Shown here one piece after another: positions 1 through 64,000 of a stretch of 64,000 bases of DNA. The stretch's first letter is position 1. Every line of letters starts with the position of its first letter. Source of the stretch: CBDBIG01 sp965205845 [NCBI: bacterium] (lineage in GTDB: Bacteria; SAR324); contig CBDBIG010000003.1 of assembly GCA_965205845.1 (NCBI GenBank), forward strand, positions 682,001 to 746,000, given 5' to 3'. A model generated the notes under the pieces. It saw only the letters and a list, made by a program, of their open reading frames with translations, was not told the DNA's origin and did no database searches. A program made the translations under genes and the position numbers.

Positions 1-873
1 CCCGCTGAATGGCTCCTAGGTCAAGGCACGTTGTATTCTGATGTGATTGAATCGGGGGGTGAAGAAAATGCCCATGTGATTAAGCATCATCACAATCGCG
101 TTCCCAAATTGCAAGAATGGCTTAAGGCAGGTCTAGTGGTCGAGCCCTTGCGTACACTTTACAAAGATGAAGTGCGCAAGCTAGGGCATTTGCTTGGCCT
201 CCCAACCGAGATGATTACGCGCCACCCTTTTCCTGGGCCAGGGCTAAGCATGAACGTATTGTGTGCCAATGCAGCCACGCCGCCCGCCGAATGGCCGGCA
301 GCCCAGCGGGCGGTAAGCCAGTGGCTCAACAAAAAAAATCTAGTCGGTGGTGCTTTACCCGTACGTTCGGTGGGGGTGCAAGGCGATATGCGGAGCTACG
401 CCCCCCCCGCTTTTTTATGGAGTCAAAGCCAAGACTGGGCCTATTTAGAAAGCCTTTCCGGTGAGATTACCAACCGCTTGCGCGAAGTAAATCGCGTGGT
501 GTTACAGCTACGCCCGCGCCAGGCCCCGTTGCAATTGCAAGCATTCAAGGCTTACTGTACGCCAAAGCGGGTGGCGTTGTTGCGTCAAGCAGACCATTTG
601 GCCACAAAAGCGCTTCAGCGCTGCGGCTGGTTCGAACGCATTTTTCAATTGCTGGTTATTTTGCTTCCTGTTGCGCCTAAATCCCATGCCACCCAAGGCG
701 AATGCTTGGTGTTGCGCCCCATCATGTCAGAAGATGTGATGACGGGACGTTTTGCACCCATTCCGTGGCCAACACTCCATGCCTTAAGTGAACAACTCAT
801 GCAACTGCCCAATGTGCAAGGGGTTTTTTACGACATCACCCATAAACCCCCCGCCACTTTTGGCTGGGAGTAA
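1..873 (+). CDS. guaA: GMP synthase (glutamine-hydrolysing), C-terminal part, long form
   Basis: The frame is open from base 1, so the gene is cut at its 5' end by the window. GMP synthase aminates XMP to GMP with ATP and glutamine in purine synthesis. The visible part begins in the ATP-pyrophosphatase domain (LLGQGTLYSDVIES, KHHHN, HPFPGPGLS) and continues into the dimerisation/XMP-binding domain, ending in the family-type tail KPPATFGWE. After HPFPGPG it has extra sequence (VGVQGDMRSY, VNRVVL, LRQAD, MTGR) that matches the layout of the long, eukaryote-type enzyme as I remember the human protein, not the short E. coli type. The glutaminase domain lies outside the window. Identification is firm. 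Membership of the long class is an inference from motif order. Confidence 0.93.
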   Translation, partial: PAEWLLGQGTLYSDVIESGGEENAHVIKHHHNRVPKLQEWLKAGLVVEPLRTLYKDEVRKLGHLLGLPTEMITRHPFPGPGLSMNVLCANAATPPAEWPAAQRAVSQWLNKKNLVGGALPVRSVGVQGDMRSYAPPAFLWSQSQDWAYLESLSGEITNRLREVNRVVLQLRPRQAPLQLQAFKAYCTPKRVALLRQADHLATKALQRCGWFERIFQLLVILLPVAPKSHATQGECLVLRPIMSEDVMTGRFAPIPWPTLHALSEQLMQLPNVQGVFYDITHKPPATFGWE

Positions 874-1170
874 CCGTCCTTATATTTTTGGTGGAAGATT
901 GCGGAATATCGCGAAAGGCACTGTGCCCGCCAATGTGCAAGGGGTTTTTGGTGGGTGATAGTGGGCGTGCCAAGACCCATGCTTTGCGACTGGAAATAAC
1001 GATGGGTTTTTATGGTTAATTGCGGTTTCCACGCGGGTTTGTGGTCACTTTATCAGCCTGCAAAAAGAGGGTCCTAATCCCCTTTGGTTACGCTCGCCAT
1101 GAACAAAAGCGCGGGCATGGATACCCTTTGCGGTAGCCGTGCCTTTGATGAGGGCAGCGAGACACGCCAC
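874..1170. other. Intergenic region with a short copy of the guaA 3' end
   Basis: Convergent gap between guaA and the HupE-like gene. About 20 bases from inside the guaA 3' end (808-828, core aatgtgcaaggggttttt) recur at 929-949. No other gene or RNA is recognisable. Confidence 0.5.
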
Positions 1171-1800
1171 TTAGCCAATGAGTGCCCTCATGGGATCAAC
1201 TAACAACACCAAACCAGCCCCCGTAACGGCAATTCCAGCAACGCGTGGGAACAAGGCAATGGGGGATGCAAGGCGCAAGATGCGCGTGGTAACGGTTGCC
1301 GTTCCAAAAACAAGCAGCATTTGAACGCTGCCCAAGCCAAGCAAATAGCTTGCAATCGGCCCCGTTTGGGCGCCAATTACGGCCTCGCCATAAGCCATGC
1401 CGTGAAACACGCCTGCCAGGGCACCCAAACCGATGCAAACCAAAAGGGGGTAACCACGCCCCAAAGCGAGGACAATGCCAACGCCAACCAGTGACAAAGC
1501 CACCCAGACCTCACCCCATGGAAGGCCTACGCCAAGCACGCTAAAACCCGTGCCAAGGATGGTGCCACCAATAAAAAAAACGGGGAGCAAGATGCGCGAG
1601 GCGTAAACCGCCGCCAGCAAACCAACCGCCAACACAAAGGCAAAATGGTCTATCTCAATCACAGGATGGGCAAAACCCGAAAAAAGACCTTCAAGCAAGG
1701 TGCTGGGGGGGTTGCCTGCCAAGGGGTGGTGCCCAAAAGCAAGAGGGCTAAACAGAAGGTCCAGCCCTAAAAAAAGCCCCACCAACAACCGTAAAGCCAT
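1171..1800 (-). CDS. HupE/UreJ family membrane protein (putative Ni/Co permease)
   Basis: Small hydrophobic protein of about 210 residues. It has an N-terminal signal-like helix (MALRLLVGLFLGLDLLF), then a His-rich stretch (FGHHPLAG), and about six further hydrophobic segments. HupE/UreJ proteins are secondary nickel or cobalt permeases found beside hydrogenase, urease or B12 genes. Family marks are the H-P-x-x-x-x-D-H pattern (HPVIEIDH) in the first core helix and FHGMAYGEA later. The start at 1800 puts the signal segment at the N-terminus; an upstream in-frame start at 1881 would add a polar 27-residue leader and is less likely. No hydrogenase or urease gene is in view, so the metal cannot be named. 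Confidence 0.8.
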   Translation of the reverse strand: MALRLLVGLFLGLDLLFSPLAFGHHPLAGNPPSTLLEGLFSGFAHPVIEIDHFAFVLAVGLLAAVYASRILLPVFFIGGTILGTGFSVLGVGLPWGEVWVALSLVGVGIVLALGRGYPLLVCIGLGALAGVFHGMAYGEAVIGAQTGPIASYLLGLGSVQMLLVFGTATVTTRILRLASPIALFPRVAGIAVTGAGLVLLVDPMRALIG

Positions 1801-2364
1801 GCCCTTTTTGGAATGTCTTGGATGCACCTGGTGTGGTGTGGGGCCTTTACCCTTTAAAATTGGGTTTAACATGGGGAGCATAAGCCAGCCTTTTTTGATT
1901 GGGTTTGTGGGTTTAAAACATGGATACAGCTTATGGGCTGCTCAATTGAGGATGGGTAACAAAACCGGGCGGGCGGGTCTCTATAAGATCTTTGCTAAAG
2001 CATCAGGTGCAATCTCACGCGCCACAGCGTGTGTAACCAGCGTGTGTAACCATGTGCGTGGTCCGCCAGCCCGCCCCTTGGCGAAACGGACTTAAGTGGC
2101 CATCTAGATAGTGTGATCCATAGCCATGCTTTGTCAATTTTTGGTGAAGCATGGTGTTTAACATAGGGGGGCTTGCCTGTAAGGCAGGGTGAATGTTAGG
2201 GTGCGTGGTGGTTAACCGGGGGCACGTTGGCTGCAAGGTGCTGCAAAGGCAATCCATGGCCATGGGTGGGTGAGATTTTAAGGATGTGTTGGAAAAACAA
2301 TCTGATGGCTTTGATTGGGTTTGTGGGTTTTAGTGTTGACAGATGGGTTTGAGGAGCGCGTTTT
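1801..2364. other. Intergenic region with a 21-bp direct repeat
   Basis: Between the divergent HupE-like gene and mmsB. A 21-bp sequence built on gattgggtttgtgggttt occurs at 1894-1914 and again at 2310-2330, the second copy just upstream of mmsB. The rest shows no convincing gene. I looked for a cobalamin riboswitch on the minus strand and did not find its conserved boxes. Confidence 0.45.
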
Positions 2365-3255
2365 ATGATGTTGAAAGTGATTTTTTTTGGTTTAGGTAAA
2401 ATGGGGTTTCCAATGGCAGAAAACCTGCTTAAAGCAGGCCATGTGGTATACGGGCATGACATTGTAGCGCAAGCGTGCAAGGCTTTTGCAGCGTGCGGAG
2501 GAAAAGTGATTGACGATCTCGACGCTGTATTGGGCGAGGCTGAGGTGGTGGTGAGCATGCTACCCGCAGGTGAGCATGTTAAGGCACTTTACACCGGTGG
2601 CCTCTTTAAAAAGGTGAAGCAGGGGTGTTCCATCATCGACTGCTCCACCATTGAGGTGAGCGTTGCCCGTGAGGTTGCTGCCTTGGCTGCCAAGCAAGGG
2701 CTATCGTTGCTCGATGCCCCCGTTTCGGGCGGTGTGGGTGGCGCTACGGCGGGGAGCCTAACCTTTATGGTGGGGGGGGATGAAGCGGCGTTTAAAGCGC
2801 TTGAACCCCTGTTTAAAGCGATGGGGAAGAACATTATTTTGGCAGGCCCAAGCGGGGCGGGGCAAGCTGCCAAAATGTGCAATAACCTCATGTTGGGGAT
2901 CCAAATGCTTGCGGTGTGCGAAGGGTTTAATTTGGCCGATGCCGTGGGTTTGGATCGCGCGAAACTTTTTGCCGTTGCTTCGACCGCTTCAGGGCAGTGT
3001 TGGTCCCTCACCAATTACTGTCCCATACCTGGCCCTGTGCCCACGGCCCCGTCTAATCGCGACTATGCCGCGGGGTTTACGGCAGCCTTGATGCTCAAAG
3101 ATATGAAACTGGGGGATGTGGCTGCGGATGAAACCCAAACGGCGATCCCCCTTGCCCGGATGGCACTGGCACAATACGCAAAATTCTGCGAAAGTGGCGG
3201 CGCTGAAAAGGATTTTTCTGGAGTAATTACCATGCTGCGCAACGCACATTCGTAA
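2365..3255 (+). CDS. mmsB: 3-hydroxyisobutyrate dehydrogenase
   Basis: Oxidises 3-hydroxyisobutyrate to methylmalonate semialdehyde with NAD in valine breakdown. The N-terminus carries the Rossmann signature FGLGKMGFPMAENL. The substrate loop DAPVSGGVGGA lies near residue 118. The GPSGAGQAAKMCNN stretch near residue 165 carries the catalytic lysine of the beta-hydroxyacid dehydrogenase family. Length (296) is normal. It starts a + strand run with the next gene 17 bases away, a hydrolase of the preceding step, which supports the valine role over other members of the family such as tartronate semialdehyde reductase. Confidence 0.9.
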   Translation: MMLKVIFFGLGKMGFPMAENLLKAGHVVYGHDIVAQACKAFAACGGKVIDDLDAVLGEAEVVVSMLPAGEHVKALYTGGLFKKVKQGCSIIDCSTIEVSVAREVAALAAKQGLSLLDAPVSGGVGGATAGSLTFMVGGDEAAFKALEPLFKAMGKNIILAGPSGAGQAAKMCNNLMLGIQMLAVCEGFNLADAVGLDRAKLFAVASTASGQCWSLTNYCPIPGPVPTAPSNRDYAAGFTAALMLKDMKLGDVAADETQTAIPLARMALAQYAKFCESGGAEKDFSGVITMLRNAHS

Positions 3256-3272
3256 AACGGCTCGAACAAAGC

Positions 3273-4364
3273 ATGAAAACCACGCAAGCCGACCTATTAA
3301 TTACGCAACGCGGTTGTCTGGGGGTTATTGTGCTCAATAAGCCCGCCACCTTGAATGCCTTGAATATGAACATGGTGCAGGGCATTACCAAACAATTGCA
3401 GGCATGGCTGCATGATAATAGCGTTGCGCGGGTGGTGCTTACTGGCGCGGGGGAGCGGGCCTTTTGTGCGGGCGGGGACATTCGTCATTTGTATGAAACG
3501 GGCGTGGGTAACCCCGCCGCAGGTCCCAGCCTTGAAGCGCAGCGTTTTTTTTCCCGTGAATACCAATTAAACTACCGCATTCATCGCTATCCTAAGCCGA
3601 TTATTGCCCTGATTAACGGCATTACCATGGGGGGCGGTGCGGGCCTTGCCATGCATGCGCACCTGCGTATTGCGGGGTCTTTGTCCAGGTTTGCCATGCC
3701 CGAAAACGCGTTGGGGTTTTTCCCGGATGTGGGAGCCACACGCTTTCTCAATCAATGTGGGGGGGGGATTGGCCTCTGGCTAGGATTGACGGGTAGTGCC
3801 GTAAAAGGGAGTGCGATGGTAAGTGCAGGCCTCGCGCAAATGGCTGTGCCCAATGAAGCCTTTGAAGATGTGGTGCAGGTGCTGCAGCGGCCTTTGCCTG
3901 AGCCTTTGGATGTGCTTGGATTGCAGCACTTGTTAACACCCTATGCCTTGCCTGAGACGACCCTCGAACACCAGGCGCAAGTGGATGCCGTCTTTGCCAG
4001 CCCAAGGGATTTGGCGGCCGTGTTTGCAGCGTTGAAACGCTTCGACAACGGCCCGTCTGCGTCATGGGCTGGGCAGATTCTAAAAGCGTTGGCCAAGGCT
4101 TCTCCGACCTCACTTGCCTTGTGCTTTCAACAACTAAACCAAGGCAAGGAGTTGGATGCAAAAGCAGCCCTTGTGCGTGAGTTTCGCATGGCGATGCATG
4201 CGCTACGGCGGCCCGATTTTTATCAGGGGGTGAAGCGTGCCATCCTCGAGCGGAGCTACAAGCCCCAATGGCAGCCCGCCACCTTGGATGCGGTTACACC
4301 CGCTGTCGTCGCTGCGTTTTTTGAACCCCCTGCATGTGGTGATTTAACATTGCCTTCATCTTAA
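3273..4364 (+). CDS. Enoyl-CoA hydratase/isomerase family, 3-hydroxyisobutyryl-CoA hydrolase-like
   Basis: Crotonase-fold protein of 363 residues, the length of 3-hydroxyisobutyryl-CoA hydrolases (about 350-380) and longer than true hydratases (about 260). Motifs: AFCAGGDIRHLYE for the first oxyanion-hole region, ITMGGGAGLAMHAH for the second, and MPENALGFFPDVGATRFL, where the hydrolase-type Glu and Asp sit. The product of the reaction, 3-hydroxyisobutyrate, is the substrate of the gene immediately upstream, so the pair covers two consecutive steps of valine catabolism. A generic enoyl-CoA hydratase is the main alternative. Confidence 0.85.
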   Translation: MKTTQADLLITQRGCLGVIVLNKPATLNALNMNMVQGITKQLQAWLHDNSVARVVLTGAGERAFCAGGDIRHLYETGVGNPAAGPSLEAQRFFSREYQLNYRIHRYPKPIIALINGITMGGGAGLAMHAHLRIAGSLSRFAMPENALGFFPDVGATRFLNQCGGGIGLWLGLTGSAVKGSAMVSAGLAQMAVPNEAFEDVVQVLQRPLPEPLDVLGLQHLLTPYALPETTLEHQAQVDAVFASPRDLAAVFAALKRFDNGPSASWAGQILKALAKASPTSLALCFQQLNQGKELDAKAALVREFRMAMHALRRPDFYQGVKRAILERSYKPQWQPATLDAVTPAVVAAFFEPPACGDLTLPSS

Positions 4365-4393
4365 ATCTCAACCCTTTGAGGACTGTTTTTAAC

Positions 4394-4867
4394 ATGGCGC
4401 AAAAAACGCAGAAAGTATGCTACGAGGCCCGTTATTTTCAGGATTTTTCTGTGGGGGATCTGTTTCAAACGGGTACCCATCGGGTGACCAAAGAGGAAAT
4501 TATAGCCTTTGCACGCCAGTACGACCCCCAGCCTTACCATTTAGACGAAAGTGCAGCGGAAAAAAGCATGTTCAAAGGCCTGATTGCCAGCGGGTTTATG
4601 ACCCTTGGGATTGGTTTTGCCCTTTCTTACCGAACCGGTGTGCTCGACCACATGATGGGGGGGCGGGGCCTTGATGAATTGCGCTGGTTGGTGCCTGTGC
4701 GCCCGGGGGATGTTTTAATGGCAAAAGCACGTGTCGTTTCCACGCGCCCTTCTTCGCGTGATGTGTCTCGGGGGACGGTGGTGTTTGATTACAGCATCAT
4801 CAATCAGCGCAATGAGGCCGTGTTGACGATGAAAGCACACCAAATGATTGCAACGCGTCCCCAATGA
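4394..4867 (+). CDS. MaoC-like (R)-specific enoyl-CoA hydratase
   Basis: Hot-dog-fold hydratase of 157 residues. The catalytic signature is present: YDPQPYHLDESAAE followed by FKGLIASGFMT, which is the D-x5-H dyad and Gly-rich turn of MaoC/R-hydratases acting on 2-enoyl-CoA esters. I prefer the ATG at 4394 (MAQKTQK) to a TTG at 4376 because a GAGG lies upstream of it and the extra residues look untranslated. It closely follows the valine-degradation pair. The substrate cannot be told from sequence. The gene ends where the 80-bp tandem repeat begins. Confidence 0.85.
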   Translation: MAQKTQKVCYEARYFQDFSVGDLFQTGTHRVTKEEIIAFARQYDPQPYHLDESAAEKSMFKGLIASGFMTLGIGFALSYRTGVLDHMMGGRGLDELRWLVPVRPGDVLMAKARVVSTRPSSRDVSRGTVVFDYSIINQRNEAVLTMKAHQMIATRPQ

Positions 4868-4869
4868 TG

Positions 4870-5098
4870 CTGCCTTTCTGCAAGGGGTTGTTCAAGGCGA
4901 TTGTCTTTGAGAATTTCGTTCACATCCAAAAAGGGGGGGTCGTGTGCTGCTGCCTTTCTGCAAGGGGTTGTTCAAGGCGATTGTCTTTGAGAATTTCGTT
5001 CGCATCCAAAAAGGAGGGGTCGTGTGCTGCTGCCTTTCTGCAAGGGGTTGTTCAAGGCGATTGTCTTTGAGAATTTCGTTCGCATCCAAAAAGGAGGG
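4870..5098. repeat. Tandem repeat, 80-bp unit, three copies
   Basis: Units begin at 4870, 4950 and 5030 (ctgcctttctgcaagg...), differing at only a few bases. The array starts directly after the stop codon of the MaoC gene. The unit is mostly unlike protein-coding sequence and the reading frame changes from one unit to the next. Confidence 0.92.
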
Positions 5099-5174
5099 AC
5101 CTTTGCCTGAATGCTTTGACGGACACCCTACAGGATTATGGGGTTTTTTGGAAACAATCAAGAAAGTAGGGCAA

Positions 5175-5201
5175 AAAGGAGGCGCAAACCTCCTTTATAA
5201 T
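5175..5201 (+). promoter_or_regulatory. Perfect palindrome overlapping a TATAAT box upstream of the orphan methyltransferase
   Basis: An 8-bp perfect inverted repeat (AAAGGAGG, loop CGCAAA, CCTCCTTT) spans 5175-5196. Its last base is the first base of a consensus TATAAT at 5196-5201, only 8 bases before the GTG start at 5210. The palindrome could be an operator for self-repression by the methyltransferase or a terminator-like hairpin. The very short distance from the box to the start would give a nearly leaderless mRNA. No clear -35 box is visible. Confidence 0.4.
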
Positions 5202-5209
5202 ATTGAAGC

Positions 5210-6028
5210 GTGATACGAGAGACAAGATGCGCACCGCTGACAAATCGAATTATTTCGGCAGATTGCATTGACGCCACAGCCAAAATGCCAGCAGATCTGG
5301 TGGATTTAACCGTTTTTTCCCCGCCCTACGATACCATTCGGGACTATCAAAAGGGTTGGCAGATCGATTTTCCCGTACTGGGAAAAAATGTGTATCGCGT
5401 TACCAAAACAGGGGGCCTTTGCGCGGTTGTTATCAACGATGGCACGCGGCGCTTTGCCAAGTCGCTTACCAGTTTTAGGTTGGTGGTCGATTGGTGTGAT
5501 AAAGCGGGTTGGCGTCTGTTTGAAACGTGTATTTATCACCGTGATGGCAACCCAGGGGCGTGGTGGAAAAACCGCTTTAGGGTCGATCATGAGTATATCT
5601 TCTTGTTTTTAAAAGGCGAACGTCCCAAAACCTTTCACAAAGAACCCCTCATGATTCCTAGCAAGCATGCAGGCAGGCGCTACTCGGGGACAGATCGGCT
5701 GACCAACGGTCAATTCAAAAAAATTGTTCCAAAAACGGTCAACCCATTTAAATGCAGAGGGACGGTTTGGCGCTATGCCACGAGCAATACAGAAGGTAAC
5801 AAACTAAAACGTCAACATCCCGCCACCTACCCCGATCAACTGGCAGAAGATTTAATTTTGTGTTTTTCAAATGCGGGTGAAGTGGTCCTTGACCCCATGT
5901 GTGGGAGTGGGACCACGTGTGTGATGGCCTTAAAAAATGAGCGTCAATTTATTGGCCTTGAAATCAATGAAGCATACTGTAAGGTGGCCCAAATGCGCCT
6001 TCAACAAGAATGTGCACAGCCGATCTAA
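5210..6028 (+). CDS. DNA methyltransferase, N4-cytosine/N6-adenine type (orphan)
   Basis: Amino-methyltransferase of 272 residues of the beta class. The catalytic tetrapeptide SPPY is near residues 37-40 (motif IV) and the AdoMet-binding motif VVLDPMCGSGTT is near residue 230 (motif I), so motif IV precedes motif I. SPPY is typical of m4C enzymes. A family-like central block reads WRYATSNTEGNKLKRQHPA, and YPDQLAEDLI follows. No restriction endonuclease gene is beside it, so it looks like an orphan or a leftover from an R-M system. The GTG start at 5210 is the only good start before the first conserved residues. It interrupts a run of metabolic genes and is preceded by the 80-bp array, which suggests insertion. 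Confidence 0.88.
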   Translation: MIRETRCAPLTNRIISADCIDATAKMPADLVDLTVFSPPYDTIRDYQKGWQIDFPVLGKNVYRVTKTGGLCAVVINDGTRRFAKSLTSFRLVVDWCDKAGWRLFETCIYHRDGNPGAWWKNRFRVDHEYIFLFLKGERPKTFHKEPLMIPSKHAGRRYSGTDRLTNGQFKKIVPKTVNPFKCRGTVWRYATSNTEGNKLKRQHPATYPDQLAEDLILCFSNAGEVVLDPMCGSGTTCVMALKNERQFIGLEINEAYCKVAQMRLQQECAQPI

Positions 6029-6323
6029 AGCCGCGGCATCTTACTAAACTTGCTTTCAAAAAGGCGGGTGCATGGGGTGTGGGTGCGCAAAATGGATTGC
6101 GCGCATCTCCCCCCCTCCCCATCTCACCTTCGCACCTTTTGATGCGCTGCGCTGCGAAGCCAAAAGCGTCGTTTGATACGCGGCGGGGCGGATCATGTTG
6201 ATGAAGGCCTGATCTGAAAAGATCACAAAAGCCTTGCATTTATCGCTTCATTTGGGTAGTAAGGCGTAGGTCTCCTATTCCGGATGCACGGTTTTCTAAT
6301 ATCAACAATTGCTAAGGAATCCC

Positions 6324-7475
6324 ATGATGAACACAACCCAAAACGTTGAAAATATGCTCAGTGAGGAAGAGCGCCTGTTTGTGCATACGGCCAGAAATTT
6401 TGCCGATGGGCATCTGCGCCCCCATGCAGACGCGTGGGATACGAGCGGAGAATATGACAAAAGCACCCTCGGCGCACTGGGTGATCTGGGTTTTTTGGGG
6501 GTGTTGGTGGGCGAAGAATGGGGTGGAATTGGTGCTGAGCAGGTACCCTATGCGCTTTCGCTCATGGAAATAGCAGCAGGCGATGCCTCGACTTCGGCGA
6601 TAGTGGGCGTGCATAACACCGTGTGTAGCGTGTTTGAACGTTATGGAAATGCTGAGCAAAAACACCGCTTGCTAAAACCCCTTGCCAGTGGTGAGCATAT
6701 TGGTGCGTTTGCCCTCACCGAACCCCAGGCGGGTTCAGATGCCTCTAATTTGCTCACCAAAGCGGAGAAAAATGGGAGCGGATGGCGCTTAAACGGCTCT
6801 AAGCAGTTTATTACCAATGCGGGTTTTGCTGAAACGGTGGTGGTCTTTGCCGTAACCGACCCTCAAGCGGGAAAAAAGGGAATTTCGGCTTTTGCAGTCC
6901 GAACGGGGCAGGCGGGCTTTAAGGCCATGCCGGCGGAGAAAAAGCTGGGCATTCGTGCATCTGATACCCGTGCCTTGGTGTTTGAAGATGTTAAAATTGC
7001 AGAACATAATTTAATTGGGCAATTGGGCGAGGGCTATAAAATTGCCCTGTCTACCTTAGAAGCAGGGCGCATAACCATTGCCGCCCAAGCGACGGGCATT
7101 GCCAGTGAGGCTTTGAATCGTGCATTGGCGTACGCACGTGTGCGCAAAGCCTTTGGCAAACCCATTTACGAACTCCAGGCTGTGCAGTTTCGCCTGGCAG
7201 ACTGTATGGCCAAACTTGAAATGATTCGCCAAGTGACCCTACATGCTGCGCGCTTAAAAGATGCAGGCCAGCCATGTATCAGGGAGGCTTGTATCGCCAA
7301 ATTGCAGGCGAGTGAACTGGCTGAAACGATTGTATCGGACTGCCTGCAAACCTACGGGGGGTATGGTTTTTTGAAAGAATACGGACTTGAACGCATGTAT
7401 CGCGATGTGCGGATATGTAAAATTTATGAGGGCACCTCGGACATTCAAAAATTGATCATTGCACGCAACATGTAA
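6324..7475 (+). CDS. Acyl-CoA dehydrogenase, isobutyryl-CoA-dehydrogenase-like
   Basis: FAD-dependent dehydrogenase of 383 residues that introduces the alpha-beta double bond in an acyl-CoA and passes electrons to ETF. Motifs: FALTEPQAGSDAS in the FAD-binding middle domain, GYKIALSTLEAGRITIAAQA opening the C-terminal helical domain, the subunit contact YGGYGFLKEYGLERMYRD, and the catalytic-base segment KIYEGTSDIQ near the end. The start at 6324 has an AAGGA six bases upstream. Placement between valine-degradation genes and LIV transport suggests a branched short-chain substrate such as isobutyryl-CoA or 2-methylbutyryl-CoA. The exact substrate is an inference. Confidence 0.88.
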   Translation: MMNTTQNVENMLSEEERLFVHTARNFADGHLRPHADAWDTSGEYDKSTLGALGDLGFLGVLVGEEWGGIGAEQVPYALSLMEIAAGDASTSAIVGVHNTVCSVFERYGNAEQKHRLLKPLASGEHIGAFALTEPQAGSDASNLLTKAEKNGSGWRLNGSKQFITNAGFAETVVVFAVTDPQAGKKGISAFAVRTGQAGFKAMPAEKKLGIRASDTRALVFEDVKIAEHNLIGQLGEGYKIALSTLEAGRITIAAQATGIASEALNRALAYARVRKAFGKPIYELQAVQFRLADCMAKLEMIRQVTLHAARLKDAGQPCIREACIAKLQASELAETIVSDCLQTYGGYGFLKEYGLERMYRDVRICKIYEGTSDIQKLIIARNM

Positions 7476-7541
7476 GAAAAAAGGGTATTTGAGATTTTAA
7501 AAAAGTTGCCATAAGCCTTATCAACCCGCTTTAAGGGAGAA

Positions 7542-7964
7542 ATGCCTTTGAGTATCGAAAAATTCGCAGCCCAGTTAACCCGAGCCGTACCTTTTGCTGA
7601 GCAGTTTGGCATCCAAATCACCTCTGCCCGAGCGGGGGTGGTGACGGTAGAAATGGCCATCAGCGCACAGCATTTAAGGCCAGGGGGGAGCGTGAGCGGG
7701 CCGGTGATGATGACTATGGTCGATCTGCTTGCCTATGCGTGCATTTTAAACCAACACCCCGAGGCCGTAGAGGCCGTAACGGTGAGCCAAAATAATCAGT
7801 TTTTATCGCGCCCAACCGTAGCGCCGCTTAAAGGAAAAGGCACGCTTGTAAAAGTTGGAAAAAAGCTTGCTTTTATCGAAATTGTGTTATACCAGTTGTC
7901 CATTGCGAATCCGGTGTGTATGGCTTCGAGTATCTACGCGATGCCCCCAGGTTTGCATGCGTGA
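7542..7964 (+). CDS. PaaI/YdiI-type hot-dog thioesterase
   Basis: Hot-dog-fold protein of 140 residues, the usual length of PaaI-type acyl-CoA thioesterases. The middle carries RPGGSVSGPVMMTMVDLLA, the family position where a Gly-rich turn is followed by an acidic catalytic residue. A strong AGGGAGA lies directly before the ATG. It probably releases free acids from CoA esters to relieve CoA trapping in the surrounding acyl-CoA pathway. The acyl specificity is unknown. Confidence 0.8.
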   Translation: MPLSIEKFAAQLTRAVPFAEQFGIQITSARAGVVTVEMAISAQHLRPGGSVSGPVMMTMVDLLAYACILNQHPEAVEAVTVSQNNQFLSRPTVAPLKGKGTLVKVGKKLAFIEIVLYQLSIANPVCMASSIYAMPPGLHA

Positions 7965-8045
7965 CTGCTTGCGGTGAATGGTACGTTATTAAAAGGGTTC
8001 ATTTGAGTGCAATCTCGCGCAATCCTCTCGTTGAAGAAAGTAAAA

Positions 8046-8822
8046 ATGGCTCAAGCGATCGTTCTCGAATCAATTGCCCAAGGGGTGGCAACGCTTACCC
8101 TCAATCGTCCGCAGGTACTAAACGCCCTTTCCACCCAACTTATTGCCGATTTATGCCAGGCCGTCGAACGGGCAGATGCCAATCCCGAGGTGCGGGTGTT
8201 GATTATTGGTGGGCAAGGCAAGGCTTTTGCGGCGGGGGCTGACATTAGTGAAATGGCCGACAAATCTTTTGCCCAGGTTTTTCAAGAAGATTTGTTTTCG
8301 CATTTAAACCGAAGCTTTGCTGCTTGTCGCAAACCCGTGATTGCGGCGGTGAACGGCTATGCACTGGGAGGGGGGTGCGAACTGGCGATGCTCTGTGATT
8401 TGGTAATTGCAGCCGAGCACGCCAAGTTTGGCCAGCCCGAAATTAAGCTGGGGACCATTCCTGGGGTGGGAGGTAGCCAAAGGCTTGTTCATGCAGTGGG
8501 CAAGGCCAAGGCCATGGACATGATGCTCAGCGGGCGCATGATGGATGCCCGAGAGGCAGAGAGATGTGGCCTTGTGGCGAGGGTGGTTGCTGCAGAAAGG
8601 TTGCAGATAGAAGCGCAAACCCTAGCGCAAGAAATTGCCGGATATTCGTTGCCGTCTGTGAAAATGGCAAAAGAAGCCGTCAATCAAGCCTTTGAGACTT
8701 CCTTGTCTCAAGGGCTTTTGTTCGAAAAACGCTTGTTTCATTCCACGTTTGCGTTGGAAGACAGGCGCGAAGGGATGCGCGCTTTTGTGGAAAAGCGTCC
8801 GCCCGTGTTTAAAGATTGCTAA
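8046..8822 (+). CDS. Enoyl-CoA hydratase
   Basis: Crotonase-family hydratase of 258 residues that adds water to 2-enoyl-CoA. It has the oxyanion-hole sequences [11 protein letters not shown] and [15 protein letters not shown], and both catalytic glutamates of true hydratases: one in GGGCELAM and one in [15 protein letters not shown]. The C-terminal trimerisation helix is present. I chose ATG 8046 (MAQAIVLES) over an upstream start at 8007 because GAAGAAAG precedes it. It is the likely second oxidation-cycle step after the acyl-CoA dehydrogenase at 6324-7475. Confidence 0.92.
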
Positions 8823-8857
8823 CGTCTGAAAGCCACAACACCCAAAGGAGCAGCAAA

Positions 8858-10804
8858 ATGGCTTACTCTTATCCAAGCCCCGAAACCTTCGACACCCTGC
8901 CCAAAATGCTGCGAATGCGTGCTAAGTCTACCCCGAAAGGCGTTGCGCTCCGCAAGAAAGACTTTGGGATTTGGGAGCCCACGACATGGATGGAATACCA
9001 TACCCAAGTCGCGTATCTCGCGTTGTTTTTATCTTCTCGTGGGTTTGGTAAGGGGGATGTGTTTGCGATGATTGGCGAGAACAACCCGTGGTGGGTAAGT
9101 AGCGAGCTGGCAGCACAATCGGTGGGGTGCATGACCCTGGGCTTTTATCGCGATGGCTTGGACAAAGAGGTGGGCTATTTATTGGGGTATTCCGGGGCAA
9201 AAGGCGTATTTGCTGAAGACCAAGAGCAGGTGGACAAATTGCTGAATGTGGCCGAGCAAATTAACAAGTTAGAACTGATTATTTATGAGGACCCACGCGG
9301 TTTAAGAAACTATGATGACCCAAGGCTTGTAAGCCTAGAGGATGCATTGGCTGAGGGCAAGGTACTTTATGCAAAAGATGAGGGGCGCTATGATCAACTG
9401 GTTGATGCCGTTGACGGGAGTGAGGTGGCCATTTTGTCTCCCACCTCGGGGACCACTTCCAATCCTAAATTGGCAATGCTCCCCGCCAAGGGTTTTATTC
9501 GCCATCTTATGGCCTACCTTGAGGTCGAACCCAAAGATGCCAAAGATGAATATGTTTCCATTTTACCCCTGGCGTGGATTATGGGGCAGGTGTACGACGT
9601 GGGGTTCAATTTGGTTTCTGGGATGAAGGTCAATTTTCCTGAAAGCCCAGCCACCGTCATGCAAGACCTGTGTGAAATCGGTCCAACCTTTATGTTGGGT
9701 TCACCGCGCTTGCTCGAGGAAATGGTTGCCAATATGCGTGCGCGCATCATGGACGCCTCGCGCTTGAATCAATGGGTTTTTAATACCTTTGTAAAGCGCG
9801 GTATGAAAAAGGTTGCGCTTTCTAAGAGGGATAAATTGGCAGATGTTTGTTTGTTTTCAGCGTTGCGTGATCGCTACGGGTTATCGCGCGTGCGTTCCAT
9901 GGCGACGGGAGGTGCTGCCATGGGCCCCGATACTTTTAAACTGTTTTTGGCTATGGGGCTGCCGCTGCGCCAACTTTACGGTCAAACCGAGCTGATGGGG
10001 GGGTATACCTCTCAAGTTGGTGATCGAGAAGAACTGGATTTTGTGAGCGTGGGCCCGCCATTTCGCGGGGTAGAGGTGAGGGTGGATGATCCTGATTCGA
10101 ACGGGGTGGGGGAGATTGTTTCCAAGCATCAAAATATGTTTGTGGGCTACTACAAAAACGAGGCGGCCTACAAAGCAGATGTGCGCGATGGTTGGATGTA
10201 CACCGGGGATGTGGGCTATTTCGATGACAAAAAACGCCTGGTTGTTTTGGATCGCCTCCAGGATATGGTTACCATGGAAGACGGTTCAAGGTTTTCTCCA
10301 CAATACATTGAAAATAGATTGAAATTTTCACCCCATGTGGGCGAAGCCGTGGTGTTTGGTGAAAAAGAAAGCTACCTGAGTGCCCTGGTTTGTATTCGAT
10401 TTTCTGTTGTGGCGAAGTGGGCTGAGAAAAACCAAATCCCTTTTACCTCCTACACCGGCCTTGCTGCCAGTGAGAAAGTGGGTCAGCTGCTCGAAAAAGA
10501 GGTGGAAAAGGTGAATGCCTATTTGCCCACGGCCCATCGCATTGCCAAGTTTATCTTGTTGTTTAAGGAATTGGATGTGGACGATGGCGAAATAACCCAT
10601 ACCCGCAAGATAAGAAGGGCGGTGGTGAACGAACGTTACAAGGAAATTATTCGAACCTTGTATAGCGATGATTCCGTTGCCAAAATCGATACTGAGGTAA
10701 CCTATGAAGATGGGCGCAAAGGGCGCATTCAAGCTGACTTGAAGGTTCGCTTTCTCGAAGGTGTCAGGACCGAGTCGGGGAAAAAACTCTCCAAAGCGAG
10801 TTAA
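8858..10804 (+). CDS. Long-chain acyl-CoA synthetase (AMP-forming)
   Basis: ANL-superfamily ligase of 648 residues that makes acyl-CoA from fatty acid, ATP and CoA through an acyl-AMP. The P-loop is ILSPTSGTTSNPKLAML near residue 190, the A5-type motif is LYGQTELMGG, and the hinge region has GWMYTGDVGYFDD followed by LDRLQDMV. A strong AAAGGAG precedes ATG 8858. The long type with the TSGTTSNPK loop is the one often found directly upstream of livGHMKF operons in Proteobacteria, as here. Substrate range is unknown. Confidence 0.88.
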   Translation: MAYSYPSPETFDTLPKMLRMRAKSTPKGVALRKKDFGIWEPTTWMEYHTQVAYLALFLSSRGFGKGDVFAMIGENNPWWVSSELAAQSVGCMTLGFYRDGLDKEVGYLLGYSGAKGVFAEDQEQVDKLLNVAEQINKLELIIYEDPRGLRNYDDPRLVSLEDALAEGKVLYAKDEGRYDQLVDAVDGSEVAILSPTSGTTSNPKLAMLPAKGFIRHLMAYLEVEPKDAKDEYVSILPLAWIMGQVYDVGFNLVSGMKVNFPESPATVMQDLCEIGPTFMLGSPRLLEEMVANMRARIMDASRLNQWVFNTFVKRGMKKVALSKRDKLADVCLFSALRDRYGLSRVRSMATGGAAMGPDTFKLFLAMGLPLRQLYGQTELMGGYTSQVGDREELDFVSVGPPFRGVEVRVDDPDSNGVGEIVSKHQNMFVGYYKNEAAYKADVRDGWMYTGDVGYFDDKKRLVVLDRLQDMVTMEDGSRFSPQYIENRLKFSPHVGEAVVFGEKESYLSALVCIRFSVVAKWAEKNQIPFTSYTGLAASEKVGQLLEKEVEKVNAYLPTAHRIAKFILLFKELDVDDGEITHTRKIRRAVVNERYKEIIRTLYSDDSVAKIDTEVTYEDGRKGRIQADLKVRFLEGVRTESGKKLSKAS

Positions 10805-10922
10805 CATGCCTTATGCGCGTTTTATGGCGTGATTGTGGGGCGGGTTTTTTAAAAACGGTTTTTAAAAGCGGATGCGGTGTCGTTCAAGTCTTGTTGACCA
10901 TGAAAAAGGATTAAAAAAAAGC

Positions 10923-11699
10923 GTGAGTTCTAAAGAATCTGTAATTGTGCTGGAGAATATTAACCTGCGTTTTGGCGGGGTGAATGCCCTGACTGATGTT
11001 TCATTTGAGGTACGTAAAGGCGAGGTTTTGGGCATTATTGGTCCTAATGGTGCCGGTAAATCCTCCATGCTTAACATCATCAACGGGTTTTACAAACCCA
11101 CCAGTGGTGTCATTACGTATGCAGGAAAAAAACGCAAGGCCATGTCACCCACGTTTGCGGCCAAAAGTGGGATTGCGCGCACGTTTCAGAATATTGCGCT
11201 GTTTCATGGCATGAGTACGCTAGACAACCTCATGACGGGGCGCATTTTGAAAATGAAACAAAGCCTGTTTATGCAAGCCCTCTACATAGGGGCTGCCAAG
11301 CGTGAAGAAATGGAACACCGCAAGGCCGTCGAAAAGGTGATTGACTTTATGGAAATTGAGGCTATTCGCCGCACCCCTGTGGGAAGTTTGCCTTATGGTT
11401 TGCAAAAGCGTGTTGAATTAGGGCGTGCTTTGGCCATGGAACCGCAAATATTATTACTGGATGAGCCTATGGCAGGGATGAGTGTCGAAGAAAAGCAAGA
11501 CATGAGTCGCTTTGTTTTGAATGTGAATGACGAGTTTGGCATCACCGTGGTGTTGATTGAGCATGACATGGGCGTTGTGATGGATATTTGCGACCGGGTG
11601 GTGGTCTTGGATTATGGCCGGAAAATTGGTGACGGGAAGCCAGAAGAGGTGAGGCGCAATCAAGAGGTAATCAATGCCTATTTGGGTGTAAGTGCGTAA
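10923..11699 (+). CDS. livG: Branched-chain amino acid ABC transporter ATP-binding protein LivG
   Basis: First of the five LIV transporter components. It is a cytoplasmic ATPase of about 258 residues with Walker A GPNGAGKSS, Q-loop ARTFQNIALF, a degenerate ABC signature (SLPYGLQKRVELGRAL, lacking the usual LSGGQ), Walker B ILLLDEPMAGM and the switch His in LIEHDMGVVMDI. The long insert between Walker A and the signature is typical of LivG rather than LivF. I favour the GTG start at 10923, with AAGGA upstream; an ATG at 10872 in the same frame would add 17 residues. Confidence 0.9.
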   Translation: MSSKESVIVLENINLRFGGVNALTDVSFEVRKGEVLGIIGPNGAGKSSMLNIINGFYKPTSGVITYAGKKRKAMSPTFAAKSGIARTFQNIALFHGMSTLDNLMTGRILKMKQSLFMQALYIGAAKREEMEHRKAVEKVIDFMEIEAIRRTPVGSLPYGLQKRVELGRALAMEPQILLLDEPMAGMSVEEKQDMSRFVLNVNDEFGITVVLIEHDMGVVMDICDRVVVLDYGRKIGDGKPEEVRRNQEVINAYLGVSA

Positions 11700-11756
11700 C
11701 GTGCGTTTGCAAAGAAGTGGGTCCTATTTTATTCGTTGAGGGAATGGTAAAAACCG

Positions 11757-12755
11757 ATGAGCGTTGTGTTGTTGAACTTTTTGGAAACCGTTTTAAATGG
11801 CCTTGCAGTGGGTATTTTGTACTCATTGGTGGGGCTTGGGTTCGTGCTGATATTTAAGGCTTCTGGGGTGTTTAATTTTGCCCAAGGGGTTTTATCGCTG
11901 TTTGCAGGGCTCACGCTGGTGGGAATGCTTGCAGGGCAGGTACCTTTTGAGCATTTAATACATGAGATTTTTGGCGCAAGGGTGGGGAAATGGGGGGGTG
12001 CCCCCCCATTTATTGCCATTATTTTCACCATGGTGGTGATGGTAGGTTTGGCATGGCTGATTGAAAAATTGGTTTTGCGACATTTAATTAACCAAGCCCC
12101 CATCATTTTATTTATGGCCACCATTGGGCTGGCTTTTGTGTTAGAGGGCGTTGGGGATTTGATGTGGGGTTCTAATGTGAAACCATTGGATATTGGCTTG
12201 CCTACAGGAGGATTGTTGGCATTGGAAAACCTCACGCGCGGCTGGGCAGTGGCAGGCAGCGACTATGCTGGGATGTATATGGATGCCCTGGATATTAGTG
12301 CTGCACTGGTGGCGTTTGCCTTGGTGCTCGTTTTGATGGTTTTTTCGCAATACACCCGTGTAGGACGTGCTTTGAGAGCAGTGGCCGATGACCATCAAGC
12401 GGCGCTTTCTGTGGGGATTTCGCTGCGTTATATTTGGGTGGTGGTGTGGTCTATTTCGGGTTTTGTAGCGCTCGTTGCAGGCATTATGTGGGGATCAAAA
12501 TCGGGGGTGCAATTCTCCTTGTCGTTAATCGCCTTAAAAGCATTGCCAGTGCTGATACTGGGTGGTTTTACCTCTATTCCAGGGGCTATTATCGGGGGGT
12601 TAATCATTGGGGTTGGTGAAAAAGTGGCTGAAATTTACGCAGGCCCGTTCATTGGCGGGGCGATCGAAACCTGGTTTGCATATATGTTAGCGTTGCTTTT
12701 TTTACTTGTGCGCCCACAAGGGCTGTTTGGCGAGAAAATTATTGAAAGGGTGTGA
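11757..12755 (+). CDS. livH: Branched-chain amino acid ABC transporter permease LivH
   Basis: Inner-membrane permease of 332 residues with about eight hydrophobic helices. Typical LivH sequence: LNGLAVGILYSLVGLGFVLI at the N-terminus, FNFAQGVLSLFAG, the cytoplasmic loop VGRALRAVADDHQAALSVGI that contacts the ATPases, and GFTSIPGAIIGGLIIG in the last helices. It is followed 7 bases later by livM, and the two would form the heterodimeric channel. The length is slightly above the usual ~300 because of an insertion near residues 65-80 (FGARVGKWGGAPP). Confidence 0.92.
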   Translation: MSVVLLNFLETVLNGLAVGILYSLVGLGFVLIFKASGVFNFAQGVLSLFAGLTLVGMLAGQVPFEHLIHEIFGARVGKWGGAPPFIAIIFTMVVMVGLAWLIEKLVLRHLINQAPIILFMATIGLAFVLEGVGDLMWGSNVKPLDIGLPTGGLLALENLTRGWAVAGSDYAGMYMDALDISAALVAFALVLVLMVFSQYTRVGRALRAVADDHQAALSVGISLRYIWVVVWSISGFVALVAGIMWGSKSGVQFSLSLIALKALPVLILGGFTSIPGAIIGGLIIGVGEKVAEIYAGPFIGGAIETWFAYMLALLFLLVRPQGLFGEKIIERV

Positions 12756-12762
12756 TGTTGTC

Positions 12763-13839
12763 ATGCTGTATCGTGATACTGGTGAATTTAAGCAGAGTTA
12801 TATGAGCGATCAAGCTATCTTTCCCTTGCGGTTGGATCGCATGCTTATCGTGTTCGTTCTGCTGTTTGCCTATTTGGTGGTTCCTTTTGTGATTAACGAT
12901 TACTGGGAGAAAAATATTTTTATTCCCTTTATGGTGTTCTCAATGGCAGCCATCGGCTTAAACGTTTTAACGGGTTATTGTGGGCAAGTGTCGCTGGGCA
13001 CAGGCGGCTTTATGGCTGTGGGAGCGTATTCGGCTTATAAGTTGGTCACTCTTTTTCCCAACATGAACATTGTGCCCGCCATTTTATTGGCGGGTGCGAT
13101 CACGGCCATGGTGGGTATGGTATTTGGTTTGCCTTCGTTACGGATCAAGGGGTTTTACTTGGCCGTGGCTACGCTTGCCTCGCAGTTTTTTATCATATGG
13201 CTCGTTAACAAAGTGCCGTGGTTTTATAATCATTCTGCTACGGGTCAAATCACCATGCCAGAGCGGTTATTGTTCGGGGTTCCTGTTACAGGGCCTGATG
13301 CGCCGCCTTGGGCAACTTACCTGTTTTGCTTGGTGTTTTTAACCGTTTTTGCATTTGCCGCCAAAAATATGGTGCGTTCGCGCGTGGGCCGCAGTTGGAT
13401 GGCCGTGCGCGATATGGACATTGCAGCACAGATTATCGGTGTACCATTACTAAAGACCAAAATTTCTGCTTTTGCTGTGAATTCTTTTTATATAGGAATT
13501 GCAGGGGCACTGTATTTTACCGTTTGGTTTGGTGCTGTTGAGCCCACCGAAGCTTTTGGCATTGAGCAGAGCTTTTTTGTGCTGTTTATCATCATCATTG
13601 GCGGGTTGGGTTCCATGTTGGGGTCCTTTTTGGGTGCTGCTTTCATGGTGCTTTTGCCAATTTTTCTCAAAAATTTCATGATTGATGCCCTAAGTTTTAC
13701 CCCTGTGACGGCGCGTCACGTTGAGGTGACCATTTTAGGTGCACTCATCATCTTTTTTCTGATTGTCGAACCCAATGGCTTGGCGCGGCTGTGGGCAATT
13801 GTCAAACAAAAATTGAGGAAGTGGCCTTTTCCTTATTAG
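12763..13839 (+). CDS. livM: Branched-chain amino acid ABC transporter permease LivM
   Basis: Second channel subunit, about 358 residues. It carries the LivM signature NVLTGYCGQVSLGTGGFMAV, the loop VGRSWMAVRDMDIAAQIIGV that corresponds to the ATPase contact, and ALYFTVWFG...FFVLFIIIIGGLGSM in the C-terminal half. ATG 12763 lies 7 bases after livH, with GAAAGGG upstream; another ATG at 12802 is possible and would remove 13 residues. Downstream is a remnant of a solute-binding gene rather than an intact one. Confidence 0.9.
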   Translation: MLYRDTGEFKQSYMSDQAIFPLRLDRMLIVFVLLFAYLVVPFVINDYWEKNIFIPFMVFSMAAIGLNVLTGYCGQVSLGTGGFMAVGAYSAYKLVTLFPNMNIVPAILLAGAITAMVGMVFGLPSLRIKGFYLAVATLASQFFIIWLVNKVPWFYNHSATGQITMPERLLFGVPVTGPDAPPWATYLFCLVFLTVFAFAAKNMVRSRVGRSWMAVRDMDIAAQIIGVPLLKTKISAFAVNSFYIGIAGALYFTVWFGAVEPTEAFGIEQSFFVLFIIIIGGLGSMLGSFLGAAFMVLLPIFLKNFMIDALSFTPVTARHVEVTILGALIIFFLIVEPNGLARLWAIVKQKLRKWPFPY

Positions 13840-13868
13840 GTTTGATGAGGGTCTATAAAAAATAAAAC

Positions 13869-13985
13869 GCAGCAAAGTGCTGCAATACCAAGTACATTGG
13901 TGCTGACCCGTGTCGTTGTCGACAAACTGATTGCAGAAGATTGTGCTGCTTATGCAGCAAGAAAACGAAACCAGGGCAAGCCGTT
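13869..13985 (+). pseudogene. Remnant of a third livK-type gene (3' end only)
   Basis: About 90 bases (roughly 13891-13980) align with the last codons of the two intact livK genes: acattggtgctgacc, gttgtcgacaaact and gcagaagatt are shared. It is broken by an inserted C after tgctgac and by a changed, frameshifted end. The sequence that follows resembles the livK1-livK2 spacer (cataaccattt, tctcttcgccggagatatc). This is the decayed member of a tandem livK series. Confidence 0.75.
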
Positions 13986-14149
13986 AGTCCTCAGAGTACA
14001 AATTTGAGCATGTACATGGGGAGGGCATAAACAAATATTTTTAAAATATGTGTTGCTTGGTGTCTGACTATGTGTTTTTGTAGTGGTGGTCGTTGGTCTT
14101 GTGCTTTTAGAACAGCCTGCCATAACCATTTGAAATAACCGAAAAATTT

Positions 14150-14172
14150 GATATCTCTTCGCCGGAGATATC
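14150..14172 (+). promoter_or_regulatory. Conserved 5'-leader hairpin before livK copy 1
   Basis: Perfect 8-bp inverted repeat GATATCTC / GAGATATC with loop TTCGCCG, ending 21 bases before the ATG and directly upstream of the AAGGGGA ribosome site. The same hairpin stands in front of copy 2, where one base differs and is kept as a G-U pair. No T-run follows, so it is not a simple terminator. It may stabilise the mRNA or control translation of the binding protein. Confidence 0.55.
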
Positions 14173-14193
14173 ACACAAATAAAAGGGGAAAAA

Positions 14194-15501
14194 ATGCTTT
14201 TAAAAACTCTGCGACGTAGCCTTGTGCTTGCCCTCGTCATCTTGCCCATCACGGGCAGCTTGGCCTTGGCGCAGCTCACGTTTCCGTCTTTTTCGTATCG
14301 TACAGGTCCCTATGCACCCAATGGAATTCCAGTTGCGGATGGTTACAGCGACTACTTTACCTTGATAAACGCCCGTGACGGTGGAATTAATGGTCAAAAA
14401 GCGGATGTTGTTGAGTGTGAAACGGGGTACAATACCCAGCGTGGGGTCGAGTGCTACGAAAAAGTGAAAGGGAAGAATCCCTTGATAATTCACCCTTTGT
14501 CAACGGGTATAACATACCAACTCATTCCAAAAGCGACGGCGGATAATATTCCCATCCACTCTATGGGCTATGGGCGCACTTCTGCCGCCAACGGCAAGGT
14601 GTTCAAATATGTATTCAGCTACCCAGGCACCTACTGGGATGCAGCCTCGATCATCGTCAAGCACATTGGCAAAGAAGAAGGCGGAATGAGGAAACTCAAG
14701 GGTAAGAAAATTACGCTGATTTATCATAACTCTGCCTATGGCAAAGAACCCATACGCACCTTGCAAGTGTTGAGCAAAAAACATGGTTTCAAGCTGGATT
14801 TATTGCCCGTTGATCACCCTGGTCAAGAGCAAAGGTCTACATGGCTTAAAATACGCCGTTCGCGCCCTCGCTATTTGGTAATGTGGGGTTGGGGTGTCAT
14901 GAACCAGGTTGCCATCAAGGAAGCCGCTTCGATTCGCTTCCCCATGAAGCGTTTTATTGGCGTTTGGTGGTCTGGGTCTGAAAATGATGTGATCCCAGCG
15001 GGTAAGGGTGCCCATGGCTATAAAGCGATCACCTTCCACGATGTGGGTAAGAACTACCCCGTCTACGACGACCTCAAAAAGCATGTTTATGACAAGGGCA
15101 AAGCAGCAGGCGGTGGTGATAACACGGGTACTGTGCTCTATAATCGTGGGATGCTGGCAGCCGTGTGGGCGGTTGAAGCGGCGCGCAATGCCATGAAAAT
15201 TCACAAAACCAAAAAAATCACCCCAGCGATGATGCGTGATGGGATGGAAACATTGCACGTAGGTGAGAAGCGCCTAAAGGAATTGGGGATGGCTGGATTT
15301 ACCGTAACCGTGAAAAACAGTTGCGCTAGTCATGGTGGGCCTGGCCTTGGGGCGATCCAGCAATGGAATGCAAACACCAAGCAATGGAAGCTCATTACCG
15401 GGTATGTTGGTGCTGACCGTAGCGTTGTCGACAAGCTAATCGCAGAAGATTCTGCGGCGTATGCAAAAGAAAACAAAATCAAGGTACGCAGTTGTTCTTA
15501 A
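14194..15501 (+). CDS. Branched-chain amino acid/amide ABC transporter substrate-binding protein, copy 1
   Basis: Periplasmic type I binding protein of 435 residues of the LivK/UrtA superfamily. The N-terminus is a classic signal peptide (RRSLVLALVILPITGSLALA, then QLTFPSF). After it come RTGPYAPNGIPVADG and INARDGGINGQK, the start of the first lobe, and YHNSAYGKEP near residue 180 in the second lobe. It is the extracytoplasmic receptor of the LivGHMF transporter encoded around it. It is nearly the same as copy 2, with most changes at scattered positions. Its mRNA leader holds a hairpin. The substrate class is inferred from family and context. Confidence 0.9.
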   Translation: MLLKTLRRSLVLALVILPITGSLALAQLTFPSFSYRTGPYAPNGIPVADGYSDYFTLINARDGGINGQKADVVECETGYNTQRGVECYEKVKGKNPLIIHPLSTGITYQLIPKATADNIPIHSMGYGRTSAANGKVFKYVFSYPGTYWDAASIIVKHIGKEEGGMRKLKGKKITLIYHNSAYGKEPIRTLQVLSKKHGFKLDLLPVDHPGQEQRSTWLKIRRSRPRYLVMWGWGVMNQVAIKEAASIRFPMKRFIGVWWSGSENDVIPAGKGAHGYKAITFHDVGKNYPVYDDLKKHVYDKGKAAGGGDNTGTVLYNRGMLAAVWAVEAARNAMKIHKTKKITPAMMRDGMETLHVGEKRLKELGMAGFTVTVKNSCASHGGPGLGAIQQWNANTKQWKLITGYVGADRSVVDKLIAEDSAAYAKENKIKVRSCS

Positions 15502-15652
15502 GCGATAGGAACAAAGGTATGCCTACAAGGGTCAATGCGAAAAGTTTCGGAATGTTGCTTGACGCTTGGCCTTTGTGTTTTTGTGGTGGGGTTTGCAGGT
15601 TTGTGCTTTTCGAACAGCCCTGCCATAACCATTTCAAATAATTGAGAAATGT

Positions 15653-15675
15653 GGTATCTCTTCGCCGGAGATATC
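15653..15675 (+). promoter_or_regulatory. Conserved 5'-leader hairpin before livK copy 2
   Basis: GGTATCTC / GAGATATC with the same TTCGCCG loop as at 14150-14172. The A-to-G change in the left arm keeps pairing through G-U, which supports selection on the structure. It lies 22 bases before the start codon. Confidence 0.55.
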
Positions 15676-15697
15676 ACACAGATAAAAGAAGACAGAA

Positions 15698-17005
15698 ATG
15701 CCCTTAAAGACTCTTCAGCGTGGCCTTGTGCTTGCCCTCGTCATCTTGCCCATCACGGGCAGCTTGGCCTTGGCGCAGCTCGTGTTTCCGTCTTTCGCGT
15801 ATCGTACAGGCCCTTATGCGCCTAATGGAATTCCAGCTGCGGATGGTTTTCTCGACTACTTCGCCCTGATAAATGCCCGTGACGGTGGGATTAATGGCCA
15901 AAAAGCCGAAGTCATCAGCTGTGAAACGGGCTACAATTCCCAGCGTGGAGTCGAGTGCTACGAAAAAGTCAAAGCAAAGAATCCCTTGGTAATTCACCCT
16001 TTGTCAACGGGTCTTACTTACCAACTCATTCCAAAAGCGACGGCGGATAAGATTCCCATCCATTCTATGGGTTATGGGCGTACTTCTGCCGCCAACGGCA
16101 AGGTATTCAAATATGTATTCAGCTTCCCGGGTACCTACTGGGATGCAGCCTCGATCATCGTCAAGTATATTGGCAGAGAAGAAGGCGGGATGAAGAAACT
16201 CAAGGGCAAGAAAATTTCGCTAATTTATCATAACTCTGCCTATGGCAAAGAGCCCATACGCACCTTACAAGTGCTGAGCAAAAAGCATGGCTTCAAGCTG
16301 GATTTATTGCCCGTTGATCACCCTGGTCAAGAGCAGAGGTCTACATGGCTTAAGATACGCCGTTCGAACCCTCGCTATTTGGTAATATGGGGATGGGGTG
16401 TTATGAATCAGGTAGCCCTCAGGGAAGCCGCTTCGATTCGCTTCCCCATGAAGCGTTTTATTGGCGTTTGGTGGTCTGGATCTGAAAATGATGTGATCCC
16501 AGCGGGTAAAGGCGCCCATGGCTATAAAGCGATTACCTTCCACGGTGTGGGTAAGAACTACCCTGTCTACGACGATCTCGAAAAGTATGTTTATGACAAG
16601 GGCAAAGCAGCAGGCGATGGTGACAACATGGGTACTGTGCTCTATAATCGTGGAATGCTGTCGGCTATGTGGTCTGTTGAGGGGGCACGCAGCGCCATGA
16701 AAATTCACAAAACTAAAAAAATCACCCCAGCGATGATGCGTGATGGGATGGAAGCATTGCATGTAGGTGAGAAGCGCCTAAAGGAATTGGGGATGGCTGG
16801 ATTTACCGTAACCGTGAAAAACAGTTGCGCTAGACATGGTGGGCCTGGTCTTGGGGCGATCCAGCAATGGAATGCAAACACCAAGCAATGGAAGCTCATT
16901 ACCGAGTACATCGGTGCTGACCGTGTTGTTGTCGACAAACTGGTCGCAGAAGATTCTGCGGCTTATGCAAAAGAAAACAAAATCGAGGTACGCAGTTGTT
17001 CTTAA
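15698..17005 (+). CDS. Branched-chain amino acid/amide ABC transporter substrate-binding protein, copy 2
   Basis: Second tandem LivK-type binding protein, also 435 residues, offset from copy 1 by 1504 bases. The signal peptide (LQRGLVLALVILPITGSLALA) and most of the mature protein are shared. Differences include GYSDYFTL versus GFLDYFAL near residue 50 and several charge changes in the second lobe (DDLKKHVYDK versus DDLEKYVYDK). Two receptors feeding one permease could broaden the substrate range or raise dosage. The spacers on both sides are also duplicated, so the event copied gene plus regulatory leader. Confidence 0.9.
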   Translation: MPLKTLQRGLVLALVILPITGSLALAQLVFPSFAYRTGPYAPNGIPAADGFLDYFALINARDGGINGQKAEVISCETGYNSQRGVECYEKVKAKNPLVIHPLSTGLTYQLIPKATADKIPIHSMGYGRTSAANGKVFKYVFSFPGTYWDAASIIVKYIGREEGGMKKLKGKKISLIYHNSAYGKEPIRTLQVLSKKHGFKLDLLPVDHPGQEQRSTWLKIRRSNPRYLVIWGWGVMNQVALREAASIRFPMKRFIGVWWSGSENDVIPAGKGAHGYKAITFHGVGKNYPVYDDLEKYVYDKGKAAGDGDNMGTVLYNRGMLSAMWSVEGARSAMKIHKTKKITPAMMRDGMEALHVGEKRLKELGMAGFTVTVKNSCARHGGPGLGAIQQWNANTKQWKLITEYIGADRVVVDKLVAEDSAAYAKENKIEVRSCS

Positions 17006-17110
17006 GCGATAGGGATAAAGGTACGCCTACAAGGGCCAATGCGAGAAGTTTCGGAATGTTGCTTGACGCTTGGCCTTTGTGTTTTTGTGGTGGGGTTTGC
17101 AGGGCTGTGT
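17006..17110 (+). repeat. Copy of the livK downstream segment
   Basis: The ~100 bases after livK copy 2 repeat, with few changes, those after copy 1 (15502-15600): cctacaaggg, gtttcggaatgttgcttgac and tttgtgtttttgtggtggg. This marks the right-hand limit of the duplicated ~1.5-kb unit. Confidence 0.8.
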
Positions 17111-17247
17111 TTTCCGGAAAATTTGTTACAGTTTCGCTTTTGTTGCGCTGATACATGGCATTGAAACCATCCCCTCCTCTTTATAATTTTAAAAACCACC
17201 GTTTAACCTATATCACTACTGATTAACATCAACCAGGAGCAACAATT

Positions 17248-18087
17248 TTGGTTTCTCAAGCTTCAAATATGGCAACAGGGAAAAATAACCAACAGACGCT
17301 TGCAGTAAACAATATCGAGGTGGTGTACAACCATGTCATCCTTGTACTAAAGGGGGTAAGTTTATCTGTTGAAAAAGGAAGCATTACCGCATTGTTGGGA
17401 GGCAATGGTGCGGGTAAAACCACCACCTTAAAAGCCATTTCAAATTTGCTGGGTACAGAGCGAGGCGAAGTTACCAAGGGAAGCATTTTATATGCTGGGG
17501 AGGATGTACACCATCGGAGTCCCGAAGATTTGGTGAAACGTGGTCTGATTCAAATTATGGAAGGTAGGCATTGTTTTGAGCACCTTAGTGTGGAAGAAAA
17601 CCTGTTAACGGGATGCTACACCCGCACCCAAAATCGCGGTGAAATTAAAAGCGATTTGGAACGCATTTATACATACTTCCCCTTGCTTAAAAGTCGGCGT
17701 AAATCCCAGGCAGGTTATACCTCTGGTGGTGAACAGCAAATGACTGCCATTGCCCGTGCCTTAATGAGCAGACCCACGGTTGTTTTGCTCGATGAACCCT
17801 CCATGGGCTTGGCGCCACAGCTGGTGGAACAAATTTTTGAGATTGTGGCAGAAATTAACCAACGCGAAGGCGTGACAGTGTTGGTTGCAGAACAAAACAC
17901 CAATGTGGCATTGCGCTATGCCAGTTATGGGTACATCCTCGAAAGTGGTCGCGTGGTGATGGATGGCAATGCCACGGATCTCAGCAATAATGAAGATGTT
18001 AAAGAATTTTATCTCGGTATTTCGGGTGAAGGCAGACGTTCTTACCGTGATGTGAAACAATACCGCCGCCGCAAGCGCTGGTTGTGA
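17248..18087 (+). CDS. livF: Branched-chain amino acid ABC transporter ATP-binding protein LivF
   Basis: Second ATPase of the LIV system, 279 residues. Walker A is GGNGAGKTT, the signature is TSGGEQQMTAIARALM, Walker B is VVLLDEPSMGLAP, and the switch region is VLVAEQNTNVAL with Gln in place of His, normal for LivF. The N-terminal 20 residues and a basic tail (YRRRKRW) extend the usual ~235. The start is TTG 17248, with CAGGAGC 7 bases upstream; ATG 17269 is the alternative. The basic tail is the 5' boundary of the 1.5-kb duplication that follows. Confidence 0.9.
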   Translation: MVSQASNMATGKNNQQTLAVNNIEVVYNHVILVLKGVSLSVEKGSITALLGGNGAGKTTTLKAISNLLGTERGEVTKGSILYAGEDVHHRSPEDLVKRGLIQIMEGRHCFEHLSVEENLLTGCYTRTQNRGEIKSDLERIYTYFPLLKSRRKSQAGYTSGGEQQMTAIARALMSRPTVVLLDEPSMGLAPQLVEQIFEIVAEINQREGVTVLVAEQNTNVALRYASYGYILESGRVVMDGNATDLSNNEDVKEFYLGISGEGRRSYRDVKQYRRRKRWL

Positions 18088-18133
18088 GAGTTGACAAATT
18101 TTAAAACCTTATTTGTGAAAGGAGTCCCTATCT

Positions 18134-19375
18134 ATGGCTTTTTTTGATTCAAAAGAAACGCGCTCGATGGACCAAAGAACATCGGAGCAATTACAGCAGC
18201 TTAAAGAAATTATTACCCACGCAAAGAAAAACTCTCTCCAGCAAGCAAAACGTTTGCGTGGCTTCCATCCCAGCACATTGAAGGGCGTGGAGGATTTGCA
18301 GTCCTTCCCGGTGTTGTACAAGGCCGATCTTGCCAAAGTCCAAGCAGAAAATCCCCCTTTTGGCGATTTAAACGCCGCAGCTGCTGAAGAATTGGGGCGT
18401 ATTTATCGTTCTCCTAACGGAGTGGTGGACGTAGAGGGTCCAAATGCGGGTGACTGGTGGCGTACTGCCCGTGCTTTGTACGCGGCGGGATTGCGCAAAG
18501 GCGATTTGGTGCACAACAGTTTTTCTTACCACATTACCCCTGCAGGGATGATGTTGGACAGTGGAGCACGGGCATTAGGGTGCACGGTATTTCCGGCGGG
18601 TCCGAGCCATACGAGCGTACAGGCCGAAATGTTGAGTTATTTGCGTGCAAGTGCCTTTGTTGGTGTGCCTGAAACTTTGAATATAGTGCTTACAAAAGCG
18701 GATGAGTTGGGGTATGATGTGAGCTCTCTTACCAGAGCCCTTGTGTCAGGTGGCCCTTTGTTTCCGTCTGTGCGCCGGATGTTGGACGCCCGTGTCATTC
18801 AGGTGCGCGAGGCCTATGCTACGGCTGATGTGGGGCTGATATCTTATGAGAGCGGCGTCGAGGATGGCATGATGGTCGATGAGGATGTGCTGGTTGAAAT
18901 TGTGCGTCCGGGCACGGGTGATCTTGTGCCGGTAGGAGAGGTGGGTGAGGTTGTGGTAACCACGCTTACCTCGTGGCAAAAGCCGATGATCCGTTTTGCT
19001 ACTGGGGACCTTTCTGCCGTGCTACCGGGGCAAAGTGCTTGTGGTCGCACCAATATCCGCCTTAAAGGCTGGCTTGGACGCGCCGACCAAACCACCAAAG
19101 TGCGCGGTATGTTTGTCTATCCAGCGCATGTAGATGTCGTGCTGAAGAGATTGAAATTGACTGGCCGTGCTCGCCTCGAAATCGATCGCAAAGGAGAACG
19201 TGATACGATGGTGCTCAAGGTGGAACATACCCAGCCTGATTCGAGTTTGGCACAAGCACTGGCTGATTCGCTGCAAGCGGTGACGGGCTTGCGTACCGTC
19301 GCCCAAGTTGTGACACAAGGCAGTTTAGCCAACGATGGCAAAATTATTGACGACTTACGCGATTATGAGAATTAA
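18134..19375 (+). CDS. PaaK-like AMP-binding family protein, copy 1
   Basis: Protein of 413 residues related to phenylacetate-CoA ligase (PaaK) in the ANL superfamily. It retains WLGRADQTTKVRGMFVYP, the C-terminal hinge and domain, and GDLSAVLPG with CGRTN. In place of the adenylating SSGTTG loop it has YRSPNGVVDVEGP, so classical ATP binding is doubtful. Such proteins commonly sit in LIV operons. Copy 1 departs from copy 2 at family-conserved points (WWRTARAL, HITPAGMM, PSHTSV), which suggests copy 1 is the diverging one. The ribosome site AAAGGAG and ATG 18134 are good. The reaction is not known. Confidence 0.8.
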   Translation: MAFFDSKETRSMDQRTSEQLQQLKEIITHAKKNSLQQAKRLRGFHPSTLKGVEDLQSFPVLYKADLAKVQAENPPFGDLNAAAAEELGRIYRSPNGVVDVEGPNAGDWWRTARALYAAGLRKGDLVHNSFSYHITPAGMMLDSGARALGCTVFPAGPSHTSVQAEMLSYLRASAFVGVPETLNIVLTKADELGYDVSSLTRALVSGGPLFPSVRRMLDARVIQVREAYATADVGLISYESGVEDGMMVDEDVLVEIVRPGTGDLVPVGEVGEVVVTTLTSWQKPMIRFATGDLSAVLPGQSACGRTNIRLKGWLGRADQTTKVRGMFVYPAHVDVVLKRLKLTGRARLEIDRKGERDTMVLKVEHTQPDSSLAQALADSLQAVTGLRTVAQVVTQGSLANDGKIIDDLRDYEN

Positions 19376-19381
19376 GCCAGC

Positions 19382-19580
19382 ATGGAATTGAGCGGTCTTC
19401 GAGTCCTGATTACAGGTGCTGGTTCGGGGCTGGGCGAAGCCAGTGCTGGACACCTTGCTTTTTCAAGGCGCAAAACCTTGTTTGCTCGACATGGATGCCG
19501 TGCGTGTTCAAAAGGTGGCCAGTCGGTTAAACGCCCCCCACGCTGTGGCAGATGTCTGTGATGAGGGTGCCGTTCAACAA
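19382..19580 (+). pseudogene. Truncated copy of the SDR dehydrogenase 5' end
   Basis: Starts ATGGAATTGAGC like the intact gene at 20896 and matches it for about 200 bases. An extra base in gctttttcaagg (intact: gcttcccaagg) shifts the frame, and the copy then joins the duplicated livF tail. It is a by-product of the tandem duplication, not a working gene. Confidence 0.88.
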
Positions 19581-19647
19581 GTACCGCAAGCGCTGGTTGT
19601 GAGAGTTGACAAATTTTAAAACCTTATTTGTGAAAGGAGTCCCTACT

Positions 19648-20889
19648 GTGGCCTTTTTTGATTCAAAAGAAACGCGCTCGATGGACCAAAGAACATCGGA
19701 GCAATTACAGCAGCTTAAAGAAATTATTACCCACGCAAAGAAAAACTCTCTCCAGCAAGCAAAACGTTTGCGTGGCTTCCATCCCAGCACATTGAAGGGC
19801 GTGGAGGATTTGCAGTCCTTCCCAGTGTTGTACAAGGCCGATCTTGCCAAAGTCCAAGCAGAAAATCCCCCTTTTGGCGATTTAAACGCCGCAGCTGCTG
19901 GAGAATTGGGGCGTATTTATCGTTCTCCTAACGGAGTGGTGGACGTAGAGGGTCCAAATGCGGGTGACTGGTGGCATTATGCCCGTGCTTTGTACGCAGC
20001 GGGATTGCGCAAAGGTGATTTGGTGCACAACAGTTTTTCTTACCACCTGACTCCCGGAGGGATGATGTTGGACAGTGGAGCACGGGCATTAGGGTGCACG
20101 GTATTTCCGGCGGGTCCGGGCAATACGAGCGTACAGGCCGAAATGTTGAGTTATTTGCGTGCAAGTGCCTTTGTTGGTGTGCCTGAAACTTTGAACGTCG
20201 TGCTCAAAAAAGCGGATGAGTTGGGGTATGATGTGAGCTCTCTTACCAGAGCCCTTGTGTCAGGTGGCCCTTTGTTTCCGTCTGTGCGCCGGATGTTGGA
20301 CGCCCGTGTCATTCAGGTGCGCCAGGCCTATGCTACGGCTGATGTGGGGGTGATCTCTTATGAGAGCGGCGTCGAGGATGGCATGGTGGTCGATGAGGAT
20401 GTACTGGTTGAAATTGTGCGTCCGGGCACGGGTGATCCTATGCCGGTAGGAGAGGTGGGTGAGGTTGTGGTAACCACGCTTACCTCGTGGCAAAAGCCGA
20501 TGATCCGTTTTGCTACTGGGGACCTTTCTGCCGTGCTACCGGGGCAAAGTGCTTGTGGTCGCACCAATATCCGCCTTAAAGGCTGGCTTGGACGCGCCGA
20601 CCAAACCACCAAAGTGCGCGGTATGTTTGTCTATCCAGCGCATGTAGATGTCGTGCTGAAGAGATTGAAATTGACTGGCCGTGCTCGCCTCGAAATCGAT
20701 CGCAAAGGAGAACGTGATACGATGGTGCTCAAGGTGGAACATACCCAGCCTGATTCGAGTTTGGCACAAGCACTGGCTGATTCGCTGCAAGCGGTGACGG
20801 GCTTGCGTACCGTCGCCCAAGTTGTGACACAAGGCAGTTTAGCCAACGATGGCAAAATTATTGACGACTTACGCGATTATGAGAATTAA
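19648..20889 (+). CDS. PaaK-like AMP-binding family protein, copy 2
   Basis: Same 413-residue family as copy 1, with a GTG start at 19648 after the same AAAGGAG; the base changed just upstream removes the ATG seen in copy 1. This copy has the residues expected for the family at positions where copy 1 differs: WWHYARAL, HLTPGGMM, GPGNTSV. It is directly followed (6 bases) by the intact dehydrogenase gene, so it holds the ancestral operon position. The P-loop is also absent here. It probably acts on acyl-CoA or carboxylate intermediates of branched-chain amino acid breakdown, but that rests on context only. Confidence 0.82.
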   Translation: MAFFDSKETRSMDQRTSEQLQQLKEIITHAKKNSLQQAKRLRGFHPSTLKGVEDLQSFPVLYKADLAKVQAENPPFGDLNAAAAGELGRIYRSPNGVVDVEGPNAGDWWHYARALYAAGLRKGDLVHNSFSYHLTPGGMMLDSGARALGCTVFPAGPGNTSVQAEMLSYLRASAFVGVPETLNVVLKKADELGYDVSSLTRALVSGGPLFPSVRRMLDARVIQVRQAYATADVGVISYESGVEDGMVVDEDVLVEIVRPGTGDPMPVGEVGEVVVTTLTSWQKPMIRFATGDLSAVLPGQSACGRTNIRLKGWLGRADQTTKVRGMFVYPAHVDVVLKRLKLTGRARLEIDRKGERDTMVLKVEHTQPDSSLAQALADSLQAVTGLRTVAQVVTQGSLANDGKIIDDLRDYEN

Positions 20890-20895
20890 GCCAGC

Positions 20896-21645
20896 ATGGA
20901 ATTGAGCTGCCTCCGAGTCCTGATTACAGGTGCTGGTTCGGGGCTGGGCGAAGCCAGTGCTGGACACCTTGCTTCCCAAGGCGCAAAACCTTGTTTGCTC
21001 GACATGGATGCCGTGCGTGTTCAAAAGGTGGCCAGTCGGTTAAACGCCCCCCACGCTGTGGCAGATGTCTGTGATGAGGGTGCCGTTCAACAAGCACTAC
21101 AGACATTTGGTCGTGTTGATGCACTGGTTAATTGTGCGGGCATTGCCCCCGCGCGTAAGGTGTTGGGCTCGCGTGGAACCCACCCGCTGGAGGATTTTCA
21201 GAAAGCGATTGCCATCAACTTGGTGGGGAGCTTTAATGTGGCAAGGCTTGCCGCACAGATGATGGCGCAAAACACCCCCAATGCGCATGGAGAAAGGGGA
21301 GTTATCATTCACACCGCCTCGATTGCTGCTTTTGATGGGCAAATTGGCCAAGCAGCCTATGCGGCCTCGAAAGGGGGTATTGTGAGTATGACTTTGCCCA
21401 TGGCAAGGGAATTGGCCAAGCAAGGCATACGGGTATTAAGCATTGCCCCAGGTCTCTTTAAAACGGCCATGATCGAAGTTTTTTCCAAAGAAATCCAGCA
21501 AACCCTTGTACAAACAGCATTGTTTCCAGCACGCTTGGGTGCCCCGGGGGAGTACGCCATGTTGGTGCAAAGCATTCTTACCAACCCCATGCTTAATGGC
21601 ACCACCATTCGTCTTGATGGCGCGGTGCGCCTGCCTCCCCAATAG
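20896..21645 (+). CDS. Short-chain dehydrogenase, HSD10/3-hydroxyacyl-CoA dehydrogenase type 2-like
   Basis: NAD(P)-dependent SDR of 249 residues. The cofactor loop is TGAGSGLGEA at residue 11, LLDMD marks an NAD-type acidic residue at the end of beta-2, NCAG is at about residue 79, and the catalytic triad appears as HTASIAAFDGQIGQAAYAASK. The pattern SIAAFDGQIGQ plus SIAPGLFKTAM is typical of type-2 3-hydroxyacyl-CoA dehydrogenases, which oxidise 2-methyl-3-hydroxybutyryl-CoA in isoleucine breakdown. This fits the LIV operon around it. A truncated copy lies at 19382-19580. Confidence 0.88.
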   Translation: MELSCLRVLITGAGSGLGEASAGHLASQGAKPCLLDMDAVRVQKVASRLNAPHAVADVCDEGAVQQALQTFGRVDALVNCAGIAPARKVLGSRGTHPLEDFQKAIAINLVGSFNVARLAAQMMAQNTPNAHGERGVIIHTASIAAFDGQIGQAAYAASKGGIVSMTLPMARELAKQGIRVLSIAPGLFKTAMIEVFSKEIQQTLVQTALFPARLGAPGEYAMLVQSILTNPMLNGTTIRLDGAVRLPPQ

Positions 21646-21659
21646 CCTATCATACCTTT

Positions 21660-22838
21660 ATGCGCGTTGTATATTATGTGGTTGCAGGATCCTGCGCTTG
21701 CTTTGTGGGGGTAGGGCTTTCGCGCTTTGCATATGCACCGTTAATCCCAGAAATTATTCGCCAGCAATGGTTTAACGAAAGCCAAGCAGCCTATTTAGGT
21801 GCTAGCAATTTGGGGGGGTATTTGATTGGAGCGTTTTTCTCTTTTCAACTGGCTTCAAAAATGGGTGGGCGAAATGCGTTGCGCGTGATGATGCTCATGG
21901 CGAGTGCGACATTTTTGGCTTCGGCATTTCCACTCTCCTTTGGTTGGTATTTTTTCTGGCGCCTTGTTTCTGGCATTGCAGGAGGTGTTTTGTTGGTGGT
22001 ATCTGCAACGAATGTGGTGGCAGTGGTGCCTGCTGCAAGGCGTGGGGTGGCAAGTGGGGTGGTGTTGACTGGGGTAGGTATGGGGGTATTGGTTTCGGCT
22101 ATATTGGTGCCAGCGTTGGTTTCTTACGGGTTAAAAATAACGTGGCTTCTGTTTGGCGGTATTTCGGGCTTGCTAACGCTCCTTACCTGGTGGGGTTGGC
22201 CCCCAGAGCATGTTCTGGATGCACAAAAAAGCGGGGGAAACGCCCTAAACGCCAAACAAACCCTGCCGCCTTGTTTAACAGCATTGTATAAATTGTGTCT
22301 CGTCTATGCTCTGGCGGCAGCCGGTTTGGTGCCTCATATGGTGTTTTTGGTGGATTTTATTGATCGCGATTTAGGGCGTGGTTTGGTGGAGGGCGCGTTC
22401 TATTGGGGGTTGTTTGGTTTGGGGGCACTGATTGGCCCTGTTGGTGTGGGGCGTATTGCAGACTGGATTGGCTTTCAACGTGCGCTCCTCGTTGGTGTCG
22501 CGACAATCTGTGTGAGCGTGGGTTTGATTGTACTCTCCTCTCATTTTTTTATTTTAGGGGCTTCATCATTCAGTGTGGGTGCCTTGGTGCCTGGGATTGT
22601 AACCTTGGCTGTGGGCAGAACACAAGAACTGGCGGGTTCCCACATGCCAACACAGCGCAAATGGTGGGGGCGGGTGACCACCGCTTTTGCCATTCTCCAA
22701 GCGGTTGCTGCATATGGCTATTCTTTTTGGCTATCTCAGGGGGGGAGCTATACTTCTATATTTATCAGTGGGCTCATCATTTTACTGTGCGCGCTGGCGG
22801 TAGAATTTATTCCTGTGAAGAAAAATGCAACGACTTAA
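21660..22838 (+). CDS. YbfB/YjiJ-family MFS transporter
   Basis: Membrane protein of 392 residues with about twelve hydrophobic helices. The N-terminus (CFVGVGLSRFAYAPLIPEII) is the mark of the YbfB/YjiJ branch, and helix 2-3 has YLGASNLGGYLIGA, where the branch usually has a Gly-rich turn. The substrate is unknown. It starts 14 bases after the dehydrogenase gene, so it is probably cotranscribed with the catabolic operon and may export or import an intermediate. Confidence 0.82.
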   Translation: MRVVYYVVAGSCACFVGVGLSRFAYAPLIPEIIRQQWFNESQAAYLGASNLGGYLIGAFFSFQLASKMGGRNALRVMMLMASATFLASAFPLSFGWYFFWRLVSGIAGGVLLVVSATNVVAVVPAARRGVASGVVLTGVGMGVLVSAILVPALVSYGLKITWLLFGGISGLLTLLTWWGWPPEHVLDAQKSGGNALNAKQTLPPCLTALYKLCLVYALAAAGLVPHMVFLVDFIDRDLGRGLVEGAFYWGLFGLGALIGPVGVGRIADWIGFQRALLVGVATICVSVGLIVLSSHFFILGASSFSVGALVPGIVTLAVGRTQELAGSHMPTQRKWWGRVTTAFAILQAVAAYGYSFWLSQGGSYTSIFISGLIILLCALAVEFIPVKKNATT

Positions 22839-23229
22839 AATTTCCTATGCATATCTCTGTGTCAGAGCGGTCGATAGCGGTGCGACAAAAATCAAGAAAT
22901 GATGGCGTCCCTTAAAGGAAGGTGCACCATTTTGAAAGTATTTGAGTGTGCCCTAACGTACACAGATTTTGTGCTATCGGAGATGGTTGGGCAACCATGA
23001 CGCCAGTGCACTGTGACTGTGCCACCACCCCTTGTGTATACATTGGTGGTCGATTCTACAAAGCGCATCCCGCACTTTTTGACACCTTTGACGAGGGGGT
23101 TGCTGTGTGGCATGGCAGCAGGTGGGTGCACGCCCTTTGGGGCTGTTGCTTTCTCGGAAGGCAAAAAATCCAAGGGGCAATCAAGGCAGATGTAAATACT
23201 GGGGCCAGGCTACTCCACCCATGGTGCAA
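22839..23229. other. Convergent intergenic region, no gene recognised
   Basis: About 390 bases between the MFS gene (+) and mreD (-). Overlapping frames are open on both strands but none has codon use, a ribosome site or a recognisable family. I see no terminator with a T-run. Confidence 0.4.
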
Positions 23230-23760
23230 CTAAAAAATACTGTTCCGCTCGGGTACACGGCCCAGCCATCTCTCCACCTTGCTTACTCCCAAAATCCAAA
23301 AAGGAGCGATGAGAATATTGTAAACTGCGCTCAAAGGGACCTCAACCAATGCCATTTGAAGCCAATTGTCGGGGCTGGCAATGGCCCAATACAACACGCC
23401 CATGCTCAGCCAACCATAAAGGATGCTTGAGATGAAAACCAAAGCACTTGGCATGATCATGCCGTCATAATCTGCCCGCGCACACAATGCACCCATCAAC
23501 AAACACACGCCCAACAGGCTCATGCCATACACACCCAGCAAGCTGTGCGACAATACATCCAACACCAAACCCGCCAAGCATGCATAGACAAAGATAAACC
23601 GAGGATTCCAGCGCGTAATGATGACAATAAGGGCAAGCAGCAAAAAATTCGGCTTAGCCATAGCCATAAAAACCCACGTGCCCGCCACAATTTGGATGAT
23701 CAACGCTATCACCATTTCACCAGCCAGCATTATGAACATCCGTCTATTCTCACCTTCCAA
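23230..23760 (-). CDS. mreD: Rod shape-determining protein MreD
   Basis: Integral membrane protein of 176 residues with five or six hydrophobic helices (ALIIQIVAGTWVF, FLLLALIVIITRW, FVYACLAGLVLDVLS). LAGLVLDVLSHSLLGVYGMS is the typical MreD stretch in which an Asp and a Gly-Tyr/Leu turn sit between helices. It is the third gene of the mreBCD cluster and follows mreC by 21 bases. It links the cytoskeleton to the elongation cell-wall machinery in the inner membrane. The sequence varies a great deal between species, so order and topology are the main support. Confidence 0.85.
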   Translation of the reverse strand: MEGENRRMFIMLAGEMVIALIIQIVAGTWVFMAMAKPNFLLLALIVIITRWNPRFIFVYACLAGLVLDVLSHSLLGVYGMSLLGVCLLMGALCARADYDGMIMPSALVFISSILYGWLSMGVLYWAIASPDNWLQMALVEVPLSAVYNILIAPFWILGVSKVERWLGRVPERNSIF

Positions 23761-23781
23761 GGCGGCCCATGCCCTAAGTGC

Positions 23782-24747
23782 TTAGCGTTTTTGTAAGCCA
23801 TCATACCTCTCTTGAGGCTGGCTAAAATAGGGCAGACTATTGGGCTCTGCACCACGCAACACCACAAACACTCCCTCTATTTGCTTAAAATTGACCGCAG
23901 GTGCAATCAAGGCGGTTTGAAACAATTCATGCTTGAGCCGCTTTACGGACATTACATACCCCACCAACAACCCTTTGGGAAACACCCCTGCAAGGCCGCT
24001 TGATACGACCCGATCGCCTTGCTGCATGGGAACCAAAATGGGAACACGCTTGAGGTTTAATGTGTTGCCATGGCCCTCGACAATGCCACGATAAGAAACC
24101 ACGAGCTTGCGTTGTAAAGGGTTTAATTTTGGCGTGGCACCCGAGGCTTGGTTTTGATGGCGACTGCGTCCTTTTTTTCTTGCGGGCGTGTTGGCTCTCA
24201 GCAGTACGGGAAAGCGATGGCGACGGTCTAAAATAAGCTGCACAATCGCCTGGTTGCCCGACACGGTTTGAATGCGTCCCACCACCCCTTCGCGCAATAC
24301 CACGGGAAAATTTCGACGAACGCCCTGGTTTAGCCCCTTATCAATCAGCAACGTTTGGTGGCCGTCTAAAGATTGCCCAATGATTTGGGCAAAAATTTTG
24401 GGGTTCAACGGGCTTTGCAAAAATACCAACTGCTCTTTAAGCAACTGGTATTGGATGCTGCTTTCCAAATGGTGGTGTACCTCCTCTTCGAGCACGCCAA
24501 TGCGGGCACGCAGGCGCTTATTTTCTTCTTCCACCCCAACCAGCAAAATATAACGCCCCAACCAGTTTTCAACTCCACTGCCCACCGCATGGGTCGTATT
24601 GGTAATGGGGCGTAGCACCCCCAATACCAGGCGGTCGATCCAGGCAAATTGCCCTAGATTTTGGGCTCGCAAATGGAGCAACACCGCCATTAAAATAAGC
24701 AGCGCCGCGGCGATGGCAAGGCGATAGCGAATAAAGAGGTTTTTCAT
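23782..24747 (-). CDS. mreC: Rod shape-determining protein MreC
   Basis: Bitopic periplasmic protein of 321 residues that scaffolds the elongasome. It has an N-terminal anchor helix (YRLAIAAALLILMAVLLH), a coiled coil near residues 75-115 (EEENKRLRARIGVLEEEVHH), and the beta domain that includes AQIIGQSLDGHQTLLIDKG and NQGVRRNFPVV, the usual MreC dityrosine-like loop. A basic low-complexity insert (ARKKGRSRHQNQASG) interrupts the beta domain near residue 190. It sits between mreB-like and mreD on the same strand. Confidence 0.92.
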   Translation of the reverse strand: MKNLFIRYRLAIAAALLILMAVLLHLRAQNLGQFAWIDRLVLGVLRPITNTTHAVGSGVENWLGRYILLVGVEEENKRLRARIGVLEEEVHHHLESSIQYQLLKEQLVFLQSPLNPKIFAQIIGQSLDGHQTLLIDKGLNQGVRRNFPVVLREGVVGRIQTVSGNQAIVQLILDRRHRFPVLLRANTPARKKGRSRHQNQASGATPKLNPLQRKLVVSYRGIVEGHGNTLNLKRVPILVPMQQGDRVVSSGLAGVFPKGLLVGYVMSVKRLKHELFQTALIAPAVNFKQIEGVFVVLRGAEPNSLPYFSQPQERYDGLQKR

Positions 24748-24786
24748 CGTTCCACACCCTAAAAATGGGACTACCGCCTGCCTTGG

Positions 24787-25797
24787 CTAGGGGTTTTTGC
24801 GGATCGCAAGTGCGATTCCACCTTGCAACATTCGCCATTCTGGCTGCTTTTGAACCTGAAAAGGCAACCGAAAGTGCTCGTTTAAAAACAAAGACAAGCC
24901 TGCCAGCCTACCCCCCCCACCCACCACACAGATACCCAATTCTTCCACATCTTGCAACAATGCCACAGGCAGTTTTCCTAAGGTATGGCGAATTGCAAGC
25001 ACTAGGGGTTCACAGGCATCAATGAGCACATCACGCACCTCATTGTCTTCAAGGTAAACCGTCTTTTCAATGCCATCGTTTACCCTCACACCCCCTACCT
25101 CGAGGCTACGTGGTGTTTTAAGTGGGTGCACCGACCCAATACGCCACTTAATTTTTTCGGCTTCAATAGGGCTAATGCTCAACAAATGCACCTCGGCCAG
25201 CTCACGCATCAAGGCTTGATCGAGTTGCTGACTGCCCCACGCAATGGGATGCCATAAGGCAACCTCATTTAGCATATATGCAAAAATGCGCGTGGTATTT
25301 GCGCCTATATCGAGGCACAATTGGCACACGCTAGCATCGCAATCTTTGCCCAACCCATGATAGATGGCGCGCCCCGCATCGATCCAGCGCAAGTTCCCAA
25401 AACCCAGTTTGTTGAATAAGGGCCGTTGCTGGTTACTGACGTGAGTACTTTCATCCTGGTAACGCAAGGCATACAAGGTGGACCAGCTGCGTAATGGCAA
25501 GTAGGTTTTGCGAACCCTCCGAACGCTTTCTTTTAAGGTGGCCTGCATAATGGCGCGTTGGGTTTTGTCGCCTTGCAAGTGCCCTTGCAGGGGCAAAAAA
25601 TGTTTCATACTTTTTGCCTGCAACAGCGTGTTCATGGCTTTCTCACCCGTTATTACGCGCATCCCACCTCGAGAGACAGCTCCCCAGCAAGCCGTGCTGG
25701 CATAAGCGGCACTGGGAGTGGCAGCACGGATGTTACATTGTCCCATTTTGACACACACAGCCCAATGCTTAAAACGGTTTTTAACCAGTGACCACAT
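24787..25797 (-). CDS. Divergent MreB-like actin homologue
   Basis: Protein of 336 residues in the mreB position upstream of mreC. The second half is recognisably MreB: LDIGANTTRIF (phosphate-2 loop), IEAEKIKWRIGS, and CVVGGGGRLAGLSLFLNEHF (adenosine motif). The first half is not: the DLGTANT phosphate-1 loop is replaced by VKMGQCNIRAATPSA, and the usual GGDEFD-type block reads AWGSQQLDQAL. Nucleotide binding or polymerisation may be changed. An AAGGCA lies near ATG 25797. Either the cell has another true MreB elsewhere, or this is an accepted drift in the only copy. Confidence 0.78.
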   Translation of the reverse strand: MWSLVKNRFKHWAVCVKMGQCNIRAATPSAAYASTACWGAVSRGGMRVITGEKAMNTLLQAKSMKHFLPLQGHLQGDKTQRAIMQATLKESVRRVRKTYLPLRSWSTLYALRYQDESTHVSNQQRPLFNKLGFGNLRWIDAGRAIYHGLGKDCDASVCQLCLDIGANTTRIFAYMLNEVALWHPIAWGSQQLDQALMRELAEVHLLSISPIEAEKIKWRIGSVHPLKTPRSLEVGGVRVNDGIEKTVYLEDNEVRDVLIDACEPLVLAIRHTLGKLPVALLQDVEELGICVVGGGGRLAGLSLFLNEHFRLPFQVQKQPEWRMLQGGIALAIRKNP

Positions 25798-26027
25798 GTT
25801 TATGCCTTGCTACGATCGACCAACGGGCTCCATAAAGCAGGAGGTTTTTTTTAAAAAAAAAGCCACCCCAACTTCCGTAATATATAGCAGATTCAAGCAA
25901 AAAGGCATAGAAGAGGCACGGCGCACTTAAAGAGCCAACATTCCCCCGTCAGCATTTTTAAAGGCTTGACACAAGCGTATAAACAATGGTTCTAATGGAG
26001 GGGGTTGCGCGATGATATCGGCATGAC

Positions 26028-26100
<73 letters not shown>

Positions 26101-26295
26101 CCTTTTTTTGGTGCGCTTCGCACCCGTTAGGCTTACATGGTCATTTGCTTGCAGCGCGCACTGGTAACACCTTGGTTGGGTTTTCAAAAGGCTTGTTAAG
26201 CATCGCCCAATGGCGGTCCAAACCCATTGACCTGCTAAAGTAGACCCTCGTTGTCAAGCAAGGGTTTTTTTGCACCTTGGCGGCGATAGGTATTT

Positions 26296-27213
26296 ATGGC
26301 TGCTTTATTTATTAGAGGCTTTAAAAAAAAAACCGTGGTAACCATTGGGATTATTGGTGGCAGTGGGCTTTATGAAATAGAAAGCCTTGAAAATATTGAA
26401 GAAATACAGATTGAAACACCTTTTGGGAGCACCTCATCCCCCTTGGTAAAAGGCACCTTGCACGGCAAGCCTGTGATTTTTTTGGGACGCCATGGCAAAG
26501 GCCATCGCCTGTTACCCGCTGAGGTGCCCTACAAAGCCAACATATGGGCTTTCAAAAAATTGGGGGTCAGCCATGTACTCTCGGTTTCTGCAGTGGGTAG
26601 TTTGCGCCAAGAGATTGCCCCTGGGCATTTTGTGTTTCCCGATCAATTTATTGACAAAACCCTGCACCGTCCCTCGACTTTTTTTGGAAAAGGGGTGGTC
26701 GCCCACGTGCAGTTTGGCCGCCCCGTATGCAAAGATTTGCTCAGTGCGCTAAGCAGCGCGGCCAGAACTTTGGGGATTCAAGCCCATAATGGCGGGGTGT
26801 ATGTGTGCATGGAAGGCCCTGCTTTTTCAAGCCGTGCCGAATCGCTGATGCACCAAGGCTGGGGCGGTAGCGTGATTGGGATGACCAATGTGCAAGAAGC
26901 GCGCTTGGCAAGAGAAGCCCAAATGTGCTTTGCCACCATTGCGTTGGTTACCGACTACGACTCCTGGCACGAGGCAGAAAGCGAGGAGGTGAGCGTGGAG
27001 GCCATTATGGCCCTTATGGCGCAAAATATTCAGTCATCCAAAATACTGCTCGCACGAGTCATTCAAGACCTTCCCGCAGACCAGCATTGCAGATACGCCA
27101 ATGCCTTGCAGCATGCCATTATTACCCCACCTGCCGATATTCCAACCCAGATCAAGAAAGATCTAGCACCTATTTTAGCCGAATACCTGCAATCTAACCC
27201 ATCCTCAAATTAA
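26296..27213 (+). CDS. mtnP: S-methyl-5'-thioadenosine phosphorylase
   Basis: Splits methylthioadenosine with phosphate into adenine and methylthioribose-1-phosphate, which recycles the by-product of polyamine synthesis. Family marks: IGIIGGSGLYEIE at the N-terminus with the phosphate-binding GGSG, GRHGKGHRLLP, VSAVGSLRQEIAPGHFV, and the purine/methylthio site GMTNVQEARLAREAQMCFAT with VTDYDSWH. The Asp in TDYDSW indicates adenine rather than guanine preference. Length 305 is slightly long because of a Lys-rich leader before the first beta strand. Confidence 0.94.
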   Translation: MAALFIRGFKKKTVVTIGIIGGSGLYEIESLENIEEIQIETPFGSTSSPLVKGTLHGKPVIFLGRHGKGHRLLPAEVPYKANIWAFKKLGVSHVLSVSAVGSLRQEIAPGHFVFPDQFIDKTLHRPSTFFGKGVVAHVQFGRPVCKDLLSALSSAARTLGIQAHNGGVYVCMEGPAFSSRAESLMHQGWGGSVIGMTNVQEARLAREAQMCFATIALVTDYDSWHEAESEEVSVEAIMALMAQNIQSSKILLARVIQDLPADQHCRYANALQHAIITPPADIPTQIKKDLAPILAEYLQSNPSSN

Positions 27214-27287
27214 GCACTTTATTTGGCCTTCGTTTTCAATCAGGTCTGCGTGACCCGTGCTTTTTTTAAAAATCCCTGATAGACCCT

Positions 27288-28247
27288 ATGTCCAAAACGC
27301 CCAAAATACCCGCCACGCCGCCCCCTGAAGAAACCACGGATGAAACTCAATCTGCCAGTGGTTCTGCTGCGGAAGACATGAGCGATTCTGTGTATGTGCC
27401 ACCGCCATACGGCCCTCAAGAAGCCCTTGTCGTGATTGGCAAAAAACTGCGCCAGGTACGCGAAGCACGGAGCATGAGCCTTGAAGACTTGGCAGCAATG
27501 ACCCGCATTAGCCGTCGTTCTTTACAACGCATTGAAGAAGGGTTGCTCGACAAACTGCCCAACCTCACCTTTGTGCGCGGCTTTATCCGCAATTGCTTAG
27601 AGGTGTATGGCATGGAAGAATCCAGCCTAGCCGAGGAATTGCGTATCTTGGGTGGCGCGAGAAATGGCTACCAGCCACAGAAATTGCATAAAAATGACTA
27701 TGCGTGGACCACCACCCTTTTAAAAAAAGAAACATCCCAAATACCACTGCTTAAAATAGTTTCTTATGTGGGGATTGCGGTGGGCCTGTTGTGGGCCGTT
27801 TACTTGTTGTATCCCTTTCATACCCAACTTAAAGAACCCACACCCACAACGGTTGAAGCGGAAAAGGTTGAGCAAAATGCTGGTTTTTCCGCGGGAGGAA
27901 GCCTTGGTTCGACAGTGCCAACCCAACCCACATCTGCCAACCAAGGCTCTAACTCTCAAACACAGACCCCACCTTTGGTGGTGGAAAGTTTGTTGTTGGA
28001 GGTCCACAGTACGGAACGCACGTGGTTACGTCTGTCCATCGATAAGGCACCGCCCGTGGATGTCTTGATTCAAAAAAATCATCGGGCTGTGTGGCGCGCC
28101 GAGAGCGGGTTTCGCCTAATTATTGGCAATACTGCCAACGTGCGTCTGGCTTTAAATGGGGAGAGTATCCCTTTAAAAACCCAGGATGGTCAGCTAAATG
28201 CCAACCTTATCTTAGACCGTACCATGTTAAGGCAGCTCGAAAACTAA
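27288..28247 (+). CDS. RodZ-like protein (HTH, one TM helix, DUF4115)
   Basis: Bitopic protein of 319 residues. A Cro/C1-type helix-turn-helix lies near residues 48-110 (LRQVREARSMSLEDLAAMTR...ISRRSLQRIEEG), followed by FVRGFIRNCLEVYG, the typical RodZ helix. One membrane helix is near residues 160-180 (YVGIAVGLLWAVYLLY), then a Thr/Ser/Gln linker, then a periplasmic beta domain of the DUF4115 type (LEVHSTERTWLRLSID). RodZ couples MreB to the elongation complex, which fits the mre genes 1.6 kb upstream. The last codons are repeated in the following 53-bp array. Confidence 0.88.
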   Translation: MSKTPKIPATPPPEETTDETQSASGSAAEDMSDSVYVPPPYGPQEALVVIGKKLRQVREARSMSLEDLAAMTRISRRSLQRIEEGLLDKLPNLTFVRGFIRNCLEVYGMEESSLAEELRILGGARNGYQPQKLHKNDYAWTTTLLKKETSQIPLLKIVSYVGIAVGLLWAVYLLYPFHTQLKEPTPTTVEAEKVEQNAGFSAGGSLGSTVPTQPTSANQGSNSQTQTPPLVVESLLLEVHSTERTWLRLSIDKAPPVDVLIQKNHRAVWRAESGFRLIIGNTANVRLALNGESIPLKTQDGQLNANLILDRTMLRQLEN

Positions 28248-28779
28248 CTGCCCTTGTGCTCAAAACTGCGGGTCATCAGAGCGTACCATGTTAAGGCACC
28301 GCCAACTTGTGCTCAAAGCCGCGGGTCATCAGAGCGTACCATGTTAAGGCACCGCCAACTTGTGCTCAAAACTGCGGGTCATCAGAGCGTACCATGTTAA
28401 GGCACCGCCAACTTGTGCTCAAAACTGCGGGTCATCAGAGCGTACCATGTTAAGGCACCGCCAACTTGTGCTCAAAACTGCGGGTCATCAGAGCGTACCA
28501 TGTTAAGGCACCGCCAACTTGTGCTCAAAACTGCGGGTCATCAGAGTGTACCATGTTAAGGCACCGCCAACTTGTGCTCAAAACTGCGGGTCATCAGAGC
28601 GTACCATGTTAAGGCACCGCCAACTTGTGCTCAAAGCCGCGGGTCATCAGAGTGTACCATGTTAAGGCACCGCCAACTTGTGCTCAAAACTGCGGGTCAT
28701 CAGAGTGTACCATGTTAAGGCACCGCCAACTTGTGCTCAAAACTGCGGGTCATCAGAGCGTACCATGTTAAGGCACCGC
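28221..28779. repeat. Tandem repeat, 53-bp unit, about ten copies
   Basis: Units start accatgttaaggc at 28285, 28338, 28391, 28444, 28497, 28550, 28603, 28656, 28709 and 28762. A first variant unit at 28221, 64 bases long, contains the last codons and stop of the RodZ-like gene. Units differ only in gcg/gtg and aaact/aagcc. There are no spacers, so this is not CRISPR. Confidence 0.95.
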
Positions 28780-29219
28780 AAAAACGCATCCTTGTGGTAT
28801 TTAAGCACGCGAAACGGGGTCACCAATTTGCCGTTGATGTCGCTTATAAGCACTTCACATTTTGCTGGTTTTTGTCGGGCAAAAAACATCTGGGCTGCCC
28901 CCATAAAGGACTCAGCAATAACATGTGTGTCGCACGCCATCTAATGATGGCGCCCAACCTTTTTGCAAAGCCTATGCGCTTAACATGGCTTTATCTCCGC
29001 CTTGCCTGCCCAACGCCCGCTCATGGGGAGGCTTTTTTGGTTGGTAAAGGGGATGGATGAAGAGGCAGCATCAAGTTTTGCGTGTATGCTTCGGGGTCGC
29101 CCTGCAGGCACATGGAGATCCCTGCGCCGCCAAATGAGGACACCGATGATGCTCCTTTGAAGAGGTGAGTGCTTTTGGGCGCACAAAAGCAGCTGTAAGA
29201 GGGCTTAGAGCGGGTGCGA
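28780..29219. other. Intergenic region after the 53-bp array
   Basis: About 440 bases between the array and the 3' end of the DUF3047 gene. A 67-residue frame on the minus strand (28737-28940) runs into the repeat and is not supported. No RNA gene recognised. Confidence 0.4.
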
Positions 29220-30047
29220 TTAGCGTGAAGCGCAAGCCTTTTTAGGGGGTTTTTGCACGGTGGATTTTTCTTTGCTAAATTTTACATTGGCCACCCAGCT
29301 GGTAAAACTGCCGAGGGTGTTATCTGCATCGGCTGCAATGGCAAGCATGACACGGGATGGTAGGGGTTGGTGGTAGGCCTTTTTGTAGTCGCGGGCAAGG
29401 TTTTGTTGATGCATGCGCCATTTGCCTACATGGTGTTTGCCGCGGTCTAAAGCAATCAAGCGCACGCGCTCTGCATAAGGGCTAACCATCACTTTATGCA
29501 AGGGGATCTGCCGACTCCAAACGTAGGTTAGCACGGCGTGAGGGATCGCTTCGCCAGGAAAATGGCGCCCTTCCGACTTTAAGCGCTGAAAAGCAAGCCT
29601 GTCGAGCCACGTGGCGTTTTTTTGGCTTTGCGGAAAAAGGATCATCATGCGAATGGGTGTGTCGTCCCCCTCTTTTGTGCGCAAATCGCTTTTCGGTAAC
29701 ATGTTACTCACCTTCCATTCCCAGCGCAACCAAGGGGTACGCTGTGGATTGAATGCGTGAAGCCACACAAGGCCGCTTCCGCCGCTTTTTGAGGTGATCT
29801 GCAAGCTGTTTTTGCCATCCACACACACCTCGGCAAACTGGTTTGGGTGCTTTGTTGGGGTAAAAACAACATGTTGCCAACGGTTTGTAAGGGCAGGTTG
29901 GGGGAAATGGACACGAAATTTTTCCAAGACCCTTGGTGCATCACGCAAGGGTCGGGCAGCCCACACCACAAAATGTGGCGCGCAACCAAGCAAAGTTGCA
30001 ATTACCACCCACCCAACCCGTAAAAAGGTTTTTTGAATCGTCAGCAT
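29220..30047 (-). CDS. DUF3047 domain protein, putative lipoprotein
   Basis: Protein of 275 residues. An N-terminal hydrophobic stretch ends in LLGC near residue 22, which fits a lipobox, so the protein is probably a periplasm-facing lipoprotein. The DUF3047 hallmark is seen as LRWEWKVSNMLPKSDLRT followed by GDDTPIRMMILF, with SRVMLAIAADADNT near the end. The role is not known. A Lys-rich tail closes the protein. It is 20 bases downstream of the CoA-ester lyase gene on the same strand. Confidence 0.8.
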   Translation of the reverse strand: MLTIQKTFLRVGWVVIATLLGCAPHFVVWAARPLRDAPRVLEKFRVHFPQPALTNRWQHVVFTPTKHPNQFAEVCVDGKNSLQITSKSGGSGLVWLHAFNPQRTPWLRWEWKVSNMLPKSDLRTKEGDDTPIRMMILFPQSQKNATWLDRLAFQRLKSEGRHFPGEAIPHAVLTYVWSRQIPLHKVMVSPYAERVRLIALDRGKHHVGKWRMHQQNLARDYKKAYHQPLPSRVMLAIAADADNTLGSFTSWVANVKFSKEKSTVQKPPKKACASR

Positions 30048-30067
30048 GGGTCTACAATTTTTTTGGG

Positions 30068-30967
30068 TTAGGTAAGGCCGCGTTTGGCGATGGTATCTGC
30101 CAGTTCAAGGAGTATTTTTGCGCGTTCCCACACGGGAACATCGACCATTTTTCCGTTGACCGTAATCGCGCCCACCCCTTTGGCAAGGGCTTCTTCGTAG
30201 GCCTGTACAATCTGTTGGGCCTGTTCAACCTCTTGGGTAGTGGGCCCAAAGCAGGCGTTGCACACTTTAACCTGGTTGGGGTGAATGCAAGAAGCACCTT
30301 GAAATCCAAAATTTCTTGAACGCTGCATGATCCGTGTCAAGGCTTTTGTATCGTTAAAACGGGCAATCGAACCAATAAAACCCATGGGACGCACATCTGC
30401 TGCGCGTGCTGCAATCACGGCCAGTTGTTTGGGCATTTGCAGTATTTCTGCCTGGGGTTCGATGCGTAAATCGGTGGCAAAGTCCTCCGAACCCAAACCT
30501 ATGGCAGCCACCCTTGGGTGGGCCGCCGCAATCGCGTTGATGCGGGTAAAGCCCTTGGCTGTTTCAACTTGCAAAAAAAAGCGGATTTTACCTGTGGGTA
30601 TACCGCGTTCTCGTTCTAATTCGTCTACCACCTTGGCGACCTCTTGCACGTGTTCGGGGCTGTCGACCATGGGCAAGGTAAGGGCTGTAATGTGTGGGTT
30701 TATGGTGGCTTCAAGGTCGGCAACGGCCAAACGCCAAGGGCGGTTAATGCGCACAAAGACATCGTGCCCTGCCGCGGCGTAATCCTTGGCGATATCGCCC
30801 GCCACTGCCCGTGCAGCACTTTTTTGGTTTGGGGCAATGCTGTCTTCAAGATCAAGCATTAACGCATCGGCACCAACCATGGGGGCTTTTTGCACAAAGC
30901 GGTCAACCAAAACGGGTACAAACAAAATGGAGCGCCAAAAGGGTTGGCTAGAAACGTTGTTTGGCAT
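30068..30967 (-). CDS. HpcH/HpaI (CitE-like) CoA-ester lyase
   Basis: TIM-barrel lyase of about 299 residues, related to citrate lyase beta subunit and malyl-CoA/beta-methylmalyl-CoA lyases. Motifs: SILFVPVLVDRFVQKA, the acidic metal/phosphate motif DALMLDLEDSIAPNQK, VRINRPW, LQVETAKGF carrying the metal-binding Glu, and GLGSEDFATDLRI carrying the metal-binding Asp; GASCIHPNQV is near the C-terminus. ATG 30967 is preferred; an upstream TTG at 31009 would add a Lys-rich leader. An acyl-CoA dehydrogenase lies upstream on the same strand. It may cleave malyl-CoA-type esters, but the substrate is not fixed by sequence. Confidence 0.85.
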   Translation of the reverse strand: MPNNVSSQPFWRSILFVPVLVDRFVQKAPMVGADALMLDLEDSIAPNQKSAARAVAGDIAKDYAAAGHDVFVRINRPWRLAVADLEATINPHITALTLPMVDSPEHVQEVAKVVDELERERGIPTGKIRFFLQVETAKGFTRINAIAAAHPRVAAIGLGSEDFATDLRIEPQAEILQMPKQLAVIAARAADVRPMGFIGSIARFNDTKALTRIMQRSRNFGFQGASCIHPNQVKVCNACFGPTTQEVEQAQQIVQAYEEALAKGVGAITVNGKMVDVPVWERAKILLELADTIAKRGLT

Positions 30968-31128
30968 GGCTTTTTTGAATCGGGCTTTTTGATGCCAGCA
31001 CCTTTGCAAAAGGTTTAAAGCGGAAAGGGTTTATCCTTTCAAAAATGGCGATATTGGGGAATGATCTGGCTTTTGTCTATGACAATACGCGCTCTTTTTT
31101 TTGAGCCCTCTTTGCCCAAGGTGCTTCC

Positions 31129-32316
31129 TCAAGGTAAGCCAAGCACGCGCTTGGCGACAATGTTACGCTGTACCTCGCTGGTACCCCCGCGCAGGGTGGC
31201 TGCACGAATGTTACAAGCATGGCGTGCGGTTTCTCCACGTCTACTCGTTTGCCAATCGACGTCCCACACACACCCCTCCATGCCTTCAATTTCTTGTTGC
31301 AATTCAATAATGCGTTGGTTTAGTTCTGCACCAAACTGTTTAAAAATCATCGTTTCAGGGCCTGGAGCCTCGCCTTTATTGACTTTGCTTAACGCGCGTA
31401 ACCTTGTGTAGTAAAGGCAGGACGCGTCCATTTCTAACTGGGTGATACGATGCAAAATGCGCTTGTCGTCCCACATTACGCCATGACCATAGGGTGTTTT
31501 ACGTGCACTGCTTTTGAGTTCTGCCAAGGCATTGGTCATAACCAGTGGGTTGGCAGTGGGGTGGGTAAAGCGTTCATGCCCAAGCAAGGCTTTGGCCACC
31601 TCCCAGCCTTTGTGTAACTCACCCACCAAATTTTTGCGGGGAACCTTTACATTTTCGTAAAAGGTCTCATTAAAGTGATGAAAACCATCAAGGGTTCGAA
31701 TGGGGCGCACCTCAATCCCTGGGCTATTGCGCTCCACCAGCAAAAAACTAATCCCTTCTTGCTTTCTTTTGGCTTGGGAATCGCTGCGGGCAAGCAAAAA
31801 AATCCAGTGGGCTTCGTGGGCTTTAGACGTCCATATTTTTTGCCCATTGAGCAAAAAATGGTCCTCATATATTTCTGCACGTAACTGCAAGCTCGCCAAA
31901 TCCGAACCCGCATCAGGTTCTGAATAGCCTTGAGACCACAGCTCTTCGTGGTACATAATGGGCTTCAAGAAGCGTTTTTTTTGTGCCTCGGTGCCGTAGC
32001 GAATCAAAACAGGCCCCAGCATGATCATGCCCGTTGTCCGAAAATCCGGCACACCTCCACGGTCGCACTCATCATAAAAAACCACCAACTGCTGAAAACT
32101 AAACCCAGCACCACCGTATTTTTTAGGCCATGCGGGGGCGAGCCAGTGCTTTTTCTCAAGTGCACGCATGAGCAAGCGTGTGTCCTCATGGGAAATTCCA
32201 GGCCCTTGTACAATACCTTGGCGTCGCTTTTTTAGGTGTGCGGGGACATCGTTGGCGATCCAAACTTGTACTTCTTCACGAAATGCAGCCATTTCGGGGG
32301 TATCTTGTAGATTCAT
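31129..32316 (-). CDS. Acyl-CoA dehydrogenase
   Basis: 395 residues. It belongs to the branch with the opening EVQVWIANDVPAHL and the block WPKKYGGAGFSFQQL. FAD-binding features are QGYSEPDAGSDLASL and GQKIWTSKAHEAHWI. The C-terminus has RGGTSEVQRNIVAKRVLGLP, where Gly replaces the common Glu-Gly base pattern (EGT), so the catalytic base must lie elsewhere, as in the long-chain/steroid-type branch. The next gene downstream (CoA-ester lyase) is 161 bases away. The substrate is unknown; its differences from the dehydrogenase at 6324-7475 suggest a separate role. Confidence 0.85.
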   Translation of the reverse strand: MNLQDTPEMAAFREEVQVWIANDVPAHLKKRRQGIVQGPGISHEDTRLLMRALEKKHWLAPAWPKKYGGAGFSFQQLVVFYDECDRGGVPDFRTTGMIMLGPVLIRYGTEAQKKRFLKPIMYHEELWSQGYSEPDAGSDLASLQLRAEIYEDHFLLNGQKIWTSKAHEAHWIFLLARSDSQAKRKQEGISFLLVERNSPGIEVRPIRTLDGFHHFNETFYENVKVPRKNLVGELHKGWEVAKALLGHERFTHPTANPLVMTNALAELKSSARKTPYGHGVMWDDKRILHRITQLEMDASCLYYTRLRALSKVNKGEAPGPETMIFKQFGAELNQRIIELQQEIEGMEGCVWDVDWQTSRRGETARHACNIRAATLRGGTSEVQRNIVAKRVLGLP

Positions 32317-32695
32317 AGATCAACGGTCGGCTATTTTTAGCGATTTATGGTGAATACGGCGTATTTTAGCCCACGGTTGGAAAACAAAAGGCAAATAATA
32401 TCCGCAGAGTCATGGCTAGAAATGTTCAAAAAGCCCTTTTAGTAAAAAATTGCGCCTCTTACATCTTGTATTTTGGAAACCCTGCTTTGGAGCGCAGGAC
32501 CTCGCGGCCTTGGGGTTTGCGCATAAAGGGTTTATTCCATTCGAACTTATGAGTATACTACACCGCAAGGAAGTCGCGCAATAAAGCGTACGCGAGGTAT
32601 TGTATAAAGCCTCGTTTAAAAGCACGCGAGTAAAGTGGCAAAGGAGGCGCACAGCCCATGAACGCTGAGCAGTTCTCTTGGCTGTGCCCTTTGTT
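32317..32695. terminator. Intergenic region with an inverted repeat, possible terminator for the NTF2-like gene
   Basis: An inverted repeat CACAGCC (32650-32656) / GGCTGTG (32680-32686) directly follows the stop of the minus-strand NTF2-like gene and extends outward as AAAGGG and CCTCCTTT with mismatches. There is no clean T-run. A 13-codon frame on + (ATG 32658, strong AAGGAGG) sits inside the repeat and may be chance. Nothing else is seen in the remaining ~330 bases. Confidence 0.35.
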
Positions 32696-33193
32696 TTAAA
32701 GGTGCGCCTTGTTTTGCGGTGCTTGTTTAAAACTTTGCTCCCAGCGCCCCAGTACTTTTTTTAAGCGTTCCGGAGCAAAGCCGAGCTGTGTCAGGGCGCA
32801 ACCCCCAGGAAAGGATTCGGTGTAATGGGCAATTTGCCCCTGAGATAGCACAAAGCGGCTCATTCCCTCCACCACCACCCTTTTGCCCTGGCAACCTGCC
32901 AACAAAGAGGTGTAGCTAAAGGTCCAGCGCGCATAGCCAAACTTGCCATTTGTTGCGGGTTCGCGCATGCTCCAGCGAAAGTCCTTTGCATCTTGATGAA
33001 ACCTCTCGAGCATGTTTGCAATGGCAGCGGGGCTGGTGAAATCACCGTAAAAAGTGTCGTGATACACTCCGTCTGGGGTAAACAATGCCCCCAAAGCGGT
33101 GCCATCGGCTTGCTCAACGGCAGCTGTAAAGCGCTTGAGCAGGGCTTCAAATGCAGCGTGTTCCATGGGTTTTTCCAACTCCTTATCAGTCAC
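32696..33193 (-). CDS. NTF2/SnoaL-like protein
   Basis: Small alpha+beta barrel protein of 165 residues. The opening helix FEALLKRFTAAVEQADGTAL and LFTPDGVYHDTFYG are characteristic of SnoaL/NTF2-like domains, and YARWTFSYTS, VVEGMSRFVLSQGQIAHYTE form the later strands. Such proteins may be isomerases, hydratases or ligand binders; nothing here decides. An AAGGTG precedes the ATG. Because it lies near acyl-CoA dehydrogenase and lyase genes it may act in the same acid catabolism. Confidence 0.72.
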   Translation of the reverse strand: MTDKELEKPMEHAAFEALLKRFTAAVEQADGTALGALFTPDGVYHDTFYGDFTSPAAIANMLERFHQDAKDFRWSMREPATNGKFGYARWTFSYTSLLAGCQGKRVVVEGMSRFVLSQGQIAHYTESFPGGCALTQLGFAPERLKKVLGRWEQSFKQAPQNKAHL

Positions 33194-33458
33194 CTTGTGT
33201 GGTACTTTATATTGTGTGGTACTTCCACCTGTATTTTTTTACAGTGGGTTGCCCTGATGGCATGCTAGGGCGATCTCTCACCCCAAACCCCAGCCTATCT
33301 CGAAGGGCGGGACGGTATCTTTGCCTCCATGTCTTTGCCTCCACGAAAAACAAGCCCCCCACCAAGGGCAGTCATAAAAGCAACGCAGCGGCCAAGGCAA
33401 GAAGCAATTTGATACGGCAGACGGCAGTCAAACACCCCCACGTTGACACTGTTTTTAC

Positions 33459-34490
33459 CTAGGCCAGGGGTTTGGGCTCTAAAAGCAGTTCCCCAATTTG
33501 GACGGCATTCAAGGCCGCTCCTTTCAGCAGTTGATCGGACACCACCCATAAATCCAAGGTATTGGGTTGGCTGATATCTTGGCGAATGCGCCCCACAAAT
33601 ACAGGGTCTTTACCTGAGGCAAACAGCGGGGTTGCCCATTGATTATTGGCGCGGTCTTCGTACACTTCCACACCTTGTGCTTCTTTCAGCACCGCATAGG
33701 CCTGCTCGGGGATTACCTGGGCGTTAAATTCGATGTTTAGTGCCTCTGCGTGTGCACGCAGCACGGGTACGCGCACGCAGGTGGCGTGGACCTTAAAGGC
33801 GTTGTCGCCTATCATTTTGCGTGTTTCGCGAACCATTTTGAGCTCTTCCTCACAAAAGCCGTTGTCGTCCAAGGGGCTATTGTGAGGAAACAGGTTAAAG
33901 CCGTAGTCGTAAGGGAACTCTTTGGGGGCGAACTTTGTGCCCTCCAAACGTGCCTTGGTGGCCTGTTGCAATTCCTCCATTGCAGCAGCACCTGCACCGC
34001 TGGCCGCTTGATAGGTGGTAGCCACCACGCGCTTTACCCCAAAGGCACGGTGCAAAGGGGCTAATGGGGTCAGCATCGCAATGGTTGAGCAATTAGGAAC
34101 CGCCAAAATACCTTGATGCTGTTTCACGCATTCGGGATTGACCTCGGGAATTACCAATGGCGTCGTAGCATCCATGCGAAAAGCACTCGAATTGTCAATC
34201 ACCACCGCCCCCGCCTTGACGGCATGGGGAGCAAAGGCTAGGCTGCGTGCGCCTCCCGCGCTAAAAAAAGCAATTTCCACACCCTTAAACGCGTCCTCTT
34301 GCAAGGTTTCAACCCCATGAGGTCTGCCTTGAAAAACGAGTTCCTTTCCCTGGCTTCGCGCAGAAGCCAGTAAGGTCATCTTTCGCACGGGAAAGTCGCG
34401 CCTCTCCAAAACCCGTAACAGTTCCTGCCCAACTGCCCCCGTCGCCCCAACAACGGCAACGTGATTTCCACGTGTACTTACCATGCGCAC
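33459..34490 (-). CDS. asd: Aspartate-semialdehyde dehydrogenase
   Basis: NADPH-dependent enzyme of 343 residues that reduces aspartyl phosphate to the semialdehyde on the way to lysine, threonine, methionine and diaminopimelate for the cell wall. The Rossmann loop is VAVVGATGAVGQELL, FFSAGG and VIDNSSAFRM follow, and the active-site Cys is in VPNCSTIAM; TTYQAASGAG and the catalytic His in HATCVRVPVLRAH complete the set. Length and order are normal. It lies 24 bases after the RNase D gene. Confidence 0.95.
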   Translation of the reverse strand: MRMVSTRGNHVAVVGATGAVGQELLRVLERRDFPVRKMTLLASARSQGKELVFQGRPHGVETLQEDAFKGVEIAFFSAGGARSLAFAPHAVKAGAVVIDNSSAFRMDATTPLVIPEVNPECVKQHQGILAVPNCSTIAMLTPLAPLHRAFGVKRVVATTYQAASGAGAAAMEELQQATKARLEGTKFAPKEFPYDYGFNLFPHNSPLDDNGFCEEELKMVRETRKMIGDNAFKVHATCVRVPVLRAHAEALNIEFNAQVIPEQAYAVLKEAQGVEVYEDRANNQWATPLFASGKDPVFVGRIRQDISQPNTLDLWVVSDQLLKGAALNAVQIGELLLEPKPLA

Positions 34491-34514
34491 TTCTTCAGCC
34501 GTTCCCGATAAAAC

Positions 34515-35168
34515 TTAGTGTTCAAAAACATCAACCCGCCAGGCGTCGTCGTCGCAATGGTAACCATTCATCAGCAACTCGACCAAAGTAGGCAGGTGTT
34601 CTTGGCATTTTCGGTTGATCTCCTCGACACTTATCCCGCTGGGCAGTTGCCCGCGCGCCTTAACCATCTCGCTCAATTTGTCGTAAATAGTCAACAAATC
34701 CAGGACATCGTTGGCTGCATATTGCAACTGCTCGGGGCTTAGATCTTTGCTCGTCCAATCCGAGCTTCCCGCCCCTTTGGGCAGTTCACGCCCCATGATT
34801 TCGAGGGTAAGCGCGGCAAGGCTGTGCTTGCCGGTATAGGTACGGATCAGCTTGCTCATCACCTTGGTGCAACGCACATTGTTCACTTCAATCTCGAAGC
34901 AGGTGCGTAAAAACGCAACATCGGCCAGCGCGTAATGAAACACTTTACGAATTTTTCCATTTTCGAACAGTGTTTTTAAATTGGGTGGGCAAGACCTTTT
35001 GTGGGCAGTGTGAACCATGTTCACCAAACCTTCTCTATCGCACACCTGAACCAAACACACAGCATCCCGATACAAATGTAGGCCCTGCAATTCTGTATCT
35101 ACAGCAACACACCCTCCCCTTTCGTATTGCTCCAAGTCTTCGGGGGAAATATCACATTGAATCTTCAC
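34515..35168 (-). CDS. Short RNase D-type 3'-5' exonuclease
   Basis: 217-residue DEDDy exonuclease. Exo I is AVDTELQGLHLY (D-x-E), Exo II is FHYALADVAFL, and Exo III is LQYAANDVLDLL, with the family block SSDWTSKDLSPEQL before it. It lacks the HRDC domains of E. coli RNase D, as the short alphaproteobacterial-type enzymes do. It probably trims stable RNA 3' ends, which suits a cell whose tRNA genes lack CCA. It ends 24 bases before asd. Confidence 0.87.
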   Translation of the reverse strand: MKIQCDISPEDLEQYERGGCVAVDTELQGLHLYRDAVCLVQVCDREGLVNMVHTAHKRSCPPNLKTLFENGKIRKVFHYALADVAFLRTCFEIEVNNVRCTKVMSKLIRTYTGKHSLAALTLEIMGRELPKGAGSSDWTSKDLSPEQLQYAANDVLDLLTIYDKLSEMVKARGQLPSGISVEEINRKCQEHLPTLVELLMNGYHCDDDAWRVDVFEH

Positions 35169-35581
35169 TTAAAATTATCTATCGCTCCGCATAAATTTGA
35201 CGTAGATTCACGAATGAGGACCATTATGCTAGCGTTGACCAAGTGATGTATTGTTGTGCCCGTAACAACAGCATATGGAATCGCTCCCCATATTCAACGC
35301 ACAACAAAAAATAAAATACCAACGTGGGCATTGCAATCTGTAAACCAAAAAACGGTGACCGTGCCCCATTCTAACTGATCGGGGCATCTTACGTCTAACT
35401 TAAACCCGTTACCACCCAACATTATTTATTTTTAATTCATTTATGGTTTGGTTTAGGCGCGCGCTGCGGTGGTTTTCGTAAAACCGCTTGAGCCACCACG
35501 GCATCGTCGCGACTGGCTTGGATCTCCCTTTTGGTGTATTCTTTTACTATGGAACGCGTAAAGTACGCCAGCGAGCCGTGT
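35169..35581. other. Intergenic region between greA and the RNase D gene
   Basis: About 410 bases. The greA-proximal half holds the small reading frame listed at 35437-35604; the other half (35169-35436) is AT-rich and without a recognisable gene. It probably carries the promoter of the RNase D-asd pair. Confidence 0.4.
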
Positions 35582-35604
35582 TTATGTGCCCTCTTGTATG
35601 TCAT
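35437..35604 (-). CDS. Possible small basic protein overlapping the greA 3' end
   Basis: A 55-codon frame starts at an ATG (35602-35604) inside greA and overlaps its end by 23 bases in another frame, then reads on to TGA at 35437. The product is strongly basic (begins MTYKRAHKHGSL, ends KPPQRAPKPNHK). The overlap would allow translational coupling to greA. There is no clear ribosome site and no family match that I know. It could be chance; only conservation would decide. Confidence 0.3.
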   Translation of the reverse strand: MTYKRAHKHGSLAYFTRSIVKEYTKREIQASRDDAVVAQAVLRKPPQRAPKPNHK

Positions 35605-36085
35605 TAAATTCCGCATAAATCACCTTGGTAATTTCGACCTCAATGGTGCCCTTAGGAATTTGTATGTTGACAACATCGCCTTCTTCTTTGCCAATGAGTG
35701 CCTTGCCAATGGGTGTTTGAAAGGAAATGCGCCCGAGTTTAAGGTTGGCTTCTTCGGGGCCCACAATTTGATAGGTAATCTCTTCTTCTGTATCCGTGTT
35801 AATCATGGTTACAGTGGCTCCAAAAGCAACATGACTGCTGGCGGTTTTGTCAATTTCAACCACTTGCAAATGGGGAAGTTTCGCGTTAATTTCTTGGATG
35901 CGGCCCTCAATAAAGCCCTGTCGCTCTTTGGCGGCGTGGTATTCTGCATTTTCGCGCAGGTCGCCATGCTCGCGTGCTTCAGAAATTTGGCGCTGAATAG
36001 CGGGGCGTTCGATCGACAAAAGGGTGGTGAGTTCCTTTTTAAGGCGCTCTGCGCCTTGTTTTGTAATGGGAATACGGTCAACCAT
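35582..36085 (-). CDS. greA: Transcription elongation factor GreA
   Basis: 168-residue factor that rescues backtracked RNA polymerase by stimulating transcript cleavage. The N-terminal coiled coil carries the conserved tip DLRENAEYHAAKERQ with the catalytic acidic pair, and the C-terminal FKBP-like domain has ITYQIVGPEEANLKLGRIS and the PIGKALIGKEEGD motif. The start at 36085 (MVDRIPITKQG) matches the family; a longer frame to 36289 adds an unrelated Cys/Arg-rich leader. Confidence 0.95.
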   Translation of the reverse strand: MVDRIPITKQGAERLKKELTTLLSIERPAIQRQISEAREHGDLRENAEYHAAKERQGFIEGRIQEINAKLPHLQVVEIDKTASSHVAFGATVTMINTDTEEEITYQIVGPEEANLKLGRISFQTPIGKALIGKEEGDVVNIQIPKGTIEVEITKVIYAEFNDIQEGT

Positions 36086-36330
36086 GGGCAGCTTACAAAT
36101 CCATAAAAACGAACGGTTTTTAAAATGACAGGTGCGGCATCGCCTCTCAAGCAAGCCACGCTCTAGCATGGCGGTAAAACGACGGGACCACCCGCTCGTG
36201 TAAACAGAAAATCTTCCACCAAAGCATGCCGATTGGACGACTAAAAAAAGCCATCTGATTAATGATACTCTAGAGTATGTACCACACACTCACCAAGCAA
36301 TCAAAAAGTACTACTTAAGGGAGGCGTGTC

Positions 36331-36822
36331 ATGGAACCACCAGGGATTGTTCTGCCCGGAGCACTGCAAGGGGCTTATGCGCATCTTATCACCCACCCCA
36401 GTTATTATTTTTTTTATGGTCTCTATGCCGATTATGTACGTAACAATGCCTGGTTTTCGCTCCGTGAGCGTGCCCAACGCATTGGGCGGATGCTCCATAC
36501 AGTTCGCCCCTTAATGGCCTTAGAACCCGCTTTTCGCAAGAGCTTGCCCATGCGCTTGTTCAGCCGTAGAGAGCGTCTTAAGCTGGGGCATCCGCGCGAT
36601 GTAAGCGTGGCGTGGCGTGGCTTGCAGCAATTGGTTGCCACCTTAGGCACACCTGAGTTCGCGCAGCCGATACGTGAACGAACAAACAACCCGCACCCAG
36701 CAAGGCAAGGGTTAATCGCCCCCAGGGTTCATGTCTTGCATTGCGCCTTGCCGTTACACACACACCAGCCCTTACGCAAGGCACACGCTTTGAGCCCTTT
36801 TTGCTACAGGCTGTTAGCTTAG
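36331..36822 (+). CDS. Hypothetical protein
   Basis: 163-codon frame preceded by a strong AAGGGAGG seven bases before the ATG. The first third is rich in aromatic residues (YAHLITHPSYYFFYGLYADY), and the middle is Arg-rich (RLFSRRERLKLGHPRDVSVAWRG). The last third (NNPHPARQG onward) looks less like coding sequence and overlaps the glnD 3' end by 9 bases, tail to tail. I recognise no family. A good ribosome site is the best argument for it. Confidence 0.5.
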   Translation: MEPPGIVLPGALQGAYAHLITHPSYYFFYGLYADYVRNNAWFSLRERAQRIGRMLHTVRPLMALEPAFRKSLPMRLFSRRERLKLGHPRDVSVAWRGLQQLVATLGTPEFAQPIRERTNNPHPARQGLIAPRVHVLHCALPLHTHQPLRKAHALSPFCYRLLA

Positions 36823-39800
36823 GTTTTGCGATTTGTGTGTTTTGCTATGGCCAAGCACCCGTTGGCAGGCGAGCACAAAAGTGCCATTTTGCAATGCGTG
36901 GTGGCTTTGTGCATCCATGTAAAAATGGTCGCTAATTTCGCGGCCCACATTGGCCAAGGTAGCCTGGGGAACCTCCACTTGAAATGCATCAAACAACTGA
37001 CTTAATTGATAAAAAACAAAAGGCGCATCATGGAGCTGGATATGTATATAAGGCAGCCTTGTGGGTTTACGTTGATATCCTTCGGGGGTTTCTTGGACAG
37101 CGTAGCTTTTATCGTCTGCGGTATAAAAATGAATCCGAGGTTTTGCCCCAGTTGGCGCTGCACGATGAGAAGGAAACGCGTCGACACCTGGTGTACTCGA
37201 ACCCTGATCGACGTCAGGGCTGGGAGACAATGTGGGTGGGGTAAGCAGCGGGGGCGGCACATTGCGAATGCTCCATTCCATGTCACGGTTCCACGATTGG
37301 GGCAAAGAATCGATCGCTGCGGTTTGAAAGGCATAACAATACCCTGTCGCACCCCCTTTAAACCGAACAGGATTAAACTTGCCATTTACAATGTTAATCG
37401 CATGCACGCTGCGGCGGCTGAGTGCATAGGCCACCCGCGTATGCGATTGTTTTAAATTGCGCGTAAAAATTAAAATTTCCGTAAGACCCGTGGCGCTATT
37501 GGGCATCGAATCAACCAGGACATCATGGCTACGAAACCCCTCAAAACGCATGCTTTGCTTGGCCAATATGGCAGGTGGACAGCGCATAAGGTGGCGATTT
37601 GGAAATGCATGAAAAAACCAATCTAACAATGCCCCTTCTTTTTGGCTTAACAACAACAAGGTGGGCTGGGGGAGCAAGGCTTGCATGCGCTCTGCAAAGC
37701 GTTTTTCCAAGTACTGGACTTTTTGGTCGTTTGAATCGCCCATGGTTACCTGCAATTGCAAAGCTTCTAGGTTGGCCACATGCCCTTGCAATTGCTGCCA
37801 TACATCGGGGGCGTGTTGGCGCAAAGGGGCATAAAGGGCAGGTCCCATCCCCTGTTCGATGCATTTTTGCACCATCAGCTGAAAGCGGGTTTCGTATTGT
37901 TGTTCATTTTTTTGCACATCCAAACGCTGGTTAATCAGCTCCAAGGCCTCGTTCTCATTGGGAAAACCACGCATCTCTTCGAGCATCATGCAGGTGCGGG
38001 CAAAACGGTCGCGCAAGGCTTGCTGCTGCGGATAGTGTAAAGGGCCACACGCCCCCAAAGCGGCCAAGTTCATCATAAACAAAAGCAGCAGCGTTTCTAA
38101 GCGTTGTTCAACCAAGGCAAAGCAATGGGCAAGGGCTTCGTCGGTATAGCCCTTGTTGCCAAGCAATACCAAACTGCGGTGATGCAACACCAACAACGTG
38201 GCTTTTTCGCGCATTCCTTGCTGGGTAAACCCCATTTGTGCCATGCCGTGTTGCAAGCATTCGACCCCTGCTTGATGCTGCTTGGCCAGGTCTTCCATCG
38301 CTGCAATGCCACGCGTTCCTTCCAAGTTAGGATGGCTTTCAGGGGCCCCAAAATAGCAGCACACATGCAACAAGGCAGCGCATTTTAAGGCCAAAATATC
38401 CTCATCACGCAACATCTCATGCCACTGGGGGTATTCTTCTGCCAGGGAATTGAGTTCAATTTGGATTTGGGCTAGGGCTAAAAAAGCGGTCTGATGCAAG
38501 GCTGTATGGCTTTGGTAAGGACCTTGTGGGTATTTGCGCGCAGAATCGATGACGGGCAAAAAGCAACCCAGCAAGCTGCTGGTATGCCAATCAAAAGGAT
38601 TGGAGATGGCGCAGGTTTGCTCCAAAATATTCATGGCATGGGGTGCCAGCAAAATCTGCTGCCACCACGTATTTTCCTCGGCTGTAAGCGCAGGCAAAAG
38701 GGTTTTAGCGAGAGGCAGATGGGGAAGAATTTGGCACAAAGCATCTTGCAATGCTGGCGAGAAACACAAACCCGCTTGCGCTGCATGGGCTAGGGTTTCA
38801 AGCAAGGCCATGCGCGTTATGGTAGGTGGCACCAGCACCTTGGGTGTGGCTTTTATCCCTTGGAGTAAAGAGGCTTGCATGGCAGGGGTGGCAACGCCGT
38901 GTGTGGTGGTGGCCTCAATGGCCAAAATATGGCGTTGGGCGGGGTAAATATGGAGGGTTACATGGCTTAGCTGGGTGAGGGTGGTGGGTTCTAACGCGCG
39001 TTGAATCAGGGTTTTGGCGGTATTGTGTGCCTGTTGCAATAGTTGATGCAACAAGCACCACCCTGCTCCAGGGTTGGTGGTGTGCGGGTGCTGTGTAAAG
39101 GGAGGCGGCATGGCCACGCGATTGCGCTTTGCTGCTGCCAAATCAAACAACTGCTGGGAACGTTTGCTACTTTCGTGCTGGGTAAAGTCCGTATGATGGG
39201 CACTATTGGCGGCACGCATCACCCAGGCCAATTCAAGGGTACGCCCTAAATGTGCGCATTCCCATACCGAGAGCAACCCTTTTTTGTGGGCTGTTTGCAG
39301 CAAGCTGGCGGGGTGAAAATTGCCCTGGGAGGATCCCCAGGTGGCACCTGCCAACCACAGGGCGTTTTGAATGGCCCGCAAGCCCCCTTGCCCATTTTTT
39401 AAGCGCAAACCCCCTCCGCCACTGGGCTGCAGAGCAAGAGCGCTGAATTCTTGCATTTTTTTTTCAATGTACGCATTGCTGGGGAAAATATCCCAGACTT
39501 GTTGGCGTAATGCGCTCAAAATACCCACATCCCCCCCAAGGTTACGCCCTTCTAAAATGGAGGTTAAAGTGTGCAAGGTTTTAGGTTTGGTAAAGCGCGA
39601 AAGATCCTCGCCCAGTTCAAAGTACTGGTGGGCAGGGTTAAGGCCTACCGCGCGCAAAATTTCTTGCATCCGCACCACCACCTCACGCAGCAGCAGCGTT
39701 TTTGCAGAGGAATACGCGCGATCGCTCCCCGTGGCACCATGCTCCGCCATGCCATCTTCTTCGAGAACGATACAAGAACCGAGATCAAGGTCGGAATCAA

Positions 39801-40596
39801 AGCACAGTTCGCCGCGTCCATAGCCTCCACGGGCAAACATGCATAGCTGTGCATGAGCCCAGTGTGGTGTGGGTTCCCAATCATTGAGAGCTGCCACGGT
39901 ATTTTCAAGGGCGTGTCGTCGTGCTGCCTCTTGTTTGGCTGCGTTGTTTTTGCGGGCACTTTGCGGTGTTTTTAGGGGCATCGCTTGGCGATTGATGTTG
40001 CTGCGTAAGCGGGCTATGGATACCTCGCGTGAACGGTTGAGGCTCGAGTGACTGCGTATTTTTTTTTGGCGCACGGTCGCCAACCCTTGCTGAGCTTGGG
40101 CAAGCATCACAAAACGCATGGCCTCAAGTTCATTTAGGGCCTGGGTATGTACAAATTGAAGCAGCCCGTCCAATGCCAAGGCCATATCATGAATGGGCGC
40201 CATGGCAATGGGGTGGCTTCGCAGAAAATTTTGGCGTAACGAGGCTTGAATTTTCTTCCAAGCAGCACCGCCTTCACGGGTTAGCAAAGTGGTTCGCGCC
40301 TCGAGCCATTGACACCAGTCGCTTTCGCTGTGGCAGGCCTTTGGCAAGGCTGCTAACTGCTCATCCAAGGTTTGCAGCAATTTTTGGGTGAACGAGACAA
40401 CGGGAGTGCTGGCTGTCGCTTGATAACGTAAACCTTGCAGCAGTTCTGTGAGTGCTTGTTGGGGTTCCATAGAGAGCCATGGGAGTTGGGATGGAGGGGC
40501 ATTTTTAAGAAGCAACACTCTAGCATAAAGTGTACTGTGTTTAAGCATGCTTGGCATTTGCGCCCGTTGTACCCGTGCCCAAACAGGTGCTGACAT
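36814..40596 (-). CDS. glnD: GlnD-type [protein-PII] uridylyltransferase, enlarged, HD motif degenerate
   Basis: 1260 residues against ~860-950 for usual GlnD. The nucleotidyltransferase motif is intact near residues 257-272 (GGYGRGELCFDSDLDL). The HD phosphohydrolase region near residues 690-760 keeps HTALH but reads AALLHVCCYFG where the family has LHDIGKG, so the His-Asp metal pair is lost and UMP removal from PII is probably impaired. Two C-terminal ACT domains are visible: TEILIFTRNLKQSHTRVAYAL, split by a Pro/Ser-rich insert (LLTPPTLSPSPDV), and APFVFYQLSQLFDAFQVE. The ~250-residue N-terminal extension is not recognised. GlnD senses glutamine and sets PII state in nitrogen control. Confidence 0.85.
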   Translation of the reverse strand: MSAPVWARVQRAQMPSMLKHSTLYARVLLLKNAPPSQLPWLSMEPQQALTELLQGLRYQATASTPVVSFTQKLLQTLDEQLAALPKACHSESDWCQWLEARTTLLTREGGAAWKKIQASLRQNFLRSHPIAMAPIHDMALALDGLLQFVHTQALNELEAMRFVMLAQAQQGLATVRQKKIRSHSSLNRSREVSIARLRSNINRQAMPLKTPQSARKNNAAKQEAARRHALENTVAALNDWEPTPHWAHAQLCMFARGGYGRGELCFDSDLDLGSCIVLEEDGMAEHGATGSDRAYSSAKTLLLREVVVRMQEILRAVGLNPAHQYFELGEDLSRFTKPKTLHTLTSILEGRNLGGDVGILSALRQQVWDIFPSNAYIEKKMQEFSALALQPSGGGGLRLKNGQGGLRAIQNALWLAGATWGSSQGNFHPASLLQTAHKKGLLSVWECAHLGRTLELAWVMRAANSAHHTDFTQHESSKRSQQLFDLAAAKRNRVAMPPPFTQHPHTTNPGAGWCLLHQLLQQAHNTAKTLIQRALEPTTLTQLSHVTLHIYPAQRHILAIEATTTHGVATPAMQASLLQGIKATPKVLVPPTITRMALLETLAHAAQAGLCFSPALQDALCQILPHLPLAKTLLPALTAEENTWWQQILLAPHAMNILEQTCAISNPFDWHTSSLLGCFLPVIDSARKYPQGPYQSHTALHQTAFLALAQIQIELNSLAEEYPQWHEMLRDEDILALKCAALLHVCCYFGAPESHPNLEGTRGIAAMEDLAKQHQAGVECLQHGMAQMGFTQQGMREKATLLVLHHRSLVLLGNKGYTDEALAHCFALVEQRLETLLLLFMMNLAALGACGPLHYPQQQALRDRFARTCMMLEEMRGFPNENEALELINQRLDVQKNEQQYETRFQLMVQKCIEQGMGPALYAPLRQHAPDVWQQLQGHVANLEALQLQVTMGDSNDQKVQYLEKRFAERMQALLPQPTLLLLSQKEGALLDWFFHAFPNRHLMRCPPAILAKQSMRFEGFRSHDVLVDSMPNSATGLTEILIFTRNLKQSHTRVAYALSRRSVHAINIVNGKFNPVRFKGGATGYCYAFQTAAIDSLPQSWNRDMEWSIRNVPPPLLTPPTLSPSPDVDQGSSTPGVDAFPSHRAAPTGAKPRIHFYTADDKSYAVQETPEGYQRKPTRLPYIHIQLHDAPFVFYQLSQLFDAFQVEVPQATLANVGREISDHFYMDAQSHHALQNGTFVLACQRVLGHSKTHKSQNLS

Positions 40597-41039
40597 GCTC
40601 TAAGCATCAACCATAGGGTAATCTACGCTTCTTTATGCTAAAATCATGCTACGGCGGCGTTTTAGCAAGGCCGGAATATCCCAAAAAATGCAGTTTTTGT
40701 TGGCTACGTAAAACCACATTTGTGTTACCCTAGATCCTATTAAGGTGTGCTGTGTACGCGGGATTTGATATCGACCCACTTTCTGCCCGTACTAATGTGG
40801 ACGCACCTTGTTTTGCAACCCTCCCAATTGCAACCCTCCCAATTGCATGGCGTGCCAAGGGAATTGGGGATACGACCCTGGCCAAGGCAGCAGGTTGTTG
40901 AGGGTGCTAGGGATTGTGCTTGGGTTGGCGGGGGATGCCTAAATTTTGAACCATTTTTGTGGACTGCCATCCTTTCCGCACCATGGCACGACATAAAAAA
41001 CAACGGGGTTTTGCTATTTTTACACCATTGTCGCTTGTC
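40597..41039. other. Intergenic region upstream of the R-M insertion
   Basis: About 440 bases between glnD (minus) and the duplicated rnr leader. A 15-16-bp tandem repeat (aaccctcccaattgc) occurs twice near 40816-40850. No gene recognised. It presumably holds the glnD promoter. Confidence 0.4.
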
Positions 41040-41218
41040 ACTACCCCCCATGCCCTTAGCCCTTAGATTGACCTTTTTAGAATAAATGCCTTTACAAAGT
41101 ACTTGGCTATGCATAAATACCAAAGCCTTTGTGAGCCTTTTAAAAAAAGCATGAGCAAGCCCTTTGACCCCCGTTAAAAAAACCATCACTCCCCCTCAAA
41201 TTGTTAAAAACTCAGAGA
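41040..41218 (+). repeat. Direct repeat flanking the R-M genes, left copy (rnr 5' end)
   Basis: Matches 43025-43202 base for base over the first ~100 bases, then with scattered changes up to about 41218. It contains the rnr leader and the first ~20 codons. An extra A (atgagcaagccc versus atgagcagccc) puts the copied rnr start out of frame, and that frame ends after eight codons. Confidence 0.93.
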
Positions 41219-42144
41219 AAAAATGGATTAACAAAATCCATACTGGTGATGCGCAAAAAATATTAAGGGACATGCCATCAGATTTTATTGATCTAAGTTT
41301 TTGGTCCCCGCCATATTTTGTAGGTAAGGAGTATGAGAAGTACCTATCTTTTGATGATTGGAAGAGACTGCTTGAAGGGGTTGTTTGTGGGCATGCCCGT
41401 GTTATGAGGGACGGTGCTTTTATGGTGATAAACATCAACGATATTTTATGCTTTCCTGATCCGAGCATGCCTAGGTATATGTCTAACAATATTGGTAATA
41501 AGAGGGTACCCGTCACCAGGCAAGATGCATTAGATGCCAAACGTAAAAACCCTGATGCAAACCGTTATGAACTAGCAAAAATTCTTGGGTGTAGCGAACA
41601 AACTGTACAGCGCAGACTTGAGCATAACAATATACGTGGTGGGAAGCAGGCTACCGCCACAAAAGTTTTGTCAGTAGCTGGAATGCTACAAGCGTGGAGT
41701 GAAGCAGCGGGGCTCTATCTGTATGACCGCCGCATTTGGCATAAAGACCCATGCTGGGCAAATAGCCGATGGCATAGCAATTCATATAGATCGATTGATG
41801 AGTTTGAATATCTTTTCATATTCTGGAAACCAGGCATTGTTGACATTGACCGGTCTCGCCTTAAAAAAAACGAATGGGCTGAATGGGGGTCACGGGGGGT
41901 TTGGAATATAAAATCAATTCGCCACAATAACCGCCATGAGAGTGAATTTCCTGAAATGCTGGCGGAACGAGTTATACGCCTTTTGTCTAATCCTGAAGGT
42001 GTTGTGCTAGACCCGTTTGTTGGTTCCGGCACCACAACTGCCGTTGCCCGCCGCCTCAAACGCAGATATGTTGGCATAGACAGGCTTGATAAATATGCCG
42101 TAATTGCCAGGGATAGAACGAATGCAATCGATAAAACGGATTGA
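41164..42144 (+). CDS. DNA methyltransferase of an SfiI-like type II R-M system
   Basis: Beta-class amino-methyltransferase of 326 residues. The catalytic SPPY is at 48-51, the AdoMet motif VVLDPFVGSGTTT near residue 280, and a helix-turn-helix-like insert (RYELAKILGCSEQTVQRR) sits at about 137-155. SPPY points to N4-cytosine modification. The first ~17 residues (TPVKKTITPPQIVKNSE) come from the duplicated rnr 5' end, and the only usable start in front of the conserved domain is TTG 41164 inside that copy, since a TGA lies at 41152 in frame. The gene overlaps the endonuclease gene by 23 bases. Confidence 0.88.
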   Translation: MTPVKKTITPPQIVKNSEKKWINKIHTGDAQKILRDMPSDFIDLSFWSPPYFVGKEYEKYLSFDDWKRLLEGVVCGHARVMRDGAFMVININDILCFPDPSMPRYMSNNIGNKRVPVTRQDALDAKRKNPDANRYELAKILGCSEQTVQRRLEHNNIRGGKQATATKVLSVAGMLQAWSEAAGLYLYDRRIWHKDPCWANSRWHSNSYRSIDEFEYLFIFWKPGIVDIDRSRLKKNEWAEWGSRGVWNIKSIRHNNRHESEFPEMLAERVIRLLSNPEGVVLDPFVGSGTTTAVARRLKRRYVGIDRLDKYAVIARDRTNAIDKTD

Positions 42145-42763
42145 GGATGCCGAGAGATCTTGCATCAGATTAGTGTCTCGCGCCCTACGAGATTATAGGG
42201 ATAAGGCGGTTGAAATCTTCAGAGAAGAATCCGATAAACCTGGTAATATAGCAGAAGATGTAACAAGGGAAGCTATGGATGCTCTTGGTACGTCACGGGT
42301 TCCGATACGGCTGTATGGTAAAGTTGATGATAAACGTGCCGCGATAGTCTTTTTGTCGGATAGAGAAGTTGAAGTCGCCATGATGGTTGACCCCAAAGCT
42401 GAGAAGGATGGAAATACCGCGACCATTCAAATGTCTCAGACATCAATGCAAATTAGGCAATATAGGCAGGGGGAGGAAATTTGTGTTAATGGTACGCTAC
42501 CGCCGTTTATTGAAAGAGAAGGCAAAAAACTTCAAACCATAACCATAATTGTAAAATATATTTACACCGAAATAACGACGCAGAAGTTTATCTTGGAAAA
42601 GATTAAAGTCGCCTGCATACCTAACGGTCTACTTCAGGAAAGTTACAACCCCAATGCACAAGATGGTTTTTGGAGGGTAGGCCGTAATGCACCTTCATTG
42701 GGGGAGGATTTTCGGGTGCGCCTCTCATTTAGTGATCTTCAAAAAAAGCAGAATGGCGAGTAG
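42122..42763 (+). CDS. SfiI-like type II restriction endonuclease
   Basis: 213 residues from ATG 42122, overlapping the methyltransferase end, so the pair is translationally coupled. The whole length lines up with SfiI as I recall it: an N-terminal helix (IRLVSRALRDYRDKAVEIF), IAEDVTREAMDAL, the catalytic segment MMVDPKAEK (Asp and Lys of a PD-(D/E)xK site; VDAKAS in SfiI), IQMSQTSMQ, then ESYNPNAQDGFWRVGRN and RVRLSFSDLQ. SfiI is a tetramer cutting GGCCN5GGCC. The specificity here is probably the same or close, but untested. An intact catalytic core and length suggest it works. Confidence 0.78.
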   Translation: MQSIKRIEDAERSCIRLVSRALRDYRDKAVEIFREESDKPGNIAEDVTREAMDALGTSRVPIRLYGKVDDKRAAIVFLSDREVEVAMMVDPKAEKDGNTATIQMSQTSMQIRQYRQGEEICVNGTLPPFIEREGKKLQTITIIVKYIYTEITTQKFILEKIKVACIPNGLLQESYNPNAQDGFWRVGRNAPSLGEDFRVRLSFSDLQKKQNGE

Positions 42764-42889
42764 TTGAGGTTTAAACAACTTCCAAATGGCAAATTTGAGG
42801 GGGATATCAGACCATAAGCAAGAACAACTCACCTCAAAACCAATGATAGAGGCAAAACCTCACAGGTATTAACCGTTAAAAGCAAAACG

Positions 42890-42922
42890 TCGGGCAGGCG
42901 TGCGCATGCAAGCCTGCGCCCG
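42890..42922 (+). terminator. Hairpin downstream of the R-M pair
   Basis: Inverted repeat CGGGC-AGGC / GCCTGC-GCCCG around loop gtgcgcatgcaa, with a 2-base bulge, followed by gaaaattt. It is a plausible end of the R-M transcript though the T-run is weak. The rest of 42764-43024 shows no gene; a TATAAT at 43010-43015 could be a new promoter for rnr. Confidence 0.4.
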
Positions 42923-43024
42923 AAAATTTGGCAACATGAATCTTGGATTAGGTCGCGGTGAGAAAAATTAGCGGCGCTTAATAACACAGAAAAAAATGTG
43001 ACTTTGGTATATAATTCCCTCTTA

Positions 43025-43202
43025 ACTACCCCCCATGCCCTTAGCCCTTAGATTGACCTTTTTAGAATAAATGCCTTTACAAAGTACTTGGCTATGCATA
43101 AATACCAAAGCCTTTGTGAGCCTTTTAAAAACAGCATGAGCAGCCCTTTGACCCCCGTTAAAAAAACCGTCCCCCCCCTCGAAATTGTCAAAAATTCAGA
43201 GA
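43025..43202 (+). repeat. Direct repeat flanking the R-M genes, right copy (rnr leader and start)
   Basis: The intact counterpart of 41040-41218, offset by 1985 bases at the left edge and 1984 after the one-base difference. It runs into the functional rnr gene, so this is the original sequence or the copy that kept the gene. Confidence 0.93.
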
Positions 43203-45277
43203 ATAACACATCTGCCCAAGAACAAACATGGGAGGGCCCTTTGTTTGTGCACCCTGGCGGCTTTGGTTTTTTGGAATGCGAGGAACGCCAGGAATCCTTG
43301 TTTATTCCCGCACGTTTTATGAAGGGAGCCCTCGATGGCGACTGGGTGTTGGCGGGGCTCCTTCCGCCCGAAGCTAGGCGCGAGCGTGAGGCTGGGCAAG
43401 TGCTTGAAGTGCTGCGCCGCCGTTGCACCCGATTGGCTGCCCGCTTAGAGTGGGATCAAGGCGAATTATGGGCCCTGCCTTTTAATGCCAAACTCCCCGA
43501 TGTATGGGTAGAACCCGCCAGCATGCCCAAGGCCAAAGATGGCGATGTGGTCGAGGTGGAAATTCACTATTATCCGCAAGATTCGAAAGAGTCCCCCGAA
43601 GGGCGAGTAGCCAAAGCATTACCAAACAAGGACAACCCTTATGCATGGGCGCAGCGGGTTACCCTCGATCTTAATCCACCACTAGAATTTCCTAAAACGT
43701 GCTTGAAAGAGGCCTCCCAAGCCAGCGAGGGCATCACCTATAAAGGGCGTGAAGATTTATGCCATTTGCCTTTTGTTACCATTGATGGCGAGGATGCACG
43801 CGATTTTGACGATGCCATTGCTTGGATAGCCAACAAAGAAGGCAGCCACGCAGGCGGCGTGTTGTATGTGGCCATTGCTGATGTGGCAGAATTGGTGGCA
43901 CCCCGAAGTGCTATGGATGAGGAGGCCTGTACACGCGGATTTAGTTATTATTATCCGACCCACATGGTGCCCATGTTACCCGAGCGTCTGTGCACCGATT
44001 TATGCAGCCTACGCCCCCAGGTAGCACGCCACACCCTTACTTGCGAAATGCATTTGGATGCCCTGGGCAACACCCTGCAAAGCCGCGTGTTTGAAAGCGT
44101 GATTGAAAGCCGTGCAAGGCTAACCTATGCCCAAGTGATGCAATTATTTGAGACACAGCGCGCCAGCGGCCCCATTACCCAAGAAATCGCCAAGATGCTG
44201 TTCCGCTTGCGCCCTATGGCAAAAATCATGGAGCACATGCGTCAAAACCGTGGTGGGCTTCGCTTTACTTTTCCTGAAAGGCGCTTTGAAATCAACGACC
44301 AAGGGATGCCCGTCAACATTCACTTGGCATGGCCCAGCGAGAGCACCAAACTCATTGAACAGTGCATGCTTCAGGCGAACGAGGCGGTGGCAGAATACGC
44401 AGCCCAGCAAAAACTCCCGTTTTTACGTCGTGTACACGAAGCCCCTGCGGCCGATGCCTTGGCCACCTTGCAAGAAAATTTGGGCGCTTTTGGGATTCCT
44501 ATCTCCCCCAAAGGGCTCGCCACCCCCGGGGTTTTGGGGCAGGTGCTTAAAGCCATTGCAAAGCACGATGCCCAAGAACGCCTCGAAATCATGGTGCTGC
44601 GCGCGTTGAAGCAAGCGCGCTATGCCGCGACATCTTTAGGGCATTTTGCCTTGGGCGCCCAGCATTACGCACATTTTACCTCGCCCATTCGACGCTACCC
44701 CGACCTGTTGCTTCACCGCGTGCTTAAAGCCCATTTGCGCAAAGCCCCCAAAATCCCCCAGCTCCCTTCCCATGCGGGTTCGTTACTTTCCCAAGCGGAA
44801 CGCGTGGCCGATGAAGCGAGTGGGCGCGTGAACAAGCTGTTTCAGGTGTTGTATATGGAAGGCTACCTTGGTAAAAGTTTTATGGCGACTGTGGCCAATA
44901 TTTCCGACCAAGGGGCATGGCTGCGCTTACAAGACCCACCCGTTGAAGGCTTGCTCCCCTTGGTGCTTTTTCCCAAACAAACGCGCTACCAACAAGATGG
45001 CAAGTGTATTCTTGTGCCCAAGCAGCCAGCCATCGAAATTGGAACCTTGCTCGAATGCCAGCTGGTGCATGCCGAGCGCCAAAGCTATAGCCTTGAATTT
45101 TTGTACGTTAAGCAGGTACCGTCCGCCGATCCCCCCAAAAAGCGAGCACTAAAACCGCCCAGCCCCGTGCTAAAAAAAAGAGCAAAAAGAGCCATCCCCA
45201 AAAGAATGCAGGCCTATAAGGGGAAGGGCACCCCCCATCCATCCCTAGCCTTATTTCGTTCTGGGGATACGCCATAA
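43136..45277 (+). CDS. rnr: Ribonuclease R (RNB family exoribonuclease)
   Basis: 3'-5' exoribonuclease of 713 residues from ATG 43136. The order is a cold-shock/OB region near residues 35-80 (GPLFVHPGGFGFLE), the RNB catalytic domain with the metal-binding acidic cluster DGEDARDFDDAI, SYYYPTHMVPMLPERLCTDL and HYAHFTSPIRRYPDLLLHR, an S1 domain (GAWLRLQDPPVEGLLPL), and a Lys-rich tail. It degrades structured RNA and helps rRNA quality control. The start is uncertain: in-frame TTG 43088 and ATG 43094 lie upstream inside the repeated leader. No strong ribosome site is seen. Confidence 0.94.
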   Translation: MSSPLTPVKKTVPPLEIVKNSENNTSAQEQTWEGPLFVHPGGFGFLECEERQESLFIPARFMKGALDGDWVLAGLLPPEARREREAGQVLEVLRRRCTRLAARLEWDQGELWALPFNAKLPDVWVEPASMPKAKDGDVVEVEIHYYPQDSKESPEGRVAKALPNKDNPYAWAQRVTLDLNPPLEFPKTCLKEASQASEGITYKGREDLCHLPFVTIDGEDARDFDDAIAWIANKEGSHAGGVLYVAIADVAELVAPRSAMDEEACTRGFSYYYPTHMVPMLPERLCTDLCSLRPQVARHTLTCEMHLDALGNTLQSRVFESVIESRARLTYAQVMQLFETQRASGPITQEIAKMLFRLRPMAKIMEHMRQNRGGLRFTFPERRFEINDQGMPVNIHLAWPSESTKLIEQCMLQANEAVAEYAAQQKLPFLRRVHEAPAADALATLQENLGAFGIPISPKGLATPGVLGQVLKAIAKHDAQERLEIMVLRALKQARYAATSLGHFALGAQHYAHFTSPIRRYPDLLLHRVLKAHLRKAPKIPQLPSHAGSLLSQAERVADEASGRVNKLFQVLYMEGYLGKSFMATVANISDQGAWLRLQDPPVEGLLPLVLFPKQTRYQQDGKCILVPKQPAIEIGTLLECQLVHAERQSYSLEFLYVKQVPSADPPKKRALKPPSPVLKKRAKRAIPKRMQAYKGKGTPHPSLALFRSGDTP

Positions 45278-45388
45278 GCGGTTCTTTTCAGCCTTGCCCG
45301 CAAAGGCTGGCCCAGCCACCACAACCATGGCAGTAGATCCTATTTAGAACGCAAACAAGAAGGCAATCTGCCACCAACCACTAGGGTT

Positions 45389-45509
45389 GTGCCCATTCAC
45401 ATGCTTTGCCACCACTAAGGACAATGGCGCAAAAAAGCGGGTGTGCCCATTCACATGGTTTTACACTGGTCAAAATTTAATGGTTGTGCCCATTCACATG
45501 CTTTGCCAC
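45389..45509 (+). repeat. Left-end motif copies of the Mu-like element (three)
   Basis: gtgcccattcacatg starts at 45389, 45443 and 45486. The first and third continue ctttgccac, the second gttttacac. Such clusters resemble transposase-binding sites L1-L3 of Mu. Confidence 0.75.
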
Positions 45510-45833
45510 GGGTCAAAATTTAATGGTTTTTTGTGGTTTTTCAACGGTTTACGGGCAGTGTGTTTACGCTAAAAAGGTGGTGGCACGTGTCCCGCCCAAA
45601 AAACGGTGGTATGCGGGTTTGCGCGTTTTTCGTTCACATGGCGTAAGACTTTTTCGAGGGCCCTGTAGAGGGAATTCTAAAGGGTTGGAAAATGTTCGAA
45701 AGGGATTTACAATGCCGCGTCCCGTGGCGATCACCGCAAAGTCTTCTGCGGGGCTCATGTCGGCAGGGCAGGTGGTTTTTACGCTTAAGGGCTTTTTTTG
45801 CTGCCAGCCCGCCAACGCGCATCGGGCCTTCGC

Positions 45834-46005
45834 CAATGGCTAACCATTGGATAGAAATATTGGCTTTTTGTGCAATAAGCACACATTTTTCGATGCCGGG
45901 TTTAATAGCGCCGCTCACATACTGCCCTATTAAGTTCCCATCAATACCTACTTTTGGGACAGCGCACGCTTGGCTACAGGCGTTTGCAACAGGCCGCTAC
46001 TCTGC
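45834..46005 (-). pseudogene. XRE/CI-type repressor fragment
   Basis: An open stretch on the minus strand reads KVGIDGNLIGQYVSGAIKPG followed by IEKCVLIAQKANISIQWLAI and GEGPM: the second half of a helix-turn-helix domain and its C-terminal cap, typical of phage repressors. It has no start (a stop precedes it) and is out of frame after about GGLAAKK. It faces away from the transposase remnant, as the c repressor does in Mu-like phages. Confidence 0.65.
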
Positions 46006-46199
46006 ATCGCTGGCACATACCCAGCCTCCCCACCTTAAAGCGCCGTGTTTTGGCCGAGCTCCCCCACCTGAGTGCGCACCCTTGCCCGCCGCGGCGCAAC
46101 ACCTCTTAATGCCACATTTCCCTCGCAAAAGCGTTTGCTTAAAAGACCTTTTCGCCTTGGCCCTCGTTTGTGGCGATGGCCACCGCTTTGATGTTTTTA

Positions 46200-46815
46200 C
46201 CCAATGGCCAAAGGTCAAAAAGCCCTGCAGTCCATGCTCAAAGGCCATTGCAAGATATTTACGAGGGGCAAATTCCTCAGTTGGCGCCTCGGGCGGAGCG
46301 AGAACAGCGACCTGGTGCGCGTTGCCTTTTCAAGCATTTTGCGCGACTTTGGCGTGCCTTTAGGCATGCTGCGCGATAACAGCCCGCGCTCGGGCGGAGC
46401 AAAGCCACACGCCCCCCAGCGCTTTCGCTTTAAAATCAAAGCAAGAAGACCCCCTATGGTTTGCTCACGGCTTTGGGCTGCACCATCCACTGGGCACAGC
46501 CTTATCACGGCCAGGCAAAATCGATTGAGCGCGCCTTTTTAGACCTGTGCGAAAGCATCGCCAAACATCCCGCCTGCCCAGGCGCATACACGGGCAACAG
46601 CCCCACGCAACAATTCCCTCATCAAGCCCGGGAATTACACGCAAAAAGCGATTCCCATTGCCACCTTTCGCGCTCTGGTCGAGCAGCAAATAGGTTACCA
46701 CAATGCCCATCCAAGGGCGCACCGGGGGGCTTATGTAACGGGCGTTCTTTTGATGCGGTGTTTGCACAAAGTTACGCAGCCAGCCCCATCACCCAGGCCA
46801 CCGCCCAGCCAGCAG
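46200..46815 (+). pseudogene. Mu-type transposase fragments
   Basis: Pieces in different frames line up in order with the DDE core and C-terminal part of Mu-type transposases: KFLSWRLGRSENSDLVRVAF, ILRDFGVPLGMLRDN, LLTALGCTIHWAQPYHGQAK with SIERAFLDLCESIAKHP and GAYTGN, then AIPIATFRALVEQQIGYHNA and GRSFDAVFAQSYAASPITQA. Several frameshifts and the missing N-terminal DNA-binding region show that it is dead. Confidence 0.8.
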
Positions 46816-47140
46816 CGTAGTTTTTTACGCGCCAGCCGAGCAAATCAAGGCCCACAAATACGATGCCAGGGTGCGCATCTTGAGTGCAAACCTTGGTCAA
46901 GACGTGCTCAACCGCTACGATGCAAAAAACACCCCCTTCTACCTCGACTTAGCCCTACCACGGGCACGAAAAGCGACTACGGCAAGGTTTTTTTGTTGAG
47001 CGAAGACTTTGAAAGTCTCGCAACGGTTAAAGGGCAAGGCAAGTTTCTACTGAGCATCACTAACAAAGGGGGCAAGCGATTGATGGTAAAATCGATAGGT
47101 AAAAAAGGTGCCATCTGAAATTAAACGGCGAAACCGACGG

Positions 47141-47320
47141 TGGCAAACCATGGGAAAGAAGATGCAAAACCATGTGAACGTTTACACTAAGCATTCATTG
47201 CCATAAAGGGATTGAATTTTATACGCAACAAAACATGCCAATATAAATAGGCTCCAGAATGACCAGTGGCAAAGCATGTGAAAGGTGACAAGGGGTAAAC
47301 CATGGGAATGGTTATAGCGA
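47141..47320 (-). repeat. Right-end motif copies of the Mu-like element (four, inverted)
   Basis: Inverted versions of the left motif: gtggcaaaccatggga (47140-47155), gcaaaaccatgtgaacg (47163-47179), gtggcaaagcatgtgaa (47266-47282, exact reverse complement of part of the left copies) and ggtaaaccatgggaa (47294-47308). Confidence 0.72.
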
Positions 47321-47423
47321 TTGTGGTCGTGGAGACGCTTTTGCGTGAACTCTCAATCTGAGGAGCAGACAAAAGGCAGCATGAATACCGTACAAAGGAT
47401 GCTATCTGGCGTCGTTCCCTTTT

Positions 47424-49232
47424 TTATGCTGGTTTTTCATTTAATCTAGGGCGCGTTCTGGGCCGAATAGGCGATTTTCTCCCGCCAAGGCGGAGCATAG
47501 CCAAACACAAAAACCAAAGGCCGAGCAGTGCCCAGTGCATGTACAAAGCGATGCGCGTGTACACCGAGGCCCCATGCAAAGGGATGGTTAAGGTGCTTGC
47601 CCAATATGCGGGGGCAAAATGGGGGGTGAGCGGCAGGTTGCGCTCGCCCAGTGCGTTAAACCCTTGGCTTTGCCCATTTTGGGAGAGCAACGCCATGGGC
47701 ATGCGGTGCTCCACAGCGCGCACCCGTGCATACCAGGCAAACTGCCTGCTAACGGGGCTTTTGCCAAACCAAGCCAGGTTGGCTTGTACCAGCCCTAGGT
47801 TGGCACCGTTTTGGGCCATTCCCAGGGTTATCCGCTGGTCTAAAAGGTCAAAGCAAATCAAAGGTGCTGCCCTTATGGTATTCGAAAGCGCAAAGACGCT
47901 GTGCCGCGTGCCTTGAGTAAACAAACCAATATTGGGTATTTGACGCTTCAACCAGTGCTCCCAGGCGGGCAACCAGCGGCCTAAGGGAATGGTTTCGCCA
48001 AAGGGAATAAGTGCTATTTTGTGGTAGAGGCCTTTTATTTGTCCTTGGGTTCCAAGGTGTACCGAAACCCCGTAAATATCTTTTGCCTTTGCTCGCCACG
48101 TCGGAAAAATGATCTGGGTATTGTGTTGGAGCGCAAATCGTCGCACGCGCAGCAGTGAAACAGGATCGTGCAGGGGGGCTAAATACACCGACTCAGGCCA
48201 CAGCAGCACGCGTGGAATAGGGTGCTTGGCAGCAGGCAACTGGCTTAAAACCCCCTGGGATTGCGCCAACAAACGGCCCAGGCTTTGCCGACGGGTGGAA
48301 TAAACCAAGGCTGGGTTTGAGGCCAGATGCCCAAGGGAAAAATTGGGTTGAACGGCAGCCAAATGCAATGTCGAGGTCGCTTGGCGGGGTTTTTTGTGAG
48401 GGCCCTTTAGCTGTTGGGTGCGTCGCACCCCATACCCCAAGGTAAGGGCAAAGGTGCCCACCGCCACCACCACCAGCCAAGGAAGCCCTTTGTAAGGGTG
48501 GGTATTGGGCCACAACCAGCAACAGAGCAGCTCAAACAAAAGCAGGTGCCACAGCAAAAGCAACCACGTTAAACCCGAGCTGCCAATGAGGTCCGCACTT
48601 TGCAGCAGCAAGGGAAAAGCACTGAGGGTTTGTCCAAAGGTATAGCCCAACAAACGGGGTAAAAACCATTGTCCAAGCAAGCAGGTGAGTGGCAGAGCAA
48701 AGGCACGGAGCATGCGCTGTTTGCGAAAAATCCAAAAGCCTCCCCCAAGCAAAATCCCCCATTCAACACCCTGCAGCAAGCCATAACCAAGATTGATCCC
48801 CCAGGCGGCACTGCGGGGTAAACGCCCGTATACGTGGGCGGTATTTACCACCCATTCACCACCGAGCATGGCTGCAATGCACCCTGCAACACTGGCCAAC
48901 GCCAAGGCCGTGCCAAGGCCGTTCAAACGGTTGGCAAACAACCCGCGTGCACGGCTGCGCTTCCCTTGCGTGCGGTGGTTTGCAGATTGTTGATACCATG
49001 TCCATTCAATGGACACAAACAAGGGTACACTAAAACAGAGCACGGCCAATGCATAAGGCTGGGGGGCAATTGCCAAGTGCCCTAACCAACCCGCCAAAGC
49101 GGCAAGTAGCCACGCGAGCCCCCGTTTAACACCCCGCTGCCGCACCATGGTATGGGCAAGCGATTGGGTTATTTTGAAGGTTTTTGTGTGTGCTCTCCTT
49201 GGGTCCATACTCAAAAACGCGCTTTGCATCAA
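47424..49232 (-). CDS. lnt: Apolipoprotein N-acyltransferase
   Basis: Inner-membrane enzyme of 602 residues that adds the third acyl chain to lipoproteins. The N-terminal half holds several membrane helices (GWLGHLAIAPQPYALAVLCF, GLGTALALASVAGCIAAML). The C-terminal nitrilase domain has the triad in sequence: Glu in LLWPESVYLAP, Lys in the YHKIALIPFGE block, and Cys in APLICFDLLD. A last hydrophobic helix (LYMHWALLGLWFLCLAML) anchors the C-terminus. Length is above the usual ~510 because of a long N-terminal leader and loops. It supports a Gram-negative envelope. It ends near the Mu-like remnant. Confidence 0.92.
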   Translation of the reverse strand: MMQSAFLSMDPRRAHTKTFKITQSLAHTMVRQRGVKRGLAWLLAALAGWLGHLAIAPQPYALAVLCFSVPLFVSIEWTWYQQSANHRTQGKRSRARGLFANRLNGLGTALALASVAGCIAAMLGGEWVVNTAHVYGRLPRSAAWGINLGYGLLQGVEWGILLGGGFWIFRKQRMLRAFALPLTCLLGQWFLPRLLGYTFGQTLSAFPLLLQSADLIGSSGLTWLLLLWHLLLFELLCCWLWPNTHPYKGLPWLVVVAVGTFALTLGYGVRRTQQLKGPHKKPRQATSTLHLAAVQPNFSLGHLASNPALVYSTRRQSLGRLLAQSQGVLSQLPAAKHPIPRVLLWPESVYLAPLHDPVSLLRVRRFALQHNTQIIFPTWRAKAKDIYGVSVHLGTQGQIKGLYHKIALIPFGETIPLGRWLPAWEHWLKRQIPNIGLFTQGTRHSVFALSNTIRAAPLICFDLLDQRITLGMAQNGANLGLVQANLAWFGKSPVSRQFAWYARVRAVEHRMPMALLSQNGQSQGFNALGERNLPLTPHFAPAYWASTLTIPLHGASVYTRIALYMHWALLGLWFLCLAMLRLGGRKSPIRPRTRPRLNEKPA

Positions 49233-49246
49233 ATAGCGATGGTTGG

Positions 49247-50269
49247 CTAGAAGAGAGAGGAGGCCACCTGTACAACTTGCTTGCCAAGGTTTTTGCCTTG
49301 CATCATTTCAATAAAGGCTGTGGGGGCGTTTTCAAGCCCCTCACTCACCGTTTCGCGATACTTTAACCTGCCCTCTTTCACCCAGGTCGAGAGCTTGGTA
49401 TGGCCTTCTTTGTAGCGGTTAAAAAAATCAAATACCACAAATCCTTCAATGCGGGCGCGCTTGGCAATTAAGGGCCAGTAAAGGCGCGGCCCCATGTCAG
49501 CTTTCTCAAGGTTGTATTGAGAAATTTGCCCACACACAACCACACGGGCGCGCTCGTTAAGCATGGGAATGAGCGCATCGGTGATGGGACCACCCACATT
49601 GTCAAAGTAGCAGTCAACGCCGTTGGGGGCTTGCACGGCCAAGTCTTGCGCAATGTTGGCACTGGATTTGTAATCGACGGCACCATCAAAACCGAGGTCT
49701 TGGGTAATCCAAGCGGTTTTTGCCGCACCCCCTGCAATGCCAATGGCGCGGCAGCCGCGAATTTTGGCAATTTGTCCCACCAATGATCCGACGGCACCGG
49801 CCGCACCCGAGACCACCACGGTATCGCCCGGATTGGCCTTGCCGATTTCAAGGAGACCAAAATAGGCCGTAAGCCCTGGCATGCCCAACACCCCCAGCGC
49901 CGTCGAGATAGGACCGAGTTTGGGGTCGACCTTGTGTAAATCATCCCCTTTCGACAGCCCATGAGACTGCCAGCCAATGCGTCCTTCGACCACCTCGCCC
50001 ACCTGGTAGTCAGGGTGTTTCGTTTCGAGCACCTCCCCCACAATGCCACCCACCATCGTCTCGCCAATTTGCACAGGAGGAGCGTAACTTTTCACATCGC
50101 GCAAACGCCCGCGCATGTATGGGTCGACGGAAAGGTATAAGGTGCGCACCAAGACTTCGCCCTGGTTGGGGTGGGGAATGTCGCCTGTTTCAAGGCGAAA
50201 GGTGTCTTGGTCGGGCCAACCGTCGGGACGCTTGGCCAAAACCCAAAAGCGATGTTGTTCTTTGTTCAT
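49247..50269 (-). CDS. NADP-dependent medium-chain oxidoreductase (CurA/leukotriene-reductase-like)
   Basis: Zinc-free MDR-family reductase of 340 residues that reduces activated double bonds of enones and enals. The opening is RFWVLAKRPDGWPDQDTFRL, then LSVDPYMRGR, VGEVLETKHPDYQVGEVV, LGMPGLTAYFGL, and the cofactor loop VVSGAAGAVGSLVGQIAKIRG; CYFDNVGG and VVCGQISQYN complete the set. The length is normal. It lies 15 bases downstream of lnt's start side on the same strand, with no functional link evident. It probably detoxifies reactive carbonyls. Confidence 0.9.
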   Translation of the reverse strand: MNKEQHRFWVLAKRPDGWPDQDTFRLETGDIPHPNQGEVLVRTLYLSVDPYMRGRLRDVKSYAPPVQIGETMVGGIVGEVLETKHPDYQVGEVVEGRIGWQSHGLSKGDDLHKVDPKLGPISTALGVLGMPGLTAYFGLLEIGKANPGDTVVVSGAAGAVGSLVGQIAKIRGCRAIGIAGGAAKTAWITQDLGFDGAVDYKSSANIAQDLAVQAPNGVDCYFDNVGGPITDALIPMLNERARVVVCGQISQYNLEKADMGPRLYWPLIAKRARIEGFVVFDFFNRYKEGHTKLSTWVKEGRLKYRETVSEGLENAPTAFIEMMQGKNLGKQVVQVASSLF

Positions 50270-50392
50270 GGTTTTTTAAAAAGAAGTCCTCTTTCGATGG
50301 GGTGATGGATGAAGGTTTTTGCTAAGGGCATGGTTGCCATGGCCGTGTGCTTTTCATCTGTAAAGGGTGTCAACGTGATAAAGGGGGGGGGG

Positions 50393-52126
50393 TTAGTTGT
50401 GTGCATGCTGTGGAATATAAGGGGAGACGAGTTCTGGGATAATAACACGCAAAGCGAGCACCTCCTCTGCGCCTTCAAAAATACTGAGCACACGTGAATC
50501 GACAAACAAGCGTGAGGCAGCGCATTCTTGGGCATAGCCTAACCCGCCGTGTAATTGTTGGGTGTTGCGACAGATAATTTCCGCATTGCGGCAGCAAAGC
50601 AGTTTAACCATGGAAGCTTCCATGCGTCCCCCTCCCTCGTTTAGCAACCGCGCAGCACTATAGGCAGCTTGGCGGTTGGCATGGAGTGCTGCGCGCATGC
50701 CAAGCAAGGCATGGCGGGTGAGGCCAAGCGCGTTTAGGGCCGTGCCAAATACCTTACGCTGAACGCTATGCGCATTTGCCATATTGACCGCTGCTTGCAT
50801 AATGCCAAGGGCGCGCCCTGCGGTTTGGAGGCGCCCGTGTACAAAGCCTTCCATTTGCAAGGCAAAGCCTTGGCCTTGGCCGTTGGCACCGCCAATCAAG
50901 TTGTTTTCAGGAACGAAAAAATGGTCAAACTCGAGCTCGTAAGAATGCATTCCACGGTAGCCAATGGTGGCGATGGCCCGCCCACGCATGCTCCCACCTT
51001 GAGGGTTTTGGTAGCAAAAATTCTCGGTGTAAAAGGCGGGTTTTTCGGCCACAAACAGCGAAAGTCCACGATGCTTTAACGCAGCACCTTCTTGTGTGCG
51101 TGCGAGCACACCCACCAATTCAGCACGCCCTGCAAAGGTGGTCCACAGCTTGGTACCGGTTATCTCCCAGCCTTGGTCGACGGCTTTTGCCATCAGGCGA
51201 ATGCTCCCCACATCTGAACCCGCATCGGGTTCTGTTACAGCGATGGCTGCCATGGTTTTTCCCGAAGCCAATCCGGGTAAAAAGCGCGCCATTTGGCTTT
51301 GATCGCCGCCTTTTATAATGGCTTTGGCCAAAATTTCGGGGCGGGTAATGAGCGACCCAAAAATAAGGGATGCACGCGAAAGTTCTTCTGTTACCAGCAG
51401 CATACCCAGGCTATCGGGCTTTTTTTGAATGCCACCATACGCAGCGGGAATCGACAGCCCAAAGCAGCCTAACGCGGCAGCTTCTTTGATTAAGGCATCG
51501 GGAATTAAGGCGTCTTCGCAGTGGGTTTTTTCGGCTATGGGGGCAATTTTTTGTTCTGCAAATTGGCGAAACGTGCCCCGCACGAGTTCTTGTTCAAGGT
51601 CTAGTCCACCATTGCTCAAATCATCTTCAAGGGCTGCTTGGCTAAGATCCCACGCGCTCCCCAAAAATTGGGGCGAGTGGAGGTAGCACAACATTTTGCT
51701 CACGTGGTTATCGGAATAATAAGCCTCGCAAGCAGCAGAAGCCCCATGGAGCTGCGCTTGCACCACTTGTAGGTCGGCCATAAGGCGCGCAAGCACAGTT
51801 CTTGCGTAAAAGGCTCCCAAGGCAATCGCGGCCTCACTCGCTTTGGGTTGCATCAGCGTAATCCGGGTGGCTTGTAGTTCCGCGTACAACCATGCCAGCG
51901 TGTAAGCGGGTGCTTGAAACGGGTTCAGTTTGCTCTGGGAGAAATTCCCATGATGGTCGTTTGCACGCAAGGCAACAATATGAAGCAATCCCTCGACGGC
52001 AGAATCACCCACCCTTAGACATTCGAGGATCCCCTCGCGTATTTCGGCAAGTGTTGGGGCGGGGTGGGGAACATCGAGCAGGTTCCAAACGCTGGTATTC
52101 AGTGTGTGCTGTGCCATGGTGTGCAT
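50393..52126 (-). CDS. Acyl-CoA dehydrogenase, (2S)-methylsuccinyl-CoA dehydrogenase-like
   Basis: 577 residues, with a ~180-residue helical N-terminal extension before the acyl-CoA dehydrogenase core, the layout of methylsuccinyl-CoA dehydrogenase (Mcd). Core motifs: CFGLSIPAAYGG, LVTEELSRASLIFGSLITRP, AVTEPDAGSDVGSI, TIGYRGMHSYELEFD, HGRLQTAGRALG, HGGLGYAQE, and the catalytic-base segment SIFEGAEEVLALR. Mcd works in the ethylmalonyl-CoA pathway of acetate assimilation. Other genes of that route are not seen here apart from the possible CoA-ester lyase at 30068. The start is uncertain (52117, 52126 or 52153). Confidence 0.78.
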   Translation of the reverse strand: MHTMAQHTLNTSVWNLLDVPHPAPTLAEIREGILECLRVGDSAVEGLLHIVALRANDHHGNFSQSKLNPFQAPAYTLAWLYAELQATRITLMQPKASEAAIALGAFYARTVLARLMADLQVVQAQLHGASAACEAYYSDNHVSKMLCYLHSPQFLGSAWDLSQAALEDDLSNGGLDLEQELVRGTFRQFAEQKIAPIAEKTHCEDALIPDALIKEAAALGCFGLSIPAAYGGIQKKPDSLGMLLVTEELSRASLIFGSLITRPEILAKAIIKGGDQSQMARFLPGLASGKTMAAIAVTEPDAGSDVGSIRLMAKAVDQGWEITGTKLWTTFAGRAELVGVLARTQEGAALKHRGLSLFVAEKPAFYTENFCYQNPQGGSMRGRAIATIGYRGMHSYELEFDHFFVPENNLIGGANGQGQGFALQMEGFVHGRLQTAGRALGIMQAAVNMANAHSVQRKVFGTALNALGLTRHALLGMRAALHANRQAAYSAARLLNEGGGRMEASMVKLLCCRNAEIICRNTQQLHGGLGYAQECAASRLFVDSRVLSIFEGAEEVLALRVIIPELVSPYIPQHAHN

Positions 52127-52251
52127 CACACTACAGTTTGCTGTAAAGGTCAACTCTCATCGTGCCATGGCAATCCCATTTTTGGGGGAATTGTCCCTTG
52201 GCTGTTTATAATCCTCGACGGGCTTGGGCTAAATGGGAATTTTTCCCCCCG

Positions 52252-52760
52252 AGGCGCACCGCTCTCACCTGATTGTTGTGGCTTGGTTTAGCCCCCAGCT
52301 CAGAAAAACCCGTTTCACCACGCTGGGAGGCGGGAAAACCCCTGGGGCGCGCTGCTCTCATCTGATTGTTGTGGCTTGGTTTAGCCCCCAGTTCAGAAAA
52401 ACCCGTTTCACCACGCTGGGAGGCGGGAAAACCCCCTGGGGCGCACCGCTCTCATCTGATTGTTGTGGCTTGGTTTAGCCCCCAGCTCAGAAAAACCCGT
52501 TTCACCACGCTGGGAGGCGGGAAAACCCCCTGGGGCGCACCGCTCTCACCTGATTGTTGTGGCTTGGTTTAGCCCCCAGCTCAGAAAAACCCGTTTCACC
52601 ACGCTGGGAGGCGGGAAAACCCCTGGGGCGCACCGCTCTCACCTGATTGTTGTGGCTTGGTTTAGCCCCCAGTTCAGAAAAACCCGTTTCACCACGCTGG
52701 GAGGCGGGAAAACCCCCTGGGGCGCACCGCTCTCATCTGATTGTTGTGGCTTAGTTTAGC
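52252..52760. repeat. Tandem repeat, 93-94-bp unit, about 5.5 copies
   Basis: gattgttgtggctt recurs at 52271, 52364, 52458, 52552, 52645 and 52739. The last unit overlaps the 3' end of the iron-binding protein gene: its final codons (complement of tttagcccc-agctc...tttcaccacgctggga) are present in altered form in every unit. A single-base length change in a C-run (cccc/ccccc) gives the 93/94 alternation. Confidence 0.95.
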
Positions 52761-53815
52761 CCCAGCTCGTCAACCAGTTTCACCACGCTGGGAATGTGTT
52801 TTAGCAGCTGGGTTAATGGCAGTGGGTCGCTTTTGAATACCCCCCATGTTTTAAGTAACGGGGGCCACGGCGTATTGGGCACAACGGGGTGCTCGTAATT
52901 TTTTTGAGCGTACAAATTTTGCCCTGCAGGAGAGAGCAAAAATGCAAGGAGCTGGGTAGCAGCTTGTTTGTGCTTGGCATGCTTTAAAATGGCAGCACCG
53001 CTGATGTTGACATGGGTGCCATGCCCTTGCTTGGGAAAAATAAGGGTAACCGCATCGGCCCACGGACGTTGTTTGGGGTTTTCGAGCATTTTGCCCATAT
53101 AGTAGCTGTTGGCAATGGTTACATCGCAAAGGCCTTCGTAAATGGCACGCATTTGTGCGCGGTCGTTACCTTGGGGTTTTCGGGCAAAGTTTTGCTTTAA
53201 ACGTTGAAGCCATTGTTTGGTTTTTTTCGCCCCCATATGCGCCAACAGCGAGGCAAACAGACTCACATTGTAAGGGTGGTGCGCAGAGCGGATGCATACT
53301 TTGCCCCTCCATTTTGGGAGGGCTAGGTCGGCATAGCGGGTAATATCACCAGGTTTGGTCCGCGCTTTGGATGCATAAATAACCCGTGCACGTAAGCTTA
53401 CCCCCCACCACAAATGCTCAGGATGGCGGTAGGCTGCGGGCACCGCTTTGGTGAATTTTGCAGGTGGCACACGGTATAGCAGCTGCTGTTTGGCAGCCTC
53501 TGCCAAAGGGCGAACATCGGTGGTGAGCAGCATATCGGCTTTGGTCCTCGTGCCCTCATGGCGAATGCGCTGCACAAGGCCTTTTTTGGCGTACACCACA
53601 TTCACCTTAATGTGGGTTTTTTGGGTGAAAGCCTGCAATAGCGGCTTGATGAGGAATGGTTGGCGCTGTGAGTACACATTTACCTCTTGGGCAAAGGCAT
53701 GAAGGGGTGCAAGCAACAAGCAGCACCCTACGCCCAGTGCCCCCAAGGCATGGCTTTGTTGTGCACGGCTGATGGGATTGGGGTAGTGGGCGAAAAAACG
53801 TTTGATAAAAAACAT
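52751..53815 (-). CDS. Iron(III) ABC transporter substrate-binding protein
   Basis: Periplasmic binding protein of 354 residues of the FbpA/FutA type. The signal peptide is GALGVGCCLLLAPLHAFA, then QEVNVYSQR begins the mature form. Ligand-binding Tyr positions appear in IANSYYMGKM near residue 240. LWWGVSLRARVIYASK and LALPKWRGKVCIRSA are typical lobe sequences. AGGAG precedes ATG 53815. No permease or ATPase gene is adjacent, so it must work with components elsewhere. A candidate Fur box lies ~135 bases upstream. Confidence 0.88.
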   Translation of the reverse strand: MFFIKRFFAHYPNPISRAQQSHALGALGVGCCLLLAPLHAFAQEVNVYSQRQPFLIKPLLQAFTQKTHIKVNVVYAKKGLVQRIRHEGTRTKADMLLTTDVRPLAEAAKQQLLYRVPPAKFTKAVPAAYRHPEHLWWGVSLRARVIYASKARTKPGDITRYADLALPKWRGKVCIRSAHHPYNVSLFASLLAHMGAKKTKQWLQRLKQNFARKPQGNDRAQMRAIYEGLCDVTIANSYYMGKMLENPKQRPWADAVTLIFPKQGHGTHVNISGAAILKHAKHKQAATQLLAFLLSPAGQNLYAQKNYEHPVVPNTPWPPLLKTWGVFKSDPLPLTQLLKHIPSVVKLVDELGLN

Positions 53816-53949
53816 GTGCACTCCTAGTGGTTTATTGTGTGGGTCTACGGTTGGCCTACGGTGTTGCTCGGTATTTTTGCAGCGTTTTTGGCATCTGTGC
53901 GTTCCGGCATGCAATGCTGATACGGGTTAGTTGGCCAGATTGTTTTTTA

Positions 53950-53964
53950 TGAGATTAAGTCTCA
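53950..53964 (-). promoter_or_regulatory. Candidate Fur-type box
   Basis: TGAGATT-A-AGTCTCA is a 7-1-7 near-palindrome that agrees with the Fur consensus (TGATAATnATTATCA) at 10 of 14 positions. It lies ~135 bases upstream of the iron-binding protein start, which fits iron repression. The distance and the four mismatches leave doubt. Confidence 0.4.
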
Positions 53965-54093
53965 GTCTTAATGTAAGGTGCGGCACACAAAGCCATCTGT
54001 CAACGTTTATTTGTAAAAAAACACAAGGTAACGTTTGCAGGGAGTTGCATACCCTAATACGTGGTTTTGTAAACCATGGTATGATGCGCGTGC

Positions 54094-56049
54094 CTAGCGG
54101 GGTGGTTCTTGCCAAACGTTGTGTTGCTTTAACAGTGCAACCAAGCGTTCAACGGCATTTTCGGTCGGGACGCCGCGCTCCATGCAGTGCTGGCCTTTAT
54201 ACAAATTGACCTTTCCTGGGGCACCCCCTACGTAGCCAAAATCGGCATCTGCCATTTCCCCAGGCCCGTTGACAACACAGCCCATAACAGCAATTTTGAC
54301 CCCACTTAAATGCTGGGTGCGTGCTTGAATGCGCTGGGTGGTTTCTTGCAGGTCAAACAACGTTCGCCCGCACGACGGGCATGAGATATACTCGGTGCGA
54401 TAGCTGCGCAAACGGGCAGCTTGAAGCAAGGTTTGGATGCGTTCTGCCATGGGGTGCTGGCTGGGTAGGTTGGCTACCAGCAAGGCATCCAACAGGCCAT
54501 CGATGGCCAGCGCACCCACTTGCGAACTCAAACCGAGGAGGTCGTTGTTGCCATAAGAGGGTGGGAGCCATGCGCCTAAGGGCCAGTTGAGGTTTTGGCT
54601 TTGAAGAACTTGTGCCAAATGGCGCAAAGGACGCAGCAGGTGGAATCCATGCACAACCAACAACATCCCTCCACGCCATTGCTTGCCTTGTTGTAGCAAG
54701 CATTGCAAAGCGGGAGAAGCGATTTCTTGTGCTTGTAGGCACAAGGTCCATGCTTGTGGGGGCGCCACGCTGTGACCGGCTTGGGGGTGAGGAGACCCAT
54801 TTGGGGTGGGTTGATTTAGCCGCAAAAGTGCTTGGGGCACGGTAAGCATCCCCCCTTGGATTGGGGTGTTTTGGCCGTCTTGTGGGGGCAAAAAAACGCC
54901 ATCGAGCCATGAGGCCTTGGTTTGTGAAGCCTCGGGATTTTTAAAAGGAAGCGCAAAAGGCTCAACAAGGGGAGAATCGACCCCAAACAAAGCCACGGGG
55001 TTGCCCTGCCCCACGGCTACCCGTTGCTGTGGGGTGGTAGTGGCAAGGTGCACCAGGCGTGTGCTCCGCCGTTCAAAGTGAATGGGGAGAGCATAATGCT
55101 GCTCCCAATGGGGGCCTTTGTCGGCATTTTTGACCTGCTTGATTAAGTTGCGCGCCGCGGGCAGCTCGTTTACCGCGGGTTCGGTTAAGGAAACCCGCAC
55201 CGTGTCCCCCAAACCATCCATTAGCAAAGTGCCAATTCCCACTGCCGATTTCACCCGCCCTGCCAAGCCATCGCCCGCCTCGGTAACCCCCAAGTGAAAT
55301 GGATAATCCATCCCCTCTGCTTGCATCCGCAAGGCGAGCAAGCGATAGGCCTGGACCACCACCACAGGATTGGAGGATTTCATCGAGAGCACCAACTGCT
55401 CCCAGCCATGCTGGCGGAATATGCGCAAAAATTCCATCGCGCTTTCCACCATCCCCTCTGGTGTATCGCCATAGTGATTCATGATCCGATCGGAGAGCGA
55501 GCCATGGTTCACCCCCACCCGTACCGCGCGTTGATGCTGCTTGACCAGCCGAATAAAAGGCACCAAGGCTTCCTCGATGCGAGCCATTGCCTCATGGTAT
55601 TCATCGTTCGAGTACGTGCGCTGCACAAAGCGCTTTTGATCGACATAATTGCCTGGGTTAATGCGTATTTTTTCAACCCAAGGCACACAGGCCAAAGCCA
55701 GGCGTGGGTTAAAGTGAATATCCGCCACCAAGGGGACATCCAAGCCTTCCTCACGCATGCGACGGCGAATTTCATCGAGGGCATCCACGTCGCGTTGGGT
55801 GGGTAGGGTAAGGCGAATGATTTCGCACCCTGCCTTGGCCAAGGCCAGCATTTCTTGGATCACGGCATCCACCTGCCATGTAATGGCGGTGAGCATCGAT
55901 TGGATGCGAACGGGGTTTTGCCCGCCAATGCCTACCTTACCCACCATCACTTGGCGGGTTGTGCGGCGGCTGGCACGCAGCGGTGCCAAAAAATTTTCCA
56001 CCTTATCGTGTGGGGGTTGATCCTCGGTGCTCGGGGCGTTCATCGCCAT
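54094..56049 (-). CDS. ispG: 4-hydroxy-3-methylbut-2-enyl-diphosphate synthase, long form
   Basis: [4Fe-4S] enzyme of the MEP isoprenoid pathway. The TIM-barrel N-terminus has VMVGKVGIGGQNPVRIQSM, VPLVADIHFNPRLAL and VEKIRINPGNY. The iron-sulphur domain has ISCPSCGRTLFDL and MGCVVNGPGE with three Cys. At ~650 residues it is of the long class with a ~230-residue insert (about 330-560) between the two domains, as in plants, Chlamydia and Bacteroidetes, not the ~370-residue type of E. coli. The start lies inside the tandem array: ATG 56049 (MAMNAPSTED) is likely, 56043 and 56103 are possible. Confidence 0.92.
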   Translation of the reverse strand: MAMNAPSTEDQPPHDKVENFLAPLRASRRTTRQVMVGKVGIGGQNPVRIQSMLTAITWQVDAVIQEMLALAKAGCEIIRLTLPTQRDVDALDEIRRRMREEGLDVPLVADIHFNPRLALACVPWVEKIRINPGNYVDQKRFVQRTYSNDEYHEAMARIEEALVPFIRLVKQHQRAVRVGVNHGSLSDRIMNHYGDTPEGMVESAMEFLRIFRQHGWEQLVLSMKSSNPVVVVQAYRLLALRMQAEGMDYPFHLGVTEAGDGLAGRVKSAVGIGTLLMDGLGDTVRVSLTEPAVNELPAARNLIKQVKNADKGPHWEQHYALPIHFERRSTRLVHLATTTPQQRVAVGQGNPVALFGVDSPLVEPFALPFKNPEASQTKASWLDGVFLPPQDGQNTPIQGGMLTVPQALLRLNQPTPNGSPHPQAGHSVAPPQAWTLCLQAQEIASPALQCLLQQGKQWRGGMLLVVHGFHLLRPLRHLAQVLQSQNLNWPLGAWLPPSYGNNDLLGLSSQVGALAIDGLLDALLVANLPSQHPMAERIQTLLQAARLRSYRTEYISCPSCGRTLFDLQETTQRIQARTQHLSGVKIAVMGCVVNGPGEMADADFGYVGGAPGKVNLYKGQHCMERGVPTENAVERLVALLKQHNVWQEPPR

Positions 56050-57045
56050 GCGTTGTCCTGTGTGGGGGTTGATCTTTTTGTGCCTGGGGGCGCTCATCGC
56101 CATGCGTTGTCCTGTGTGGGGGTTGATGCTCGGTGCTCGGGGGCGTTCATCGCCATGCGTTGTCCTGTGTGGGGGTTGATGCTCGGTGCTCGGGGGCGCT
56201 CATCGCCATGCGTTGACCTGTGTGGGGGTTTTGTGCCTGGGGGCGCTCATCGCCATGCGTTGTCCTGTGTGGGGGTTGATGCTCGGTGCTCGGGGGCGTT
56301 CATCGCCACGCGTTGTCCTGTGTGGGGGTTGATGCTCGGTGCTCGGGGGCGTTCATCGCCACGCGTTGTCCTGTGTGGGGGGTGATGCTCGGTGCTCGGG
56401 GGCGCTCATCGCCATGCGTTGTCCTGTGTGGGGGTTGATGCTCGGTGCTCGGGGCGCTCATCGCCATGCGTTGTCCTGTGTGGGGGTTGATGCTCGGTGC
56501 TCGGGGCGCTCATCGCCATGCGTTGTCCTGTGTGGGGGTTGATGCTCGGTGCTCGGGGCGTTCATTGCCACGCGTTGTCCTGTGTGGGGGTTTTGTGCCT
56601 GGGGGCGCTCATCGCCATGCGTTGTCCTGTGGGGGGGGTGATGCTCGGTGCTCGGGGCGCTCATCGCCATGCGTTGTCCTGTGTGGGGGTTGATGCTCGG
56701 TGCTCGGGGCGCTCATCGCCATGCGTTGTCCTGTGTGGGGGTTGATGCTCGGTGCTCGGGGCGTTCATTGCCACGCGTTGTCCTGTGTGGGGGTTTTGTG
56801 CCTGGGGGCGCTCATCGCCATGCGTTGTCCTGTGTGTGGGTTGATGCTCGGTGCTCGGGGGCGTTCATTGCCACGCGTTGTCCTGTGTGGGGGTTGATGC
56901 TCGGTGCTCGGGGGCGCTCATCGCCATGCGTTGTCCTGTGTGGGGGTTGATCCTCGGTGCTCGGGGGCGTTCATCGCCATGCGTTGTCCTGTGTGGGGGT
57001 TGATCCTTTTGTGCCTGGGGGCGTTCATTGCCACGCGTTATCTCT
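56020..57045. repeat. Tandem repeat, ~53-bp unit, about 18 copies, seeded on the ispG start
   Basis: The core catgcgttgtcctgtgtggg recurs every 48-55 bases. Two unit types alternate irregularly: one with gatgctcggtgctcgg and a shorter one with ttttgtgcctggg. Single-base changes in G-runs alter length and frame. The ispG-proximal unit supplies the start codon and first ~15 codons of ispG. Confidence 0.95.
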
Positions 57046-57208
57046 TACAAGATTACGGATGGGTCGAGGGGTTTTTGGGGTTACAACCAAGACCTTAACG
57101 CCCTGTCCTATTTCCATTCAAAATGGTGGATGCGCTCCCTCGAAGTGTGTTACACTCGCGCCTGTCGGCTCGAATGAGCACGTGCCGCGGGCGACCCATT
57201 GCTGAGAA

Positions 57209-58594
57209 ATGGCTTGCCTCGTTTTTTTAAACTCTCTTAAATCCGGACCGTTCGCAAGTCTCATGGCCAGACCCTTGTCTTTGCTTGGTTCCCCCACTCA
57301 AATGGAGCATGCCCTTGGGCTTGCCCGTGGGGAAACAAGACGTATACTCGAAAATGCACTGGCGGGCAAGCCACCCAACCTCCAACAAGGGTGCCATCTT
57401 TTTAACATTGTAAGCAATGCGGAGCTGTTTGCCCTGATGCATACCGCCGACCACGTGCGCCAGCAAACGGTGGGCGATGTGGTGAGTTATGTGGTCAATC
57501 GCAACATCAACTTTACCAATGTGTGCGTCAAGCGCTGTGGGTTTTGTGCGTTTAGCCGTGGGCATAAGGCGCGCGAGGGCTATTTTTTGCCGAATGAGGA
57601 AATTTTGCGGCGCATTGGAGAAGCCCAATCCCTTGGGGCAACCGAGGTGTGCTTGCAAGCGGGATTGGCACCTCGGCTGGAAAAAGGCTTTTATCTGCGG
57701 TTGATCCGCGAGGTCCACCAGGCCTACCCCAGCATGCATCTTCATGGATGTTCCCCTGAAGAGGTGCTTTACAGTGCTGAGATAGATGGCTTAAGCATTC
57801 AAGAGACCTTGTATGCTTTAAAAGAGGCAGGCCTTGGAAGCCTTCCGGGGACCTCTGCTGAAATTTTGGATGACGAGGTGCGCGCGCGCATTTCCCCTGG
57901 ACGCATTACCACCGCGCAGTGGGTCGACGTTGTTAAAACGGCGCATGCAGTAGGTTTACCTTCTTCAAGCACCATGATGTACGGGCATGTGGAAACCGCT
58001 TTGCATCTGGCCAAGCACATTACACTGCTGCGCCGCCTTCAAGAAGAGAGCAGCCAGTATGCAAGCGGCGGTATTCGCGAATTTGTCCCCTTGGGCTTTA
58101 TTCACAGCGAGGCCCCCATGTTTCGGCATAAACCACCCCCAGGGTTACGCCATGGGCCAAGCGCCTTAGAAACCCTTAAAGTGTACGCCGTGGCGCGCCT
58201 TATGTTGCATGGCGTCATCGACAATATCCAAACCTCGTGGGTTAAAGAAGGCCTTAAATTGGCCCAGGTGGGGCTTATGGCGGGGGCAAACGATTTGGGG
58301 GGCTGCCTAATGAACGAGAGTATCTCAACCGCCGCGGGTTCGGGTCACGGGCAGCTGGCCTCACCCACCACTTTACGCCAACACATCCGCGCCCTTGGCA
58401 AAATACCTGCACAGCGTAGTTCAACCTATGCAAGGCTCCACACTTTTACCCACCCTGAGAACGACCCCGTCGACCCATTGCACGTTCAAAGCGAGGGCGA
58501 AGACCATCGGCTAACCCGCCAATTGGGCAACTATCACGCTTTGGCGCAAAGCAAAGCATTTCGCTTTAACAAACGTGATCACGCAAGCCATTAA
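57209..58594 (+). CDS. cofH: FO synthase subunit 2 (CofH-type radical SAM enzyme)
   Basis: Radical-SAM protein of 461 residues. The iron-sulphur motif CVKRCGFC is at 106-113 (CX3CX2C, the CofH/MqnE/MqnC spacing). GATEVCLQAGLAP, LHGCSPEEV, GLGSLPGTSAEILDDEVRAR and NDLGGCLMNESISTAAGSGH match CofH and the C-terminal half of actinobacterial FbiC. CofH joins tyrosine-derived 4-hydroxybenzyl to the ribityl-uracil to make FO, the core of F420. CofG must be elsewhere. MqnE of menaquinone synthesis is the alternative but lacks this ending. Confidence 0.85.
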   Translation: MACLVFLNSLKSGPFASLMARPLSLLGSPTQMEHALGLARGETRRILENALAGKPPNLQQGCHLFNIVSNAELFALMHTADHVRQQTVGDVVSYVVNRNINFTNVCVKRCGFCAFSRGHKAREGYFLPNEEILRRIGEAQSLGATEVCLQAGLAPRLEKGFYLRLIREVHQAYPSMHLHGCSPEEVLYSAEIDGLSIQETLYALKEAGLGSLPGTSAEILDDEVRARISPGRITTAQWVDVVKTAHAVGLPSSSTMMYGHVETALHLAKHITLLRRLQEESSQYASGGIREFVPLGFIHSEAPMFRHKPPPGLRHGPSALETLKVYAVARLMLHGVIDNIQTSWVKEGLKLAQVGLMAGANDLGGCLMNESISTAAGSGHGQLASPTTLRQHIRALGKIPAQRSSTYARLHTFTHPENDPVDPLHVQSEGEDHRLTRQLGNYHALAQSKAFRFNKRDHASH

Positions 58595-59458
58595 GCCGGA
58601 CTTATCCGTGGAGTTAACTCGCTAGTCGAACTTATACTCACGCTAATCGGGCTTGAGACAGCGCTGCCCCCCCCTTTTTATTAAGTAAAAAAAACACGCA
58701 TGCGCGTTCTCTCATCGCCCCACTGCGGGGCAGCGTTAACCCTATTGGTGCGCTCAAGAAAGCCGGTTCGAGCCAACGGGCCATCTGCCGATTTGATCGG
58801 CGTGGACAGGTTTGCCGATCCGCCGAGAACCTCGGCGCAACAAAGCGCCCCCGTGCCCCCCCCTTTGTTGGCTTGAAACCCACGCGGTTTATCCCACTGG
58901 GGAGCACTTTGTCTGTGCCAAGGCTTCTTGGTGAATTCAGGTCAAAAACAAAATGAACACGCTTTGCTCCAAAAATGACCGCCGAAGCGCGATTAACCGA
59001 CGGGGTAACCATGGAAACATGGCTGATAATCAAAGGATTCACCCGTTAAACACGCTTGCAAGGCTAATAGGACATGGGATTGGGTTTAAAAAAAAACGGG
59101 CATGCAAAAAATTATTCAGCCGTTCTGACATCGAATGGTGCACTTCTTGATAACCCTTTATGAAAGAAGCATTTCTTGCAAACCCACGCTTGTGGCTAAG
59201 GGAGCACAAAAAACCCCCACGCAATTATGGCTTGTGGTGGGTGATTTGTCGCTTCAACAAGCATCGTCATGGGCGCCCGTGGGAAGAAGTGTTTCTTAAA
59301 AAGGGATTGCAGGCTGTCACTGCAAGTCATCTCACGCACAGGGGTGAGGCAAATACAAATACCGTGTTTTTTGCACCGTTATTCAGATGATGTGCAAAAG
59401 GGGCATCCGTTCACTTACATATTCATCTGGCAGCTTGGTCTAGTATAGGAGGCTCGTC
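58595..59458. other. Intergenic region between cofH and csrA
   Basis: About 860 bases. A hairpin GCCCC-actgc-GGGGC lies near 58718-58732, and a palindromic acgcatgcgcgt next to a T8/A8 run near 58686-58704 could stop minus-strand transcripts. Frames at 58638-59042 (-) and 59160-59390 (+, 76 codons, MKEAFLANPRLW) are open but match nothing I know and have poor ribosome sites. Confidence 0.4.
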
Positions 59459-59698
59459 ATGTTAATTCTGACAAGGAAGTCAGGAGAAAGTATCACCATT
59501 GGTGATGACATCAAAATCCAGGTCATCGAAATCAAAGGCAAGCAGGTGCGCATTGGCATTGACGCACCGCGTAAGTACGCCATTCATCGAGAAGAAATTT
59601 ACATTCGCATTCAAGACGAGAACAAACGTGCTGCCTCAAAAGCACCCCTCATGGTGGGGGAGTTGGATACCATTCTCAAAAAAAATAAAACGTCTTAA
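59459..59698 (+). CDS. csrA: Translational regulator CsrA
   Basis: 79-residue RNA-binding protein. [18 protein letters not shown] and [19 protein letters not shown] are the CsrA signature, with the RNA-contacting R-K and R-E positions kept. The C-terminal tail is longer than in E. coli (61 residues) as in FliW-containing bacteria, where FliW binds the extended end. AGGAGG lies seven bases before the ATG. It represses or stabilises mRNAs, notably flagellin. fliW follows 289 bases downstream. Confidence 0.96.
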
Positions 59699-59987
59699 AG
59701 GCCTCTGGGCTTTTTGTAAACGTATGGTCTTGGGACGGTAAAACCCGACGAAAATATGGCTTTTGAAACCTTTATTAAGAAAGCGAATTGCCGATGGGTA
59801 AAAAAAAATGAGGCAAAACCCCCCCTAAAGTCTTGAAGTGCTTTTGCCGTTAAGCAAAGCAGTGGAGATGGCCTGGCCATATCGGCATCCAAGCCAACTT
59901 CAATCACAACCTCAAACGTAAACCCCTTAAGAGCGTGTATCGGTTTTTGGTGCATGTAGTCAAAAAAACACAAAAAAGGCAACCAAC

Positions 59988-60491
59988 ATGAAAGTGGAAA
60001 CAACGCGTTTTGGTCACATAGAAACTGCAGAAACGGAAGTGATTACATTTCCTGACGGCCTGCTGGGATTTTCCGAATGCACGCGCTTTGTGCTAACGGA
60101 GCAAGACTTGGAAGCACCTTTTTACTGGATGCAATCCTTGCAGATTCCCTCTTTGGCTTTTGTGATGCTCGCGCCCAATGGCGTGCTTACCAACTACAGT
60201 ATCAATGTGCGCAAACAGCAAATCCGCCCATTAGAAACGGAGAAAGTGAGCGATATTACGGTCTACCTCATCGTCACCATGTCGGGCAACCTTGTCGACG
60301 TAACGGTGAACCTGCAAGGGCCGGTGTTGGTGAACAACAAAAGGCGCTTGGGGCAGCAAATTGTGATAGCAGACCACAACCTAAGCACACGCCATCCGTT
60401 GTTTACCGAGGATGACCTCAAAGAAGGCAGCGGAGAAGCCATTGTGCGCAGCCAAAACAAAGAGGCCAGCATGCGCCTTGCCATTGGCTAA
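59988..60491 (+). CDS. fliW: Flagellar assembly factor FliW
   Basis: 167-residue protein that antagonises CsrA and binds flagellin, so that flagellin translation tracks secretion. The family pattern is FPDGLLGFSECTRFVL, FYWMQSLQIPSLAFVML, and VTMSGNLVDVTVNLQGPVLV with NNKRRLGQQIVI. The last ~20 residues (EGSGEAIVRSQNKEASMRL) are an extension. The + strand order csrA-fliW is a common pair. It implies flagella, although no structural flagellar gene is in this window. Confidence 0.93.
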   Translation: MKVETTRFGHIETAETEVITFPDGLLGFSECTRFVLTEQDLEAPFYWMQSLQIPSLAFVMLAPNGVLTNYSINVRKQQIRPLETEKVSDITVYLIVTMSGNLVDVTVNLQGPVLVNNKRRLGQQIVIADHNLSTRHPLFTEDDLKEGSGEAIVRSQNKEASMRLAIG

Positions 60492-60589
60492 AACGAGCGG
60501 GGCCCGTACGGCAAGAGGGTGAGTTCTCGCGCGGGGAGGGGGGCAAAAAAGCGTGGCACGATGCTGAACAGGCCTCACCGCCCGGAGCG

Positions 60590-60955
60590 AAGCACGCCAG
60601 GGTTCAAGCCTTGCTGCCGTTTTTTTTTAGCGGGCTCTGACAAAGCACGCCAGGGTTCAAGCCTTGCTGCCGTTTTTTTTTTAGCGGGCTCTGACAAAGC
60701 ACGCCAGGGTTCAAGCCTTGCTGCCGTTTTTTTTTGAGCGGGCTCTTACACGGCACGCCAGGGTTCAAGCCTTGCTGCCGTTTTTTTTTGAGCGGGCTCT
60801 GACAAAGCACGCCAGGGTTCAAGCCTTGCTGCCGTTTTTTTTTTAGCGGGCTCTGACAAAGCACGCCAGGGTTCAAGCCTTGCTGCCGTTTTTTGAGCGG
60901 GCTCTGACAAAGCACGCCAGGGTTCAAGCCTTGCTGCCGTTTTTTGAGCGGGCTT
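60590..60955. repeat. Tandem repeat, ~54-bp unit with T-run, seven copies
   Basis: cacgccagggttcaagcc recurs at 60593, 60646, 60700, 60754, 60808, 60862 and 60913. Each unit has a T-run of 6 to 10, which sets unit length to 51-54. On the minus strand the units can be read as an 18-residue peptide repeat (KKKRQQGLNPGVLCQSP). Confidence 0.95.
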
Positions 60956-60994
60956 GTCCGGTTCCTTGGCTGGCCCCCCTTTGCACCCGTTTTT

Positions 60995-61393
60995 TTAAGA
61001 TATCGAAGTGCCAAAGGCGATGAGGACGCCGTCAATATCTCTCACATACGCCACCGTTTGCCCCCATGGTTTTGTGGTAGGCGGCGAGACCGCGCACGCA
61101 CCATGTGCCAGGGCTTTGGTGTAGGCACTCTCAAGGTTATCCACAATAAAGCCCAGTTCAAACCCCGCTGCGGGAGCGTTTAGGTTGCTTTTGGTGTAGC
61201 CTTGGGGGAGATCGACAAAATTGCTGGCGGCCAAACGGTGTTGGGCAAAAGCAAGACGGGTGCTACCCGTTTCCATCTCGGCATAATCGCCCTCTTCATG
61301 GACAAAGCGGCGCTTTAAACCCAAGGCTTCCTCGTAAAACGCGACGGTGCGCGCGACATCGGCCACGTAAAGGATGGTGTATTCAAAAAGCAT
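60995..61393 (-). CDS. VOC superfamily (glyoxalase-like) protein
   Basis: 132-residue single-domain VOC protein with two beta-alpha-beta-beta-beta repeats. YTILYVADVARTVAFYEEAL and GLKRRFVHEEGDYAEME form the first, GFELGFIVDNLESAYTKAL and VAYVRDIDGVLIAF the second. Candidate metal ligands are the Glu positions of the second strands. The substrate is unknown. ATG 61393 (MLFEYTIL) fits the domain start; a further ATG at 61420 adds nine residues. It converges on fliW across the T-run array. Confidence 0.85.
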   Translation of the reverse strand: MLFEYTILYVADVARTVAFYEEALGLKRRFVHEEGDYAEMETGSTRLAFAQHRLAASNFVDLPQGYTKSNLNAPAAGFELGFIVDNLESAYTKALAHGACAVSPPTTKPWGQTVAYVRDIDGVLIAFGTSIS

Positions 61394-61458
61394 CGCGTGT
61401 TCAACACCCCCTTTGGGCAAGCCGTTTACTATAAGGGTTGTATGGGGGTGAAAAAAAG

Positions 61459-61547
61459 CGGAGAGGGCGGGATTCGAACCCGCGGTGCAAGGTTACCCGC
61501 ACAACAGATTAGCAATCTGCCACTTTCGGCCACTCAGTCACCTCTCC
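61459..61547 (-). tRNA. tRNA-Ser (anticodon GCU)
   Basis: 89-base class II tRNA on the minus strand: acceptor arms GGAGAGG / CCTCTCC, anticodon arm CAGATTGCTAATCTG giving GCT, a long variable arm (TTGTGCGGGTAACCTTGCACC), and T loop GTTCGAATC. The discriminator is G, as expected for serine. CCA is not encoded; a T-run follows at once and may end transcription. Confidence 0.97.
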
Positions 61548-61846
61548 AACTTGTTCACCTGACCCACGGCGCAAGATAACACATCCGCCCCTTGTATAGA
61601 CTGCACTTGTACGCACAATAAGGCAACGCCGGTAAAGCACAAAAAAATTTCTGAACCGGTCCTATTTAGATGACGGGTTCAAATACTTCCTAAACGATTG
61701 TTTTTAGCGATGGTAACCGTGCTGATGGGGCACTGTTGCGCGGATCGCGCCACGCACATTTTTTGCCAAACAGCCCAAAATGCCCCTTTGGGACCCCGCT
61801 TAACCTGCCCAACACCCGCGACTTGCCCGTAGGATTGTGAGACTCG

Positions 61847-62200
61847 CGCTTGCCCGGCCGCGACGGCGAAAAACCGAGCAGGTAAGCGGATTTGCTCGAG
61901 CGGGTTTGTTTCACATTCTACCATCCGCGACTTAGGTCGCGATTGAGACCGCGCTTGCCCGGCCGCGACGGCGAAAAACCGAGCAGGCAAGCGGATTTGC
62001 TCGAGCGGGTTTGTTTCACATTCTACCATCCGCGACTTAGGTCGCGATTGAGACCGCGCTTGCCCGCCGCGACAGCGAAAAACCCAGCAGGTAAGCGGAT
62101 TTGCTCGAGCGGGTTTGTTTCACATTCTACCATCCGCGACTTAGGTCGCGATTGAGACCGCGCTTGCCCGCCGCTACAGCGAAAAACCCAGCAAACCGCG
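61847..62200. repeat. Tandem repeat, 104-105-bp unit, 3.4 copies, seeded on the UxaA gene end
   Basis: cgcttgcccg starts at 61847, 61952, 62057 and 62161. The fourth, partial unit runs into the 3' end of the UxaA-family gene: its last codons (complement of acagcgaaaaacccagca) recur in the units, where the stop TAG reads TCG. Units contain their own inverted repeat, cgcgac-ttag-gtcgcg. Confidence 0.93.
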
Positions 62201-64000
62201 GGTTAACTGAAAGTCGACATTGCCCTGCACAAACAGTTTGGGCAAGGCCACCCCAGAGGCAGCCTCGCAAATGCTGTCGAGCATGGCCATGCGCATCGCT
62301 TCCACGCCACTTTGCGCTGAGGGCGTGCAGTCTAAATCGGCCCCAAACCGGGCTTGCACTTTGGCAACGCTGCTTATCTGCACCAAGGGAATCATGGGAT
62401 GCGCTTGCAAAGGCGCACCATTGAGGTGCGCTGCCATTACTTGTACACCACAGCCACCCAGGCCCGTCAAAGTTTCCACGCTATGGCGCGTGGGTGTTTC
62501 CATAATATGCAGCCCTGCCACCTTGGCGTATTCGCCATAACTCAGGCTGGGTTGGCATGCCTGGGGGTTTGGAAACAGCGCCTCACAAAAAACATGATTG
62601 CGCAACAAACACGCATTTTCGGGGATCACCACCGTGCCACCTAAAGCCACCGCGCCCGCGGCAATGCTGGCCATGGCTTTGGCGGGAGTGCTCTCAAGGG
62701 TGCCCGTGCTGGTAAGGCCTAAGCACATGGTGCCAAAGTGCTGGGTGCTGCGCGCAAGGTGGGGGGTTTTTTCCAGCGCATCCGCAAACCATGCGCGAAT
62801 TTTAGCCATTACCCTGTCGAGGCCGCCATCGAGCTGCACGCTGGCAAAGCCAAAATGCGCAGGGTTTACCCCTTGTTGTTTCAAATGCAAACGCATGGCA
62901 TCGTTGTGGGTCTTTTCACAGCCGTGCTCAAGGAGCAGTGCTTTTTTGACCATGGGGTGGCGCAAGTGCCCCAGCATGGTTCGCAGGTACATCTCCTCAG
63001 AATACCCCGGAGCAGCCCCACAACCCTCGGTATGCACCAAACTGACATAGCGCGATACGTGCTTGGGTGCGGGATTGTTTTGGTTGAGGCTTTCAGCGGC
63101 CAAACGCGCAACTTGTCCGGAGCATAAGCTGGTGGGAACGATTAAAGCCACTTGATCAATACTGACCTTCTCCCCACTTGCAAAGCCTTCAAAGTGGGCT
63201 TGTAGCGGCTGGGTTGTGGGGATTGTGAGCAGGGGTTTTGCGCTGGGCTTGGGCGCATTTAAAATGTGCTTGTAGGGGGCTTGTTTGCTGTGATGCCAAT
63301 TGCGCCAAATCGACACCTGGTAATGCCCCGCTTGATCGCCCAAGCTGCGCTTGCCGTTGGCAATCCCACAAAATTGCTCAAACACCTCTTGGCCTAAATC
63401 TTCCAGGCGTTCCCCATCTTGGTGGCGTCCTGCGTTCACATCCATTTCATGGGAGAGCATTTTAAAACGCCCCGAGGTGGTAACAAATTTGAGGGTGGGC
63501 GCAAAGGGAAAATTGGTAATCGAGCCGTTGCCCGTGATAAAGAGGATAATCTGGGAACCCGAGGCCACCTGGCCCGCAATGCTCTCGAGGTCGTTGCCTG
63601 GGGAGTCCATAAAATAATAGCCCGAATCGCCCATGGGTTCTGCGTAGTCGATCACGTAGTCTAAGCGGACTTTGGGATCTTTTTTGCGGGCAGCCCCCAA
63701 GGATTTAAGGGCAATGTTGTACAGCCCCCGCATTAAATTGCCCCCAGAAGGGTTGCCTTCTGCGGAGTGCCCATGCCAGGCAGCGCGTTGTTTAAATTGC
63801 GCTATTTTGCTCAAAAACTGAGTGGCCGTGGCTTGATCGCGGACGTTGCTTAAAATATAGGGTTCTGCGCCAATCAGTTCGTCGGTTTCAGCCAGTACGG
63901 CCGCCCCACCATGGCGAATGAGTTCCTTGGCTACCCAGCCCGCCAGGGGGTTTCCCGACAATCCTGAGAAGGAATCCGAACCCCCGCATTGCAAGGCCAC
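62174..64000 (-). CDS. UxaA/GarD-family hydro-lyase, 3' part
   Basis: The gene is cut at its 5' end by the window: the frame is open at 64000 and begins in the family block ALQCGGSDSFSGLSGNPLAG. Altronate/galactarate dehydratases remove water from aldonic or aldaric acids. Further marks are GNLMRGLYNIALKSLGA, YYFMDSPGNDLESIAGQVAS and LFITGNGSITNF. After about residue 280 there is a second part that resembles the family's N-terminal domain (TSLCSGQVARLAAESL, VHTEGCGAAPG, LLLEHGCE), so the visible protein runs QCGGSD-domain then N-type domain. The substrate is unknown. It ends in the 105-bp array. Confidence 0.85.
   Translation of the reverse strand: MALQCGGSDSFSGLSGNPLAGWVAKELIRHGGAAVLAETDELIGAEPYILSNVRDQATATQFLSKIAQFKQRAAWHGHSAEGNPSGGNLMRGLYNIALKSLGAARKKDPKVRLDYVIDYAEPMGDSGYYFMDSPGNDLESIAGQVASGSQIILFITGNGSITNFPFAPTLKFVTTSGRFKMLSHEMDVNAGRHQDGERLEDLGQEVFEQFCGIANGKRSLGDQAGHYQVSIWRNWHHSKQAPYKHILNAPKPSAKPLLTIPTTQPLQAHFEGFASGEKVSIDQVALIVPTSLCSGQVARLAAESLNQNNPAPKHVSRYVSLVHTEGCGAAPGYSEEMYLRTMLGHLRHPMVKKALLLEHGCEKTHNDAMRLHLKQQGVNPAHFGFASVQLDGGLDRVMAKIRAWFADALEKTPHLARSTQHFGTMCLGLTSTGTLESTPAKAMASIAAGAVALGGTVVIPENACLLRNHVFCEALFPNPQACQPSLSYGEYAKVAGLHIMETPTRHSVETLTGLGGCGVQVMAAHLNGAPLQAHPMIPLVQISSVAKVQARFGADLDCTPSAQSGVEAMRMAMLDSICEAASGVALPKLFVQGNVDFQLTRGLLGFSL

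What the first reader, a model, noticed from the sequence alone, without database searches (positions are those of the whole stretch)
41040..43202. R-M genes inserted into the rnr 5' end with a long target duplication, and a methyltransferase that borrows rnr's first codons
Seen: ~180 bp (rnr leader plus ~20 codons) stand on both sides of the methyltransferase-endonuclease pair; the first ~100 bp of each copy are the same. In the left copy one extra A throws the rnr start out of frame, and the methyltransferase frame opens (after TGA 41152) through the rnr-derived codons TPVKK..PP..IVKNSE into the enzyme. The only in-frame start before the domain is TTG 41164, in the rnr copy. Known: some R-M gene complexes insert with long target duplication, keeping the target gene intact. 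Inference: insertion was by this route, and the host gene supplied the expression and start signals, so loss of the R-M unit by recombination between repeats would restore plain rnr.
Basis: partly seen in the sequence, partly recalled or inferred. Interest (0 to 1): 0.78.

Follow-up and report, generated by a model that had tools for sequence, protein, structure and literature searches.

The report
Restriction genes lodged in rnr start
A pair of DNA-cutting and DNA-protecting genes sits at the start of the RNase R gene between two copies of that gene's first 180 letters, and the protecting enzyme appears to begin inside the borrowed start of the host gene.

Summary
An imperfect direct repeat (41040-41222 / 43025-43206; 95%, BLAST E 1e-75) brackets a low-GC methyltransferase-endonuclease pair; the first 107 columns are identical and all 9 differences fall in the last 77. 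The endonuclease is SfiI-family (Pfam E 1.4e-44) and keeps SfiI's four predicted active-site residues. The methyltransferase frame runs through the rnr-derived codons; its only ATG/GTG/TTG start ahead of the domain is TTG 41164 inside them. New here: a PADLOC family profile, a plasmid relative and a viral relative begin to match at residues 20-25, just after the rnr-derived stretch, so rnr codons seem to have taken the place of the enzyme's own start. Best reading: an R-M unit inserted with long target duplication (a known kind), the downstream copy keeping rnr whole and the upstream copy giving the methyltransferase its 5' end. Not shown: an empty site in a relative (none found), which start is used, a promoter, or excision. 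The window is rich in tandem duplications, so an older duplication is a live rival. A 13-nt perfect inverted repeat around the genes is unexplained.

The parts
41040..41222 (+). Left copy of the rnr leader and first ~25 codons (imperfect direct repeat)
   Evidence: 95.1% to 43025-43206, first 107 columns identical
41157..41157 (+). Extra A relative to the right copy; puts the rnr start ATG 41151 out of frame with the methyltransferase
   Evidence: alignment and translations (position within the AA pair is arbitrary)
41164..42144 (+). Methyltransferase (N6_N4_Mtase; SPPY and DPFVGSGTT motifs), TTG start inside rnr-derived codons
41164..41222 (+). rnr-derived N-terminal codons of the methyltransferase (LTPVKKTITPPQIVKNSE, against LTPVKKTVPPLEIVKNSE in rnr)
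42122..42763 (+). SfiI-family restriction endonuclease (ATG 42122; TTG 42104 possible), overlapping the methyltransferase end
42764..43024 (+). Low-GC tail of the inserted unit without an ORF of 60 aa, with a G+C-rich hairpin at 42890-42923
   Evidence: 42.1% GC over 42764-43015; fold of 42860-42945, z -1.4, not significant
41190..41202 (+). Left arm of a perfect 13-nt inverted repeat (TCCCCCTCAAATT)
   Evidence: 22 of 1000 resamples hold one by chance
42792..42804 (+). Right arm of the 13-nt inverted repeat (AATTTGAGGGGGA)
43025..43206 (+). Right copy of the rnr leader and first codons
43136..45277 (+). rnr, RNase R (ATG 43136; in-frame ATG 43094 possible), open throughout
   Evidence: TIGR02063 E 2.7e-154, though 515 bits is under that model's cut-off of 598
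36814..40596 (-). glnD-like gene, divergent neighbour on the left side of the locus
   Evidence: weak match, best E 1.3e-10

Best explanation
A horizontally acquired two-gene Type II restriction-modification unit (methyltransferase first, then an SfiI-family endonuclease) inserted at about codon 25 of rnr with duplication of the roughly 180 bp that hold the rnr leader and first codons. The downstream copy leaves rnr whole with its leader. The upstream copy supplies the 5' end of the methyltransferase: the enzyme has no common start codon of its own and is read in the frame of rnr's codons. In the simplest history the methyltransferase first began at rnr's ATG; one extra A now separates that ATG from the frame, so translation would start at TTG 41164 (an rnr leucine codon), possibly by re-initiation at the short rnr-start ORF that ends at TAA 41175-41177. 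Shown: the repeat, the fusion, open genes with their motifs, deviant composition. Inferred: the insertion route, promoter use, the start codon, and that recombination between the repeats would delete the unit and leave plain rnr.
For: Repeat of 184 columns, E 1.2e-75, unique in the window as a separated pair. R-M genes at 43-44% GC, third-position GC 0.39-0.40, against 0.50-0.59 in rnr, glnD, lnt, an acyl-CoA dehydrogenase and a periplasmic binding-protein gene. SfiI family hit E 1.4e-44; alignment to 2ezv over residues 8-213 keeps E, D, D and K at SfiI E55, D79, D100, K102, the active site predicted in PMC548270 (passages). Methyltransferase yardsticks start at residue 20 (PADLOC PDLC03260, profile position 7, E 6.6e-123), 23 (Geoalkalibacter plasmid, 52.8%) and 25 (viral contig, 54%). 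No trace of the end of the repeat was found before the right copy, as expected of a clean target duplication. Long target duplications, of the order of 100 bp, are reported for R-M units (PMC3874152, passage).
Against: No empty site seen; no close relative of the host found. The copies do not diverge evenly: 0 of 107 columns against 9 of 77, which simple drift since insertion does not predict and which needs gene conversion, unequal constraint or a donor-derived stretch. Tandem duplications abound in this window. No promoter stands out. The two methyltransferase relatives have N-termini of different length, and their own starts are annotated or assumed by me, not proven.
Confidence: 0.68

Rival explanations
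1. The rnr 5' end was first duplicated in tandem, as other stretches of this window were, and the R-M genes entered later at the junction of the two copies.
For: Many tandem duplications in the window: two of kilobase size (13883-17116, 18069-21097) and six arrays with periods of 53-104 bp.
Against: Insertion would have to hit the junction of the two copies almost exactly, or have trimmed the remains: no leftover of the repeat was found at the right end of the insert.
Confidence: 0.13
2. The unit arrived on a DNA from a related strain that already held the methyltransferase fused to its own rnr 5' end, and entered by homologous recombination at rnr; the diverged 3' part of the left copy is donor sequence.
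For: Differences are confined to the last 77 columns, and 6 of 10 ungapped differences in the codon stretch 41164-41223 are at third positions, as between two diverged coding sequences.
Against: Few differences, and no donor found; drift in the left copy with gene conversion of the leader gives the same picture.
Confidence: 0.14
3. The methyltransferase is not started at TTG 41164: it is made from the rnr ATG by a +1 shift near CCC CGT TAA (41169-41177), or the extra A is a sequencing error and the enzyme is a plain fusion starting at the rnr ATG, or a rare ATT/ATC/ATA start is used. This concerns the start only and can hold together with the best explanation.
For: Apart from the extra A the enzyme frame and the rnr frame are the same; no Shine-Dalgarno-like stretch is seen before TTG (by eye).
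Against: The three genes of the locus are open over their full length, so nothing else there points to base-call trouble; many of the 17 starts listed for comparison also lack a clear Shine-Dalgarno stretch (by eye). Raw reads were not available.
Confidence: 0.35

Closest known systems
Insertion of R-M gene complexes with long target duplication (Nobusato et al. 2000; Furuta et al. 2010; neither read, seen only as cited in passages of PMC3874152, PMC3031569 and PMC1643837)
   Same: A lone R-M unit of low GC between direct copies of a stretch of target DNA of the order of 100 bp, target gene left whole
   Different: Here the duplicated stretch holds a gene start, and the methyltransferase reads through it as its own N-terminus; no empty site has been compared
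SfiI-type R-M systems (R.SfiI, PDB 2ezv)
   Same: Endonuclease aligned over most of its length with all four predicted catalytic residues kept; its neighbour is an amino-methyltransferase with SPPY
   Different: Predicted base-reading residue R218 is kept but S210 is Ala in the alignment, so the site may differ; methyltransferase N-terminus is rnr-derived

Membership tests
R-M insertion with long target duplication | R-M genes between direct repeats of target DNA, of the order of 100 bp | tested here: met
   184 columns, 95.1%
R-M insertion with long target duplication | Empty site with one copy in a close relative | not tested
   No close relative found
R-M insertion with long target duplication | No transposase or IS within the unit | tested here: met
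   Between the copies the only ORFs of 60 aa or more lie within or across the two R-M genes (the overlapping frames were not searched against families); no terminal inverted similarity beyond resamples (194 of 300 as good), apart from the internal 13-nt repeat. The flank 40597-41039 was not searched for IS remains.
SfiI-family Type II endonuclease | PF11487 above curated cut-off | tested here: met
   153.1 bits, cut-off 25
SfiI-family Type II endonuclease | Active-site residues E55, D79, D100, K102 | tested here: met
   Read from the alignment with the residue numbers of PMC548270
SfiI-family Type II endonuclease | Cleavage of GGCCNNNNNGGCC as a tetramer | not testable with these tools
   Three such sites in the window against 1.2 expected, so no avoidance
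Amino-methyltransferase of a Type II system | N6_N4_Mtase profile, catalytic SPPY and AdoMet-binding motif present | tested here: met
   (motif meaning recalled)

The most novel reading that the evidence does not exclude
The R-M unit is a start-capturing element: it inserts behind a host gene's first codons so that the methyltransferase is made as an in-frame fusion under the host gene's control while the duplicated copy keeps the host gene alive, and the repeats make it removable at a stroke; the later extra A tunes methyltransferase translation down to a weak TTG start.
Probability: 0.25. Interest if true: 0.68.

Novelty: new variant of a known kind. Interest (0 to 1): 0.45.

Why it matters
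How R-M units without transposases move, and how they come to be expressed in a new host without killing it, is to my knowledge poorly understood. A unit whose methyltransferase is built on the target gene's own first codons shows one way in which insertion with long target duplication could solve both problems in one step, and gives a concrete locus on which reversal by recombination can be measured.

Tried and rejected
Whole genome of the window: none held. Relatives of the host by RNase R: the genome-contig scan, which looks for exact short peptides of the query and so sees close relatives, gave one Candidatus Nomurabacteria locus at 28%; in 398 Pseudomonadota genomes 63 matched at E <= 1e-90, at 31-38% identity; one search covered the 78 held genomes of the class of G223, all of which bear handles already given, so it added no new genome (1 of 78 at E <= 1e-100, the known G058). 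The long IspG matched 0 of 398 at E <= 1e-120 (no positive control). The host's phylum was not settled, and I had no way to genomes outside Pseudomonadota except the Nomurabacteria handle, which I did not use as a centre.

SfiI family PF11487: 0 of 398 and 0 of 1, no control genome rang. Methyltransferase at E <= 1e-40: 0 of 398, likewise without a control. The endonuclease had no match in plasmids or phages by tblastn, and none of 5 pattern hits in viral contigs held. The methyltransferase also has hosts of weaker matches: at least 5000 plasmid records (capped) and 309 phage records, all under 60% identity; only the two best relatives were aligned. DNA of the two genes: one 83-bp match to the Geoalkalibacter gene in plasmids; the locus: none in phages. 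An exact 27-mer of the repeat: 0 viral contigs; RNase R in viral contigs: nothing.

Promoters: one site found on the minus strand where shuffles give 5.5 on average; with a weight matrix written from recall, the best site within the repeat scores 6.2 against a resample median of 7.5, and TATAAT at 43010 in the insert's tail 8.5 against 7.9. RNA folds of the two start regions are unremarkable (z -1.6 and 0.3); a small hairpin just behind the junction has z -2.3. Terminal inverted similarity of the inserted unit: no better than resamples. Avoidance of SfiI sites: none. PMC3120642 and PMC12707154 were looked through by term and held nothing on this point.

Full report
Observation. The repeat is real and is not chance: 41040-41222 and 43025-43206 align over 184 columns at 95.1% with E 1.2e-75; the ungapped search finds the same in two overlapping pieces. 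Of 40 self-matches of 40 bp or more in the window (E <= 1e-6) the others belong to tandem arrays or tandem duplications; this is the only pair parted by unrelated sequence (1802 bp). The first 107 columns are identical, and the 9 differences (6 substitutions, 3 single-base indels) all lie in the last 77; if spread evenly this has a chance of 3.9e-4.

Reading frames. In the right copy ATG 43136 opens MSSPLTPVKKTVPPLEIVKNSENN and runs on to 45277 as RNase R. In the left copy an extra A makes ATG 41151 read MSKPFDPR and stop at TAA 41175-41177. The frame that continues into the methyltransferase opens after TGA 41152 and reads LTPVKKTITPPQIVKNSEKKWINKIHTGD from TTG 41164. No other ATG, GTG or TTG stands before ATG 41272; rare start codons do. 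In both copies a further in-frame ATG lies 42 bp upstream of the rnr ATG (41109, 43094), so rnr may start earlier than stated.

What lies between. The first gene is an amino-methyltransferase (PF01555, E 1.6e-37; PADLOC Type II methyltransferase PDLC03260, E 6.6e-123) with SPPY and DPFVGSGTT present. The second is an SfiI-family endonuclease (PF11487, 153 bits against a cut-off of 25; PDB 2ezv, E 1e-17). Read with the residue numbers of the SfiI model paper (PMC548270, passages), the alignment keeps E55, D79, D100 and K102; of the two predicted base-reading residues named in the passage R218 is kept and S210 is Ala. ATG 42122, with AGGGA before it, is the likelier endonuclease start; it overlaps the methyltransferase end by 23 bp. 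Both genes are at 43-44% GC with third-position GC of 0.39-0.40; five other genes have 0.50-0.59 and a second methyltransferase in the window 0.48. The stretch behind the endonuclease is equally poor in GC (42% over 42764-43015).

The fusion. Three yardsticks of the methyltransferase begin to match just behind the rnr-derived codons: the family profile at residue 20 (its position 7, so if the profile starts where its members do, their start falls near residue 14), the Geoalkalibacter plasmid protein at residue 23 and a viral-contig protein at residue 25. Residues up to 18 are those that match rnr. So the enzyme's own start seems to have been replaced by rnr codons rather than merely preceded by them. 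The plasmid and viral relatives start differently from each other, so the exact length of the lost piece is unknown.

How it most likely works. An R-M unit inserted near codon 25 of rnr and the roughly 180 bp ahead of that point were duplicated. The right copy keeps rnr whole; the left copy gives the methyltransferase its leader and first codons. Since the two frames agree apart from the extra A, the simplest history is a fusion from the rnr ATG, later parted from it by one base; translation would now begin at the rnr leucine codon TTG 41164, perhaps helped by ribosomes that end at TAA 41175-41177, 11 bp further on. These steps on expression are inference. No promoter stands out from shuffled or resampled sequence in or near either copy, and by eye Shine-Dalgarno-like stretches are weak before many of the 17 starts listed. 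Recombination between the 107 identical bp would delete the unit and leave plain rnr; that too is inference, and known biology of R-M units (recalled) predicts that such loss would harm cells once methylation is diluted out.

Evidence against and rivals. No close relative of the host was reached: one Candidatus Nomurabacteria locus in genome contigs and identities of 31-38% among the 63 matches in 398 Pseudomonadota genomes; re-searched 78 of these. So the empty-site test, which defines insertion with long target duplication, was not done. The window holds two kilobase-scale tandem duplications and six arrays with periods of 53-104 bp, so the rnr 5' end may have been doubled first; against this, no remnant of the repeat was found at the right end of the insert. 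The uneven divergence calls for gene conversion of the leader, stronger constraint there, or a donor-derived 3' part; third positions hold 6 of the 10 ungapped differences in the codon stretch, which fits two coding sequences but is a small number.

An unexplained detail. A perfect 13-nt inverted repeat, TCCCCCTCAAATT at 41190-41202 and its complement at 42792-42804, brackets the R-M genes; the left arm lies in the part where the left copy departs from the right one. 22 of 1000 resampled sequences and 2 of 113 other stretches of the window hold such a repeat, and it was found by looking, so it is a lead only.

Comparison with the known. A review states that some R-M systems insert with long and variable target duplications of the order of 100 bp (PMC3874152, passage); PMC3031569 says that R-M systems of all types can insert with long and variable target duplications, and PMC1643837 names the Helicobacter pylori case (passages; also PMC2749054, passage). 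Of the primary papers, Furuta 2010 is not held and Nobusato 2000 was not looked up. Four searches of the held library (listing 17 of 17, 20 of 37, 15 of 454 and 1 of 1 papers) listed none whose title, abstract opening or read passages join such an insertion with a methyltransferase started in target-gene codons; this is not proof of absence. I therefore call it a new variant of a known kind, with the membership itself resting on anatomy.

Noticed in passing
window 13883-17116 and 18069-21097: Two kilobase-scale tandem gene duplications close to each other: a periplasmic binding-protein gene (copies 88% alike) and an AMP-binding enzyme gene (97.6%).
   Followed up: partly
window 4868-5098, 28253-28779, 52245-52793, 56008-57039, 60590-60945, 61838-62193: Six tandem arrays with periods of 80, 53, 94, 53, 54 and 104 bp and up to 20 copies in 64 kb.
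   Followed up: no
window 5210-6028: A second amino-methyltransferase, best PADLOC match an orphan methyltransferase, just behind an 80-bp tandem array.
   Followed up: no
window 24787-25797: MreB-like protein that matches MreB models only over its second half, in front of mreC.
   Followed up: partly
window 54094-56103: Long IspG, with an internal insert of a kind known from Chlamydiae and Bacteroidetes (recalled); no match at E <= 1e-120 in 398 Pseudomonadota genomes, without a positive control.
   Followed up: partly
window 45389-45500: GTGCCCATTCACATG three times within 112 bp just behind rnr; 0.27 expected in the whole window with up to 2 mismatches.
   Followed up: partly
window 41560-41646: The methyltransferase and both relatives share a stretch (NRYELAKILGCSEQTVQRRLEHNNIRGGK here) that looks like a helix-turn-helix (judged by eye).
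   Followed up: no
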